Shown: in pieces, positions 1-64,000 of the stretch
Layout of the letters: each line of letters starts with the position of its first letter
Numbering within the stretch: position 1 is the first letter of the stretch
From: Nothopassalora personata
Taxonomy: Eukaryota > Ascomycota > Dothideomycetes > Mycosphaerellales > Mycosphaerellaceae
Assembly: GCA_033816765.1 (NCBI GenBank)
Contig: CM066290.1
Span: 4,030,001 to 4,094,000 of the forward strand
Direction: 5' to 3'
Length of the DNA: 64,000 nucleotides
The notes under the pieces: generated by a model
Told to the model about the DNA's origin: nothing
What the model saw: the letters and a program-made list of their open reading frames with translations, nothing else
Database searches by the model: none
Position numbers and translations under genes: made by a program

Positions 1-276
1 CGAAAACGACTGCGTACACTTGAGACTGACCCAAACCGAGCTGGATTTCAAGTGACACAATCGATGAAGGAGGTGCCATACGCACTGCTCGTAAGGCTCC
101 ATGGCACGGACTTCTGCTTGGAGTAACACAGAAGCAGGCGCTTTCGCCCATCGCGCCGGAGCGTCGCCGTTTATCAGAGACCACGGTGAACTATGCGAGG
201 AAACAGCGCGCTGCGATATACTCGGGCAGCTACACGGCTACGATTCTAGTCGTCTCTTGCACTCACGCAGTTCTTG

Positions 277-810
277 ATGGCAATTGCCCTCGGTCTGTTC
301 GAGGAGATAGTGTCATCAGCCCTCGGACATGCCTATGCAGTCGGAAGGAAGCCCAGGCCTTGGTATGGATCAACATGGGCATTGGAGATGCTGTCGACGA
401 TGCGTGAGGCGAGCATTCGGCATGATGCAATCCTAGGCAGAGACATATGGTGCCTCCACTTCTCACGAGCAGTGTGTCTCATCGCGCTCTATCACTCTCG
501 AGTGGGTCATAAGCGACCGAAAGGCCACTGGAAGCTTGCGTGCACCATGATCTTCCGCTGGCTTGCCGATGGGGACGTTTCAAAGAGCTTCAAGCCATCT
601 ACGAAGAAAGCTACCATGCCAGGAGATTCGTTGAACGCCGCCACTTCTGGTGTCATAGACGTCCTATCGCCGTTCGATAGCGTGCTAATGTGGCTTCGCC
701 AGCTCTCGCCTCTCGTAAGTGGCTTCACTTCCATGCCTTCAGATCGGACCTGGATGGAGCAGATCCGTTCGATGCGCGATCGGTGGAGGCTATTGGCTGC
801 GCGCACATGA
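277..810 (+). CDS. Unrecognised ORF, 177 aa
   Basis: The ORF opens at ATG 277 and ends in TGA at 808-810. I do not recognise the protein. It is not low-complexity: it has several Trp residues, a helical C-terminal half (WLADGD, MWLRQLSPLV, WMEQIRSMRDRW) and no obvious signal peptide. The surrounding DNA is not RIP-mutated. It could be an exon of a spliced host gene, for example the helical C-terminal part of a fungal regulatory protein, or a decayed gene. The region upstream (1-276) shows no continuing open frame. There is no motif that would set a function, and a chance ORF cannot be excluded. Confidence 0.3.
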   Translation: MAIALGLFEEIVSSALGHAYAVGRKPRPWYGSTWALEMLSTMREASIRHDAILGRDIWCLHFSRAVCLIALYHSRVGHKRPKGHWKLACTMIFRWLADGDVSKSFKPSTKKATMPGDSLNAATSGVIDVLSPFDSVLMWLRQLSPLVSGFTSMPSDRTWMEQIRSMRDRWRLLAART

Positions 811-952
811 GCAGGTGCAGTACGTCGGCGTCAGCTAGGTAACGGCTAGTGATTGCAACACGGATTCTCTGGCGTACATGCTGGTTATAAGAAGCAGCAC
901 TTCCCGCGATTGGAAATGGTTCAGACACTCATCACAACACGGCATAGCAAGC

Positions 953-1469
953 ATGATCTCCTTCACCACGTGGGCTCTTGCCTCTCTCCTGGCAATACCG
1001 ATCGTTGCCTAGACCCTTGCAAACGCAGACCTCCCAATATTCAATACACAGGTGAAGGTCCACGCCGACTACGTCGAGGCCTTGGACGAAGCTGCAGATG
1101 CCAACGAGTGCCGCTTGCCCAACAATCTCTTCAACCTCGCGAGTCAAACGACGGGCGCCATTGATGTCATCTTATCTCTGCAGAAGCTGAATAACGAGGC
1201 TGCAGCACTTCCAGATGAACTGAACCAGAGCGATCTCAACTGCGGCAAATATCAACGACCCTTTGGCCAAGAATTACGAACAACTGTCCGCGACGCTTGT
1301 GGAACATGAGAATCGCTATCCTGTGGGACCCGTGAGCAAGGCATTCATCAGTGGCGGCCTGAAGACTCTGGATGAAGGCATCGTCAGGCTGTCGAATACT
1401 TTGTACGGGAAAGCGGCCGACAATCCAGGGGCTGCTGAGGTAGTCATGGAGAGGCTCTCACAGCGATAG
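953..1469 (+). pseudogene. Decayed small secreted protein gene
   Basis: ATG 953 starts a good secretion signal (MISFTTWALASLLAIPIVA), but the next codon is TAG (1010-1012) where CAG is likely, a CA-to-TA change. Downstream the same frame stays open to about 1250 and encodes a helical segment with Cys residues (DEAADANEC, QSDLNCG). The coding sense then continues in the next frame (INDPLAKNYEQLSATL to VVMERLSQR) to the TAG at 1467-1469, so a one-base indel near 1250 is likely; I see no GT-AG intron there. The mature protein would be about 150 aa, helical and surface-protein-like. A resemblance to the HsbA/galactomannoprotein type is only an impression. Stop plus frameshift make it a pseudogene unless splicing rescues it. 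Confidence 0.45.
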
Positions 1470-1580
1470 CGAACGGGGACTATCATACATGTCTGATGAT
1501 TATTATGTCTTATCTGTTCGTTCTCAGTCATACTCTTTCTCGGTATCTACATGCCCGCGCGTACAACAAGCACATCAAAT

Positions 1581-2160
1581 CTACGTTACAGCCTGCTCCA
1601 CCGGCGCCTCCAAATGCTGCCTCCATGTCCGCCCACTAATCAAATAAACCGTAGTCCTCAACTCAATCAACGGATCATTCCCAACCTCGACCCTCTCCAT
1701 ATACCTCGGCACAGGATCATCAATAATGCGCGTCTGCTCCTTTGCTTCAGTGGAAAAAGCGCTCCTCGCCCTCAGCGTTCACAAACTTGAAGACGTGAAC
1801 ACTATGCCTGCCACTGCTCCGTCGCGAAGCTGTAAGAATGAGCAGGCGACTGATTTTTTTTGAAAGAGAGTAGTTTGCGTGAGGGTTCTCCTCTCCCCAC
1901 TGGTCAATGTTGTCGGCTTACATGGCTCGGAGTGGTTCGAGACTCCTTCGCCTGTGCTGTTGATGGAGCCGAATGCGTTGTTTGTGATGATGTCGTAGTG
2001 GGTGTGACCGTCCTCGCTGAGCACGAAGCGGAATGCTGGACCGCGGCTTCCGTTGTTGCCATTTTCTGGGAGGTTCTTGGAGCCGGTGTCGGTGCTGAAG
2101 CGCATAATCAGGCCTGTGGAAGGCTTGCTGAAGATGGGCGTTTTGGAGATTTGGGAGGCA
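1581..2160 (-). pseudogene. Decayed protein-coding gene, product uncertain
   Basis: On the minus strand a coding-like segment runs from about 2160 (IFSKPSTGLIMRFSTDTG, then FRFVLSEDGHTHYDIITNNAFG). A second short segment follows (VHVFKFVNAEGEERFF near 1800), then a third in another frame (RIIDDPVPRYMERVEVGN to RTWRQHLEAPVEQAVT) ending at TAG 1581-1583. The first two segments recall the 'VRFST...FAVKF...NN' and 'FKFVNxxGE' stretches of catalase-family proteins, but no catalytic His/Asn/Tyr set can be shown. Frame changes between segments and a TGA after RFFH suggest decay, or small introns that I cannot define. It is adjacent to the MITE at 2244. Confidence 0.35.
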
Positions 2161-2243
2161 TCTTTGGTAGGGGGTGGGTTGCACTTGACGAGCTAGCCTT
2201 TGGCGTATACAAGGAGATGTGAGGAACGGCATGCTATTCTGTT

Positions 2244-2826
2244 CGGTGAAATACTCTCACATCCACCTTTATAGTCGACAATACTGCGGTGTCTACATCA
2301 TGTACAAAGTGACCGCCGTGTCTAGCTATTATTGTCAAAACATACTCCTATGTCCAGCTTTATGTTTTATGCATACGCCCACGTCGCTCTCATCGTTTGG
2401 TACTGTATACTAACCTATCCTTATCTTGTTTCTAAGTATAATTATCTGCAGCAACAATGACTACCTAGGTTGCAGGTGCAAAGGACTCACTTTTAGCACC
2501 TATAACTACCTTTGTACCTATATCTATAACTACTTTTACGCGCATATTTGCACGTATCTATATACGCATCTTTATACGCATCTTGTACGCATCTTATACG
2601 CATCTTATACGCATCTTATACGCATCTTATATGTATCTTGTACGCATCCTTACACGCTTTACACACAGCTAATTAGTAGTAGTGAGGACCTTAGAGTACT
2701 TTTGTACAATGTGTGGACATAGGAGTATGTTTTAACAATAATAGGTGGATATGGCAGACACTTTTTGAGAAACATAGATATGGCAGTATTTTCTATTATA
2801 AAGGTGGATGTGGGAGTATTTCACCG
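2244..2826. mobile_element. Foldback MITE with ~130-bp terminal inverted repeats
   Basis: The ends CGGTGAAATACTCTCACATC (2244 onward) and its near-perfect inverse ending at 2826 form terminal inverted repeats. The inverted similarity continues inward for about 130 bp, including ACATACTCCTATGTCCA near 2340 and its inverse near 2714. There is no coding capacity. A minisatellite sits in the middle. No convincing target-site duplication is visible, so the exact ends are uncertain by a few bases. The base composition is AT-rich but not typically RIP-mutated. Confidence 0.7.
2560..2650. repeat. 11-bp minisatellite inside the MITE
   Basis: About eight tandem units of the type TTATACGCATC, with small variants (TTGTACGCATC, TTATATGTATC). 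Confidence 0.8.
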
Positions 2827-4013
2827 GTGTGTAGAATGTAGCTCTAATGGTGTCCACCAGCTCGTCGGAGAGCTTGAGTAGCTGTTTGGCTTTGGGGAGA
2901 AGCATGATCAGTTCTTGATGTCTATTGACAAGCTGATCTTCACTACTCTGCTGCTCGGCGGAAGAGGACAGGGCTCCAGATCATGCTGGCCACGGTTTGA
3001 GGTTTGGGCTTCGTAACTGGCTTGATGAGACGGTCTTGCAGTTTTGGTGCTGAGGCAGTCGTGGGCGAAGCAAGAGATGATTCGCGTCAAGACCTCCGAC
3101 TAGCCTGTCCCGAGGTTGTTGCAAAGGCACAATTTCAGCACACAGCTGCTAGCAAAATCAGCATTCTCAATCGCGTGACTCGAAGGCTGCAACGCAACGC
3201 AAAGTGTACACATGTTCGTCTGCACCTGGCATACCAGACAAGACAACCCCTGCCCTCTATCTACGCTCTTTGAGAAGACTGCGGCTGAACATTTTGCAGG
3301 GGATGATGGTCAAGTCGTATGCCTACATCGAGTGCCGTGCAGGAGACAGGTAGCGGTATATGCAAGATCTCTTCGCTGCGACCACAACATATGGCATAGC
3401 AATTGGATAGAAGTAAGAATTTATGAGGAGATGGCGGCCGCAATCTCAGGCGAAAATAACATTGTCGACCGCGCGATAGTGATTCAAGTCCCCTCGATAC
3501 TGTTTAGCAGTATAGAGGTGAGGTCTGTTGGTGGCCAACGAGCGTAGTGATGCAGCAGCTAGCCAATCCCAGTCAGCCAGAAAATGCAGAACCGGGTCGT
3601 CGGGAATCTGGGCTCAACGGCAGGTTCTAAGATCAGATTTCTTCTTGTATGGTGATCACTCAGTGGCAGACAAGTAAGGGATGGCTTTCGCTCGATGCTC
3701 AGTCTACATTAAAGGCCCCGGAGAAATTCGTTCCCTCGATTTGAGTGAGGATGCTGACCCTGACAACAGTCGGGTCTTATTAGTGGTCCTGGGCCCTGCC
3801 GTTGTCAAGTCCAGCGGCGACGGGTGGCTAACAAGCTGCCGCGTGGCATGTAGATGTGGCAGTGGGCTTCGCGTCTGCTGTGGGTCCTTGAGCTTTGATG
3901 ATGTCTGAGTCTGCCCTGGCGGCCCAACATACGCAGCCTGGCGGAGCAAAGCATGTGAAGGTGAAGACGACATGTGAAAGCTCTCCTGGTGCCCTAGAAG
4001 TGGTAGTATCTCA
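2827..4013. other. Gene-poor interval, possible gene remnant
   Basis: No convincing gene. On the minus strand, 2830-2990 has a coding-like helical stretch (EDQLVNRHQELIMLLPKAKQ, then LLKLSDELVDTIRATF) that runs up to the MITE end, as if the MITE had interrupted a gene. The open frames at 3004-3540 and 3704-4110 look like chance frames. Confidence 0.3.
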
Positions 4014-4020
4014 ATATTCA

Positions 4021-4140
4021 CATTCGAGGTGTCGACATTCGAGGTGTCTACAATCCACGTAACGAGGTGTCTACAATCCACGTATCGAGGTGTCCACATT
4101 CGAGGTCTCCACATTCGAGGTATCTACAATCGACATTCGA
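4021..4140. repeat. Minisatellite, CATTCGAGGTGTC-type units
   Basis: Imperfect tandem units of 13-24 bp built on CATTCGAGGTGTC and CTACAATCCACGTA. They lie directly outside the palindrome at 4142. A similar TCGA-rich motif in inverse orientation (CGATACCTCGACACTTCG, near 59208) lies at the other end of the nest. Confidence 0.7.
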
Positions 4141-4141
4141 C

Positions 4142-4209
4142 ATGCCGTAAACATACCAGGAGCCGCCAAAACTAGCCAATATTAGCTGCTCCTAGTATGT
4201 TCACGGCAT
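4142..4209. repeat. Palindromic repeat, GTRAACATAYWAGGAGC family
   Basis: ATGCCGTAAACATACCAGGAGC and its inverse GCTCCTAGTATGTTCACGGCAT bracket a 24-bp centre, giving a long hairpin. The same arm sequence recurs at 4913, 11931-12455, 12556, 38273, 38425-38680 and 59097. It may be the left end of the old integrase/RING element. Confidence 0.7.
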
Positions 4210-4364
4210 AGTCATCCACATTATGTAACTAGATAGGACCTCGAATCTTAGCAATAACAATAACCTCTTTACACGCCTATCCCTCTTTACACGACTATCA
4301 CCGTTTACGAGCACCCGCATAGCAGCAGCGACCTACGAGAACACGAACATAACACATCGCTACT

Positions 4365-4877
4365 ATGCCTATCGTCGCTAGCGTCCGCGGAAAGCCACCT
4401 ATTAACCTCGAGCTATTTCGCGAAGAAATCGCTAACCTACTCCCCTACCGTACCTATCGCGATATTGTCCTACATCTACGCTACAATCGCGGCGCCTATA
4501 TCACCCTACCTACCCTAAAGCGTAGACTCGAGCAATAGGGCATAAGTAAACTAAACATACGTACTAAGTTCGATAAATAGTAGGAAGCGCGACTACGTAG
4601 AAAGATCGAATATAACTTCTAGAGGTACTCTACGCTTAGTAATAGGACTATAGTAAGGATGCTACAGTAGGATAGCTACACGGTAACGCTTAGGCAATAC
4701 CGTCGTCTACGTAAGTTAATGGGCCTACTACGACGTATACTACTAGAGAATAAGGAGGAAATTAAAGCTACTATACGCGACACCCTTAAGGTAGTAATGT
4801 CGTCCGGTGTAATATATAATAGTAGGTATCGTGCTATTACGAACTACCTTCGTAGGAACAATCGATTCATTAGTAGG
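4365..4877 (+). pseudogene. Integrase-core transposon ORF1, N-terminal part
   Basis: From ATG 4365 one frame runs to 4877 with in-frame TAGs at expected Gln/Trp codons. It reads as two helix-turn-helix-like segments: (RTYRDIVLHLR, TLKRRLEQ-stop-GIS) and (LSNRTIVRMLQ, YTVTLRQYRRLRKLMGLLRR). This is the usual N-terminal build of fungal integrase-core (DDE) transposon proteins, as I remember the family. The frame stops matching after FISR at 4877 and resumes at 12652 as RDRIYRIAREIN, so a 7.8-kb segment is inserted here, flanked by a possible 4-bp duplication TAGG (4874-4877 and 12651-12654). It is RIP-inactivated. Confidence 0.65.
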
Positions 4878-4912
4878 TACGTTGTCTCTCTCGCTATGCC
4901 TATTACCCCCTA

Positions 4913-4958
4913 TAAACATATAAGGAGTAGGTAACCTTCGCGGCTCCTCGTATGTTTA
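4913..4958. repeat. Short hairpin of the AGGAGCA repeat family
   Basis: TAAACATATAAGGAG and CTCCTCGTATGTTTA flank a 16-bp loop near the left end of the segment inserted in ORF1. The 4959-5255 stretch to its right is RIP-mutated and shows nothing I can identify. Confidence 0.6.
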
Positions 4959-5255
4959 GTATACTACGTACCGCCTCGCGCAACATGCGCGTTATTCTAC
5001 GCGCGTCCTTACGAGTCGCATCGCTAAAGCCTATAGTAGAGCCTATAGTAGAGCCTTATTCATAGCGTAGTAACCGGCCGTTATTATTAGAGTTCTCTCT
5101 ATTCTTATTAGCCTACAGCGAAGAGTGTAGGAACACCGTTACTACGCCTACTAGAACGTCTATTGCGCGTATAAAAGCGTAGGCTAATAAGAGCGCGAGA
5201 AACACCGCTAACTTCGTGCAATTATATGCTACTAGGGCGACTTACCTACGGTACG

Positions 5256-5452
5256 TATAAGGGGTAGCCTAGTAGCTAACCCTTATATATGGCCTTATAT
5301 GTAACATGCGGTCGCGACCGGCTACTAAGCCGCACGTGACACGTATACGTACACCTTACGACGCGTAATGCGTCTTAAACAAAAGGTAAGAATTAGTTCA
5401 TCTACGACTAGTAGGTCGTAGGCGTGCTATATATTGCGACATCCCCTTAATA
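5256..5452 (+). repeat. Element 3 left LTR
   Basis: It starts TATAAGGGGTAGCC, where the right LTR has TGTAAGGGG (the first TG has become TA), and ends CCCCTTAATA. It is closely similar to 11734-11930. Confidence 0.88.
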
Positions 5453-5479
5453 GTTCTAATTCTTCTCTTCGTTACAATC

Positions 5480-6650
5480 TATACACGCTATAGAGTCCGA
5501 ACGCGACGACAGCAGCGCTACGTCTACGGCTCCCCTAAGCCCTAGGGCCTAGTAATAAGCGAGGCGTGTAGCCTTAGTCGTAAGGAGGGATGCCCTTCGG
5601 GCAGAGGTTAAGGAGAAGGAGATATAGAGGGAGATTAAACAGTTAGAGATCTTACGGGACGTAAGCGTGCCGCCGGCGGACCCTTAGGGCGAATCTGGCG
5701 GAGAACCATCCCCTACTCCCCCTCCTCTATCTATAGTAACTAACGATAATATCGTAGCTCGAGGCGCGGTCGCGTCGCATACGACACGTTTACGTCTTAA
5801 AGAACCTACGCCTTTTAGAGGGGACTCGATTAAGAAAGCACGGGTATTCCTAAGGGAGCTCTCTCTTATCTTTACCCTCTTAGGCGGCACGTATACGACG
5901 AACGAGTTAAAGGTCCTATATAGGGTTATATACCTAAGCGGAGAGGTAAGTAAGCGATAGTACCCTAACTATAGCGTCCTTAACCTTAAAGGGTATATAT
6001 ACTAGGACTTTAAGGAGTTCTATCGAGACGTATACGGTAATCCTATAAACCGCGTGCTTAACGTAATGTTAGAGTATAAGGCGGTAAAACAGAAGGATAA
6101 CTAGATAGTGCGTTAGTTTACGACTAAGCTAGATGTTATAGAGGATTAGTTAGGGGACTATACGGAGGCGTAACGCGTGCGACATATGCTCGCTAAGCTT
6201 ACGCCTAGCCTACGGTCCGCAATCGTTAAGTTTTATAACATCCTAATAACTAGAGAGGAACTAGTAATCCTAGCTTCGCGTATTAAAAGCACGGAGCGTA
6301 GTAGCGGAGGGCACGACCGCGGGCAGCATAGTCGCCGTAGGCGAGAGACTAAGGGCGACTAAGGGCGAAGCGATCGTAGCTCGAAGTAGTAGAAGCATAG
6401 TTAGGCGTCGCGCGACCCGGGTACGAGTTACTAGCGGGACGCCGGCGGATCGTCTATAACCTTCGATAGGGCTAAAGCAGAGTGCTATAGATGCTATAAG
6501 AAGGGTTATATTAAGACGGATTGCCCAAATAGGTACCTATAGAAGGACCGTAACGCGTAAGCGGTTCGTAGGGTAGACGCTACGAAGGCTCTAACTAAGA
6601 AGGGTAGCGACTAGGGAAAAGGTAGAGGACTAGAAGTAGGTCGCTCCTAA
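5480..6650 (+). pseudogene. Element 3 gag remnant
   Basis: The capsid-like region reads RLKEPTPFRGDSIKKAR near 5790, then FKEFYRDVYGNPINRVL and LAKLTPSLRSAIVKF. At 6483-6530 a zinc-knuckle ghost shows Y-x2-Y-x4-Y-x4-C (spaced as in C-x2-C-x4-H-x4-C), where TGC/CAC became TAT by RIP. Many in-frame stops are present. Start and end are approximate. Confidence 0.7.
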
Positions 6651-6801
6651 GTCCAAGTTTTTCTAAAGTCGACCCCTTAAGGCGAGTAGATATGTGTCTA
6701 TCGTAGCGACTAGGGAAAAGGTAGAGGACTATAAGTAGGTCGCTCCTAAGTCCGAGTTTTCCTAAAGTCGACCCCTTAAGGCGAGTAGATGCGTATCTAG
6801 C
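6604..6801 (+). repeat. 99-bp in-frame tandem duplication in element 3
   Basis: Two units, 6604-6702 and 6703-6801, each begin GTAGCGACTAGGGAAAAGGT and differ at a few sites, mostly of RIP type. The length of 33 codons keeps the frame. They lie between the gag zinc knuckle and protease. Confidence 0.8.
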
Positions 6802-9800
6802 GCGTCACTTACGAGGCGCAGTCGAGACTCGTAAGGGCTTTCGCGAGGCTACGTTTCTCCTAAATGACTATACGGATCTTAGCCTAGTGTCATATAAGTA
6901 TATACTCCGACATTAAATGCAACCTATTAATAGGGTAAGGCTACCGAAGTTAGAGTCGTATACGCATAACCTAGGGTATTGCTACGGCGCCTTTACGGTT
7001 CGGCTACGACTCGCTAATAACGCGGGAGTAGAGCGCGTAAGTAACGCTATCTACTACGCGGTGCCTATAGGTAGGTCATTAGTAATTTTAGGTAGACCCT
7101 AGCGGTATCGTAATCGGATAGTAAAGGCCGATAAGGATAACTAGTAGTACTACGGTGTAGAGATGCCTACGGTTTAGTAGCGTAACGTACGCGAGTTCCT
7201 TAAGGATCTCGAGAGCTTAAAGTAGGTTTATACGATAAGTGTTCGGGCTATTACTATAGTAGTACCTAAAGGAGAGGGCCCCTCGTAGCCTAAAGAATTT
7301 ATAGACTTCCGAGATGTATACGCACCTAATAAGTAGGCGAAGCGTAAGATGCCCGACGGGGTTAAGTATACGATTTATCTCGTTAAAGGAAAGAAACCCC
7401 CTTTTAAGCCGCTGTACTACTAGTTCTTAACTAAGTTAGAGGCCTTAAAGGAGTACCTTACGTAAGCAATAGAGAAGGGGTAGATTAGGCGGTCCGTAAG
7501 CGAGGCGGGTACGCCTATCCTATTCGTGCTAAAGAAGAATAGCACTCTTAGGCTCTATATTAATTATAGAGGCCTAAATAAGATTATAGTAAAGAACCGA
7601 TACCCCCTACCCCTAATTAGCGAGACGCTAGATAGGCTATTAGGTTCTAGGTTCTTTACTATAATCGATTTAAAGGACGCCTACTATCGTATCCCTATTA
7701 AGCGAGGCGATAAGTAGAAGACTACGTTTCGCACGCGATACGGACACTACGAGTACCTAGTAATACCGTTTGGGTTAACTAACGCACCGGCAACCTTTTA
7801 AGGGTATATTAACAAGGCGCTAACCGGCTTAGTTAATAACATTTACGTAGTCTACCTAGATAATATCCTTATCTATAGCGAGATGCGTAAGGCATACGTG
7901 CGAGCCGTACGCGCAGTACTAGAGAGGCTACGAAAGTTTGCCCTATTCGCAAACCCTAAGAAGTGTTACTTCTTCTAGGAGAGTATAGAGTTCCTTAGGT
8001 TTATCGTAAGCGCCGTAGGCGTGTCGATAGATAGGAGTAGGGTAGCCGCTATTGAGGAATGGCCTATACCTACGACCTTTTATAAGGTCTAGTCCTTCCT
8101 TAGGTTTCATAACTTCTACCGGCGTTTTATAGAAGGATACTTAAGGGTCTACAAGCCCCTAACGGACCTACTAAAGGGATCTAAGGACGGTAAGAAGTAC
8201 GGCCCTCTTACGTGGACCTTAAGCGAAGAGTAGGCGTTTCGATAGCTTAAGGCCGGATTCTTAGGTGTACTAATACTTAGGCACTTCGATCCTACGCTAC
8301 GTACGCGAGTCGAGACGGATACCTTAGGTTTCGCGATCGTAGGTATTATATCCTAATTGTTTAGTACTAAGTGGCATCCTATCGCGTTCTATTTACGTAA
8401 GATAATACTAGCTAAGTGCAACTACGAGACGCACGATTAGGAGCTACTTATAGTAGTTAAGGCTTTTAAGCATTAGAGGCTATACTTAGAGGGCGCTACG
8501 TATGCGGTACGAGTACTAGTCGACTACGCTAACCTATAGGGCTTTATGATAGTAAAGCAGCTAAATAGGCGGTAAGCTCGATAGGCTACGTTCCTATAGT
8601 CTTTTAATTTTATAGTGGAGCATCGGGCGGGTAAGACTAACCTAGCCGACGCGCCTTCGAGACGTAGTAACTACGTAGCCATAACGTAACAAACTTCGAA
8701 CTTACTGCCTACCTTATAAAGTAAGCTATCTTTCTAGAAGGAGTCTCTAAAAGGGATAAGCGAGCCGATAGTAAAGCGCGTACTTACTACCTACGAGGCG
8801 ATGTAGGGCGACATAGGCGCGGCGATAGTAGTGCGGAGAGGTAACCTTCCCTATTAAGATAAGCCGTCTTTACTAGTAGTAGTGTGCGCTACAGTAATAT
8901 AGGGTTAAGCTTATAGCTCGACGGGTAAGTTAATCCTACTCTTAATAAAGATCGCGTAGTAGTAAGACGACTAGTATGTCGCATACTTAGCGTAGGCGCT
9001 AAGCGTAAGGGACGCTAAGGGATAGTATATAAAGGATAACCTTATGTACTACGGAGACGCGATCGTAGTACCTAGGGATTACGTAATTAGGTCGCATCTA
9101 ATTCGCATACACTACGACGACGTCCTCGCGGGTTACTTTAGAAGGACTAAGACTAAAGAGCTATTACGACGTAATTATTAGTAGGACTTACTTAGCACGG
9201 ACGTGAAACAATACGTCTAAGCCTATAGAACCTACTAGGGTTCGAAGGCGAGGCGCTATCGACCCTACGGCGAGCTATAACCGCTTCCTAGACCGGAGCG
9301 ACCGTAGTAGGAAATTACTATAGATTTTATTACGGACCTACCTCTAAGTACGCGAGCCGGTTGCGTGTATAATACGATCCTAGTAATAGTCGATCGCTAC
9401 TTAAAAATGAGCTTATACATCCCGACGACGAAGACTTACATAGCCGTAGAGCTTACGAGGCTCCTACGAGACGAAGTCGTGCGACACTATAGTGTCCCGT
9501 TAGGCATAGTAAGCGACCGAGGTCCGGTCTTTACTAGTTAGTTTTAGAGTAACTTCTACTTCGAAGCGCGTATAAAGCGTAAGCTATCTACGGCCTTTTA
9601 CCCTTAGACTAACGGCTAAACTAAGAGGGTAAACTAAACTCTCGAACAATACCTTCGTTATTACTATAGTAACAATTAAACTAAGTAGGCTAAGTAGCTT
9701 GTAGTTACTAAATTCGTAGCTAATAATAGCATCTACCTAATACTACGGATGAGTCCGTTCGAAATAGCGTACGGTTAGCGACCTAAGATTACCCCTATAC

Positions 9801-10370
9801 TAACTAGATCTCGAGACGAGACCTAGGGGGGGAAGTACTAGTAGCGGTAATAGCTACGAGTCGCATACGAAAACTACGCGCTATACTCGAGGAGCGATAG
9901 AAGGCTATAGTAGAAAGCTAGGCTCGCTACTATAATAAGACCTACTAAGCTAAGACCTACCGCGTAGGTAACTTAGTCCTATTATTAACGAAGAACCTTA
10001 AGTTAGTAGTACTAAAGAAGAAGATAGATCCGAAGTTTATCAGCCTATACCGCATTACGGACGCTATCGGTTCGTAGGCGTACCGCCTAGCGCTACTAGC
10101 CGACTTAAGGCTCTATAACGTCTTCTATATCTCTCTCCTCGAGCCGTATATCGGTAGCGATAAGGATGGACCCGTACCCCCTCTAGCTAATAAGGACGGA
10201 GAGTATAAGGTAGAGGTAGTGCTAGATAGGCGTAAGCGTAAGGGTAAGCTATAGTATCTAGTCTAGTAGAAGGACTAGCTAGAGGAGTATAATAGCTAGG
10301 AACCGGCGGAGGGCCTCGCGAATACGGATCGTATAGTAGCCGACTATAAGGCGTTAAGGAGAAGCAAATA
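6780..10370 (+). pseudogene. Element 3 pol remnant with chromodomain
   Basis: Reverse transcriptase is clear at 7520-7880 (KNRYPLPLISETLDRLL, IIDLKDAYYRIPIKRG, FGLTNAPATF). The catalytic YLDD reads YLDN at 7853-7864 (GAT to AAT in a TG context). RNase H follows near 8300 (VETDTLGFAIVG). The integrase core is near 9310 (ITIDFITDLPLS), then a C-terminal chromodomain near 10210 (YKVEVVLDRRKRKGK, with TAG where Trp codons stood). No frame is open for long. This is a dead chromovirus polyprotein. Confidence 0.8.
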
Positions 10371-10439
10371 AGACTAGTACTAGAGCATAAATAAAACTTT
10401 TCTTAACTATAAACAAAATAAAAGCTAAAGAGTAGCGCG

Positions 10440-11230
10440 CCTACTAGGGGCTACGTAGAGTAGTAGTAGGCGAGGAGCCCGCGAGCAGCGTATAAGGCGA
10501 GCGCCTTAGTTATCGTTACGTAGTAACTTAGGTAAGAATACCTAGTCGGCGACGGTAGTGTCGATGTTCTACGCCTATAGGAACTAGGACTACGGTTAGT
10601 AGGGTACACGTAGGCAAGGAACATGCGACTTACGGCGCGGCCGAGTTCGAACAGCCTATTAAGGGCGCGGTTCTACTCCTACTAGAGCGCGAGGGCTTCG
10701 GCGGCGGGGGCGGCGGTAGTAGTAGCGGCGGCGGCGGAGGCACGTATGCGGGTCTCCCCGGTACGCTTATGCTTATAGGCATTAAACTGCCTAATAGCCT
10801 ATAGAAAGGGTTAGCCGAAGCATAGGGGACGCACTAGAGCCCTCCCCCGCGAGTAGTAGTCGACTCGCACGAGCGAAGTAGCGACTTACCTCCTTAATGT
10901 CGTTACCTAGCTAGGTACATAGGCGGATCTGCTCTACTAGCTCCTACTACTAGAGGTCTATAGGCGCCTAGCCTATTATAGCCGTAAGGAAGTCGCGCTA
11001 GGACCGCGCGGCGCGTAGGCGGCTTACTAGCGAGGCGATAGCGTAGCTAGTATTAGGCACGTAGCTATGTTTACTACGCCTATAGCGGCCGCACTTCTTT
11101 AGGAGCTCGCCGGTAGTAACACTATTACAGTTATCGGCTTCGTCTAGTAAGTAGTTAGTATACGAATCGTAGGCGGCGCGCGTAGAGACTTACCCTTAAC
11201 GAAGTATAGGAGGCACCGTATGTATATATT
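10440..11230 (-). pseudogene. Element 3 antisense ORF remnant, possible zinc cluster
   Basis: On the minus strand, between the pol end and the right LTR, one frame reads as protein with RIP stops. It has a Cys/Tyr cluster with Tyr codons at 11160, 11151, 11082 and 11061 and Cys codons at 11127 and 11091. Read with Tyr as lost Cys this is C-x2-C-x7-C-x11-C-x2-C-x6-C, close to a Zn2Cys6 cluster but one residue off in the first loop. Helical, Gln/Arg-rich sequence follows (SLVSRLRAARS, ELVEQIRLCTQLGNDIKEV). Its place and orientation match the antisense zinc-cluster gene of the chromovirus at 25729. Homology is an inference. Confidence 0.4.
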
Positions 11231-11733
11231 AATCCTCTACGAGAGCTTAGTAGCGGGCGAGGGCGTTAGTAGCTACGAGGGGGGTACTAGTCGCTTACGA
11301 CTACTAGGCGTTCTAGGTACGTCGCGCACTAGAGCCGCCTAGCGGCGCTCGTCTTCTAAGGCGCTAGTAGTACTATCGCTACTAATGCTACGGAAGGAGG
11401 CGGAGCGGCTAGAGGACGGGGGCGAGGTAGATATAATAATAATGATGCTAGCGAGGCGCTTACGGTAAGGGTGCGGTACGGGTACGTAGTAATAGTGTAG
11501 CGGAGGTAGTACGCTAGGGAACGTACTAGAGAATAGGGCTAGGTTAGGCTAGAGTTTTATGCCCCTAACTAGCTAGTCGGTATAGTAACTAAGCCTTACT
11601 TACCTACACCTACATAACGACACGTACGTAACCCGTATGTAGGCCGTATAGTAACTATAGTTCTAGAAGTACGTAGGAGCCTCTACGTAGCAACTAGTAA
11701 GCTAAGGACAGCTCGTACGGGAGGGGAGGTAAT

Positions 11734-11930
11734 TGTAAGGGGTAGCCTAGTAGCTAACCCTTACATGTAGCCTTATATGTAACATACGGTCGCGACCGGC
11801 TACTAAGCCGTACGTAACACGTATACGTACACCTTACGACGCGTAATGCGTCTTAAATAAAAGGTAAGAATTAGTTCATCTACGACTAGTAGGTCGTGGG
11901 CGTGCTATACATTACGACATCCCCTTAATA
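11734..11930 (+). repeat. Element 3 right LTR
   Basis: It begins TGTAAGGGGTAGCC, ends CCCCTTAATA and is followed by the target duplication GTACG. It differs from the left LTR mainly by CA/TA and TG/TA changes. Confidence 0.88.
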
Positions 11931-12455
11931 GTACGATATACCGCACCCTAGACTTCTAAGGAGTACGATACGCCCGCCCCTATACTTTCGAGGAGTACGA
12001 TACACCGTACCCTAGACTTTTAAGGAGTACGATATACCGTACCCTATACTTCTAAGGAGTACGATACGCCGCACCCTATACTTCTAAGGAGCACGATACG
12101 CTCGTCCTAGACTTTTAAGGAGCACGATACGGTACGGTAAACATTCTAGGAGTACGATACCGTAAACATTCTAGGAGTACGATACCGTAAACATTCTAGG
12201 AGCACGATACCGTAAACATTTAAGGAGCACGATACTACTACTATAAACTTTTAAGGAGTACGACACCGTAAACATTCTAGGAGCACGACACCGTAAACAT
12301 TTAAGGAGTACGATACTACTACCGTGAACTTTTAAGGAGCACGATACCGTGAACATTTAAGGAGTACGATACTACTACCGTGAACTTTTAAGGAGCACGA
12401 TACCGTAAACATTTAAGGAGTACGATACACTACTATAAACTTTTAAGGAGTAGAG
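11931..12455. repeat. Minisatellite of 25-32 bp units (about 18 copies)
   Basis: Each unit runs G[TC]ACGATAC...AGGA. The first six are 31-32 bp (CCGCACCCTAGACTTCTAAGGA type) and the later ones alternate 25 bp (CCGTAAACATTCTAGGA) and 30-31 bp (TACTACTATAAACTTTTAAGGA). The unit core GTRAACATTYWAGGAGCACG is the arm of the palindromes elsewhere in the window. It is RIP-mutated and has no coding sense. Confidence 0.85.
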
Positions 12456-12555
12456 CCGTCCGTATCGTAGCTATTAGCGCCCCGGCATCGTAGATGCTAC
12501 GGTCTAAACGAGTGCATCTAAGCGCCTACCTCTAGATACCGTAGGGCACGGCATG

Positions 12556-12615
12556 CGTAAATATACTAGGAGTAGCTAAAATCGGCCGATTTTAGCTGCT
12601 CCTAGTATATTTACG
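12556..12615. repeat. 60-bp near-perfect palindrome
   Basis: The two 30-bp arms (CGTAAATATACTAGGAG... and its inverse) meet at 12585/12586 with a single mismatch and no loop. It is a member of the AGGAGCA palindrome family at the right end of the segment inserted in ORF1. Confidence 0.85.
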
Positions 12616-12651
12616 TATAATTTAGAGAACTCGCTAACATTCCTATCTTAT

Positions 12652-13881
12652 AGGGACCGTATCTACCGTATTGCCCGCGAGATTAACGCTACGCTATTTT
12701 GCGCCCGTAAACTAAGGGAACTAAGATTCTAACCCGCCTATAGTCGCCTAGTAGCTATAAGCTCGAATAATGTCTAGTCGATCGACGCCTATTGTAAGCT
12801 TAAGCTATTCTTTAGTATCTAGATCTACGTCTATATCGATGTGTTCTCGCGAATAATTATCTAGGCCTATATTAGTAACCTAGCTAAGATAAAGTTCTCT
12901 ACGTTCTCGTAGTACCTTAAGGAGATAACTAAGAGAGGCTTTTAGCTAAGAGTCGTACGGTCTAATAAGTGTGTTAAGATAACGATACTTACGAACGCCT
13001 ACCTCGAATTGCGGGAACTATTCGAAGGGTAACCTCTTAACTTCTCCTAGTGCTTCTAGTACACTATAAGTAAAGGGAATAATACCGTCGAGCACTAGAA
13101 TAGCGAAGTCGCGAAGGGTGCGTTAAACCGAATTATAAGTTCGAGTATAGCTAACGCCGTTCTATTTAGGTACGCTTAACACGTAGCGCGATGTATTCGG
13201 TAAGATTAAGGATAAAGGCTAGTAGGACCTAGATTATAAGGCTAATCGTGTAGCCTTCCTTATAGTGTACATGCCTATTATCCGTGCGACTATTACTAAT
13301 TTTATCGAATACTAGAACATACACTACGTACGGTACTAGGCTAACGCGGAGTCGTATTATTTAGGGACACTAGAGCTACTATATCGTTACCCTAAGCTAT
13401 TCGGCGGAGCCCGCGATATAGGTAGGCTAATCGACACTAACTATCTATAGATTTAGTACTAGTAGAACTACACGCGGCAATTCGACCTTAAAGCCTACTT
13501 ACCGCCGGTAACACTATTATAGTGTTAGAATGCCCTCGAGATACTTAACTTTCCCCGCGAGCTAGATAGAACTAAGCGCGGTAACGACCCTACGAATGGA
13601 TCTATCCGTATACACTTCCTTGCATATCGTGAGCTACGTCGGGTAATAGCTACGTTCCTATTAGGTAGTAGAGAGCTCGCTAAGTTTAAGCGGCTAAGAG
13701 ACAGCGAGGAGCTATAACTATCCGACCGCCTGAAATCTATGTTTACCGCTACTAACGAGCCGCTATAGACGACTAACATAGTCGTTATCTATATCGCTAT
13801 ATCGCTACGCTAGTTAAGGGTTGTTACTAGCGTGCTGAATAAACCCTAATCGTAATAGAGCTACATCGTACTTTTAAATTA
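12652..13881 (+). pseudogene. Integrase-core transposon ORF1, catalytic part
   Basis: This continues the frame cut at 4877. The first catalytic block reads SIDAYCKLKLFF, then IYVYIDVFSRIII, the family's 'IYAAIDAYSRYI' stretch. The second block reads VVRSNKC where family members have RSD. The Asp codon GAT is AAT, a TG-to-TA change, so the catalytic residue is gone. The third block has NNTVEHQNSE, holding the expected Glu. The later part (FLIVYMPIIRATITNFIEYW, LLYRYPKLFGGARDIGRLID) is in another frame, so an intron or indel lies near 13190-13230. It ends near 13881, about 80 bp before ORF2 on the same strand. Confidence 0.7.
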
Positions 13882-13962
13882 AACACCTTGTCTTTATCGT
13901 TAACTATCTCTAGTTATCCGCATCAATCTCATCCGTATCGATCCTATCTACCGACGTTAAAT

Positions 13963-14095
13963 ATGCCTTAATTCTATACTAACGATAGGTATAGGTTTAA
14001 AGTAGGCGATAAGTTCTACGCCGTGTACGGTAGCGAGAGGCTAGCTCCGGGCGACTCTACATTAAACCCTATAACGGACGGTAACGCCGTAGCTT
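13963..14095 (+). pseudogene. RING protein gene (ORF2), 5' part
   Basis: ATG 13963 opens a frame (MP-stop-FYTNDRYRFKVGDKF, then YAVYGSERLAPGDSTLN) that meets the left LTR of the old chromovirus at 14096. When the chromovirus and one copy of its target duplication AGCTT are taken out, the frame goes on without a shift at 35972: the split codon is T + AA. The two pieces are therefore one gene, interrupted by the insertion. The domains are described at 35972. Confidence 0.65.
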
Positions 14096-14504
14096 TGTTA
14101 CGGTTCTAATCTAGGGCTGAAGGAAGCTAACTAATTAGACCTCTACAATTGGCGGGCGCTTTCGCCCGAGAAGTGCTCTCTTACCCGTAGGAATAAAACT
14201 AAGGAACCGAGAGAGTAACTAAAGTAATCTCCTTAATCTCGTTAATCTCGGTAATCTCGAGAGAGCATAGAGAGCATAGAGAGTACGGAGAGTAAACGCT
14301 CTATCTTCTTTATATTTAGGAACGCTAGAAACCCTTATGGTTCTAATACGTTTAACTTATGTTACTATCTCACTAATTAGAATACAACTCTTATTCCTAT
14401 TATTCATCTTCGCTTAGCTTACTTTAGCCTCTCTAAAGAATAATACCGCCACGTGACTTAACTTATCTCTCTTTTAAGACTAGCCCTAGAACGAGACAAT
14501 AATA
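14096..14504 (+). repeat. Element 1 left LTR
   Basis: It starts TGTTACGGTTC and ends GACAATAATA. It is related to the 413-bp LTR of the young copies, with CA/TG replaced by TA. It keeps an intact CACGTG near 14452, which in the right LTR is TACGTA. Confidence 0.88.
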
Positions 14505-14521
14505 CTTTAAACGCCCTTAGG

Positions 14522-16543
14522 ATAAGCGCTACTTAAGCAGCTAGTAGGGGAACACCCGCCCCTAGCGAAGTAGGAAGCATCCGCCGTGCGCTACTATAAT
14601 AGACCACCACAAAGGACGATAAGTCTAATGACGATAACGAGCCTACTCTAAGGAGGAACGACGTTAAGGCTACTAAGCTAGACCTCTTCTATAGAGACAG
14701 GGCTAAGTTCGACGACTGGATTAATTAGATAGATATGTACCTTATGTTTAACCTAGTCGATGCCGATAAAAGAACTATCTTCGCTATTACGTACCTTTGC
14801 GGAAGTGCGTAGAACTGGATTAAACCTTACCTTAAGGAATATCTTAAAGGTATAGGACAATTAGACCCTACTAGAATGTTTAGGAGCTACACCCTTTTTA
14901 AAGATAAGATAAAATTAATCTTTAGAACCTCGAACGAAGTCTAATAGGCTATACGAATCATTTAACACCTAAAGTAGAAGACGTCTACTTTAGAGTATGC
15001 CGCTAAATTTAAAGAATACGGACAAATTACTAGATGGGACTAGACGGCGTTAATAACTATATTCCGACGTAGACTTAAGGACTCCGTTAAGGACGAGTTA
15101 ATAAGACACGGGGGACAGATTACTAACCTCGAAGAGCTAATGAAGGCGTCGATTAACATCGATAACTAGCTCTAGGAACGACACTAGGAGAAGAAATACG
15201 ACTCTAAAGTAGGAGGAATAGTAGGATACGCTCCGGACCGTAGACCCTTAGGAGGATACGTTACGAAGGGAGAATTCTTACGATAAAGCTAACCCTACTA
15301 TAGACTATAGCTAATGGAACTAGACGTTACCTAACGAGGACGGAAGATCGATAAGAGTAGGGGCTACGGAAAGCCCTTTAAAGGAAAAGGAAAACTTACA
15401 TACTATACCTATAGTAAGGAAGGCTACATAGCGCGGGATTGCCGCGGTAAAAATATAGTGCGCCGCGAACAATTTAATATAATACAACCCCGAACTAGTA
15501 AATCTAAGAGTAGCGTTAGATCTCGGGGAGATACCGACTATACTCGGAGAGTAGGGGAGAGAGCTAGTAATAGAAGCACGATGCCTCTCCTAGACCCCTT
15601 AGAAGGACGAGGAGGATACTATAGGTAGTAAATGGTAGTTATTCCATTTAATGCAAAGAACTAACTACGACAGTTTAACATAATAACACGAAGAGTCGAC
15701 TACGAGATCGAATCCGAGTCTCGAAATGGTTATAGAAGCCTTTATTAGCGATTCTATTACTAAGACTCGTGTTAAATCTACTACGCCGCGAAATTAGGCG
15801 TAGGGTATTAGCCTTAGCAACTACGAGGAACCCTAGGAGCGACGTATAGGCAAGACGCTACGCTCCGAGAAGTGGATATCGACGAATCCTACTTCGACGA
15901 AGATAGAAGCGACAAAGAAAATGAGGACCTAGGATAGAACAGATTATAGTTACTAGAACTATAGGAAGAAAGTTAAGAAACCACCGGGCTAAATACCATT
16001 AAGGAAGAATAGGATCCGGAAGAATTAAGCGAAGAAGATTCCTCCGAAGGAGAAGAGAGCGACACTAACGACGATAATAAATAACTTACCTTTACGGTAG
16101 ATGTACCTAAGAAACTATACGACATAATTATCTACCTATAAAGAAGGTACGAGGAATTCCTACCTAAGATAGGCGGACGAAGGAAGCTACATTCTATTGA
16201 GTTTAATAAGACACTCGACACCCTACGAGGCATAGCCTAGGGATAGCTACTTATAGAAACGACCGAGAATCTAGCAACCGCCGTTATAGAACGACTACCG
16301 ATAGGAAGCCGAATAACAGGAACCGGATATCTTACACCGTTAGGAACATTTATATCGAATGAATTACGTAATATAGTACAGCACGCACGCGTACTCTACT
16401 TAGAAACGTAGAAGATCTAGGAACGTAATAGACTACAAGTATAGACATAGGGTAACGGGCTATAGGTTCTAGCCGAAGCCTCTAGGCACGAAGCATAGCG
16501 AACTATATACTATTCCGGAAAAGGATTAGCTCCCTAGGAATGA
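14522..16543 (+). pseudogene. Element 1 gag remnant
   Basis: It aligns to the intact Gag of the young copies from the start (ATG is now ATA at 14522) to the TGA at 16541-16543. The capsid-like region keeps RAKFDDWIN and KRTIFAITYL. The zinc knuckle near 15400-15440 reads Y-x2-Y-x4-Y-x4-C (spaced as in C-x2-C-x4-H-x4-C), again Cys/His to Tyr by RIP. The stop overlaps the pol ATG as AATGA, as in the young copies. Confidence 0.85.
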
Positions 16544-17257
16544 GCGACCGGAGGGAGTTATGTAATACTTAGGCTTACGTATCGACATTAAACACAGTTT
16601 TCTAGACATAAGTAATCGTTAACGGACATAAGACTAGTGTTATAATCGACTTAGGAGTAGCGGGGAATTTTATCTCCGAGTCTTTTATAAGAAGAAACGG
16701 GTTAGCTACCCTAAAGAAGAAATGGGGTTACGAGTTAATCGCGGTAAACGGATTATCGTTACCTAGCGTAGAATAGGAGACGATACTATTACTACTAGCT
16801 ATCTAATAGTACTACGAGAATATTACCTTAGATGTTACTAATATAGCCAGTTATAACATAGTATTAGGTATACCTTAGTTAAGAAAGCACAATCTAGTAA
16901 TCGACTAGAGAAGAGGAGTACTTATATTTAGGGAATGCGATTGCGTTATCGACATTTAGCCTACGTAGTAGTAGCGTTTACTAGTAGATAAGGTAAGGAA
17001 ATAGCTAAACGAGATATAGCTTACGCCGACTAGAAGGATAGAAGAACTACCTTCGACCGGAATAGACACTAGCGTAGGGCCGCCGGGTTACGAAGTTACT
17101 AGAAGTAATAGAAGTAACGCACTATCGAAGAATACTAACATCTTAGAGTTAAGTATTCCTAAGGAGTATCGTAAGTAGTCGCGACTCTTTAAAGAGGAGA
17201 GAGGCAAAACCGCCTTACCTAAGTACCGCCTATAGGATTATAAGATCAACATTTAGC
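16540..17257 (+). pseudogene. Element 1 pol remnant, part 1 (protease)
   Basis: ATG 16540 overlaps the gag stop. The protease ghost reads VIIDLGVAGNFISESF (DSG in the young copies). The frame runs to KINI (followed by TAG for Gln) at 17257, where the second Gypsy element entered; TTAGC (17253-17257) is its target duplication. Confidence 0.85.
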
Positions 17258-17449
17258 TGTCACGAAGCGACCTTGATTTGGATGTTCGGTCACGTGATCA
17301 GGGTCACGTGATCTCCCGGCGCTAGCGCGACGCCTCGGCGCTTTGCTTTATCTTTCGTACTTCGCGCGTTACCTCTAGATACTTCGTCTAACTACGTCTC
17401 TATTCCCTACACCCTACGTTTCCCTCTTACACTCGTAGGCCTCGTGTCA
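17258..17449 (+). repeat. Gypsy-2 left (5') LTR
   Basis: It starts TGTCACGAAGCG and ends GCCTCGTGTCA. It holds two direct copies of GGTCACGTGATC, giving CACGTG E-boxes at 17291-17296 and 17305-17310, and a TTTATCT TATA-like site near 17347. Confidence 0.95.
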
Positions 17450-17460
17450 GTTAGTTAGAC
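17386..17460 (+). promoter_or_regulatory. Candidate self-priming pair (LTR site and PBS)
   Basis: No TGG-type tRNA primer site follows the LTR. Instead TAGTTAGAC at 17452-17460, two bases after the LTR end, is the exact reverse complement of GTCTAACTA at 17386-17394 inside the LTR, about 38 bp below the TATA-like site. This is the arrangement of Tf1/sushi-type elements, whose mRNA 5' end folds back to prime reverse transcription. The nine-base match is visible; the function is inferred. Confidence 0.5.
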
Positions 17461-17604
17461 CACCCTTCTTTCCGATTATCTACATGCACTGCGCTGCAGA
17501 AACATCAGGAAAGTACCGCCGCTGCCGACTGCGACAGCGACTACTATAACTACCGACACACCTACCTACCCTTTCGCGACCCGATCTGCCAATCGCCCGC
17601 GATC

Positions 17605-20265
17605 ATGACTACAGACGACAACGAGCCCGGCGACGCCATCGCCGCAGCACTGAAGAGACATCAAGAACAACACCCCGAATCAACCAAGACTCGAGACGCC
17701 GAAATCGAGGAAGTTAGGCTCCGAGGGCGGCAAGCCCTGCGGCAGCACAAGAGCGAGGAAGCACTGAGGCGGCATGGCCTGAACGGCGAGGAAGAGCAGA
17801 CGCAGGATGCACCTGTCGTCGAGTCGCCGAAGTCACCACCTCAGTCTGGAGGACAGCCGCATGTGACAGTGCAGGCCGAAGAAGATGAGATCGACGATGA
17901 GCCCGAGGAGGACGAGATCGAGGATGAAGATGAGGATGATCTCGATACCAATTCGTCATACCAACTACCTCAAGGCATGTTCGACCTGCGCGAGCTAGAC
18001 GCGACAGGTGAAACCCAATTCAACGACGAAGAAGATGTAGCTACACGCATCTTCAAGCTCCAGGACATGCAGAAGTTGTTTGAGGAGTCCAAGTCAGGAG
18101 TCCCAGACTATGACAACACCGCAACTCAGTGGGCTACTCGAGTAGCCGCTGTCAGAAGCGCAGCAGCAGCTCTTCCAGCCTCCCGCGAGTCCAGAAGCCT
18201 GCAGCGACAAGCAGCGGCGTTGCCTTCGACTGTGCCAGGCCGTCGCCCATCACCCATCAACCGTGACCGTGACCGCCACGGTTTCACGACACGAACAGAG
18301 CAAGAGCTCGACAGCTCGCTCATGTCCGCTACATCGAGGATTGCATCCCAAGTCCCGGGTGCATACTCCCAAGATACTATCGGTCGTTCTCAGTCTCAAC
18401 CTCAAGAACGCCAAAGCCGTCGAGCGAGTCCAAAGCCATCGGTGTCCTACCCGGTTCTACCACCACGCGCCCCGACACCACCACTGCCAGCACCGAAGCC
18501 TGTGAAGGCTAAGGTGGGACCGAGTCCGCTACAACAGATGGAGTCCGCGGCAGAGCGAGAAGAACCGGAAGAGGACTACATCGACATGAATAACTTCGTC
18601 AACCACAACACCGACTACTACGAAGCGGAGGATTATCGGGCAGTCACCGCGAACGACTTCATCTCCAAAGTGCGGAAGCACCCAAACACCTGGCTGCAGG
18701 CCCTTAAGGATATGGGCGCCACGCTCATGGAAATTCAGGACAACTACGAACAGCTCGAGAACGTCTACAACCAGGACCAGGCTACCCACAGGAAGATCGT
18801 CAAGAATCTAAATAGCAAGATCTCTGATCTTCGCCAAGAAAACGACACTGCGGTCGGCAAGCTCGACACCGCAGCAGATCAGATCGAGGACCTGAATGAG
18901 AAGCTGAAGCAGGCACAGGAAGAAGCCAGAATCCACCTTGCCAACCTCAAGTCCGCGGAGACCGACTGTGACGGTTTCATGGACGACATCGACGAACGTG
19001 ACAACACCATTAAGCAGATGGCAGATCGCATCACGCAGCTGGAAGCACAGGTCGGCGCTACCGGTGCAGCACCTAAGCCTGCTAAGGGTACAGGCCTTCG
19101 TGAGAGCCGTCGCACCACCCCACAAGTCGAAAACGCATACAGCACCAACGGTGGACTGTTCGGCAACGGAGACGGAGGTCGCACTATTCGTGAGACCGGC
19201 ATTCGCACTCCTGCCCCGGGCATCAACCGGAGTGTTCGCCCAACACCTGCGCTGTCAACGTCCTCTTCGTACTTCTACCAGTCCAAAACAAAGCGCGATC
19301 ACCCCGAGAAGTTCGACAACAACGGCAAGCCACCGTACAAGAACTGGAAGATCGCTATGGATGGTAAGATTCGCGCGTCTTATGATGAGAGCACGCCCAT
19401 GTTCGAGATCCTCGATTACGTCCGCGACCGCACTTCCGGCTTCCCTTTCGACTTCACGGACGCCAACATCAACAGCGAAGCTTGGGAGTCATTGGAACAG
19501 ATGTGGGCAGATCTCGACAAGCAGTTCGGTGACAAGGACACAGTAGAGAAGGCGCAAGCAGAGCTCGCCAACCTGAAGATGGTGAACACCGAGACCTTCA
19601 CCGCATTTGTCACTAAGTACAAGACTCTATGTTTGAAGGCAGGAGAAGAGATGTCATCCCGCAAGCTGTGGACACGTCTCACACCTAAGTGGCAGAACGA
19701 GCTCAAGAAGGAGCGTGGTGACTCTTTCGCCGAGTTCCAACAAGCTGGCTACGATCTCGAGGAGAGTGATCAGCTCATCAAGATGTACAAGCCCGAAGCA
19801 CCGGCTCCCCCTACAGGCAATGGCAATGGCAACCGCAACACCCGTGGCCGCGGTGGCAGCGCACTAGGCAACACTACCATCATCGGTAATGCCGCCATGA
19901 CCACATCCAACACCGAGACCGGCAACGAGCGAAAGAACAAGAAGCGCAGCGAGCCAGTTACCCGCATCCTGCCTGCCTCTTGGAAAGTGGTCGGTCAATT
20001 GACCAAGGAACAGAAGGAAGCAATGGCAGCTAATGGCCAATGCTGGCGCTGTCGTCGTACCGACCGTACGCACGTCTTGCCACAGGATCCAGCTTGCCCC
20101 TTCCACTACAACAAGGGCAATTGGGACTTCAGCAACCTCATTACTAGAGAGATGAGCGTCGACGAGTTCCGCCGTCAGCATGGTGTGGGCGACACTACTC
20201 GCCTCGCCGCCCTTGCCACCGAAGCACCAACAGCAGCCCCCGACCAGGGAAATGCTCAGGCTTAG
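17605..20265 (+). CDS. gag: Gypsy-2 Gag, 886 aa
   Basis: ATG 17605 is the first ATG after the 5' LTR and opens an 886-codon frame to TAG 20263-20265. The N-terminal ~130 residues are charged, with an acidic run (EDEIEDEDEDDLD). A Pro/Arg-rich linker follows, then a long coiled coil at about 363-485 (heptads in LNSKISDLRQEND, QIEDLNEKLKQAQEEARI). The capsid-like domain at about 560-730 begins KRDHPEKFDNNGKPPYKNWK. Near the C-terminus C813-x2-C816-x6-H823-x7-C831 is a non-standard knuckle in place of the usual CCHC box. The expected role is to form the virus-like particle and package RNA. At 886 aa it is larger than most fungal Gypsy Gags because of the N-terminal and coiled-coil parts. Pol lies in the -1 frame. 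Confidence 0.92.
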   Translation: MTTDDNEPGDAIAAALKRHQEQHPESTKTRDAEIEEVRLRGRQALRQHKSEEALRRHGLNGEEEQTQDAPVVESPKSPPQSGGQPHVTVQAEEDEIDDEPEEDEIEDEDEDDLDTNSSYQLPQGMFDLRELDATGETQFNDEEDVATRIFKLQDMQKLFEESKSGVPDYDNTATQWATRVAAVRSAAAALPASRESRSLQRQAAALPSTVPGRRPSPINRDRDRHGFTTRTEQELDSSLMSATSRIASQVPGAYSQDTIGRSQSQPQERQSRRASPKPSVSYPVLPPRAPTPPLPAPKPVKAKVGPSPLQQMESAAEREEPEEDYIDMNNFVNHNTDYYEAEDYRAVTANDFISKVRKHPNTWLQALKDMGATLMEIQDNYEQLENVYNQDQATHRKIVKNLNSKISDLRQENDTAVGKLDTAADQIEDLNEKLKQAQEEARIHLANLKSAETDCDGFMDDIDERDNTIKQMADRITQLEAQVGATGAAPKPAKGTGLRESRRTTPQVENAYSTNGGLFGNGDGGRTIRETGIRTPAPGINRSVRPTPALSTSSSYFYQSKTKRDHPEKFDNNGKPPYKNWKIAMDGKIRASYDESTPMFEILDYVRDRTSGFPFDFTDANINSEAWESLEQMWADLDKQFGDKDTVEKAQAELANLKMVNTETFTAFVTKYKTLCLKAGEEMSSRKLWTRLTPKWQNELKKERGDSFAEFQQAGYDLEESDQLIKMYKPEAPAPPTGNGNGNRNTRGRGGSALGNTTIIGNAAMTTSNTETGNERKNKKRSEPVTRILPASWKVVGQLTKEQKEAMAANGQCWRCRRTDRTHVLPQDPACPFHYNKGNWDFSNLITREMSVDEFRRQHGVGDTTRLAALATEAPTAAPDQGNAQA

Positions 20266-20288
20266 AGTCAAGTCGCGACCCTAAGCCT
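20247..20288 (+). promoter_or_regulatory. Candidate -1 ribosomal frameshift signal at gag end
   Basis: In gag frame the bases 20247-20253 read G-GGA-AAT, an X-XXY-YYZ slippery heptamer, four codons before the gag stop. After a 4-nt spacer, AGGCTTAG (20258-20265, holding the stop) pairs fully with CTAAGCCT (20281-20288); GTC/GAC inside adds three pairs. A -1 slip enters the pol frame, which has no stop from here to the pol ATG at 20316 and beyond. Sequence features are visible; frameshifting is inferred. Confidence 0.6.
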
Positions 20289-20315
20289 TGCTCAAACGAA
20301 GAACATGAAGAAGAG

Positions 20316-23300
20316 ATGAACCTTTGCACCCTAAGAGATGACGATTATGACAACAACGAACTTGCACTGTCTTGTGCCGAGACAGCAGGAGGCATCCAGA
20401 ACGTCACTGTCCAGCCTAGACAGGGCAAACACCTTGTATGCTCTGCAAAGGTACACAGTAGACTAGGACCTCATAATGCAAAAAGTTTGATCGACACAGG
20501 CGCAACAGACCTCTTCATCCATAACAACTTCGTGCGCACACATCACCTTGACCTTATCCCTCTTGCGAAACCTAAGCGTTTGCGACTTGCGGACGGGCAC
20601 CGCTCTATGATAACACATGCAGTCCTCGTCACCCTGGACGTCGGAGCACATCGCGACCAGGATCTGTACTACGTTACAGACCTTGACACATATGACATCG
20701 TCATCGGAATGTCATGGCTAGAACAACATGACCCCGAGATCAGCTTCAAGAACAGGACAATGACCTTCAACAGCACGAACTGCTGCTTGAACCATAACTT
20801 CAGAAGTCTGGTCTGCGTCGTAACAATAGATCGTCGCGGCAAGACCCACAACGTCGACCCTGACTTTCACAGCTCTGATGATATCGACATCGTCAGTGCG
20901 CAAGCGTTCATGAAGATGTCAAAGGATAAGGACAATCAGCTCTTTGCCCTTTGGCCTGAAGACCTAACACCACCACCTGACGACGTCCCACCCGAACCAC
21001 CCGATAAGCCGCCACCGCAAGATCCGTTTGGGGGGGAGGGAGAACAACTTTCATGCTTCGCGATGGCGCCAGAGGACTGGGAACGCTTCATGACAGCGTG
21101 CAAGAAGTCGAACCCAGAAGAAAAGCTGCCAGCAGTGCTTAAGGATCTAGCTCTGTACTTCAAGCACAAGTCGGAGTTTGTACTGCCTGAGCATGGTCCT
21201 AGTGACCATGAGATTAAGCTCAAACCAGGTACTACACCGCCTTATCGCAAGATGATCCCAATGAATGCTGAGCAGTTGGCCGTGGTACGGAAGTTTCTCG
21301 ACGATGGCCTTGCAAACGGTTCATTGCAAGAAAGCAAGTCGCCCTGCGCATCACCACTGCTCATTGTCAAGAAGCCTGGTGGTGGACTGCGCGTATGCGT
21401 CGATTACAGAGCATTGAACGCCCTCACGATTAAGGACCGATATCCTATTCCTTTGATCCGAGAAACCCTGGATCGTCTGGCTAAGGCCAAGATGTTCTCG
21501 AAACTCGACATCGTAGCAGCATTCAACAACCTTCGCATTGCGCATGGACAGGAATGGCTGACAGCCTTCATCACAAGATATGGCCTCTACGAGTTCAAGG
21601 TTATGCCGTTCGGGCTCTGCAACGGGCCAAGCAGTTGGCAGAGACGAATCAATGAAGTACTGCGAGAGTACCTCGATCGGTTCTGCACAGTCTATCTTGA
21701 CGATGTTCTCATCTACAGCGACAGCGAAGAAGAACATGTCCAGCACGTACGAGCAGTCATTAAGAAAGTAGGCGAAGCCGGTATGCCTATCGACATTGAC
21801 AAGAGCGAATTCTTCGTCAAGAAGATCAAGTACCTTGGCCTTATTGTCACTACCGAAGGTATCGAGATGGATCCAGTTAAGGTTGAAGCAATCCAGAACT
21901 GGGAGACACCCCGGAACGTCAAGGACGTCCTTGCGTTCCTCGGGTTCAGTGGTTTCTACAGACGCTTCATCTATGAGTATTCAAGAGTCGTGCGCAAGCT
22001 CACAGCACTGACAAAGAAAGATACACCCTGGCAGTGGGACGAGGGATGCCAGCAAGCATTCGATAAGCTGAAGAAGCGATTCGTCTCAGCACCAATCCTG
22101 GCACACTTCCAACCAGGACTGGAAGTTTGGATTGAGACGGATGCGTCAGACTACGTAACTGCAGGCGTTCTGTCCCAGAAGCACCCAGATCCGGAGAAGG
22201 AAGGCGAGTTTCTGCTCAAGCCGATAGCCTACTTCTCCAAGAAGATGAGTCCGCAAGAATGCAACTACGACATCTACGACAAGGAGCTGCTCGCTATTGT
22301 CAAGACGTTCGAAGAATGGCAGTACGAACTAGTGCCAGAGGCGGATGACCAGAAACCCATCCGAGTGCTGTCAGATCACAAGAACCTGGAGTGGTTTATG
22401 TCCACGAAGCAACTCAACCAGCGCCAGGCTAGGTGGGCCGAGTTCCTGTCACAATTCAACTTCAAGATCACGTATCGACCGGGCGTCCAGGGCACCAAAC
22501 CGGACAGCCTGACGAGACGCTCCCAAGACCTGCCTGAAGGGATTGATGCACGGACACAGTACCGCGAACAAACCATCTTGAAGCCGGATAACCTGGATAT
22601 AGTCTCCGCATTCGCAATCACCACGGACCCGCCTACAGAACCTCGACGAAGCGCTAGGCTGGCCAACAAAGCGAACGACGAGAATGCGGACGACGAGAAT
22701 GCGAACATCCCCGAAGTCCCAAAAGATGACGAGCATAAGGCACCTGAACAAGCGCTAGAAGACGGGTCAGATCTGGCGACAGTCCCTGACCAGCCAACGC
22801 CCAACGAGCCAGACACTCCCAAGGAAGACTGGCCGGAGTTGCAGCAACCAGCAGACTCGGACGACAACGTGCTCTCAATGCTCAATACAGCTTACAAGGA
22901 CCCACGCTTCAGCATGCGTATGAAGCGCCTTCAGAAAGATCTCCGCGACCGCAAGACGTCTGAGTTTCTGCAACAGCGCAAGATTACAGCTTCAGAGTGC
23001 CGCATGCAAGACGGGAGGCTGTACGTGAACAACAGGCTGTTTGTGCCGGAATACCGCAACCTACGCACAAAGATAGTGCAGAGCTACCATGACGCGCCTC
23101 TTGCTGGGCATCAAGGCATGGCACGCACACACGAACTGATTCTACGCCATGACCTATGGTGGCCTTTCATGCAGAAAGACATCACCCAATACGTGCGCAA
23201 CTGCTACATCTGTAGGAGATCAACACCGTCTCGTTCACGGTACCAAGGGACGCTCTCCGCCCATCGTACACCACCGGACGTCTGGAAACACGTCGCCATG

Positions 23301-24821
23301 GACTTCATAGTCGACCTGCCGCCTAGCAAATCTCGCAGAGATGGCAAGACATACACCAATATCCTGACAGTAACAGACATGCTCTCCAAGCAGGTGCACT
23401 TCATCCCTACGGACCGTATGGATGCAGAACACACAGCTGACCTGTACTACCATTACATTATGCCCCATCACGGCGTCGCAGAAATATTTGTGTCAGACCG
23501 CGGGACGCAGTTTGTAAGCGCCTTCTGGGAACGACTCTGCCAGCGGCTCGGCATCAAACAAAACCTGTCAACTTCCTTCCACCCAGAGACCGACGGTCAA
23601 TCGGAGCGAACTAACCAAGCGTTAGAGCAATACTTGCGAGCTTTCAGTAACTATCTCCAGGACGACTGGGTTAACTGGCTGCCGACCGCGGAATTCGCGA
23701 TGAACAACCATGTAGCTGCCAGCACAGGCGTTACACCATTCTTTGCGAACACAGGAAGGCACCCGAGCTTAGGGATGAATGTGAAGCCATCTGAAGCCCG
23801 TCCACAAGTCACGGCAGACAAGGTGAAACAGCTTGATGCAGCCGACACCTTTGCAGACAACCTCAGAGACTTTGAGCAATTCACACAGGCCGTGCTCGAG
23901 CAAATGCGAGCGGAGCACGCTTGGACCCAAGCCAAGAACACGGATCAAGCTAATGTGGCACGTGCACCCGCACCAAATTTCCAAAAGGGCGACAAAGTCT
24001 TCCTCGACGCACGCAACATCCGCACTACACGACCATCCAAGAAACTCGACAGTAAAGCATTCGGTCCCTTCGAAGTCGTCGAGCCTATTGGGCGCCGTTC
24101 CTACCGCCTGCGATTCCCACCTAACTCTGATCTCGCCCACCTCCACGATGTTTTCCACTCGAGTCTCCTACGCCGCGCACCCGAAGACCCGCTGCCTGGA
24201 CAGCACCTGCCGCCGCCGCCGCCGCTCGAAATAGTAAGAGATGGTAAAGAATCGACTGAATGGGAAGTTCAAGAGGTGGTTGACTCAAGGATAAAATACC
24301 GCAAAGTCTGGTACAAGGTTTTGTGGAAGGACGGCACAATGAGCGAACGCCCATACACCTCACTGCTGCCAGGTGCTGAGGAGCTGGTGCAAGAATTTCA
24401 CCGCGCATACCCAGACAAGCCACGACCTACGGAGGTTGACGATGAGTTCATGGCGCACGTATTTAGCGTCTCAGTTTATGGTCTCGCAGTGATCTCCGGA
24501 GACGCCACACCGCCTACGAAGTCCACGCCTCCTTTCTACTCACTCGCAGAAGGCATTCGGCTGGATGGAAGTTCTTCAAAGCGGCCTACCTCTTCAATGG
24601 GTCAGACCATGCAACAACACTCGCACACCAGCAGTCAGCCGTCATATGATGAGCAGCGAACAAGCAATACCAGCAAGCACGCAAGTGCAACTGGCACGCA
24701 ACGCAATAGCCTGAACGACGTCGCAGGAGCTCGTCTCGTGGAGGGGGGGGTACTGTCACGAAGCGACCTTGATTTGGATGTTCGGTCACGTGATCAGGGT
24801 CACGTGATCTCCCGGCGCTAG
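20316..24821 (+). CDS. pol: Gypsy-2 Pol polyprotein, 1501 aa
   Basis: The order is protease (LIDTGATDLFI, D60-T-G), reverse transcriptase (about 310-500, YLDD at 460-463), RNase H (IETDASDY, D609), integrase and a C-terminal module. The integrase zinc finger has H925, H932, C963 and C966. Its catalytic set is D996, D1061 and E1097 with the usual 35-residue spacing. A GPF module near 1248 (FGPFEVVEPIGRRSYRLRF) is followed near 1311 by a divergent chromodomain (WEVQEVVDSRI, WYKVLWKDGTMSERPY) lacking the usual WEP. All key residues are present. ATG 20316 is the first Met in this frame, 50 bp past the gag stop, but the frame is open further up and Pol is more likely made by frameshifting. The last 22 codons lie inside the 3' LTR. 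Confidence 0.93.
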   Translation: MNLCTLRDDDYDNNELALSCAETAGGIQNVTVQPRQGKHLVCSAKVHSRLGPHNAKSLIDTGATDLFIHNNFVRTHHLDLIPLAKPKRLRLADGHRSMITHAVLVTLDVGAHRDQDLYYVTDLDTYDIVIGMSWLEQHDPEISFKNRTMTFNSTNCCLNHNFRSLVCVVTIDRRGKTHNVDPDFHSSDDIDIVSAQAFMKMSKDKDNQLFALWPEDLTPPPDDVPPEPPDKPPPQDPFGGEGEQLSCFAMAPEDWERFMTACKKSNPEEKLPAVLKDLALYFKHKSEFVLPEHGPSDHEIKLKPGTTPPYRKMIPMNAEQLAVVRKFLDDGLANGSLQESKSPCASPLLIVKKPGGGLRVCVDYRALNALTIKDRYPIPLIRETLDRLAKAKMFSKLDIVAAFNNLRIAHGQEWLTAFITRYGLYEFKVMPFGLCNGPSSWQRRINEVLREYLDRFCTVYLDDVLIYSDSEEEHVQHVRAVIKKVGEAGMPIDIDKSEFFVKKIKYLGLIVTTEGIEMDPVKVEAIQNWETPRNVKDVLAFLGFSGFYRRFIYEYSRVVRKLTALTKKDTPWQWDEGCQQAFDKLKKRFVSAPILAHFQPGLEVWIETDASDYVTAGVLSQKHPDPEKEGEFLLKPIAYFSKKMSPQECNYDIYDKELLAIVKTFEEWQYELVPEADDQKPIRVLSDHKNLEWFMSTKQLNQRQARWAEFLSQFNFKITYRPGVQGTKPDSLTRRSQDLPEGIDARTQYREQTILKPDNLDIVSAFAITTDPPTEPRRSARLANKANDENADDENANIPEVPKDDEHKAPEQALEDGSDLATVPDQPTPNEPDTPKEDWPELQQPADSDDNVLSMLNTAYKDPRFSMRMKRLQKDLRDRKTSEFLQQRKITASECRMQDGRLYVNNRLFVPEYRNLRTKIVQSYHDAPLAGHQGMARTHELILRHDLWWPFMQKDITQYVRNCYICRRSTPSRSRYQGTLSAHRTPPDVWKHVAMDFIVDLPPSKSRRDGKTYTNILTVTDMLSKQVHFIPTDRMDAEHTADLYYHYIMPHHGVAEIFVSDRGTQFVSAFWERLCQRLGIKQNLSTSFHPETDGQSERTNQALEQYLRAFSNYLQDDWVNWLPTAEFAMNNHVAASTGVTPFFANTGRHPSLGMNVKPSEARPQVTADKVKQLDAADTFADNLRDFEQFTQAVLEQMRAEHAWTQAKNTDQANVARAPAPNFQKGDKVFLDARNIRTTRPSKKLDSKAFGPFEVVEPIGRRSYRLRFPPNSDLAHLHDVFHSSLLRRAPEDPLPGQHLPPPPPLEIVRDGKESTEWEVQEVVDSRIKYRKVWYKVLWKDGTMSERPYTSLLPGAEELVQEFHRAYPDKPRPTEVDDEFMAHVFSVSVYGLAVISGDATPPTKSTPPFYSLAEGIRLDGSSSKRPTSSMGQTMQQHSHTSSQPSYDEQRTSNTSKHASATGTQRNSLNDVAGARLVEGGVLSRSDLDLDVRSRDQGHVISRR
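24739..24750 (+). promoter_or_regulatory. Gypsy-2 polypurine tract
   Basis: TGGAGGGGGGGG lies three bases before the 3' LTR, the expected plus-strand primer. It is also coding in pol (VEGGV). Confidence 0.8.
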
Positions 24822-24945
24822 CGCGACGCCTCGGCGCTTTGCTTTATCTTTCGTACTTCGCGCGTTACCTCTAGATACTTCGTCTAACTACGTCTCTATT
24901 CCCTACACCCTACGTTTCCCTCTTACACTCGTAGGCCTCGTGTCA
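24754..24945 (+). repeat. Gypsy-2 right (3') LTR
   Basis: 192 bp, by eye identical to 17258-17449; followed by the target duplication TTAGC. Confidence 0.95.
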
Positions 24946-24950
24946 TTAGC

Positions 24951-25180
24951 TAGGGAAAGAGCCTCTATAGGGACCCCTATATTAAATGTCTAAGAAAGAG
25001 CTATAGACCCTACGAGAATAGCTAAAGGAGAAGCTAGCTAAAGGATAGATAAGAAGATCTACCTCGAGTATAGGAACTCTATGTATGTTCGTTCTAAAAG
25101 TAAACGGGAAGTTACGACTCGTATAAGACTATAGGAAGTTAAACGAGATTACGATTAAGAACCGATACCCGCTACCTAAC
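24951..25180 (+). pseudogene. Element 1 pol remnant, part 2 (start of RT)
   Basis: This picks up directly after Gypsy-2 with LGKEPL-stop-GPLY and reads through GTLCMFVLKVNGKLRLV to IKNRYPLPN, where copy A entered. CTAAC at 25176-25180 is copy A's target duplication. Trp/Gln codons are TAG. Confidence 0.85.
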
Positions 25181-25664
25181 TGTTATGTCTCGTTCCAGGG
25201 CTAATCTCAAAAGAGAGATAAGTCAAGTCACGTGGCGGTATTCTTTGGAGAGGCTAAAGCAAACTGAGCGAAGATGAATAATTGGAGTAAGAGTGTATTC
25301 CAATCAGTGAGATCGTAACATGAGTTGAACGCAGTCGAAGCCATAAGGGATTCTCAGCGTTCCTAAATACAAAGGAGATTTGCCAGTCTTGGCTGTCCTT
25401 TCGCGCCATGTGCGCCTTCTGCGACAAGTGCGCTCGTCGCTACCGTCGCGGACGTCGCTCATGTCGCGGGTACGTCTTTCGCGCTATGCGCGACGAGTCG
25501 TCCCCAGTCAGGCGTCGCGGACGTCGCGCATACATCTTTTGCACGTGACCCGTGCCAGGATGTTTTCCCTTGCGGTGTTGTCATACCGTAACAGTCGCGC
25601 ATACATCTTTTGCACGTGACCCGTGCCAGGATGTTTTCCTTTGCGGTGTTGTCATACCGTAACA
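25181..25664 (-). repeat. Copy A 3' LTR (484 bp, with 71-bp U3 duplication)
   Basis: The plus strand reads TGTTATGTCTCG...CATACCGTAACA. The terminal 71 bp (element U3 start) is present twice in tandem (25523-25593 and 25594-25664, differing at one base), which repeats the element end TGTTACGG and its CACGTG box (25542, 25613). Another CACGTG is at 25229. Confidence 0.93.
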
Positions 25665-25676
25665 CCATCCCCCTCT
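25665..25676 (-). promoter_or_regulatory. Copy A polypurine tract
   Basis: In element sense AGAGGGGGATGG directly precedes the 3' LTR. The same tract is at 39101 and 52537 in the other copies, and as AAAAGGGGGATAG in element 1. Confidence 0.75.
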
Positions 25677-25728
25677 TAGCCTAGCTCGTCCCGAGCTACC
25701 TTTTATAGTTGTGATCGCTTTCCCCACC

Positions 25729-26370
25729 ATGTCTTCGTCATCATGGCTCACGATGCCTCTTCGCCCTTCGTCTTCTTCTGATATCTACGCGGAAACCATT
25801 AACGCCCTTTCTCGTTCTCGCCGGTTCCAATCCATTATGCCCGTCTCGTGCAGTCGGTGTCGTCGCCAGGGCCAGGAGTGTCGTGTCGACGCTCGGTCCG
25901 GTCGTTGCAAGGCGTGCAACGACGCTCACAAGAAGTGTGATCTCCGGGTCACTCTTCAGGAGTTCGAGAAGATGGCCAAGATCCGGGAGTCGCTGTCCAG
26001 GAGTGCGGAAGAGGCGGAGGACGCTCTGTCCGAAGCAGAAGAAGAGGCCGAGAGGGTGATAGCAGCGGCTCAGCAGAAGGTGGCAGCTGCCCGTGCGAAG
26101 GCCCGCCGGCTGCGAAAACAGCTTCGTGCCGCGGAATCAACGGAGGACAATTCCTTCAAGAGGGCTTTGTCCACCGCGGAGGAGATGGAGCGTCTGGAAG
26201 GAGAGTCTGAGGCCCCCGCGGCCTCGGCCGGTAGCGAGGTGCTCGTAGACTTCTCCGAGTTTGGCAGCGTTTTTGGGGAACAGGTTTCCCCCTCCACTTG
26301 GGGTCTTATAACTGGTGTCCAGTTCCCCGAGTGGAGTGCTGGCCCCGTTGAGCCTCCGAATGTTGGTTAG
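25729..26370 (+). CDS. Antisense Zn(II)2Cys6 coiled-coil protein, 213 aa (copy A)
   Basis: This gene lies inside the chromovirus between pol and the 3' LTR, antisense to gag-pol. ATG 25729 has a strong context (CCACCATG), and the stop overlaps the pol stop tail to tail by two bases. Cysteines 41, 44, 51, 60, 63 and 70 give C-x2-C-x6-C-x8-C-x2-C-x6-C, a full GAL4-type binuclear zinc cluster. A long Ala/Glu/Arg coiled coil follows at about 78-150, then an acidic tail with aromatic residues (VDFSEFGSVFG). This is the build of a DNA-binding dimer with a possible activation tail, acting in the nucleus; that role is inferred. GAGCT and TTTATAGTT just upstream are also seen in element 1. The old relative keeps a ghost of the same gene (34925-35482), so it is not a recent capture. 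Met82 here is Ile in the other copies. Confidence 0.85.
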   Translation: MSSSSWLTMPLRPSSSSDIYAETINALSRSRRFQSIMPVSCSRCRRQGQECRVDARSGRCKACNDAHKKCDLRVTLQEFEKMAKIRESLSRSAEEAEDALSEAEEEAERVIAAAQQKVAAARAKARRLRKQLRAAESTEDNSFKRALSTAEEMERLEGESEAPAASAGSEVLVDFSEFGSVFGEQVSPSTWGLITGVQFPEWSAGPVEPPNVG

Positions 26371-29300
26371 GTGGTAGGTCTCTTCCTTCTCTCGTAATCC
26401 TTGATTTTCTGTTGACAGTTTCGTAGGTGTTTTTTCGGTTCCCAGGTATTTTCTGAGTTGTCGTATCCTTTCCACTTGACAAGGTATCGCTGACCTCTCT
26501 TGTCCAGGATTTTTTCGACTTCGAATTCAGTTTCCTCTTCTGGTTGGTAGTGGAATGTTTCCTGGCATGGCGTTTTGGGGTCTGCTGGTTCCAGCACGGA
26601 GATGTGGAACACTGGATGGATTTTGGCATCTTTTGGTAGTCGTAGTCGGTAGTTGACTGGTCCTCGTGATTCTTCAACGAGAAATGGCCCGACTTTCACA
26701 TGATCCAGTTTCTTGGTCTTCCTTCGTGTCTTGAGGTTTTTTGTAAGAAGGTAGACTTTATCCCCCCTCTTTAGCTGAGGTGCCATTTGTTGTTTTCGAC
26801 GAGATTCAGTGAGTCGTTGCTGCGAGTCCCGAATTCGTTTATTGACGGATTTGTGTACCTCTCTTAGGTCTTCCGTTGTGGCGATAGCCCTTTCCGCTTG
26901 TGGGTGATCTCTCTTGTCACCGAACAGCGTAGGGTGTCTTCCGAAATTTGCGAAGAAAGGTGTTTCGCCTGTTGTTTCTGATTTGTGATTGTTCAGTGCA
27001 AGTTGTGCCATGGGTAGGAGTGATACCCAGTTGTCTTGTGCGTAGTTGACGTAGTGTCGTAGGTATTGTTCCAAGGTTTGATTTGCTCTCTCAGTTTGTC
27101 CGTCCGTTTGTGGGTGATATGCCGTAGACAGTTTGTGTTGTATACCAATTTCCGCTACAAGAGTCTTCCAGTAGTTGGATGTAAACAGCTTGTCTCGGTC
27201 TGTGATAAAGACCTTTGGGAATCCGTGGTATCGTACTAGCTTGTCGAGAACGAGATAACCGAGTTGCTCTGCCGTGTATGTCTCGCAGGCAGGTATAAAG
27301 TGTGCATATTTCGTTAGGCGATCGACCATGACCAGTATCATGTCGTATTCCGTGCCTGTCGCCTTGTCCGTGGATATGGGAAGTTTCGTAATGAAGTCCA
27401 TCGTGACCTCGTCCCATGGTTGTGTCGGTGGTGTCCTGAACTGTATTTGTCCATATTTCTCGTGTCGTGCAGCCTTATTTTGTTGACAGTGAACACATTG
27501 CTTAATGTAGTTCAATACCTTTTGTCTCATTTGTGGGAATGAGAAGCTGCGTTGTATGATCTCGAGAGTCTTTGTGGTTCCAGGATGTCCGTACATCGGG
27601 TTGTCGTGATGTTGTCGTATGCATTCCTCTTCTCGTCCTTTCGGTACTTGGTATCTTCCTTGTGCTAGTGGGAACTGTTCTTCTGTGTCCTGAAGAACGC
27701 GCACTATGTTGTTGAACTCCTTTGTGTTGGCGCTTAGACTTCCATCTGGATTAGTCTTAAGTACTTGTTGTCGCACTGGTTCCTTTCCTTCCATGTAGTC
27801 GCTTCTTCGGCTCAGTGCGTCGGCCCTGCCGTTGTCTTTTCCTGCGGTATAGCGGATTTCAAACTTGTACTGTCCGAGCAATTCCGACCAGCGGGCCTGT
27901 CTTCGGGTCAGTACTTTCGTTGTAGTGAAGTAAGTGAGATTCTTGTGATCAGAAAGAATCGTCAGCTTAGGTGCTCCTTCCGCATATACTCTCCAGTGCT
28001 GCATTGCAGCGACAATAGCGAGAAGTTCCTTATCATGGATGTCGTAGTTTTGTTCCGCGGGTGTCATTTTTCTTGAGTAATAGGCCACTGGGTGTCTTTT
28101 CCCATCGTGTTCTTGTGTAAGGCATGCGCCTATGGCCATGTCCGATGCGTCCGTTTCGATTTGGACTTCCTTTGTTCCGTCGAATAGTCGAAGTGTTGGT
28201 GCTGAGGCGCACTGTCTTTTGAGTGTTTCGAAAGCTTGTCGTTCTTTGTTGCCCCAGGTCCACTTGGTGTCTTTCCTAGTGAGTGCAGTCATGGCTGCAG
28301 CCGTTTTGGAGTAGTCTTTGATGAACTTGCGGTTATAGTTTGCGAGTCCAAGGAACGATTGTACGTCCTTAACGTTGGCTGGCGTCGGCCATTCTTCGAT
28401 AGACTGTGTCTTTGTCGGGTCGATCTGGATTCCTGTTGTGCTTATGATGAATCCGAGGAATTTAACTTGTTTCTTGTGGAACTCGCATTTTTCTGGTGCC
28501 GTCTTGAACCCTACCCTTGTGAGGCGCTCGAAGACGTCCTGGACTTGTCTAATGTGGTTCTGCAGTGATCCTTTGGTGTAGACGAGGATGTCGTCCATAT
28601 AGGCAATGACGCACACGTCAAGAAGTTCTCTCAGCGTCTCATTGACTAGGTCTTGACAGGATGCGGGTGCGTTGGTCAGTCCCATTGGCATGACCAAGAA
28701 TTCGTAGAGTCCGTATCGTGTTCTGAATGCGGTTTTCCATTCCTCTCCTTCCGCCATCCGGATGGCGTAGAAGGCGTCTCGTAGATCGATCTTTGTGTAC
28801 CAGTCGGATCCGGTGAGTCGGTCCTGTGCTTCTTCGATGTTCGGTAATGGATATCGGTTCTTTATCGTGATCTCGTTCAATTTTCGGTAGTCTTGTACGA
28901 GTCGTAGTTTCCCGTTTTGTTTTGGAACAAACATACATGGAGTTCCCGCACTTGAGGTGGATCTTCTTATCCATCCTTTGTCGAGTTTCTCCTTCAGCCA
29001 TTCTCGTAGGGTTTTGAGCTCTTTCTCGGACATTTGATATAGGGGTCCCCATGGAGGCTCCTTCCCTGGCTGAATGTTTATCTTGTGGTCCCATGGTTGG
29101 TGTCTAGGTAAGGCGTCTCTACCCTTTTCCTCTTCAAAGAGCCTTTTCCACTTAAGGTACTCCTTGGGAATGCTTGGTTCCGATATACCAGCATCCTTCG
29201 ATGGTGCGTTACTTCCATCCGTTCCAGTGATTTCGTGATCCGGCGGCCCCACGCCAGTATCTATCCCGGTCGAAGGTGGTTCTTGATTCCTTCTGTTCGG

Positions 29301-29786
29301 CGCAAGCTCGAATGCGTTGAGCTGTTTCCTTGCCTCATCTACCATCGTCCGCTGTCGATGCGTAGGTTCAATGCCTATAACGCAGTTGCATTGCCTAAAT
29401 GTGAGTACTCTTCTCCTCCAGTCGATAACTGGATTGTGCTTTCTCAACCAAGGCATACCTAATACTATGTCATGACTGGCCATATCAGTAACATCCAAGG
29501 TAATGTTCTCGTGGTGCTGTTGGATAGCCAGTGGCAATGGTGTCGTCTCCCATTCCACGCTAGGTAACGATGATCCGTCTACCGCGATCAATTCGTAACC
29601 CCATTTCTTCTTCAGGGTAGCTAGCCCGTTTCTTGTTGTGAAAGACTCGGAAATAAAGTTCCCCGCTGCTCCGGAGTCGATCATGACACTGGTCCTGTGT
29701 CCGTTGACGATTGCTTGTATCTGGAAAACTGTGTTTGGTGTCGATGCGTGAGCCTGAGTGTTGCATAACTCCCTTTGGTCGCTCAT
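26367..29786 (-). CDS. pol: Chromovirus Pol polyprotein, 1139 aa (copy A)
   Basis: ATG 29786 overlaps the gag stop (AATGA). Domains run protease (MIDSGAAGNFI, D37), reverse transcriptase (about 245-440, YMDD 396-399), RNase H (IETDASDM, D546), integrase zinc finger (H726/H727, H734, C764, C767) and integrase core (D797, D863, E899, 35-residue spacing). A GPF module follows near 1033. A canonical chromodomain at about 1087-1130 (EFEVEKILDKRGQRYLVKWK, then NTWEPKKHL) should direct insertion to methylated-H3 heterochromatin, as known for chromoviruses. All catalytic residues are present. Compared with the other copies it has Thr458 for Ala and Ala497 for Thr. Pol may be made by termination-reinitiation or by -1 frameshifting at 29804-29810. 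Confidence 0.94.
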   Translation of the reverse strand: MSDQRELCNTQAHASTPNTVFQIQAIVNGHRTSVMIDSGAAGNFISESFTTRNGLATLKKKWGYELIAVDGSSLPSVEWETTPLPLAIQQHHENITLDVTDMASHDIVLGMPWLRKHNPVIDWRRRVLTFRQCNCVIGIEPTHRQRTMVDEARKQLNAFELAPNRRNQEPPSTGIDTGVGPPDHEITGTDGSNAPSKDAGISEPSIPKEYLKWKRLFEEEKGRDALPRHQPWDHKINIQPGKEPPWGPLYQMSEKELKTLREWLKEKLDKGWIRRSTSSAGTPCMFVPKQNGKLRLVQDYRKLNEITIKNRYPLPNIEEAQDRLTGSDWYTKIDLRDAFYAIRMAEGEEWKTAFRTRYGLYEFLVMPMGLTNAPASCQDLVNETLRELLDVCVIAYMDDILVYTKGSLQNHIRQVQDVFERLTRVGFKTAPEKCEFHKKQVKFLGFIISTTGIQIDPTKTQSIEEWPTPANVKDVQSFLGLANYNRKFIKDYSKTAAAMTALTRKDTKWTWGNKERQAFETLKRQCASAPTLRLFDGTKEVQIETDASDMAIGACLTQEHDGKRHPVAYYSRKMTPAEQNYDIHDKELLAIVAAMQHWRVYAEGAPKLTILSDHKNLTYFTTTKVLTRRQARWSELLGQYKFEIRYTAGKDNGRADALSRRSDYMEGKEPVRQQVLKTNPDGSLSANTKEFNNIVRVLQDTEEQFPLAQGRYQVPKGREEECIRQHHDNPMYGHPGTTKTLEIIQRSFSFPQMRQKVLNYIKQCVHCQQNKAARHEKYGQIQFRTPPTQPWDEVTMDFITKLPISTDKATGTEYDMILVMVDRLTKYAHFIPACETYTAEQLGYLVLDKLVRYHGFPKVFITDRDKLFTSNYWKTLVAEIGIQHKLSTAYHPQTDGQTERANQTLEQYLRHYVNYAQDNWVSLLPMAQLALNNHKSETTGETPFFANFGRHPTLFGDKRDHPQAERAIATTEDLREVHKSVNKRIRDSQQRLTESRRKQQMAPQLKRGDKVYLLTKNLKTRRKTKKLDHVKVGPFLVEESRGPVNYRLRLPKDAKIHPVFHISVLEPADPKTPCQETFHYQPEEETEFEVEKILDKRGQRYLVKWKGYDNSENTWEPKKHLRNCQQKIKDYERRKRPTT

Positions 29787-29810
29787 TCCTGGGGAGCTGA
29801 TCCTTTTCCC
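29783..29810 (-). promoter_or_regulatory. gag/pol junction: ATGA overlap and G-GGA-AAA heptamer
   Basis: The gag stop TGA and pol ATG share ATGA. Six codons upstream of the gag stop, G-GGA-AAA in gag frame (29804-29810) is a possible -1 slippery site, and the pol frame is open from there. The old relative keeps the ATGA but has C-GGA-AAA, so reinitiation is the better-conserved option. The same junctions are at 43219-43246 and 56655-56682. Confidence 0.5.
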
Positions 29811-31789
29811 GAATGGTATGTGGTTCGCTGTGCTTCGTGCCTAGAGGCTTCGGCTAGAACCTGTAGCCCGTTGCCCTGTGTCCACACTTGTAGTCTGTTG
29901 CGTTCCTGGATCTTCTGCGATTCTGAGTAGAGAGCCTGTACATGCTGTACTGCTGTTCGTAGTTCGTTTGAGACGAAAGTTCCTGCTGGTGTTAGGTATC
30001 CGGTACCTGTCATCCGGCTTCCTATGGGTGGTCGTTCGACAACCGCTTTAGCCAAGTTCTCAGTGTCGTTCATGGTTGGGTAGCCCCACACCATGCCCCT
30101 CATCGTGTCGAGTGTCTTGTCGAACTCGCTGGGGTTTAGGTATCGTTTCCCTGAGAACTTTGGTAGGAATTCTTCATGCCTTCGTTGGAGGTAGATGATT
30201 AACTCATAGAGCTTTCTTGGCGCGTCTACCGTGAACGTGCATACTTCGTTTTCGTCGTCGGTGTCGCTCTCTTCTCCTTCGGATGAGTCCTCGCTTGACT
30301 CTTCCGGTACGTAATCTTCTTCAATAGTGTCCAGCTTGTTCGTTTGTTGTTCGGGAGCTGGTGACCAGCGTCCGTTCCATTCTGGATCCTGGTTTTCTTT
30401 GTCGTCGTCGAAGTAAGATTCGTCTACATCCACTTCCTGGAGCTTGTTTCGTCCATGTTGTGCTCCCAGGGTTCCTGCTGGCTGTTGTGGCCAGTACCCT
30501 GCGCCTGCTTTGGCGTCGTAGTGGGTTTTACACGAGTCCTAGTAACAGAAACGCCAATGAAGGCTTCCGTGACCATGTCGAGACTCTTTCTCGACTTCAT
30601 GGTTGACTCCTCGTGCCATCATGCCAAACAATCTGATCTTGATGTCGATCTCTGATTGTTGGTCATTCGGTGGTGGTGTATGTTGTTGAACATGGTGTCC
30701 TCCTCGTCCTTGTGAGGGGTCCAGGAGAGGCGTCGCAACCCGGTTGCTATCCTTCTCCTCCACTCTCTGGGTATAGTTGAATTGTCGGGGTCCAACACTG
30801 CTCCCAGATTTGTCCACCTTTGGTTGCATCATATTGAACTGCTCGCGGCGCACCATATTTTTACCGCGGCAATCCCGCGCCATGTGGCCTTCTTTGCCAC
30901 AGGCGTAGCATGTGAGTTTTCCTTTTCCTTTGAAGGGCTTTCCGTGGCCCCTACTCTTATCGATCTTCCGTCCTCGTTGGGTAGCGTCCAGTTCCATTGG
31001 CTGTGGTCCATAGTAGGGCTGGCTTTGTCGTGAGAATCCTCCCCTCGCAACGTACCCCCCTGAGGGTTTGCGATCTGGAGCGTATCCTGCCATGCCTCCT
31101 ACCTTGGAGTCGTATTTCTTTTCCTGGTACCGTTCCCAGAGCTGATCGTCGATGTCGATCGACGCCTTCATCAGTCCTTCGAGGTTGGTGATCGCTCCTC
31201 CGTGTCTCATCAACTCGTCCTTGACGGAGTCCTTGAGTCCACGTCGGAACATAGTCATCAACGCCGTCTGGTCCCATCCGGTGATCTGTCCGTATTCTTC
31301 GAATTTGGCGGCGTACTCTGAAGTAGACGTCTTCTGCTTCAGGTGTTGAATGATTCGTATGGCCTGTTGGACTTCGTTCGAGGTTCCAAAGATTGACTTC
31401 ATCTTGTCTTTGAAAAGGGTGTAGTTCCTGAACATTCCGGTGGGGTCTAATCGTCCCATACCGTCGAGGTATTCCTTGAGGTAAGGTTTGATCCAGTTCT
31501 GCGCACTTCCGCGAAGGAACGTGATGGCGAAGATAGTTCTTTTGTCGGTGTCGACTGGGTTGAACATGAGGTACATGTCCATCTGGTTGACCCAGTCGTC
31601 GAACTTGGCCCTATCTCCATGGAAGAGGTCCGGCTTAGCAGCCTTAACGTCGCTCTTCCTTGGAGTAGGCTCGTCATCGTCATCAGACTCATCGTCCTTC
31701 GTGGTGGTCTGTCGTGGTGGCGCACGGCGGATGCTTCCTGCTTCGCTGGGGGCGGGTGTTCCCCTACCAGCTGCTTGAGTAGCGCTCAT
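29783..31789 (-). pseudogene. gag: Chromovirus gag with a nonsense codon (copy A)
   Basis: ATG 31789 (MSATQAAGRG) lies 17 bases past the 5' LTR. The frame is as in the other copies except for TAG at 30539-30541 where they have CAG, a CA-to-TA (RIP-type) change, plus a Gln-to-Lys change at 30529. The truncated product would be 416 aa and still hold the capsid-like region (about 55-210) and the CCHC knuckle (C294, C297, H302, C307). It would lack the acidic C-terminal ~250 aa and the junction to pol, so Pol could not be made from this copy without readthrough. Confidence 0.9.
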
Positions 31790-31796
31790 CCTGAGG

Positions 31797-31958
31797 GCGT
31801 TCAAAGTGTTATGTCTCGTTCCAGGGCTAATCTCAAAAGAGAGATAAGTCAAGTCACGTGGCGGTATTCTTTGGAGAGGCTAAAGCAAACTGAGCGAAGA
31901 TGAATAATTGGAGTAAGAGTGTATTCCAATCAGTGAGATCGTAACATGAGTTGAACGC
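31797..31958 (-). promoter_or_regulatory. Candidate self-priming pair (copy A)
   Basis: In element sense TTGAACGC (31797-31804), two bases past the 5' LTR end, is the reverse complement of GCGTTCAA in the LTR (31951-31958), which lies about 30-38 bp below a TATA-like GTATTTA. No tRNA-type TGG site is present. The old element 1 keeps the pairing in RIP-mutated form (TTAAACGC/GCGTTTAA). Same design and same 2-nt gap as Gypsy-2. Confidence 0.5.
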
Positions 31959-32290
31959 AGTCGAAGCCATAAGGGATTCTCAGCGTTCCTAAATACAAAG
32001 GAGATTTGCCAGTCTTGGCTGTCCTTTCGCGCCATGTGCGCCTTCTGCGACAAGTGCGCTCGTCGCTACCGTCGCGGACGTCGCTCATGTCGCGGGTACG
32101 TCTTTCGCGCTATGCGCGACGAGTCGTCCCCAGTCAGGCGTCGCGGACGTCGCGCATACATCTTTTGCACGTGACCCGTGCCAGGATGTTTTCCCTTGCG
32201 GTGTTGTCATACCGTAACAGTCGCGCATACATCTTTTGCACGTGACCCGTGCCAGGATGTTTTCCTTTGCGGTGTTGTCATACCGTAACA
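31807..32290 (-). repeat. Copy A 5' LTR (484 bp)
   Basis: By eye identical to 25181-25664, including the 71-bp duplication; followed by target duplication CTAAC. Confidence 0.93.
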
Positions 32291-34746
32291 CTAACATCGA
32301 AGAAGCATAAGATAGATTAACCGGATTAGACTAGTACACGAAGATTGACCTACGAGATGCCTTCTATGCTATACGAATAGTAGAAGGAGAAGAATGGAAA
32401 ACCGCTTTTAGAATAAGATATAGACTTTACGAATTCTTAGTTATACTAATAGGATTAACTAACACACCCGCATCCTATTAGGACCTTGTTAACGAGACAC
32501 TTAGAGACCTACTCGACGTATACGTTATCGTATACATGGACGACATACTAGTCTACATAAAAGGATCCCTATAGAAACACATAAGACAAGTCTAAGACGT
32601 CTTCGAACGACTTACGCAATTAGGATTTAAGACGGCACCCGAGAAATGCGAATTCTATAAGAAAGAAGTTAAATTCCTAGGCTTTATTATTAGTACTATA
32701 GGGATAACGATCGACCCTACGAAGACATAGTTAATTAGAGAGTAGCTAGAACCGAAAACAGTTAAGGACGTACAATCATTCCTTAGACTAGCGAACTATA
32801 ACCGGAAATTTATTAAGGATTACTTAAAGATAGCAGCACTAATAACGATGCTTATAAGAAAGGACGTTACTTAGAAATAGGGAAAGGAACAGATTAAAGC
32901 ATTTAAGAAACTTAAGGAACAATGCGCTTTAGCCCCTACGCTTCGACTATTTAATAGTAGTAAGGAAGTCTATATCGAGACCGATACGTCTAATATAGCA
33001 ATAGCCGCGTGTTTAACATAGACATACGATAGGTAGAGACACCTAGTAGCCTATTACTCCTAGAAAATGACTATAGCGGAACAGAACTACGACATCTATA
33101 ATAAAGAGCTTCTAGCTATTATTACTGCTATGTAACATTAGAGAGTATATATCGAGGGCCTACCGAAGTTAACGATTCTTTCTAACTATAAGAATCTTAC
33201 GTACTTCATAACGACGAAAGAACTTACCCGAAGGCAAGCCCGCTAGTCGGAGCTACTAGGATAGTATAAGTTCGAAATTAAATATACTCTAGGAAGAGAG
33301 AATAGCCGCGCCGACGCGCTAAGCCGAAGAAGCGACTATATAGAAGGAAAAGAACTAGTGCAACATAAGATATTAAAGACAAACCCCGACGGAAGTCTTA
33401 GTGTAAACACGAGAGAATTTAATAACATCGTACGGATACTAGGCGATAAGGACGAACAGTTCCCTATATCGTAAGGGAAATACTAAGTACCGAAGGATCG
33501 AGAAGAAGAATGCATATGGCAACATTATAACGGACTAACTTATAGACACCCTAGAACTTTAAAAACTATAGACCTAATATAGCGCAGTTTCTCATTTCTA
33601 TAGATAAGACTTAAGGTGTTACGCTACATTAAACAATACGTACACTACTAACGAAACAAGGCTACGAGACATATAAAATACGGTTACCTACAGTTTAGGA
33701 CACTACCGACGAAACTATAGGACGAAGTTATAATAGACTTTATTACGAAACTCCTACCGTTAAGAGATTAAGTTACGAAATAACTATACGACATAATACT
33801 AGTTATAGTTAATAGACTTACGAAATACGTACACTTCATTCCTACATCGGAAACGTATAATGTAGAGTAGCTCGGATACCTCGTACTAGATAGACTTATC
33901 CGATACTACGGATTCCCTTAAGCGTTTATAACGGATAGAGATAAACTATTTACATCGAACTACTAGAAGACGCTTATAGGAACGATCGGAATTAAACATA
34001 AGCTATTAATAGTATATTATCCGGAGATAGACGGATAAACCGAAAGGATGAATTAAACGCTAGAACAATACCTACGACACTACATTAACTATGCATAAGA
34101 TAACTAGGTTTCATTACTACTAATGGCGCAGATTGCACTAAACAACTATAAATCGGAGACAACTTTAACGACGCTATTTTATGCGAACTTTAGTAAAGAT
34201 CCTAACCTATTCGGAATACCTACATCCTATCTATAGGCCGAGAGAGCAATCGTAACGACGGATACTCTTAAGGAAGTGCATAAAGAAACACGCAAGGTAA
34301 TCGAAGATACATAACGAAAACTGTCTTAATAACGGTAGGACACGAGAAAAATGGCACCTCTACTAAAAGAGGGGAATAAGGTCTATCTCCTTATAAAAAA
34401 CTTAAGAATAAGAAGATAGACTAAAAAACTGGATTACGTTAAGGTCGGACCATTTTTAATCGATAAAGTCGTAGGACTAGTTAACTATCGACTACGACTA
34501 CCACCTAACGCAAAAATCCACCTAGTCTTCTATATCTCTAAGTTAGAACTAGCGGACGCTAAAACACCCTACTAGGAGAGCTTCCATTTCGAGCCGGAAG
34601 TAGAAAACGAATTCGAAGTTAAAAAAATCCTAGATAAGAAAGGTTAGCGATACCTTATTAAATAGAAGGGATACGATAAATTAGAAAATACCTAGGAACT
34701 AAAAGAAAACCTACGAAACTATTAGTAGAAGATTCGGGAGTATTAA
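32291..34746 (+). pseudogene. Element 1 pol remnant, part 3 (RT to chromodomain)
   Basis: It resumes as IEEA-stop-DRLTGLD right of copy A. YMDD (near 32536) is still intact. RNase H, integrase (FIPTSETYN, TDRDKLFTSNY) and the chromodomain ghost near 34610-34740 follow, all full of TAG/TAA. It ends KIREY-stop, eight codons short of the young Pol. Repeated at 45727-48182. Confidence 0.87.
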
Positions 34747-34798
34747 AACGGCGTTTACTTAAAGTTACTATACTATAAGATATAGTAACTTTTAAGCA
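34747..34798. repeat. Hairpin between pol and tRNA-like sequence
   Basis: CGTTTACTTAAAGTTACTAT and the inverse ATAGTAACTTTTAAGCAAACG form ~23-bp arms around a short loop. Repeated at 48183-48234. Not found in the young copies. Confidence 0.65.
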
Positions 34799-34804
34799 AA
34801 CGGA

Positions 34805-34878
34805 CGACTAGAGTAGGAATCGAACCTACGACCTTAAGAGTATAGACAGCTTACGCTCTACTACTAAGCTACCTAGCC
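34805..34878 (-). ncRNA. tRNA-like sequence (RIP-altered tRNA or SINE head)
   Basis: The minus strand reads GGCTAGG TA GCTT...GAGC G, then a 24-nt middle, then GTAGG TTCGATT CCTAC TCTAGTC G. The acceptor stem pairs over 7 bp (two G-U), the D arm and the T arm (5 bp, TTCGATT loop) are well formed, and A and B boxes are recognisable. The anticodon arm is abnormal (a 4-bp stem with an 11-nt loop), so no identity can be given and it is probably not a working tRNA. Repeated at 48241-48314. Confidence 0.4.
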
Positions 34879-34924
34879 GATTAATAAGAATAGGGACATA
34901 ACTCACAAATAAATACCCTTACGA

Positions 34925-35482
34925 AGGAGACGGCTAAGCTACCGACGGCACCGTCTCGCTAGAAGGAGAAAGCTAGAAGTCGTCCGGAAGACCTTCGATA
35001 GCACTCTAGGTCTACGGAGATAAGGATAGATTAGGAGCACTAGGATCCGCGTCTACTATAGCGTACTCCTACGCCCCTAGATCCTCGTCTAGTAACAACC
35101 GATCTTCTAACGAACGACCCTCCGCAACCTTCTAATTAACCGCATCTAATTGCTTACGAAGGCGCATTTCCTTTATATACGCTTCTATTAAGGCATCCTA
35201 CCTTTTACTAAGAATCCTCTTCGCGGTATCTAGTTCCCATAACAATTTCTTCCGCTAAAGCGATAAGCGCTTCTACTCGCCCTCGGTTACCCCCGTATTA
35301 CAACTCTTTAGATTCCGTTACTAGTACTTAGAATAGCGACTAGATAAGATGTGTACCTTACACACACGGCCCTCCTTTTAATAAGAATTATACGGACGTA
35401 TCGCGGTATCGCCGTTACGGAAGATCTACTAGGCTTTCTTCTTACGGCGAGCGGTAGATTTAGATTAGGAGGAAGAAGACAT
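34925..35482 (-). pseudogene. Element 1 antisense zinc-cluster gene, RIP ghost
   Basis: The frame starts at ATG 35482 (MSSSS, as in the young gene), 76 bp from the LTR. Codons 31, 34, 41, 50, 53 and 61 read Tyr, Tyr, Cys, Tyr, Tyr, Cys with spacing x2-x6-x8-x2-x7. The Tyr codons TAT/TAC are what TGT/TGC become under RIP, so the ancestral pattern was a Zn2Cys6 cluster spaced like the young one except for the last loop. A coiled-coil-like segment follows (ILSKR-stop-DALIEAYIKEMR, RLRKQLDAV) and an acidic end. Apart from the start, cluster and coiled coil the sequence is strongly diverged. Stops at Gln codons inactivate it. Repeated at 48361-48918. Confidence 0.75.
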
Positions 35483-35557
35483 CGTTACGAGATATAAAAA
35501 GGAAGTATAACATAACTTATAAAGCTCTAGGATAGAGCTAGACTAAAAGGGGGATAG

Positions 35558-35966
35558 TATTACGGTTCTAATCTAGGGCTAAAGGAAGCTAACTAATTAG
35601 ACCTCTATAATTAGCGGGCGCTTTCGCCCGAGAAGTGCTCTCTTACCCGTAGGAATAAAACTAAGGAACCGAGAGAGTAACTGAAGTGATCTCCTTAATC
35701 TCGTTAATCTCGGTAATCTCGAGAGAGTATAGAGAGCATAGAGAGCACGGAGAGTAAACGCTCTATCTCCTTTATATTTAGGAACGCTAGAAACCCTTAT
35801 AGTTCTAATGCGTTTAACTTATGTTACTATCTCACTAATTAGAATACAACTCTTATTCCTATTATTTATCTTCGCTTAGCTTACTTTAGCCTCTCTAAAG
35901 AATAATACCGCTACGTAACTTAACTTATCTCTCTTTTAAGACTAGCCCTAGAACGAGACAATAATA
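35558..35966 (+). repeat. Element 1 right LTR
   Basis: 409 bp, starting TATTACGG (first TG lost to RIP) and ending ACAATAATA, then target duplication AGCTT. Repeated at 48994-49402. Confidence 0.88.
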
Positions 35967-35971
35967 AGCTT

Positions 35972-38220
35972 AAAGCAATCCGCTAGCGAGTAGTGCACCG
36001 ATAAGGACTGCATTAGCGACCGTATTAGGTAGTAGCCGAGCTAGGGCGTACGCTAGCCTAGAGGACGTTTTTTATAACTTAGGTATGGCCGAGAAAGAGA
36101 AGAAGAAACAGTATAAAAGCTAGGAAAGGCCAATCCCTAATACTATGTTCGATCCGATACATCCTAATGCTCCGTAGCCTATAAAGAGGTACCTTTATTC
36201 GGATAATAAGGACGATATGCTTAAAGCCGGGTTATAACATATATCTCGTGCGAAGGGTAAGGTCAAGGGTAAGTAGACCGTACGACCGGCGATACGATTT
36301 AACTGTACCTTATTTACGGTTTCTATCTTATCGAATAAAGGCTCTCGCTTTCTAACTTATAGCGAGCCCGTTTAAACAGGTGTATAGTATATCTAAGAGT
36401 TCTAAGATGTCTTTATACCGATGTTCCGCTAGTAGCCCGAGCTCGATAGGCCTAAGTAGCTATTCAAATATCTCATTAAAGAGGAGCACGATATATAAGA
36501 GATAATAGATGAGCTACACTACGCCCACTATCTTGCCTAGAGCATTAATAGCCGTAGTAACCAGCCCGTACGTCTAAGGCCGTCGTTACTTAAGTCTAGC
36601 GAGATAGACTCGCTTAGCTATATATTCGATTATCCTCGAAGCGGCGTCTAGTGTCTAAAGCTTATCGTTATCCTTATCCGGGAGGTTTACGAGGTCTTCG
36701 ATAATAATAGCCTCGGTAAGGATGCGACTAAGAAGAAGATAAACGAGAGGAGTGCTATACCGGACAGTATTAGCGGCATGCGTAATATACGTAACTACGC
36801 CGCTAAAGCTAAGGACAGCTTATTTATGTAGTAGGACGAGGACTTATAATCCGATAATAATTATCCTACATAGTTAATGTAGGATTAACCTACGGAACTA
36901 GTCGAACCGGCGCTATTATTACCTAGGAACTTTAGGGCTCCGCCCCTACTACCGTGAGAATAAGAGGCTATAGCCCGAGAAGTAGTATCCTAAGAGGTAG
37001 CAGATTATAAGGCTACTTTTCCTATTAGTAACTTTATCGACGACGCTACCTTTAAGGCACATATGCGGGTAGGTAGACTCGAGTCGTTGCTCTATGTAAC
37101 GCCTCGTAATAGAGAGAGTAGCGCTATAGCGGCGAATGCTATAAAGAAGGTTATATAGAAACTACTTAGGCCCCTTAAGTAGGATAATACTACTACATCT
37201 AGATCTAGAACTGTATCTATATCTACATCTATATCTACTAAGAAACGGCCTACGAGCTAAGAGCTAGAGAGGTCGTTATCCATTAATAGTAGTAGTTCGT
37301 CTAGCCTAGCTAGTCTAGCTCCTATACTCCCGTAGGCGTAGCTACGCCTACGCGTATATAGCGACTCCGATCTAGATGCCGAGTGCCTAATATGTACTAA
37401 TAGCTAGAATAATAGCTAAGTTATCCGGTATCGAACTATATGCCGCTATTACATGTGCCTAAAGTGTATATCTAGACTAGTCGCGATGTATACAAAACCT
37501 TTATGTCCCTACTGTCGAGGAGATCTAGTACTAGAGTATAGAGATCCGTTCCTACTATCGGCCTCGTAGCTAGGTAAAGGAGTTATAAGCAATATTAGAG
37601 CATCGTAGTAGGAAGCATCGTAGTAGGACGTTATATCGTAGTAGGATGTTATATCGTAGTAGGATGTTATATCGTAGTAGGATGTTATATCGTAGTAGGA
37701 TGTTACATCTTAGGCGATACCGTTAGAGTAGGAGGCCGTAGCGGACCTAGAAGACGAGTTGTTTCGTAACTTTACGGCATTCGACGACCTATTAGATAAT
37801 ACTACCTTACGGCCGTAGTTAGAGTCGGTTTAAGGCTCTTAGTAAGACCCTCTACCGTAAGATAATATACTATAGTAACATATATAGTAATAGGAGGTCT
37901 AGCGGTAAGAGACCTAGTAGCTATAGCTACAGTAAGAGCCTATCGTATCGTAAGCAGTTATGTAGCGGTAGTAGGAGTCTACCGAGGATAATACGAACTT
38001 ATAACTAATACGACGCCTAGCTAGTGCTTTGAGGGCTAATTAGATAGTTACTATAGGCGCTATATTAAGCTCGCTAAGGAGACTAAGATAACGTAGTAAT
38101 AACCGTAAGACTAAGGGCTCTAAGAACTATAACGGTAGTAGGGGGTAGGCGAGTAGCGTGTTCTATATACTTTTAAGGAGCTAATATAGCGACGTTACTA
38201 ATGCGATAGTATTAGTCGAA
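35972..38220 (+). pseudogene. RING-finger protein gene (ORF2), main part
   Basis: This is the same frame as 13963-14095 and runs without indel for over 2 kb, with TAG/TAA only where Gln or Trp fit. A RING finger sits at 37384-37515: C-x2-C-x15-C-x1-Y-x2-C-x2-C-x12-C-x2-C. The single Tyr (TAT 37447) stands at the His position and is CAT changed by RIP. The last pair is CPYC, as in RING E3 ligases. Upstream are regions such as FKYLIKEEHDI and NFIDDATFKAHMRVGRLESL. Downstream are hexapeptide repeats and a Gln-rich tail. A role in ubiquitination would be inferred from RING only. It lies directly downstream of the integrase gene, so it is probably part of the same element. The end is approximate. 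Confidence 0.7.
37606..37710 (+). repeat. 18-bp in-frame repeat in the RING gene
   Basis: About five units of TCGTAGTAGGATGTTATA, reading Ser-Gln-Gln-Asp-Val-Ile with both Gln codons now TAG. Repeated at 51042-51146. Confidence 0.8.
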
Positions 38221-38272
38221 TAATAGAGGCGTTTCTATAGCCTCGCGAGCTTCTTATTTCTCTATAGAGCGG

Positions 38273-38687
38273 TAAACATACTAGGAGCACGCTATTTACA
38301 CGTTTTAGACGTGCTCCTTATATGTTCACGGCTCCCTAGAAAATAAGGACTTCTCTCGATCTCGAATGTGCCTATATCTTACGGCTCTCGCTATATAAGC
38401 TAGTCTAATTTCCCTTATATAGTCGTAAACATATAAGGAGCACCTTAAGGATGTAGCTATAAATATATAAGGAGTAGCTTAACTAGTAGTCGTGAATATA
38501 TAAGGAGTACCTTAAGGACGTAGCTATAAACATATAAGGAGCAATAGTGGCTATTCGATAGCACCTACCTTATAATGTGTTATGCTTTATCGCTTACTCG
38601 CTTACTCGCCGGTACGCTTTATAGCGAGCTATTTCCTAATTACTTTACGGTGAACATATAAGGAGCACGTTAGATCACCTATCTAAC
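38273..38687. repeat. AGGAGCA palindrome and direct repeats
   Basis: A hairpin (GTAAACATACTAGGAGCACG ... CGTGCTCCTTATATGTTCAC, 38273-38332) is followed by four direct copies of GTRAAYATATAAGGAGYA at 38427-38540 and one more at 38651 (GTGAACATATAAGGAGCACG). The last arm is followed by CTAAC and the LTR of the hybrid copy. Repeated at 51709-52123. Confidence 0.8.
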
Positions 38688-39100
38688 TGTTATGTCTCGT
38701 TCCAGGGCTAATCTCAAAAGAGAGATAAGTCAAGTCACGTGGCGGTATTCTTTGGAGAGGCTAAAGCAAACTGAGCGAAGATGAATAATTGGAGTAAGAG
38801 TGTATTCCAATCAGTGAGATCGTAACATGAGTTGAACGCAGTCGAAGCCATAAGGGATTCTCAGCGTTCCTAAATACAAAGGAGATTTGCCAGTCTTGGC
38901 TGTCCTTTCGCGCCATGTGCGCCTTCTGCGACAAGTGCGCTCGTCGCTACCGTCGCGGACGTCGCTCATGTCGCGGGTACGTCTTTCGCGCTATGCGCGA
39001 CGAGTCGTCCCCAGTCAGGCGTCGCGGACGTCGCGCATACATCTTTTGCACGTGACCCGTGCCAGGATGTTTTCCTTTGCGGTGTTGTCATACCGTAACA
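38688..39100 (-). repeat. Hybrid copy 3' LTR (413 bp, B type)
   Basis: Same as the copy A LTR but without the 71-bp terminal duplication. Confidence 0.93.
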
Positions 39101-39164
39101 CCATCCCCCTCTTAGCCTAGCTCGTCCCGAGCTACCTTTTATAGTTGTGATCGCTTTCCCCACC

Positions 39165-39806
39165 ATGTCTTCGTCATCATGGCTCACGATGCCTCTTCGC
39201 CCTTCGTCTTCTTCTGATATCTACGCGGAAACCATTAACGCCCTTTCTCGTTCTCGCCGGTTCCAATCCATTATGCCCGTCTCGTGCAGTCGGTGTCGTC
39301 GCCAGGGCCAGGAGTGTCGTGTCGACGCTCGGTCCGGTCGTTGCAAGGCGTGCAACGACGCTCACAAGAAGTGTGATCTCCGGGTCACTCTTCAGGAGTT
39401 CGAGAAGATAGCCAAGATCCGGGAGTCGCTGTCCAGGAGTGCGGAAGAGGCGGAGGACGCTCTGTCCGAAGCAGAAGAAGAGGCCGAGAGGGTGATAGCA
39501 GCGGCTCAGCAGAAGGTGGCAGCTGCCCGTGCGAAGGCCCGCCGGCTGCGAAAACAGCTTCGTGCCGCGGAATCAACGGAGGACAATTCCTTCAAGAGGG
39601 CTTTGTCCACCGCGGAGGAGATGGAGCGTCTGGAAGGAGAGTCTGAGGCCCCCGCGGCCTCGGCCGGTAGCGAGGTGCTCGTAGACTTCTCCGAGTTTGG
39701 CAGCGTTTTTGGGGAACAGGTTTCCCCCTCCACTTGGGGTCTTATAACTGGTGTCCAGTTCCCCGAGTGGAGTGCTGGCCCCGTTGAGCCTCCGAATGTT
39801 GGTTAG
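39165..39806 (+). CDS. Antisense Zn(II)2Cys6 coiled-coil protein (hybrid copy)
   Basis: 213 aa from ATG 39165, identical to the copy B gene and differing from copy A at residue 82 (Ile for Met) with no other change seen. The zinc cluster Cys 41, 44, 51, 60, 63, 70 and coiled coil are intact. It ends tail to tail with pol. The function is as inferred for 25729. Confidence 0.85.
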   Translation: MSSSSWLTMPLRPSSSSDIYAETINALSRSRRFQSIMPVSCSRCRRQGQECRVDARSGRCKACNDAHKKCDLRVTLQEFEKIAKIRESLSRSAEEAEDALSEAEEEAERVIAAAQQKVAAARAKARRLRKQLRAAESTEDNSFKRALSTAEEMERLEGESEAPAASAGSEVLVDFSEFGSVFGEQVSPSTWGLITGVQFPEWSAGPVEPPNVG

Positions 39807-42800
39807 GTGGTAGGTCTCTTCCTTCTCTCGTAATCCTTGATTTTCTGTTGACAGTTTCGTAGGTGTTTTTTCGGTTCCCAGGTATTTTCTGAGTTGTCGT
39901 ATCCTTTCCACTTGACAAGGTATCGCTGACCTCTCTTGTCCAGGATTTTTTCGACTTCGAATTCAGTTTCCTCTTCTGGTTGGTAGTGGAATGTTTCCTG
40001 GCATGGCGTTTTGGGGTCTGCTGGTTCCAGCACGGAGATGTGGAACACTGGATGGATTTTGGCATCTTTTGGTAGTCGTAGTCGGTAGTTGACTGGTCCT
40101 CGTGATTCTTCAACGAGAAATGGCCCGACTTTCACATGATCCAGTTTCTTGGTCTTCCTTCGTGTCTTGAGGTTTTTTGTAAGAAGGTAGACTTTATCCC
40201 CCCTCTTTAGCTGAGGTGCCATTTGTTGTTTTCGACGAGATTCAGTGAGTCGTTGCTGCGAGTCCCGAATTCGTTTATTGACGGATTTGTGTACCTCTCT
40301 TAGGTCTTCCGTTGTGGCGATAGCCCTTTCCGCTTGTGGGTGATCTCTCTTGTCACCGAACAGCGTAGGGTGTCTTCCGAAATTTGCGAAGAAAGGTGTT
40401 TCGCCTGTTGTTTCTGATTTGTGATTGTTCAGTGCAAGTTGTGCCATGGGTAGGAGTGATACCCAGTTGTCTTGTGCGTAGTTGACGTAGTGTCGTAGGT
40501 ATTGTTCCAAGGTTTGATTTGCTCTCTCAGTTTGTCCGTCCGTTTGTGGGTGATATGCCGTAGACAGTTTGTGTTGTATACCAATTTCCGCTACAAGAGT
40601 CTTCCAGTAGTTGGATGTAAACAGCTTGTCTCGGTCTGTGATAAAGACCTTTGGGAATCCGTGGTATCGTACTAGCTTGTCGAGAACGAGATAACCGAGT
40701 TGCTCTGCCGTGTATGTCTCGCAGGCAGGTATAAAGTGTGCATATTTCGTTAGGCGATCGACCATGACCAGTATCATGTCGTATTCCGTGCCTGTCGCCT
40801 TGTCCGTGGATATGGGAAGTTTCGTAATGAAGTCCATCGTGACCTCGTCCCATGGTTGTGTCGGTGGTGTCCTGAACTGTATTTGTCCATACTTCTCGTG
40901 TCGTGCAGCCTTATTTTGTTGACAGTGAACACATTGCTTAATGTAGTTCAATACCTTTTGTCTCATTTGTGGGAATGAGAAGCTGCGTTGTATGATCTCG
41001 AGAGTCTTTGTGGTTCCAGGATGTCCGTACATCGGGTTGTCGTGATGTTGTCGTATGCATTCTTCTTCTCGTCCTTTCGGTACTTGGTATCTTCCTTGTG
41101 CTAGTGGGAACTGTTCTTCTGTGTCCTGAAGAACGCGCACTATGTTGTTGAACTCCTTTGTGTTGGCGCTTAGACTTCCATCTGGATTAGTCTTAAGTAC
41201 TTGTTGTCGCACTGGTTCCTTTCCTTCCATGTAGTCGCTTCTTCGGCTCAGTGCGTCGGCCCTGCCGTTGTCTTTTCCTGCGGTATAGCGGATTTCAAAC
41301 TTGTACTGTCCGAGCAATTCCGACCAGCGGGCCTGTCTTCGGGTCAGTACTTTCGTTGTAGTGAAGTAAGTGAGATTCTTGTGATCAGAAAGAATCGTCA
41401 GCTTAGGTGCTCCTTCCGCATATACTCTCCAGTGCTGCATTGCAGCGACAATAGCGAGAAGTTCCTTATCATGGATGTCGTAGTTTTGTTCCGCGGGTGT
41501 CATTTTTCTTGAGTAATAGGCCACTGGGTGTCTTTTCCCATCGTGTTCTTGTGTAAGGCATGCGCCTATGGCCATGTCCGATGCGTCCGTTTCGATTTGG
41601 ACTTCCTTTGTTCCGTCGAATAGTCGAAGTGTTGGTGCTGAGGCGCACTGTCTTTTGAGTGTTTCGAAAGCTTGTCGTTCTTTGTTGCCCCAGGTCCACT
41701 TGGTGTCTTTCCTAGTGAGTGCAGTCATGGCTGTAGCCGTTTTGGAGTAGTCCTTGATGAACTTGCGGTTATAGTTTGCGAGTCCAAGGAACGATTGTAC
41801 GTCCTTAACGTTGGCTGGCGTCGGCCATTCTTCGATAGACTGTGTCTTTGCCGGGTCGATCTGGATTCCTGTTGTGCTTATGATGAATCCGAGGAATTTA
41901 ACTTGTTTCTTGTGGAACTCGCATTTTTCTGGTGCCGTCTTGAACCCTACCCTTGTGAGGCGCTCGAAGACGTCCTGGACTTGTCTAATGTGGTTCTGCA
42001 GTGATCCTTTGGTGTAGACGAGGATGTCGTCCATATAGGCAATGACGCACACGTCAAGAAGTTCTCTCAGCGTCTCATTGACTAGGTCTTGACAGGATGC
42101 GGGTGCGTTGGTCAGTCCCATTGGCATGACCAAGAATTCGTAGAGTCCGTATCGTGTTCTGAATGCGGTTTTCCATTCCTCTCCTTCCGCCATCCGGATG
42201 GCGTAGAAGGCGTCTCGTAGATCGATCTTTGTGTACCAGTCGGATCCGGTGAGTCGGTCCTGTGCTTCTTCGATGTTCGGTAATGGATATCGGTTCTTTA
42301 TCGTGATCTCGTTCAATTTTCGGTAGTCTTGTACGAGTCGTAGTTTCCCGTTTTGTTTTGGAACAAACATACATGGAGTTCCCGCACTTGAGGTGGATCT
42401 TCTTATCCATCCTTTGTCGAGTTTCTCCTTCAGCCATTCTCGTAGGGTTTTGAGCTCTTTCTCGGACATTTGATATAGGGGTCCCCATGGAGGCTCCTTC
42501 CCTGGCTGAATGTTTATCTTGTGGTCCCATGGTTGGTGTCTAGGTAAGGCGTCTCTACCCTTTTCCTCTTCAAAGAGCCTTTTCCACTTAAGGTACTCCT
42601 TGGGAATGCTTGGTTCCGATATACCAGCATCCTTCGATGGTGCGTTACTTCCATCCGTTCCAGTGATTTCGTGATCCGGCGGCCCCACGCCAGTATCTAT
42701 CCCGGTCGAAGGTGGTTCTTGATTCCTTCTGTTCGGCGCAAGCTCGAATGCGTTGAGCTGTTTCCTTGCCTCATCTACCATCGTCCGCTGTCGATGCGTA

Positions 42801-43222
42801 GGTTCAATGCCTATAACGCAGTTGCATTGCCTAAATGTGAGTACTCTTCTCCTCCAGTCGATAACTGGATTGTGCTTTCTCAACCAAGGCATACCTAATA
42901 CTATGTCATGACTGGCCATATCAGTGACATCCAAGGTAATGTTCTCGTGGTGCTGTTGGATAGCCAGTGGCAATGGTGTCGTCTCCCATTCCACGCTAGG
43001 TAACGATGATCCGTCTACCGCGATCAATTCGTAACCCCATTTCTTCTTCAGGGTAGCTAGCCCGTTTCTTGTTGTGAAAGACTCGGAAATAAAGTTCCCC
43101 GCTGCTCCGGAGTCGATCATGACACTGGTCCTGTGTCCGTTGACGATTGCTTGTATCTGGAAAACTGTGTTTGGTGTCGATGCGTGAGCCTGAGTGTTGC
43201 ATAACTCCCTTTGGTCGCTCAT
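39803..43222 (-). CDS. pol: Chromovirus Pol polyprotein, 1139 aa (hybrid copy)
   Basis: Full length, with the same domains and catalytic residues as described at 26367 (D37, YMDD 396-399, D546, D797/D863/E899, chromodomain). It carries the B-type residues Ala458 and Thr497. ATG 43222 overlaps the gag TGA. Because gag is also open here, this copy can in principle express a full set. Confidence 0.94.
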   Translation of the reverse strand: MSDQRELCNTQAHASTPNTVFQIQAIVNGHRTSVMIDSGAAGNFISESFTTRNGLATLKKKWGYELIAVDGSSLPSVEWETTPLPLAIQQHHENITLDVTDMASHDIVLGMPWLRKHNPVIDWRRRVLTFRQCNCVIGIEPTHRQRTMVDEARKQLNAFELAPNRRNQEPPSTGIDTGVGPPDHEITGTDGSNAPSKDAGISEPSIPKEYLKWKRLFEEEKGRDALPRHQPWDHKINIQPGKEPPWGPLYQMSEKELKTLREWLKEKLDKGWIRRSTSSAGTPCMFVPKQNGKLRLVQDYRKLNEITIKNRYPLPNIEEAQDRLTGSDWYTKIDLRDAFYAIRMAEGEEWKTAFRTRYGLYEFLVMPMGLTNAPASCQDLVNETLRELLDVCVIAYMDDILVYTKGSLQNHIRQVQDVFERLTRVGFKTAPEKCEFHKKQVKFLGFIISTTGIQIDPAKTQSIEEWPTPANVKDVQSFLGLANYNRKFIKDYSKTATAMTALTRKDTKWTWGNKERQAFETLKRQCASAPTLRLFDGTKEVQIETDASDMAIGACLTQEHDGKRHPVAYYSRKMTPAEQNYDIHDKELLAIVAAMQHWRVYAEGAPKLTILSDHKNLTYFTTTKVLTRRQARWSELLGQYKFEIRYTAGKDNGRADALSRRSDYMEGKEPVRQQVLKTNPDGSLSANTKEFNNIVRVLQDTEEQFPLAQGRYQVPKGREEECIRQHHDNPMYGHPGTTKTLEIIQRSFSFPQMRQKVLNYIKQCVHCQQNKAARHEKYGQIQFRTPPTQPWDEVTMDFITKLPISTDKATGTEYDMILVMVDRLTKYAHFIPACETYTAEQLGYLVLDKLVRYHGFPKVFITDRDKLFTSNYWKTLVAEIGIQHKLSTAYHPQTDGQTERANQTLEQYLRHYVNYAQDNWVSLLPMAQLALNNHKSETTGETPFFANFGRHPTLFGDKRDHPQAERAIATTEDLREVHKSVNKRIRDSQQRLTESRRKQQMAPQLKRGDKVYLLTKNLKTRRKTKKLDHVKVGPFLVEESRGPVNYRLRLPKDAKIHPVFHISVLEPADPKTPCQETFHYQPEEETEFEVEKILDKRGQRYLVKWKGYDNSENTWEPKKHLRNCQQKIKDYERRKRPTT

Positions 43223-45225
43223 TCCTGGGGAGCTGATCCTTTTCCCGAATGGTATGTGGTTCGCTGTGCTTCGTGCCTAGAGGCTTCGGCTAGAACCTGT
43301 AGCCCGTTGCCCTGTGTCCACACTTGTAGTCTGTTGCGTTCCTGGATCTTCTGCGATTCTGAGTAGAGAGCCTGTACATGCTGTACTGCTGTTCGTAGTT
43401 CGTTTGAGACGAAAGTTCCTGCTGGTGTTAGGTATCCGGTACCTGTCATCCGGCTTCCTATGGGTGGTCGTTCGACAACCGCTTTAGCCAAGTTCTCAGT
43501 GTCGTTCATGGTTGGGTAGCCCCACACCATGCCCCTCATCGTGTCGAGTGTCTTGTCGAACTCGCTGGGGTTTAGGTATCGTTTCCCTGAGAACTTTGGT
43601 AGGAATTCTTCATGCCTTCGTTGGAGGTAGATGATTAACTCATAGAGCTTTCTTGGCGCGTCTACCGTGAACGTGCATACTTCGTTTTCGTCGTCGGTGT
43701 CGCTCTCTTCTCCTTCGGATGAGTCCTCGCTTGACTCTTCCGGTACGTAATCTTCTTCAATAGTGTCCAGCTTGTTCGTTTGTTGTTCGGGAGCTGGTGA
43801 CCAGCGTCCGTTCCATTCTGGATCCTGGTTTTCTTTGTCGTCGTCGAAGTAAGATTCGTCTACATCCACTTCCTGGAGCTTGTTTCGTCCATGTTGTGCT
43901 CCCAGGGTTCCTGCTGGCTGTTGTGGCCAGTACCCTGCGCCTGCTTTGGCGTCGTAGTGGGTTTGACACGAGTCCTGGTAACAGAAACGCCAATGAAGGC
44001 TTCCGTGACCATGTCGAGACTCTTTCTCGACTTCATGGTTGACTCCTCGTGCCATCATGCCAAACAATCTGATCTTGATGTCGATCTCTGATTGTTGGTC
44101 ATTCGGTGGTGGTGTATGTTGTTGAACATGGTGTCCTCCTCGTCCTTGTGAGGGGTCCAGGAGAGGCGTCGCAACCCGGTTGCTATCCTTCTCCTCCACT
44201 CTCTGGGTATAGTTGAATTGTCGGGGTCCAACACTGCTCCCAGATTTGTCCACCTTTGGTTGCATCATATTGAACTGCTCGCGGCGCACCATATTTTTAC
44301 CGCGGCAATCCCGCGCCATGTGGCCTTCTTTGCCACAGGCGTAGCATGTGAGTTTTCCTTTTCCTTTGAAGGGCTTTCCGTGGCCCCTACTCTTATCGAT
44401 CTTCCGTCCTCGTTGGGTAGCGTCCAGTTCCATTGGCTGTGGTCCATAGTAGGGCTGGCTTTGTCGTGAGAATCCTCCCCTCGCAACGTACCCCCCTGAG
44501 GGTTTGCGATCTGGAGCGTATCCTGCCATGCCTCCTACCTTGGAGTCGTATTTCTTTTCCTGGTACCGTTCCCAGAGCTGATCGTCGATGTCGATCGACG
44601 CCTTCATCAGTCCTTCGAGGTTGGTGATCGCTCCTCCGTGTCTCATCAACTCGTCCTTGACGGAGTCCTTGAGTCCACGTCGGAACATAGTCATCAACGC
44701 CGTCTGGTCCCATCCGGTGATCTGTCCGTATTCTTCGAATTTGGCGGCGTACTCTGAAGTAGACGTCTTCTGCTTCAGGTGTTGAATGATTCGTATGGCC
44801 TGTTGGACTTCGTTCGAGGTTCCAAAGATTGACTTCATCTTGTCTTTGAAAAGGGTGTAGTTCCTGAACATTCCGGTGGGGTCTAATCGTCCCATACCGT
44901 CGAGGTATTCCTTGAGGTAAGGTTTGATCCAGTTCTGCGCACTTCCGCGAAGGAACGTGATGGCGAAGATAGTTCTTTTGTCGGTGTCGACTGGGTTGAA
45001 CATGAGGTACATGTCCATCTGGTTGACCCAGTCGTCGAACTTGGCCCTATCTCCATGGAAGAGGTCCGGCTTAGCAGCCTTAACGTCGCTCTTCCTTGGA
45101 GTAGGCTCGTCATCGTCATCAGACTCATCGTCCTTCGTGGTGGTCTGTCGTGGTGGCGCACGGCGGATGCTTCCTGCTTCGCTGGGGGCGGGTGTTCCCC
45201 TACCAGCTGCTTGAGTAGCGCTCAT
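43219..45225 (-). CDS. gag: Chromovirus Gag, 668 aa (hybrid copy)
   Basis: ATG 45225 is chosen because it is the first ATG after the 5' LTR; the frame is open further up into the LTR but without an ATG. Parts: an acidic N-terminus (DDESDDDDEPTP), a capsid-like domain about 55-210 (FHGDRAKFDDWVNQMDMYL, RRGLKDSVKDELMRHGG) and a basic Gly/Arg linker. A CCHC knuckle follows (C294, C297, H302, C307), then an acidic region about 453-520 (EEDYVPEESSEDSSEGEESD) and a C-terminal ~150 aa domain not seen in short Gags. The stop TGA overlaps pol. The role is particle formation and RNA packaging. Codon 417 is CAG, against TAG in copy A. Confidence 0.93.
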   Translation of the reverse strand: MSATQAAGRGTPAPSEAGSIRRAPPRQTTTKDDESDDDDEPTPRKSDVKAAKPDLFHGDRAKFDDWVNQMDMYLMFNPVDTDKRTIFAITFLRGSAQNWIKPYLKEYLDGMGRLDPTGMFRNYTLFKDKMKSIFGTSNEVQQAIRIIQHLKQKTSTSEYAAKFEEYGQITGWDQTALMTMFRRGLKDSVKDELMRHGGAITNLEGLMKASIDIDDQLWERYQEKKYDSKVGGMAGYAPDRKPSGGYVARGGFSRQSQPYYGPQPMELDATQRGRKIDKSRGHGKPFKGKGKLTCYACGKEGHMARDCRGKNMVRREQFNMMQPKVDKSGSSVGPRQFNYTQRVEEKDSNRVATPLLDPSQGRGGHHVQQHTPPPNDQQSEIDIKIRLFGMMARGVNHEVEKESRHGHGSLHWRFCYQDSCQTHYDAKAGAGYWPQQPAGTLGAQHGRNKLQEVDVDESYFDDDKENQDPEWNGRWSPAPEQQTNKLDTIEEDYVPEESSEDSSEGEESDTDDENEVCTFTVDAPRKLYELIIYLQRRHEEFLPKFSGKRYLNPSEFDKTLDTMRGMVWGYPTMNDTENLAKAVVERPPIGSRMTGTGYLTPAGTFVSNELRTAVQHVQALYSESQKIQERNRLQVWTQGNGLQVLAEASRHEAQRTTYHSGKGSAPQE

Positions 45226-45242
45226 CCTGAGGGCGTTCAAAG

Positions 45243-45726
45243 TGTTATGTCTCGTTCCAGGGCTAATCTCAAAAGAGAGATAAGTCAAGTCACGTGGCGG
45301 TATTCTTTGGAGAGGCTAAAGCAAACTGAGCGAAGATGAATAATTGGAGTAAGAGTGTATTCCAATCAGTGAGATCGTAACATGAGTTGAACGCAGTCGA
45401 AGCCATAAGGGATTCTCAGCGTTCCTAAATACAAAGGAGATTTGCCAGTCTTGGCTGTCCTTTCGCGCCATGTGCGCCTTCTGCGACAAGTGCGCTCGTC
45501 GCTACCGTCGCGGACGTCGCTCATGTCGCGGGTACGTCTTTCGCGCTATGCGCGACGAGTCGTCCCCAGTCAGGCGTCGCGGACGTCGCGCATACATCTT
45601 TTGCACGTGACCCGTGCCAGGATGTTTTCCCTTGCGGTGTTGTCATACCGTAACAGTCGCGCATACATCTTTTGCACGTGACCCGTGCCAGGATGTTTTC
45701 CTTTGCGGTGTTGTCATACCGTAACA
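45243..45726 (-). repeat. Hybrid copy 5' LTR (484 bp, A type)
   Basis: It carries the 71-bp terminal duplication, unlike this copy's other LTR. Confidence 0.93.
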
Positions 45727-48182
45727 CTAACATCGAAGAAGCATAAGATAGATTAACCGGATTAGACTAGTACACGAAGATTGACCTACGAGATGCCTTC
45801 TATGCTATACGAATAGTAGAAGGAGAAGAATGGAAAACCGCTTTTAGAATAAGATATAGACTTTACGAATTCTTAGTTATACTAATAGGATTAACTAACA
45901 CACCCGCATCCTATTAGGACCTTGTTAACGAGACACTTAGAGACCTACTCGACGTATACGTTATCGTATACATGGACGACATACTAGTCTACATAAAAGG
46001 ATCCCTATAGAAACACATAAGACAAGTCTAAGACGTCTTCGAACGACTTACGCAATTAGGATTTAAGACGGCACCCGAGAAATGCGAATTCTATAAGAAA
46101 GAAGTTAAATTCCTAGGCTTTATTATTAGTACTATAGGGATAACGATCGACCCTACGAAGACATAGTTAATTAGAGAGTAGCTAGAACCGAAAACAGTTA
46201 AGGACGTACAATCATTCCTTAGACTAGCGAACTATAACCGGAAATTTATTAAGGATTACTTAAAGATAGCAGCACTAATAACGATGCTTATAAGAAAGGA
46301 CGTTACTTAGAAATAGGGAAAGGAACAGATTAAAGCATTTAAGAAACTTAAGGAACAATGCGCTTTAGCCCCTACGCTTCGACTATTTAATAGTAGTAAG
46401 GAAGTCTATATCGAGACCGATACGTCTAATATAGCAATAGCCGCGTGTTTAACATAGACATACGATAGGTAGAGACACCTAGTAGCCTATTACTCCTAGA
46501 AAATGACTATAGCGGAACAGAACTACGACATCTATAATAAAGAGCTTCTAGCTATTATTACTGCTATGTAACATTAGAGAGTATATATCGAGGGCCTACC
46601 GAAGTTAACGATTCTTTCTAACTATAAGAATCTTACGTACTTCATAACGACGAAAGAACTTACCCGAAGGCAAGCCCGCTAGTCGGAGCTACTAGGATAG
46701 TATAAGTTCGAAATTAAATATACTCTAGGAAGAGAGAATAGCCGCGCCGACGCGCTAAGCCGAAGAAGCGACTATATAGAAGGAAAAGAACTAGTGCAAC
46801 ATAAGATATTAAAGACAAACCCCGACGGAAGTCTTAGTGTAAACACGAGAGAATTTAATAACATCGTACGGATACTAGGCGATAAGGACGAACAGTTCCC
46901 TATATCGTAAGGGAAATACTAAGTACCGAAGGATCGAGAAGAAGAATGCATATGGCAACATTATAACGGACTAACTTATAGACACCCTAGAACTTTAAAA
47001 ACTATAGACCTAATATAGCGCAGTTTCTCATTTCTATAGATAAGACTTAAGGTGTTACGCTACATTAAACAATACGTACACTACTAACGAAACAAGGCTA
47101 CGAGACATATAAAATACGGTTACCTACAGTTTAGGACACTACCGACGAAACTATAGGACGAAGTTATAATAGACTTTATTACGAAACTCCTACCGTTAAG
47201 AGATTAAGTTACGAAATAACTATACGACATAATACTAGTTATAGTTAATAGACTTACGAAATACGTACACTTCATTCCTACATCGGAAACGTATAATGTA
47301 GAGTAGCTCGGATACCTCGTACTAGATAGACTTATCCGATACTACGGATTCCCTTAAGCGTTTATAACGGATAGAGATAAACTATTTACATCGAACTACT
47401 AGAAGACGCTTATAGGAACGATCGGAATTAAACATAAGCTATTAATAGTATATTATCCGGAGATAGACGGATAAACCGAAAGGATGAATTAAACGCTAGA
47501 ACAATACCTACGACACTACATTAACTATGCATAAGATAACTAGGTTTCATTACTACTAATGGCGCAGATTGCACTAAACAACTATAAATCGGAGACAACT
47601 TTAACGACGCTATTTTATGCGAACTTTAGTAAAGATCCTAACCTATTCGGAATACCTACATCCTATCTATAGGCCGAGAGAGCAATCGTAACGACGGATA
47701 CTCTTAAGGAAGTGCATAAAGAAACACGCAAGGTAATCGAAGATACATAACGAAAACTGTCTTAATAACGGTAGGACACGAGAAAAATGGCACCTCTACT
47801 AAAAGAGGGGAATAAGGTCTATCTCCTTATAAAAAACTTAAGAATAAGAAGATAGACTAAAAAACTGGATTACGTTAAGGTCGGACCATTTTTAATCGAT
47901 AAAGTCGTAGGACTAGTTAACTATCGACTACGACTACCACCTAACGCAAAAATCCACCTAGTCTTCTATATCTCTAAGTTAGAACTAGCGGACGCTAAAA
48001 CACCCTACTAGGAGAGCTTCCATTTCGAGCCGGAAGTAGAAAACGAATTCGAAGTTAAAAAAATCCTAGATAAGAAAGGTTAGCGATACCTTATTAAATA
48101 GAAGGGATACGATAAATTAGAAAATACCTAGGAACTAAAAGAAAACCTACGAAACTATTAGTAGAAGATTCGGGAGTATTAA
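45727..48182 (+). pseudogene. Element 1 pol remnant, part 3 (duplicate)
   Basis: Duplicate of 32291-34746; see there. Confidence 0.87.
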
Positions 48183-48240
48183 AACGGCGTTTACTTAAAG
48201 TTACTATACTATAAGATATAGTAACTTTTAAGCAAACGGA

Positions 48241-48314
48241 CGACTAGAGTAGGAATCGAACCTACGACCTTAAGAGTATAGACAGCTTACGCTCTACTAC
48301 TAAGCTACCTAGCC
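48241..48314 (-). ncRNA. tRNA-like sequence (duplicate)
   Basis: Duplicate of 34805-34878, with no difference seen. Confidence 0.4.
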
Positions 48315-48360
48315 GATTAATAAGAATAGGGACATAACTCACAAATAAATACCCTTACGA

Positions 48361-48918
48361 AGGAGACGGCTAAGCTACCGACGGCACCGTCTCGCTAGAA
48401 GGAGAAAGCTAGAAGTCGTCCGGAAGACCTTCGATAGCACTCTAGGTCCACGGAGATAAGGATAGATTAGGAGCACTAGGATCCGCGTCTACTATAGCGT
48501 ACTCCTACGCCCCTAGATCCTCGTCTAGTAACAACCGATCTTCTAACGAACGACCCTCCGCAACCTTCTAATTAACCGCATCTAATTGCTTACGAAGGCG
48601 CATTTCCTTTATATACGCTTCTATTAAGGCATCCTACCTTTTACTAAGAATCCTCTTCGCGGTATCTAGTTCCCATAACAATTTCTTCCGCTAAAGCGAT
48701 AAGCGCTTCTACTCGCCCTCGGTTACCCCCGTATTACAACTCTTTAGATTCCGTTACTAGTACTTAGAATAGCGACTAGATAAGATGTGTACCTTACACA
48801 CACGGCCCTCCTTTTAATAAGAATTATACGGACGTATCGCGGTATCGCCGTTACGGAAGATCTACTAGGCTTTCTTCTTACGGCGAGCGGTAGATTTAGA
48901 TTAGGAGGAAGAAGACAT
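48361..48918 (-). pseudogene. Antisense zinc-cluster ghost (duplicate)
   Basis: Duplicate of 34925-35482. One of the two spacer differences lies in it (48449 is C where 35013 is T). Confidence 0.75.
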
Positions 48919-48993
48919 CGTTACGAGATATAAAAAGGAAGTATAACATAACTTATAAAGCTCTAGGATAGAGCTAGACTAAAAGGGGGATAG

Positions 48994-49402
48994 TATTACG
49001 GTTCTAATCTAGGGCTAAAGGAAGCTAACTAATTAGACCTCTATAATTAGCGGGCGCTTTCGCCCGAGAAGTGCTCTCTTACCCGTAGGAATAAAACTAA
49101 GGAACCGAGAGAGTAACTGAAGTGATCTCCTTAATCTCGTTAATCTCGGTAATCTCGAGAGAGTATAGAGAGCATAGAGAGCACGGAGAGTAAACGCTCT
49201 ATCTCCTTTATATTTAGGAACGCTAGAAACCCTTATAGTTCTAATGCGTTTAACTTATGTTACTATCTCACTAATTAGAATACAACTCTTATTCCTATTA
49301 TTTATCTTCGCTTAGCTTACTTTAGCCTCTCTAAAGAATAATACCGCTACGTAACTTAACTTATCTCTCTTTTAAGACTAGCCCTAGAACGAGACAATAA
49401 TA
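48994..49402 (+). repeat. Element 1 right LTR (duplicate)
   Basis: Duplicate of 35558-35966. Confidence 0.88.
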
Positions 49403-49407
49403 AGCTT

Positions 49408-51656
49408 AAAGCAATCCGCTAGCGAGTAGTGCACCGATAAGGACTGCATTAGCGACCGTATTAGGTAGTAGCCGAGCTAGGGCGTACGCTAGCCTAGAGG
49501 ACGTTTTTTATAACTTAGGTATGGCCGAGAAAGAGAAGAAGAAACAGTATAAAAGCTAGGAAAGGCCAATCCCTAATACTATGTTCGATCCGATACATCC
49601 TAATGCTCCGTAGCCTATAAAGAGGTACCTTTATTCGGATAATAAGGACGATATGCTTAAAGCCGGGTTATAACATATATCTCGTGCGAAGGGTAAGGTC
49701 AAGGGTAAGTAGACCGTACGACCGGCGATACGATTTAACTGTACCTTATTTACGGTTTCTATCTTATCGAATAAAGGCTCTCGCTTTCTAACTTATAGCG
49801 AGCCCGTTTAAACAGGTGTATAGTATATCTAAGAGTTCTAAGATGTCTTTATACCGATGTTCCGCTAGTAGCCCGAGCTCGATAGGCCTAAGTAGCTATT
49901 CAAATATCTCATTAAAGAGGAGCACGATATATAAGAGATAATAGATGAGCTACACTACGCCCACTATCTTGCCTAGAGCATTAATAGCCGTAGTAACCAG
50001 CCCGTACGTCTAAGGCCGTCGTTACTTAAGTCTAGCGAGATAGACTCGCTTAGCTATATATTCGATTATCCTCGAAGCGGCGTCTAGTGTCTAAAGCTTA
50101 TCGTTATCCTTATCCGGGAGGTTTACGAGGTCTTCGATAATAATAGCCTCGGTAAGGATGCGACTAAGAAGAAGATAAACGAGAGGAGTGCTATACCGGA
50201 CAGTATTAGCGGCATGCGTAATATACGTAACTACGCCGCTAAAGCTAAGGACAGCTTATTTATGTAGTAGGACGAGGACTTATAATCCGATAATAATTAT
50301 CCTACATAGTTAATGTAGGATTAACCTACGGAACTAGTCGAACCGGCGCTATTATTACCTAGGAACTTTAGGGCTCCGCCCCTACTACCGTGAGAATAAG
50401 AGGCTATAGCCCGAGAAGTAGTATCCTAAGAGGTAGCAGATTATAAGGCTACTTTTCCTATTAGTAACTTTATCGACGACGCTACCTTTAAGGCACATAT
50501 GCGGGTAGGTAGACTCGAGTCGTTGCTCTATGTAACGCCTCGTAATAGAGAGAGTAGCGCTATAGCGGCGAATGCTATAAAGAAGGTTATATAGAAACTA
50601 CTTAGGCCCCTTAAGTAGGATAATACTACTACATCTAGATCTAGAACTGTATCTATATCTACATCTATATCTACTAAGAAACGGCCTACGAGCTAAGAGC
50701 TAGAGAGGTCGTTATCCATTAATAGTAGTAGTTCGTCTAGCCTAGCTAGTCTAGCTCCTATACTCCCGTAGGCGTAGCTACGCCTACGCGTATATAGCGA
50801 CTCCGATCTAGATGCCGAGTGCCTAATATGTACTAATAGCTAGAATAATAGCTAAGTTATCCGGTATCGAACTATATGCCGCTATTACATGTGCCTAAAG
50901 TGTATATCTAGACTAGTCGCGATGTATACAAAACCTTTATGTCCCTACTGTCGAGGAGATCTAGTACTAGAGTATAGAGATCCGTTCCTACTATCGGCCT
51001 CGTAGCTAGGTAAAGGAGTTATAAGCAATATTAGAGCATCGTAGTAGGAAGCATCGTAGTAGGACGTTATATCGTAGTAGGATGTTATATCGTAGTAGGA
51101 TGTTATATCGTAGTAGGATGTTATATCGTAGTAGGATGTTACATCTTAGGCGATACCGTTAGAGTAGGAGGCCGTAGCGGACCTAGAAGACGAGTTGTTT
51201 CGTAACTTTACGGCATTCGACGACCTATTAGATAATACTACCTTACGGCCGTAGTTAGAGTCGGTTTAAGGCTCTTAGTAAGACCCTCTACCGTAAGATA
51301 ATATACTATAGTAACATATATAGTAATAGGAGGTCTAGCGGTAAGAGACCTAGTAGCTATAGCTATAGTAAGAGCCTATCGTATCGTAAGCAGTTATGTA
51401 GCGGTAGTAGGAGTCTACCGAGGATAATACGAACTTATAACTAATACGACGCCTAGCTAGTGCTTTGAGGGCTAATTAGATAGTTACTATAGGCGCTATA
51501 TTAAGCTCGCTAAGGAGACTAAGATAACGTAGTAATAACCGTAAGACTAAGGGCTCTAAGAACTATAACGGTAGTAGGGGGTAGGCGAGTAGCGTGTTCT
51601 ATATACTTTTAAGGAGCTAATATAGCGACGTTACTAATGCGATAGTATTAGTCGAA
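49408..51656 (+). pseudogene. RING-finger protein gene, main part (duplicate)
   Basis: Duplicate of 35972-38220; the RING finger is at 50820-50951. This copy has no 5' part, because its upstream neighbour is the duplicated chromovirus end. Confidence 0.7.
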
Positions 51657-51708
51657 TAATAGAGGCGTTTCTATAGCCTCGCGAGCTTCTTATTTCTCTA
51701 TAGAGCGG

Positions 51709-52123
51709 TAAACATACTAGGAGCACGCTATTTACACGTTTTAGACGTGCTCCTTATATGTTCACGGCTCCCTAGAAAATAAGGACTTCTCTCGATCTCG
51801 AATGTGCCTATATCTTACGGCTCTCGCTATATAAGCTAGTCTAATTTCCCTTATATAGTCGTAAACATATAAGGAGCACCTTAAGGATGTAGCTATAAAT
51901 ATATAAGGAGTAGCTTAACTAGTAGTCGTGAATATATAAGGAGTACCTTAAGGACGTAGCTATAAACATATAAGGAGCAATAGTGGCTATTCGATAGCAC
52001 CTACCTTATAATGTGTTATGCTTTATCGCTTACTCGCTTACTCGCCGGTACGCTTTATAGCGAGCTATTTCCTAATTACTTTACGGTGAACATATAAGGA
52101 GCACGTTAGATCACCTATCTAAC
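51709..52123. repeat. AGGAGCA palindrome and direct repeats (duplicate)
   Basis: Duplicate of 38273-38687. The last arm GTGAACATATAAGGAGCACG is one half of the hairpin that copy B entered; the other half is at 59097. Confidence 0.8.
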
Positions 52124-52536
52124 TGTTATGTCTCGTTCCAGGGCTAATCTCAAAAGAGAGATAAGTCAAGTCACGTGGCGGTATTCTTTGGAGAGGCTAA
52201 AGCAAACTGAGCGAAGATGAATAATTGGAGTAAGAGTGTATTCCAATCAGTGAGATCGTAACATGAGTTGAACGCAGTCGAAGCCATAAGGGATTCTCAG
52301 CGTTCCTAAATACAAAGGAGATTTGCCAGTCTTGGCTGTCCTTTCGCGCCATGTGCGCCTTCTGCGACAAGTGCGCTCGTCGCTACCGTCGCGGACGTCG
52401 CTCATGTCGCGGGTACGTCTTTCGCGCTATGCGCGACGAGTCGTCCCCAGTCAGGCGTCGCGGACGTCGCGCATACATCTTTTGCACGTGACCCGTGCCA
52501 GGATGTTTTCCTTTGCGGTGTTGTCATACCGTAACA
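52124..52536 (-). repeat. Copy B 3' LTR (413 bp)
   Basis: TGTTATGTCTCG to CCGTAACA on the plus strand; one terminal unit. Confidence 0.93.
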
Positions 52537-52600
52537 CCATCCCCCTCTTAGCCTAGCTCGTCCCGAGCTACCTTTTATAGTTGTGATCGCTTTCCCCACC

Positions 52601-53242
52601 ATGTCTTCGTCATCATGGCTCACGATGCCTCTTCGCCCTTCGTCTTCTTCTGATATCTACGCGGAAACCATTAACGCCCTTTCTCGTTCTCGCCGGTTCC
52701 AATCCATTATGCCCGTCTCGTGCAGTCGGTGTCGTCGCCAGGGCCAGGAGTGTCGTGTCGACGCTCGGTCCGGTCGTTGCAAGGCGTGCAACGACGCTCA
52801 CAAGAAGTGTGATCTCCGGGTCACTCTTCAGGAGTTCGAGAAGATAGCCAAGATCCGGGAGTCGCTGTCCAGGAGTGCGGAAGAGGCGGAGGACGCTCTG
52901 TCCGAAGCAGAAGAAGAGGCCGAGAGGGTGATAGCAGCGGCTCAGCAGAAGGTGGCAGCTGCCCGTGCGAAGGCCCGCCGGCTGCGAAAACAGCTTCGTG
53001 CCGCGGAATCAACGGAGGACAATTCCTTCAAGAGGGCTTTGTCCACCGCGGAGGAGATGGAGCGTCTGGAAGGAGAGTCTGAGGCCCCCGCGGCCTCGGC
53101 CGGTAGCGAGGTGCTCGTAGACTTCTCCGAGTTTGGCAGCGTTTTTGGGGAACAGGTTTCCCCCTCCACTTGGGGTCTTATAACTGGTGTCCAGTTCCCC
53201 GAGTGGAGTGCTGGCCCCGTTGAGCCTCCGAATGTTGGTTAG
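52601..53242 (+). CDS. Antisense Zn(II)2Cys6 coiled-coil protein (copy B)
   Basis: 213 aa from ATG 52601, the same protein as in the hybrid copy, with intact Zn2Cys6 cluster and coiled coil. Role and evidence are given at 25729. Confidence 0.85.
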   Translation: MSSSSWLTMPLRPSSSSDIYAETINALSRSRRFQSIMPVSCSRCRRQGQECRVDARSGRCKACNDAHKKCDLRVTLQEFEKIAKIRESLSRSAEEAEDALSEAEEEAERVIAAAQQKVAAARAKARRLRKQLRAAESTEDNSFKRALSTAEEMERLEGESEAPAASAGSEVLVDFSEFGSVFGEQVSPSTWGLITGVQFPEWSAGPVEPPNVG

Positions 53243-56200
53243 GTGGTAGGTCTCTTCCTTCTCTCGTAATCCTTGATTTTCTGTTGACAGTTTCGTAGGT
53301 GTTTTTTCGGTTCCCAGGTATTTTCTGAGTTGTCGTATCCTTTCCACTTGACAAGGTATCGCTGACCTCTCTTGTCCAGGATTTTTTCGACTTCGAATTC
53401 AGTTTCCTCTTCTGGTTGGTAGTGGAATGTTTCCTGGCATGGCGTTTTGGGGTCTGCTGGTTCCAGCACGGAGATGTGGAACACTGGATGGATTTTGGCA
53501 TCTTTTGGTAGTCGTAGTCGGTAGTTGACTGGTCCTCGTGATTCTTCAACGAGAAATGGCCCGACTTTCACATGATCCAGTTTCTTGGTCTTCCTTCGTG
53601 TCTTGAGGTTTTTTGTAAGAAGGTAGACTTTATCCCCCCTCTTTAGCTGAGGTGCCATTTGTTGTTTTCGACGAGATTCAGTGAGTCGTTGCTGCGAGTC
53701 CCGAATTCGTTTATTGACGGATTTGTGTACCTCTCTTAGGTCTTCCGTTGTGGCGATAGCCCTTTCCGCTTGTGGGTGATCTCTCTTGTCACCGAACAGC
53801 GTAGGGTGTCTTCCGAAATTTGCGAAGAAAGGTGTTTCGCCTGTTGTTTCTGATTTGTGATTGTTCAGTGCAAGTTGTGCCATGGGTAGGAGTGATACCC
53901 AGTTGTCTTGTGCGTAGTTGACGTAGTGTCGTAGGTATTGTTCCAAGGTTTGATTTGCTCTCTCAGTTTGTCCGTCCGTTTGTGGGTGATATGCCGTAGA
54001 CAGTTTGTGTTGTATACCAATTTCCGCTACAAGAGTCTTCCAGTAGTTGGATGTAAACAGCTTGTCTCGGTCTGTGATAAAGACCTTTGGGAATCCGTGG
54101 TATCGTACTAGCTTGTCGAGAACGAGATAACCGAGTTGCTCTGCCGTGTATGTCTCGCAGGCAGGTATAAAGTGTGCATATTTCGTTAGGCGATCGACCA
54201 TGACCAGTATCATGTCGTATTCCGTGCCTGTCGCCTTGTCCGTGGATATGGGAAGTTTCGTAATGAAGTCCATCGTGACCTCGTCCCATGGTTGTGTCGG
54301 TGGTGTCCTGAACTGTATTTGTCCATACTTCTCGTGTCGTGCAGCCTTATTTTGTTGACAGTGAACACATTGCTTAATGTAGTTCAATACCTTTTGTCTC
54401 ATTTGTGGGAATGAGAAGCTGCGTTGTATGATCTCGAGAGTCTTTGTGGTTCCAGGATGTCCGTACATCGGGTTGTCGTGATGTTGTCGTATGCATTCTT
54501 CTTCTCGTCCTTTCGGTACTTGGTATCTTCCTTGTGCTAGTGGGAACTGTTCTTCTGTGTCCTGAAGAACGCGCACTATGTTGTTGAACTCCTTTGTGTT
54601 GGCGCTTAGACTTCCATCTGGATTAGTCTTAAGTACTTGTTGTCGCACTGGTTCCTTTCCTTCCATGTAGTCGCTTCTTCGGCTCAGTGCGTCGGCCCTG
54701 CCGTTGTCTTTTCCTGCGGTATAGCGGATTTCAAACTTGTACTGTCCGAGCAATTCCGACCAGCGGGCCTGTCTTCGGGTCAGTACTTTCGTTGTAGTGA
54801 AGTAAGTGAGATTCTTGTGATCAGAAAGAATCGTCAGCTTAGGTGCTCCTTCCGCATATACTCTCCAGTGCTGCATTGCAGCGACAATAGCGAGAAGTTC
54901 CTTATCATGGATGTCGTAGTTTTGTTCCGCGGGTGTCATTTTTCTTGAGTAATAGGCCACTGGGTGTCTTTTCCCATCGTGTTCTTGTGTAAGGCATGCG
55001 CCTATGGCCATGTCCGATGCGTCCGTTTCGATTTGGACTTCCTTTGTTCCGTCGAATAGTCGAAGTGTTGGTGCTGAGGCGCACTGTCTTTTGAGTGTTT
55101 CGAAAGCTTGTCGTTCTTTGTTGCCCCAGGTCCACTTGGTGTCTTTCCTAGTGAGTGCAGTCATGGCTGTAGCCGTTTTGGAGTAGTCCTTGATGAACTT
55201 GCGGTTATAGTTTGCGAGTCCAAGGAACGATTGTACGTCCTTAACGTTGGCTGGCGTCGGCCATTCTTCGATAGACTGTGTCTTTGCCGGGTCGATCTGG
55301 ATTCCTGTTGTGCTTATGATGAATCCGAGGAATTTAACTTGTTTCTTGTGGAACTCGCATTTTTCTGGTGCCGTCTTGAACCCTACCCTTGTGAGGCGCT
55401 CGAAGACGTCCTGGACTTGTCTAATGTGGTTCTGCAGTGATCCTTTGGTGTAGACGAGGATGTCGTCCATATAGGCAATGACGCACACGTCAAGAAGTTC
55501 TCTCAGCGTCTCATTGACTAGGTCTTGACAGGATGCGGGTGCGTTGGTCAGTCCCATTGGCATGACCAAGAATTCGTAGAGTCCGTATCGTGTTCTGAAT
55601 GCGGTTTTCCATTCCTCTCCTTCCGCCATCCGGATGGCGTAGAAGGCGTCTCGTAGATCGATCTTTGTGTACCAGTCGGATCCGGTGAGTCGGTCCTGTG
55701 CTTCTTCGATGTTCGGTAATGGATATCGGTTCTTTATCGTGATCTCGTTCAATTTTCGGTAGTCTTGTACGAGTCGTAGTTTCCCGTTTTGTTTTGGAAC
55801 AAACATACATGGAGTTCCCGCACTTGAGGTGGATCTTCTTATCCATCCTTTGTCGAGTTTCTCCTTCAGCCATTCTCGTAGGGTTTTGAGCTCTTTCTCG
55901 GACATTTGATATAGGGGTCCCCATGGAGGCTCCTTCCCTGGCTGAATGTTTATCTTGTGGTCCCATGGTTGGTGTCTAGGTAAGGCGTCTCTACCCTTTT
56001 CCTCTTCAAAGAGCCTTTTCCACTTAAGGTACTCCTTGGGAATGCTTGGTTCCGATATACCAGCATCCTTCGATGGTGCGTTACTTCCATCCGTTCCAGT
56101 GATTTCGTGATCCGGCGGCCCCACGCCAGTATCTATCCCGGTCGAAGGTGGTTCTTGATTCCTTCTGTTCGGCGCAAGCTCGAATGCGTTGAGCTGTTTC

Positions 56201-56658
56201 CTTGCCTCATCTACCATCGTCCGCTGTCGATGCGTAGGTTCAATGCCTATAACGCAGTTGCATTGCCTAAATGTGAGTACTCTTCTCCTCCAGTCGATAA
56301 CTGGATTGTGCTTTCTCAACCAAGGCATACCTAATACTATGTCATGACTGGCCATATCAGTGACATCCAAGGTAATGTTCTCGTGGTGCTGTTGGATAGC
56401 CAGTGGCAATGGTGTCGTCTCCCATTCCACGCTAGGTAACGATGATCCGTCTACCGCGATCAATTCGTAACCCCATTTCTTCTTCAGGGTAGCTAGCCCG
56501 TTTCTTGTTGTGAAAGACTCGGAAATAAAGTTCCCCGCTGCTCCGGAGTCGATCATGACACTGGTCCTGTGTCCGTTGACGATTGCTTGTATCTGGAAAA
56601 CTGTGTTTGGTGTCGATGCGTGAGCCTGAGTGTTGCATAACTCCCTTTGGTCGCTCAT
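53239..56658 (-). CDS. pol: Chromovirus Pol polyprotein, 1139 aa (copy B)
   Basis: The same protein as in the hybrid copy (Ala458, Thr497). Protease, RT, RNase H, integrase and chromodomain are all intact; ATG 56658 overlaps the gag stop. Confidence 0.94.
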   Translation of the reverse strand: MSDQRELCNTQAHASTPNTVFQIQAIVNGHRTSVMIDSGAAGNFISESFTTRNGLATLKKKWGYELIAVDGSSLPSVEWETTPLPLAIQQHHENITLDVTDMASHDIVLGMPWLRKHNPVIDWRRRVLTFRQCNCVIGIEPTHRQRTMVDEARKQLNAFELAPNRRNQEPPSTGIDTGVGPPDHEITGTDGSNAPSKDAGISEPSIPKEYLKWKRLFEEEKGRDALPRHQPWDHKINIQPGKEPPWGPLYQMSEKELKTLREWLKEKLDKGWIRRSTSSAGTPCMFVPKQNGKLRLVQDYRKLNEITIKNRYPLPNIEEAQDRLTGSDWYTKIDLRDAFYAIRMAEGEEWKTAFRTRYGLYEFLVMPMGLTNAPASCQDLVNETLRELLDVCVIAYMDDILVYTKGSLQNHIRQVQDVFERLTRVGFKTAPEKCEFHKKQVKFLGFIISTTGIQIDPAKTQSIEEWPTPANVKDVQSFLGLANYNRKFIKDYSKTATAMTALTRKDTKWTWGNKERQAFETLKRQCASAPTLRLFDGTKEVQIETDASDMAIGACLTQEHDGKRHPVAYYSRKMTPAEQNYDIHDKELLAIVAAMQHWRVYAEGAPKLTILSDHKNLTYFTTTKVLTRRQARWSELLGQYKFEIRYTAGKDNGRADALSRRSDYMEGKEPVRQQVLKTNPDGSLSANTKEFNNIVRVLQDTEEQFPLAQGRYQVPKGREEECIRQHHDNPMYGHPGTTKTLEIIQRSFSFPQMRQKVLNYIKQCVHCQQNKAARHEKYGQIQFRTPPTQPWDEVTMDFITKLPISTDKATGTEYDMILVMVDRLTKYAHFIPACETYTAEQLGYLVLDKLVRYHGFPKVFITDRDKLFTSNYWKTLVAEIGIQHKLSTAYHPQTDGQTERANQTLEQYLRHYVNYAQDNWVSLLPMAQLALNNHKSETTGETPFFANFGRHPTLFGDKRDHPQAERAIATTEDLREVHKSVNKRIRDSQQRLTESRRKQQMAPQLKRGDKVYLLTKNLKTRRKTKKLDHVKVGPFLVEESRGPVNYRLRLPKDAKIHPVFHISVLEPADPKTPCQETFHYQPEEETEFEVEKILDKRGQRYLVKWKGYDNSENTWEPKKHLRNCQQKIKDYERRKRPTT

Positions 56659-58661
56659 TCCTGGGGAGCTGATCCTTTTCCCGAATGGTATGTGGTTCGC
56701 TGTGCTTCGTGCCTAGAGGCTTCGGCTAGAACCTGTAGCCCGTTGCCCTGTGTCCACACTTGTAGTCTGTTGCGTTCCTGGATCTTCTGCGATTCTGAGT
56801 AGAGAGCCTGTACATGCTGTACTGCTGTTCGTAGTTCGTTTGAGACGAAAGTTCCTGCTGGTGTTAGGTATCCGGTACCTGTCATCCGGCTTCCTATGGG
56901 TGGTCGTTCGACAACCGCTTTAGCCAAGTTCTCAGTGTCGTTCATGGTTGGGTAGCCCCACACCATGCCCCTCATCGTGTCGAGTGTCTTGTCGAACTCG
57001 CTGGGGTTTAGGTATCGTTTCCCTGAGAACTTTGGTAGGAATTCTTCATGCCTTCGTTGGAGGTAGATGATTAACTCATAGAGCTTTCTTGGCGCGTCTA
57101 CCGTGAACGTGCATACTTCGTTTTCGTCGTCGGTGTCGCTCTCTTCTCCTTCGGATGAGTCCTCGCTTGACTCTTCCGGTACGTAATCTTCTTCAATAGT
57201 GTCCAGCTTGTTCGTTTGTTGTTCGGGAGCTGGTGACCAGCGTCCGTTCCATTCTGGATCCTGGTTTTCTTTGTCGTCGTCGAAGTAAGATTCGTCTACA
57301 TCCACTTCCTGGAGCTTGTTTCGTCCATGTTGTGCTCCCAGGGTTCCTGCTGGCTGTTGTGGCCAGTACCCTGCGCCTGCTTTGGCGTCGTAGTGGGTTT
57401 GACACGAGTCCTGGTAACAGAAACGCCAATGAAGGCTTCCGTGACCATGTCGAGACTCTTTCTCGACTTCATGGTTGACTCCTCGTGCCATCATGCCAAA
57501 CAATCTGATCTTGATGTCGATCTCTGATTGTTGGTCATTCGGTGGTGGTGTATGTTGTTGAACATGGTGTCCTCCTCGTCCTTGTGAGGGGTCCAGGAGA
57601 GGCGTCGCAACCCGGTTGCTATCCTTCTCCTCCACTCTCTGGGTATAGTTGAATTGTCGGGGTCCAACACTGCTCCCAGATTTGTCCACCTTTGGTTGCA
57701 TCATATTGAACTGCTCGCGGCGCACCATATTTTTACCGCGGCAATCCCGCGCCATGTGGCCTTCTTTGCCACAGGCGTAGCATGTGAGTTTTCCTTTTCC
57801 TTTGAAGGGCTTTCCGTGGCCCCTACTCTTATCGATCTTCCGTCCTCGTTGGGTAGCGTCCAGTTCCATTGGCTGTGGTCCATAGTAGGGCTGGCTTTGT
57901 CGTGAGAATCCTCCCCTCGCAACGTACCCCCCTGAGGGTTTGCGATCTGGAGCGTATCCTGCCATGCCTCCTACCTTGGAGTCGTATTTCTTTTCCTGGT
58001 ACCGTTCCCAGAGCTGATCGTCGATGTCGATCGACGCCTTCATCAGTCCTTCGAGGTTGGTGATCGCTCCTCCGTGTCTCATCAACTCGTCCTTGACGGA
58101 GTCCTTGAGTCCACGTCGGAACATAGTCATCAACGCCGTCTGGTCCCATCCGGTGATCTGTCCGTATTCTTCGAATTTGGCGGCGTACTCTGAAGTAGAC
58201 GTCTTCTGCTTCAGGTGTTGAATGATTCGTATGGCCTGTTGGACTTCGTTCGAGGTTCCAAAGATTGACTTCATCTTGTCTTTGAAAAGGGTGTAGTTCC
58301 TGAACATTCCGGTGGGGTCTAATCGTCCCATACCGTCGAGGTATTCCTTGAGGTAAGGTTTGATCCAGTTCTGCGCACTTCCGCGAAGGAACGTGATGGC
58401 GAAGATAGTTCTTTTGTCGGTGTCGACTGGGTTGAACATGAGGTACATGTCCATCTGGTTGACCCAGTCGTCGAACTTGGCCCTATCTCCATGGAAGAGG
58501 TCCGGCTTAGCAGCCTTAACGTCGCTCTTCCTTGGAGTAGGCTCGTCATCGTCATCAGACTCATCGTCCTTCGTGGTGGTCTGTCGTGGTGGCGCACGGC
58601 GGATGCTTCCTGCTTCGCTGGGGGCGGGTGTTCCCCTACCAGCTGCTTGAGTAGCGCTCAT
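56655..58661 (-). CDS. gag: Chromovirus Gag, 668 aa (copy B)
   Basis: The same protein as at 43219; ATG 58661 is the first ATG after the 5' LTR. Capsid-like region, CCHC knuckle and acidic C-terminal part are intact. Confidence 0.93.
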   Translation of the reverse strand: MSATQAAGRGTPAPSEAGSIRRAPPRQTTTKDDESDDDDEPTPRKSDVKAAKPDLFHGDRAKFDDWVNQMDMYLMFNPVDTDKRTIFAITFLRGSAQNWIKPYLKEYLDGMGRLDPTGMFRNYTLFKDKMKSIFGTSNEVQQAIRIIQHLKQKTSTSEYAAKFEEYGQITGWDQTALMTMFRRGLKDSVKDELMRHGGAITNLEGLMKASIDIDDQLWERYQEKKYDSKVGGMAGYAPDRKPSGGYVARGGFSRQSQPYYGPQPMELDATQRGRKIDKSRGHGKPFKGKGKLTCYACGKEGHMARDCRGKNMVRREQFNMMQPKVDKSGSSVGPRQFNYTQRVEEKDSNRVATPLLDPSQGRGGHHVQQHTPPPNDQQSEIDIKIRLFGMMARGVNHEVEKESRHGHGSLHWRFCYQDSCQTHYDAKAGAGYWPQQPAGTLGAQHGRNKLQEVDVDESYFDDDKENQDPEWNGRWSPAPEQQTNKLDTIEEDYVPEESSEDSSEGEESDTDDENEVCTFTVDAPRKLYELIIYLQRRHEEFLPKFSGKRYLNPSEFDKTLDTMRGMVWGYPTMNDTENLAKAVVERPPIGSRMTGTGYLTPAGTFVSNELRTAVQHVQALYSESQKIQERNRLQVWTQGNGLQVLAEASRHEAQRTTYHSGKGSAPQE

Positions 58662-58678
58662 CCTGAGGGCGTTCAAAG

Positions 58679-59091
58679 TGTTATGTCTCGTTCCAGGGCT
58701 AATCTCAAAAGAGAGATAAGTCAAGTCACGTGGCGGTATTCTTTGGAGAGGCTAAAGCAAACTGAGCGAAGATGAATAATTGGAGTAAGAGTGTATTCCA
58801 ATCAGTGAGATCGTAACATGAGTTGAACGCAGTCGAAGCCATAAGGGATTCTCAGCGTTCCTAAATACAAAGGAGATTTGCCAGTCTTGGCTGTCCTTTC
58901 GCGCCATGTGCGCCTTCTGCGACAAGTGCGCTCGTCGCTACCGTCGCGGACGTCGCTCATGTCGCGGGTACGTCTTTCGCGCTATGCGCGACGAGTCGTC
59001 CCCAGTCAGGCGTCGCGGACGTCGCGCATACATCTTTTGCACGTGACCCGTGCCAGGATGTTTTCCTTTGCGGTGTTGTCATACCGTAACA
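58679..59091 (-). repeat. Copy B 5' LTR (413 bp)
   Basis: By eye identical to 52124-52536; followed by CTAAC. Confidence 0.93.
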
Positions 59092-59096
59092 CTAAC

Positions 59097-59285
59097 GTGC
59101 TCCTTATATGTTCATATTATAGATACCGGGTTACCTATTGTAGTTACGCACCTACCTTATCGATAGTACGAGCCGCGCTCTAGGAGCTATTTCTTTACAC
59201 CTACTACTTCGATACCTCGACACTTCGATACTTCGATACGGACTTAATAGCCTACTTACACGGCTCCTAGTATGTTTATGTTACT
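59097..59285. repeat. Right arm of the interrupted palindrome and end repeats
   Basis: GTGCTCCTTATATGTTCA (59097-59114) is the inverse of the arm left of copy B. ACGGCTCCTAGTATGTTTA near 59261 is the inverse of the 4145 arm and may mark the right end of the old integrase/RING element. Confidence 0.6.
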
Positions 59286-59714
59286 AATCTTAAGTAATAG
59301 CTTAAGAAACAGTATTACCGACTAGTACTTCGGCGTTTCTTAGCATTTATAGCTTACTACCTATCCATTTATCGCTACCCTACCTTCTACACACTCCAGA
59401 CACTCGATACAGCAATAGCGCACGCTCGTTATATGCCCGGGATTACATAAGTTCACTATCGTAGCGTGTTTCGACGGCCTTAGGACATAATCTCTCGAAG
59501 ACCTACTTATTAAAGAGCGCTAAGCCTAGTAATAATAGTAGGTAAATTGTTAGACAATAGCTAGATAATACAACTTCATACATTGTAGACAATACGATAG
59601 GCATAAGTCGGGTACAATAGAGGCGAGAGATTAACCTTCGAGTAGTCTTCCTCTTTTACTTTCTCTTTCTTTCCTACTAACTTATTATACATACCCTCTT
59701 ATTATCACGTTACA
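59286..59714. other. RIP-like AT-rich stretch without genes
   Basis: CA and TG are depleted up to about 59700, then composition turns normal. I see no coding sense. Confidence 0.6.
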
Positions 59715-61222
59715 AGTGGTTGGAAGTCATGAAATGGGCTCATAAAGGTGTTTCAAAAGCAGATAGTAGATTGCATGTATCTCAGCTAGAATTGAAAGGG
59801 GCTGCTTGTGAAAAGGCTGCAGGTGACTAATCAATGTCACCTGATTCTTGGCGGCTGCTGCCTCAGGTTTGATTGGGCTGCAGCGCCGGTGCACGCTTGG
59901 ATCGTGACACACCCCCTCAGCTCGTGCGGCTTGTAGGTGAATGAGCTGATCGCATGTGATCGCGTGCACCCCATCCATCACCCATCACCCCACCCACCCA
60001 CCCATGACGTAAGGCGTCGTTGCTGTGCGCTTGTTGGAGCTCCATTGTGAGCTGCACAGTAGGGCGATGAGTCAGCGTTTCAGGTGAGGCTATTGTCCTA
60101 GCCTCACATCCCCATTCACAATCTCACTAAGTCCCTCACACTGTAGTTAACCCATATAATAGGTTCTGAGCGATGTGATTCTTGTCCGGTGGGGTGGCTG
60201 AGCTGTTCTTGTAGCACTGAACGGCAAGGCGTGCTATCTCCCTGCATTTCAACGGACATGTGAGGTTGTGGGTTCGAGTCCTGGGGGTTATTATATCTGC
60301 TGAATTTATTGCTTGGCCTATCGTCCGCTTCAATGTCTGCTCCATTATTCTTGATCAAAATCCTAGGTGTCATAGTACGCTGTTGCTTCGGCAATTGGGG
60401 TGCCTTGCTGCTATCCAATGACCACGCATATGTGACTTCGGTCACGGTCTCAGAGAACTCCGCTTCCTGCCTTAGGTAGAGATTACCATTCTGCTACGTC
60501 CTGGTGGGAACTCTTTTGCCTGATGAAAGGTCTTCACAGCTTGTGAAAGCCTTATCTTTTTGCTCAGGGCAAGGGTGATCCCAGCGACGGTGGTGCTGCA
60601 GGTGCTGTACGCCCAGCGGGTGGAGATGCTGTCTCTGAGTGAGGTGAGGACGATGATGGAGGCATCGATGATGTTATGACGATCGTTGTGATATGGTAAC
60701 GGAGGTAGTGATGGTGATGCTGCCAGCAGTAAGGAAGTTGATGGTGTTTCGGCGCTCGTGATTGGCTGCGCCGTTGCTGGTGCGCATGCGCTGCACCGCT
60801 GCTGGTAACAGGGGTGTTTCCGGTCCTTTTGCTATTGGGCCAATGGGAGTCCGAGAAACACCTGGTGATGATGGTGCTAGGGCAGTGCCGGTGATGCGGA
60901 GCCGGTAGAGGAGACAGTAGTACCGAACATACCGTACATCCTCTGCCGGTCCATGTTGGTTGGTTAAGGAAAGAGGAAGGGTTTGGACCTGAAGAGGTGT
61001 TTTTATACAGTCCTGCTGCTGGTTCCTTCCTGTTTTGGCATAAAAAGGATAAAAGGGAAGTCGCATCCATCCGAATGCGGAAGGAGAGGCATGATGGAAG
61101 CAGCGCTTAGTGGTGGCTGATCACCATGTCGTGCATGCTGTGATGCGCCGAGAAGAGGAGTCCTGTAGTCAAAGCCTGGTGCTGGCAAGAGAAGAGCCAC
61201 TGGTGTGGCAGGCCTACGCATC
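59715..61222. other. Copia 3' flank; no gene recognised
   Basis: Composition is normal. Minus-strand open frames at 60564-61070 and 60674-61066 overlap each other, look low-complexity (His/Pro/Ser-rich) and are probably chance. A minus-strand TATA box (CTGTATAAAAACACC near 61000) followed by ...CCAACCAACA (ending near 60953) could belong to the 3' LTR of the Copia element, but the 5' LTR is outside the window and the ends cannot be set. Confidence 0.35.
60188..60290 (+). ncRNA. Possible Pol III unit / tRNA-derived SINE
   Basis: A-box-like TGGCTGAGCTG (60195-60205) and a perfect B box GGTTCGAGTCC (60271-60281) are 65 bp apart. The acceptor arms do not pair, so this is not a working tRNA gene. 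Confidence 0.25.
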
Positions 61223-64000
61223 TTAAGCGTTGCTGCCATTCGCAGAGGGTGCTAAGGAGGGGGTGCGTGGGTCTACGCCCTCCTCAGCCATGTTGAGGAG
61301 CTGCACAAAGCGTTGGTGTTTCTGCTTTGGCAGCAGCTTGGTAAGCCCGTCTGCTGGCATGTCGTTTGTGTTGAGATACTGGATCTCAATGTCTCCTCGC
61401 TGGTCTCGTTGACGCAGCCAGTGATGGTGTATGTCAACATGGCGTAGCTTGGTGTCAAGCTTTTGCCCTTGTTGGTTAACAAGGCGGATGGTTTGGGTGT
61501 TGTCACAGTACAGGTAGGTGCGCTGGTTGAACTCGAGATGGATCTCGGCGAAGATGCGTTCCCACTGGATCAGCTCTGATGCCGCTTGTGACAGGCCAAG
61601 GAGTTCGGCTTCGGTTGAGGACTTAGTAACAGTGATCTGCTTGGATGCTTTGTAGTCGACTGGTCCGCCGAAGAGCATGAAGATCCATCCGCTAGAGCTG
61701 GTCCTGTCGACGTTCATGCCGTAGGAGGCATCTGATGCGCCAAAGAATTCATGGTTCTTGCCGAGATGTTCAGGCTGACTATGTAGGCCAGTAATGTGCT
61801 TGCTGGCGCCATACACAAGGCAGAGGTTCTTAGTCTCTAGGAGGTAGCGCAAGCACTGATCCGCAAGCTTCAGATGTGTGTCCGTTGGCTTGGTCAGGTA
61901 CTGCGAAAGCATTGACAGGGAAAAGGCAATGTCCGGGCGTGTGTGTGTTGCTGCGAAGTTCAGAGACCCAATACGCTGTTGGTACGCAAGGATCTTCATG
62001 GGGTCTGCAACATGGCCCTTAGGCACTGTCCAGTCGAGGTGTTGATCCACTGGCACTGTTGTCTTGCGTGCGCTGGTGGATATGCTGAACTTAGCGGCGA
62101 GCTTCTCAATGTAGTCCTCTTGTGAGAGCCATAGCAGTCTCTTTTGCCGGTCTCGTGTTACCTTGATTCCTAGAAACCAGGCAAGATCTCCAAGCTCGTG
62201 CATCTCGTACTTGGCAAGCAGACGCTTCTTGATGCTAAGTGCATGGTCCTTGTGCTTGCGGTGATACAGCATGACCAGGTCGTCCACATAAAAGAAGAAC
62301 ATGACCTTGTTATTAAAGTAGATGCATTCGGAGTCCGAGAGAGGAACCATTCCAAGGGAGGCCAGCGTCTCGGTGAGGGAGTTGTACCACAACAAAGGGG
62401 ACTCCTTCAGTCCGTAGAGGGCCTTGACTAGTTTGAGAGCGTGTCCATCGGCAGGGCGATCGATTCCAGGAGGCGGCTGTAGATACATAGTGTATGGCAG
62501 GTCTGAGTTCAAGAAGGCGTTGACAACATCAAACTGTTCAGCTTCTAGGTCGAAGCTCGCGGCCATAGCACAGCAGAGGCGAAACATGCTTGCTGGCAAT
62601 GTAGCGGCGTATGTATCCAAGTGTGTGCCCTGTAGATCGCCTCTTGCGCATAGCCGGGCCTTGAAGCTCTTTAGCATGCCATGCTCATCCAGCTTGTACT
62701 TGTACACCCACTTCAGCGGCAGTGGTGGCTGAAGTCCCTCCTCTTCTTGCTGAGCATCATGATCCTTCTCTTGCTGAGTTGCCCATTTGAATGTGCCAGT
62801 AGAGATTGCCTTGGCAAACTCCTTGGCCATAGCTTCACGCCATTGTTGGGCGAAGCGGTGCTTCATGGCGGCACGGTAGTTCAGAGGTTCGGGCGGAAGG
62901 TCATCGCGGTGCATCGACGTGATGGTGTTGACACGGCGTGTGGGGGAGGATCGGCGTGTTCGTACGACATCGTGGTGCTTAGGTCTCGGGCGGATGCCCG
63001 CCATCTGGCTGATGACAACGTTAGCGACCATGATATTGTGCAGAGCATGGTGGAAGTAGGCGGTTCGGAGCCTCTTCCCAGTGTCGGTGAGGGTGTAATT
63101 AGTGTCAGCGGAAAAGTCATCCATTTGGCTGAGTTCTTCGAAGGGGATTGCTGAGGGGGGAGGAGCGGCAGCGACGTCTGAAGTCGTCGAAGCATCTGCT
63201 TCTGCCATAATCTCCTCACGATCTTCCTCTGTGAGGGCATCCATCAACTGCTGTTGCAGTGTGTTGATGTACTGTTGTTCAGACGCGTCACTGTTGTTTA
63301 CCGCGTTGTTGTTGTAGTCAGAGTTCTCTGTGCTCTCATTGGTCGCTGGTTCGACCCCGGATTTGACCTGGTCTCGTGAAAGTGCAGGGGTTATAGCGTC
63401 ATTTGTTAATGGCCAATCAGGTGGCTCGAAACTGCTGCCACTTTCTAGGTGGTTGAATGCTGCTGAGGAGCGGTGCTCTGGCCAGTGTGGTTCTTGCCCA
63501 AGGAGGAGTTGATGGGCGTTTTGATGGTATTGACGAGGGTTTTGATGGAGCGGCTGCTGTTGGGCCTGTTCTTCCACCCCCTCGGCCTGTAGTGTGTCGT
63601 GCTCATGGTGAGCCACATACAGGTCGTAGTACTGTTCAGGCTCTTCAGCCGGTTCTGCCGTCGCGATGTTCTCAACAGGGGTTGAGTAACCAGCAGTGAG
63701 AATTGATGGGTCGTAGAACGTGGTCTCATCAAAGAGGACGTCCTTTACCCGCATAACCCTATCTTTCGATGGGTCCCACACCCTGTAGATGTTGGTGGAG
63801 TCGTAGCCCACAAGGTATCCGATCAGTGCTCGTTCTTTGAGCTTCTCAGTCTTGCCTGGTTGAGTGGTGCCATGAATGTACACGTAGGCTAGGCAGCCGT
63901 ACACCACCATGTGGCCCACATTTGGTACCCTGCCTGTTGCCAATTCGAAGGGAGTCTTCCAGCCTTTTGATTGGATTGGTGACCGCCAGAGGATGTAGCA
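61223..64000 (-). CDS. pol: Ty1/Copia Pol, 3' part (partial, 925 aa visible)
   Basis: The frame is open from the right window edge (64000) to TAA 61223-61225. It begins in the integrase C-terminal region (GWKTPFELATGRVPNVGHM). After a long low-complexity linker (Gln/Asn/Glu/Ser-rich) comes a Copia-type reverse transcriptase: LKWVYKYKLDEHG, AEQFDVVNAFLNSDLPY, and FFYVDDLVML with YVDD about 570 residues from the edge. RNase H is of Copia type (GASDASYGM, KSSTEAELLGLSQAASELIQ, LYCDNTQTIRLV, ADGLTKLL). No stops, frameshifts or RIP are visible, so this is probably a young insertion. Gag, protease and the integrase core lie beyond the window. Confidence 0.93.
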   Translation of the reverse strand, partial: CYILWRSPIQSKGWKTPFELATGRVPNVGHMVVYGCLAYVYIHGTTQPGKTEKLKERALIGYLVGYDSTNIYRVWDPSKDRVMRVKDVLFDETTFYDPSILTAGYSTPVENIATAEPAEEPEQYYDLYVAHHEHDTLQAEGVEEQAQQQPLHQNPRQYHQNAHQLLLGQEPHWPEHRSSAAFNHLESGSSFEPPDWPLTNDAITPALSRDQVKSGVEPATNESTENSDYNNNAVNNSDASEQQYINTLQQQLMDALTEEDREEIMAEADASTTSDVAAAPPPSAIPFEELSQMDDFSADTNYTLTDTGKRLRTAYFHHALHNIMVANVVISQMAGIRPRPKHHDVVRTRRSSPTRRVNTITSMHRDDLPPEPLNYRAAMKHRFAQQWREAMAKEFAKAISTGTFKWATQQEKDHDAQQEEEGLQPPLPLKWVYKYKLDEHGMLKSFKARLCARGDLQGTHLDTYAATLPASMFRLCCAMAASFDLEAEQFDVVNAFLNSDLPYTMYLQPPPGIDRPADGHALKLVKALYGLKESPLLWYNSLTETLASLGMVPLSDSECIYFNNKVMFFFYVDDLVMLYHRKHKDHALSIKKRLLAKYEMHELGDLAWFLGIKVTRDRQKRLLWLSQEDYIEKLAAKFSISTSARKTTVPVDQHLDWTVPKGHVADPMKILAYQQRIGSLNFAATHTRPDIAFSLSMLSQYLTKPTDTHLKLADQCLRYLLETKNLCLVYGASKHITGLHSQPEHLGKNHEFFGASDASYGMNVDRTSSSGWIFMLFGGPVDYKASKQITVTKSSTEAELLGLSQAASELIQWERIFAEIHLEFNQRTYLYCDNTQTIRLVNQQGQKLDTKLRHVDIHHHWLRQRDQRGDIEIQYLNTNDMPADGLTKLLPKQKHQRFVQLLNMAEEGVDPRTPSLAPSANGSNA

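What the first reader, a model, noticed from the sequence alone, without database searches (positions are those of the whole stretch)
25729..26370. Chromovirus carries a conserved antisense Zn2Cys6 coiled-coil gene
Seen: a 213-aa ORF with perfect C-x2-C-x6-C-x8-C-x2-C-x6-C spacing sits antisense between pol and the 3' LTR in three young copies. The much older RIP-mutated relative has a frame at the same place and orientation (35482 down to 34925). Its start is the same (MSSSS), a coiled-coil-like segment follows, and four of six Cys codons are Tyr codons explained by TG-to-TA change, with spacing x2-x6-x8-x2-x7. Known: Zn2Cys6 plus coiled coil is the fungal transcription factor build. Inference: the element encodes its own DNA-binding regulator, perhaps for its LTR, the host, or the silencing state, expressed from the opposite direction to gag-pol. 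I recall extra antisense ORFs being reported in some fungal Gypsy elements, but I cannot confirm a zinc-cluster one.
Basis: partly seen in the sequence, partly recalled or inferred. Interest (0 to 1): 0.9.

Follow-up and report, generated by a model that had tools for sequence, protein, structure and literature searches.

The report
Swappable regulator gene in fungal retrotransposons
A fungal retrotransposon carries, backwards behind its polymerase gene, a small six-cysteine protein that looks like a DNA-binding regulator, and in this genome versions of that gene are swapped between element families, including tiny elements that keep only a capsid gene and the regulator.

Summary
Observation confirmed: ORF 25729-26370 (+), 213 aa, C-x2-C-x6-C-x8-C-x2-C-x6-C, lies antisense between pol and the 3' LTR. 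The three window copies are most simply one insertion in a tandem array (same TSD), but the gene recurs genome-wide in many families. All six cysteines are kept in 18 of 18 types and the two closest pairs show dN/dS 0.04-0.08. Pfam Zn_clus misses its cut-off; weak fold matches and a profile comparison point to Zn2Cys6 domains. Best reading: a self-encoded regulator of its own U3, working like Arabidopsis VANC; transcription and binding are untested. Antisense genes in Boty-like elements (brtn, 2011) are already known; homology to BRTN is untested.

The parts
25729..26370 (+). Antisense six-Cys coiled-coil gene (type F0), 213 aa, copy 1
39165..39806 (+). Same gene, array copy 2 (one residue differs, M82I)
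52601..53242 (+). Same gene, array copy 3 (M82I)
25181..25664 (-). 3' LTR of copy 1; CTAAC outside
25379..25664 (-). U3 part of the 3' LTR upstream of the R-U5 block; holds CGCGAC x6 (0 of 500 shuffles reach it; the stretch includes a 71-bp tandem duplication)
25665..25679 (-). Polypurine tract (sense strand) next to the 3' LTR
25682..25698 (.). Inverted repeat TAGCTCG-GGA-CGAGCTA between PPT and antisense ATG; arms covary between types
26367..29786 (-). pol: protease, RT, RNase H, integrase, chromodomain (1139 aa)
29783..31852 (-). gag region of copy 1; open frame interrupted (29783-30433 and 30539-31852); copies 2 and 3 have one 689-aa frame
31807..32290 (-). 5' LTR of copy 1; CTAAC follows
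34925..35482 (-). Ghost of the antisense gene in an older, RIP-type mutated relative (type F16/F12): 15 stops, 4 of 6 Cys as Tyr
48361..48918 (-). Ghost, second array copy
   Evidence: (tblastn matches between 48918 and 48394) with the 13,436-bp period

Best explanation
The gene encodes a small, probably dimeric Zn2Cys6-like DNA-binding protein: basic N-terminus and zinc cluster, a helix of about 85 residues (coiled coil), and an acidic tail with Trp. The element makes it from the opposite strand, probably from a promoter in or next to the 3' LTR. It most likely acts on iterated type-specific motifs in its own U3, turning on transcription of its own element type or relieving silencing there. 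The protein gene, the PPT and upstream U3 form a regulatory cassette that is exchanged between elements, most likely by template switching between co-packaged RNAs. Chromoviruses and pol-less gag-only mini-elements share the system. Shown: the gene, its position, conservation, selection, mosaic structure, and U3 iterons. Inferred: metal binding, dimerisation, DNA binding, U3 as target, promoter, direction of effect, route of exchange.
Confidence: 0.55

Rival explanations
1. The protein is a repressor: each type shuts down its own U3 (copy-number control or exclusion of same-type newcomers). Cassette diversity then reflects escape from resident repressors, as with phage immunity regions (recalled analogy).
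For: Many types coexist in one genome. The same gag or pol backbone carries different cassettes. U3 has iterated type-specific words.
Against: An acidic, Trp-containing tail in 15 of 16 types suggests activation. Many near-identical copies of single types, e.g. F5 with 32 hits at 98-100%, are not what strong self-repression predicts.
Confidence: 0.2
2. The protein acts off the LTR: it partners Gag or RNA in packaging, or tethers integration complexes to chromatin.
For: Mini-elements keep just gag plus this gene, and the long helix could be an assembly interface.
Against: The gene varies between types while gag is 95-100% identical in nucleotides; a Gag partner would be expected to vary with Gag. 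The only fold matches are DNA-binding domains.
Confidence: 0.13
3. The antisense RNA (dsRNA, silencing control) is what matters and the protein is incidental.
For: The review PMC7264820 (parts 1-2 of 3 read) raises dsRNA for antisense ORFs in general.
Against: dN/dS 0.04-0.08 in the closest pairs and six invariant Cys across types mostly 30-50% identical.
Confidence: 0.03
4. A captured host zinc-cluster factor that merely hitch-hikes.
For: The host genome has 112 PF00172 matches at E<=0.001.
Against: The gene recurs at the same place and orientation in 18 types across chromoviruses and mini-elements, with all six Cys kept. No host source gene was looked for beyond these own-genome searches, and I did not place every hit.
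Confidence: 0.04

Closest known systems
brtn, antisense gene of Boty-like chromoviruses (Zhao et al. 2011, Virology 417:248; title seen only in reference lists, paper not held)
   Same: Additional antisense gene in a fungal chromovirus; PMC7264820 lists Boty of Botrytis and Sclerotinia among elements with an antisense ORF between pol and 3' LTR
   Different: Its protein could not be compared: the sequence is not held, so homology and a zinc cluster in BRTN are untested. PMC4227169 names a 'brtn-106'. Pol-less carriers and cassette exchange were not seen in the passages read.
VANC of Arabidopsis VANDAL transposons (PMC5735166, PMC10398659; abstracts seen)
   Same: TE-encoded protein diverging between related TEs; its targets often form tandem repeats in the TE's own non-coding DNA and vary between related TEs
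   Different: Plant elements, not LTR retrotransposons (recalled); anti-silencing and binding shown there, not here; no sequence relation tested
Plant antisense ORFs (Grande gene23, RIRE2, Retand; review PMC7264820, parts 1-2 of 3 read)
   Same: Antisense, between pol and 3' LTR; Grande protein nuclear, transcribed from its own promoter
   Different: The review says no clear similarity to other proteins has been described, though it notes an SMC domain in PvRetro13 and a transposase 28 domain in Retand; here a zinc-cluster-like domain is supported
HTLV antisense gene (antisense promoter in the 3' LTR mentioned in PMC7264820; HBZ being a bZIP regulator is recalled)
   Same: Antisense regulator with a coiled coil, expressed from the 3' LTR side
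   Different: bZIP, not Cys6; a retrovirus (recalled)
TR-GAG elements (name seen listing; definition recalled)
   Same: LTR element with gag but no pol, like the mini-elements here
   Different: The mini-elements here also carry the antisense gene

Membership tests
Zn2Cys6 binuclear cluster (PF00172) | Six Cys in two C-x2-C halves, canonical spacing (x6 first loop; recalled) | tested here: inconclusive
   x6 in 10 of 18 types including F0; x11-x13 in the other 8
Zn2Cys6 binuclear cluster (PF00172) | Pfam score over the curated cut-off (21 bits) | tested here: not met
   F0 8.4 bits; best of 11 element proteins 20.4 (L045)
Zn2Cys6 binuclear cluster (PF00172) | Fold of the domain | tested here: inconclusive
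Zn2Cys6 binuclear cluster (PF00172) | Coiled coil after the cluster (common in the class, recalled) | tested here: met
   F0: predicted helix 76-160, pLDDT 80-98 by block; not modelled for the other types
Zn2Cys6 binuclear cluster (PF00172) | Two zinc ions, DNA binding | not testable with these tools
   Needs protein
Antisense additional ORF between pol and 3' LTR (aORF-3R) | Position and orientation | tested here: met
   Window F0; L032, L038, L042, L062, L064; in L063 the pol piece beside the gene is rearranged
Antisense additional ORF between pol and 3' LTR (aORF-3R) | Present in most copies of a family, conserved like other element proteins | tested here: inconclusive
   Mini-elements: 63 of 121 by search plus 7 of 7 looked at among the other 58. 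The share of chromovirus copies with the gene was not counted. Low dN/dS in close pairs
brtn of Boty | Sequence homology to BRTN | not tested
   BRTN sequence not held; paper not held
TR-GAG (mini-elements) | LTRs, PPT, gag, no pol, TSD | tested here: met
   LTR pairs, 329-330-aa gag (cut to 234 aa in the L036 copy), no F0-pol match inside; 5-bp TSD in 7 of 8 as cut, the eighth (L031) if the boundary is moved one base to TGTT
VANC-like anti-silencing | Tandem-repeated motifs in own non-coding DNA, varying between related TEs | tested here: met
   15 of 18 types; that they are targets is not shown
VANC-like anti-silencing | Protein causes loss of silencing marks | not testable with these tools
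   Needs expression and chromatin data

The most novel reading that the evidence does not exclude
A transposon-borne self-recognition system in fungi: each element type carries its own zinc-cluster regulator with matching iterated sites in U3. The pair moves as a cassette between chromoviruses and parasitic gag-only mini-elements, so which elements are switched on or freed from silencing together is set by cassette type and not by the phylogeny of gag or pol.
Probability: 0.4. Interest if true: 0.9.

Novelty: new variant of a known kind. Interest (0 to 1): 0.78.

Why it matters
[quoted passage not shown] the review read (PMC7264820, parts 1-2 of 3) says their function is not known. Here the protein has a DNA-binding-like domain, strong selection in close pairs, and candidate target sites beside it. 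That makes the question of what antisense genes do directly testable. Mini-elements that lack pol yet keep the regulator are a natural experiment saying the gene matters to the element. Cassette exchange would be an LTR-retrotransposon counterpart of the VANC system.

Tried and rejected
Three young copies as independent support: rejected, most simply one insertion in a tandem array. Pfam as proof of Zn2Cys6: failed at the cut-off. PDB by sequence: 6 weak matches, best E 0.35, none a zinc cluster. A profile search of the 5.8-billion set with A2 gave 11 proteins, 2 of them new (only 7996 candidates scored). IMG/VR scan: 7 pattern matches, none confirmed. ORF and U3 co-divergence by overall identity: not significant. 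A first iteron test used a rough shuffle and gave 16 of 18; it was replaced by a doublet-preserving one, 15 of 18. Inverted-repeat arms as type-specific operators: not favoured, since F1, F3, F5, F9 and F11 share one arm despite very different proteins. The pol-supplying partner of the mini-elements was not found: mini gag is 38% identical to F0 gag over residues 53-312. The organism was not identified.

Rows dropped: L040 (broken gene of type F6), L042 (first part of the gene out of frame, type F16), L044, L047 and L048 (repeat types) were left out of the 18-type panel; L045 was left out of the U3 panel only. L047's gene is cut short. The 18 types include F3 and F3b, 97% identical in protein but different in U3. 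Alignment A1, used for the model, holds P0001 and 18 of the 20 hits (P0015 and P0019 left out). The inverted-repeat alignment holds 13 of the 15 types printed (F5 and F11 left out as repeats of F3's arm); F18 and F20 were not printed there because the junction pattern did not match, and F17 and F19 had no arm under the rule. Of the ten host zinc clusters in A3, twelve were fetched and two (L059, L060) left out.

No print record of a zinc-cluster gene in an LTR element was seen in the listings of searches. These cover open-licence PMC only, several listings were cut to the best 15-20, most listed papers were not opened, and the key 2011 paper is not held.

Full report
What is there. ORF 25729-26370 (+) encodes 213 aa. 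It lies between pol (26367-29786, -; protease, RT, RNase H, integrase and chromodomain by Pfam) and the 3' LTR (25181-25664), antisense to both. The six cysteines are spaced x2-x6-x8-x2-x6. The window holds three copies with a 13,436-bp period. All three have the same 5 bp, CTAAC, on both sides, so they are most simply one insertion copied in tandem; copies 2 and 3 differ from copy 1 by one residue, M82I.

The gene is a large family. In the window's own genome (54.5 Mb, 40 contigs) the protein gives 150 scored matches out of 391 candidates: 16 at 100% rounded identity over the full length, a few close relics, and the rest 29-40% identical, many of them open. Queries with types F5, F3 and F11 give 150 matches (150 scored of 747 candidates), 150 (of 745), and 89 at E<=1e-30 (150 scored of 768). 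Many further hits are broken by TAG and TAA codons, as expected of RIP relics (RIP signature recalled). These counts are lower bounds. A search of public proteins gave 20 unnamed relatives at E<=0.01, 33-60% identical.

Two kinds of carrier. One is the full chromovirus with the gene antisense next to pol: F0 (window), L032, L038, L042, L062 and L064; in L063 the pol piece next to the gene is rearranged. The other is a mini-element of about 2.4-2.5 kb: two LTRs (316-365 bp in the left copies), a sense gag of 329-330 aa with Retrotrans_gag and zinc-knuckle matches (cut to 234 aa in the L036 copy), the antisense gene, and no match to F0 pol inside. LTR pairs of the minis are 95.7-100% identical except L034 (87.7%, with internal repeats); L049 has 93%. 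Perfect 5-bp TSDs flank 7 of 8 as cut, and the eighth, L031, when its boundary is set at TGTT. L034, L037 and L039 sit inside pol of another chromovirus. The mini gag has 121 scored copies out of 1047 candidates, 98-100% identical, 120 without a stop. Of these 121, 63 have a hit of the antisense family adjacent on the other strand; from the remaining 58 I fetched 7 regions, and all 7 hold a six-Cys gene of the same build in the slot, mostly divergent types, cut short in L047. The other 51 were not looked at.

It is a protein gene under selection. Nei-Gojobori estimates: F3/F3b dN 0.02, dS 0.43 (ratio 0.04); F4/F6 0.07/0.87 (0.08); F3/F11 0.30/1.73 (0.17); F17/F19 0.33/1.51 (0.22). The more distant pairs give 0.25-0.48 or a saturated dS, and are not reliable. 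In an alignment of 19 sequences with 30% mean column identity, the only invariant columns are the six cysteines and one arginine. In the 18-type panel all six are present in 18 of 18.

Cassette structure. Across 12 mini types (66 pairs), median nucleotide identity is 99% in gag (95-100), 100% in the PBS leader (68-100), 93% in R-U5 (62-99), but 51% in upstream U3 (38-82), 48% in the antisense gene (42-91) and 55% in the stretch between gene and LTR (39-79). On the same pairs, gag dS is 0.028, 0.170, 0.005 and 0.023 where the antisense gene has 0.43, 0.87, 1.73 and 1.51. Chromoviruses show the same: F2, F13 and F16 have pol 97% aa identical (dS 0.07-0.16), with antisense proteins 35-38% identical. 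Adjacent genes with synonymous distances differing by 5- to about 350-fold mean exchange of segments, not fast evolution in place. Because the variable block ends in U3 and the constant block runs from R-U5 into gag or pol, template switching during reverse transcription is the natural route (inference).

U3 iterons. With 500 doublet-preserving shuffles, the commonest hexamer in upstream U3 is over-represented (<=7 of 500) in 15 of 18 types, and at <=1 of 500 in 13, e.g. CGAGCA x18 (F19), CAAGAG x9 (F3), CAGATC x8 (F7). F1b (40), F11 (102) and F17 (483) are not. ORF-internal (0 of 18) and R-U5 (0 of 17) controls show none. F0 and F7 have a tandem duplication inside U3, which adds to their counts. 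Do related proteins have related iterons? Word profiles against protein identity give Pearson 0.27-0.35 (7-79 of 5000 permutations over eight settings) but Spearman -0.02 to 0.17, not significant. Of the ten most related protein pairs, six rank 1, 2, 6, 9, 10 and 20 of 153 for U3 words, and four rank 41, 76, 82 and 114. Three pairs (F6/F13, F1b/F15, F3/F3b) rank 1, 10 and 2 for words while bases 9-60 of their U3 rank 129, 84 and 139 of 153; three others tested (F4/F13, F4/F6, F3/F11) rank 6, 11 and 2 there, so shared descent can explain them. The first three fit binding sites following their protein, but they were picked after the fact.

A further conserved feature lies between the antisense ATG and the PPT: an inverted repeat such as AGCTTCG-GGA-CGAAGCT with covarying arms. 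On 13 aligned types, 87% of cells pair and 0 of 500 shuffles reach that or the covariation score; 5 of 7 pairs change on both sides, which 25 of 500 shuffles reach. It may be an RNA hairpin or a palindromic site.

Mechanism. I commit to a self-encoded DNA-binding regulator acting on its own U3, most likely as activator or anti-silencer (0.55); a repressor is the main rival (0.2). Everything from metal binding onward is inference.

Known and new. Antisense genes of this position are known: brtn of Boty (title in reference lists; PMC8365987 passages read) and plant ORFs reviewed in PMC7264820 (parts 1-2 of 3 read). PMC4227169 and PMC5987419 mention brtn (passages). Four held papers mention brtn together with Botrytis and retrotransposon. 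PMC3248453 on fungal LTR elements (passages) has no occurrence of antisense, zinc finger or transcription factor. I could not compare BRTN itself. The works-like parallel is VANC of Arabidopsis (abstracts). What I saw in no listing or passage of the searches made is a zinc-cluster-like antisense gene, its exchange as a cassette, or gag-only elements keeping it.

Noticed in passing
window 34802-34879 (-) and 48238-48315 (-): A tRNA-like gene with anticodon CTA (Rfam tRNA 51.1 bits; ARAGORN calls tRNA-Pyl) lies just downstream of the ghost antisense frame; perhaps a RIP-altered tRNA.
   Followed up: no
L031, L033-L037, L039, L041 and window 5' LTR: The stretch after the 5' LTR holds 8 nt complementary to the LTR itself (TTGAGCAC in 8 of 8 minis, TTGAACGC in F0, each with its exact complement in its own LTR), suggesting self-priming with compensatory change.
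   Followed up: partly
G000 contigs C9, C20, C21, C30, C31, C33, C34, C39, C40: Fourteen hits with the same score to an F11-like gene, each with 4 TAG and 3 TAA, on small contigs or near the start of C9, two pairs exactly 14,804 bases apart: a repeated unit with a relic inside.
   Followed up: no
window 25523-25664 and L038: F0 copy 1 carries a 71-bp tandem duplication at the PPT end of its 3' LTR, absent from the 3' LTRs of array copies 2 and 3; the F7 U3 also begins with a tandem duplication.
   Followed up: partly
window 17257-24945: A different Gypsy element (gag 886 aa, pol 1501 aa, no chromodomain match listed) with no antisense frame of 150 aa or more except a 169-aa one inside pol.
   Followed up: no
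window 61223-63943 (-): Copia-type polymerase fragment (RVT_2).
   Followed up: no
G000 C12:1356314-1367583: Six mini-element gag copies at an exact 2,056-bp spacing: a tandem array of a mini-element.
   Followed up: partly
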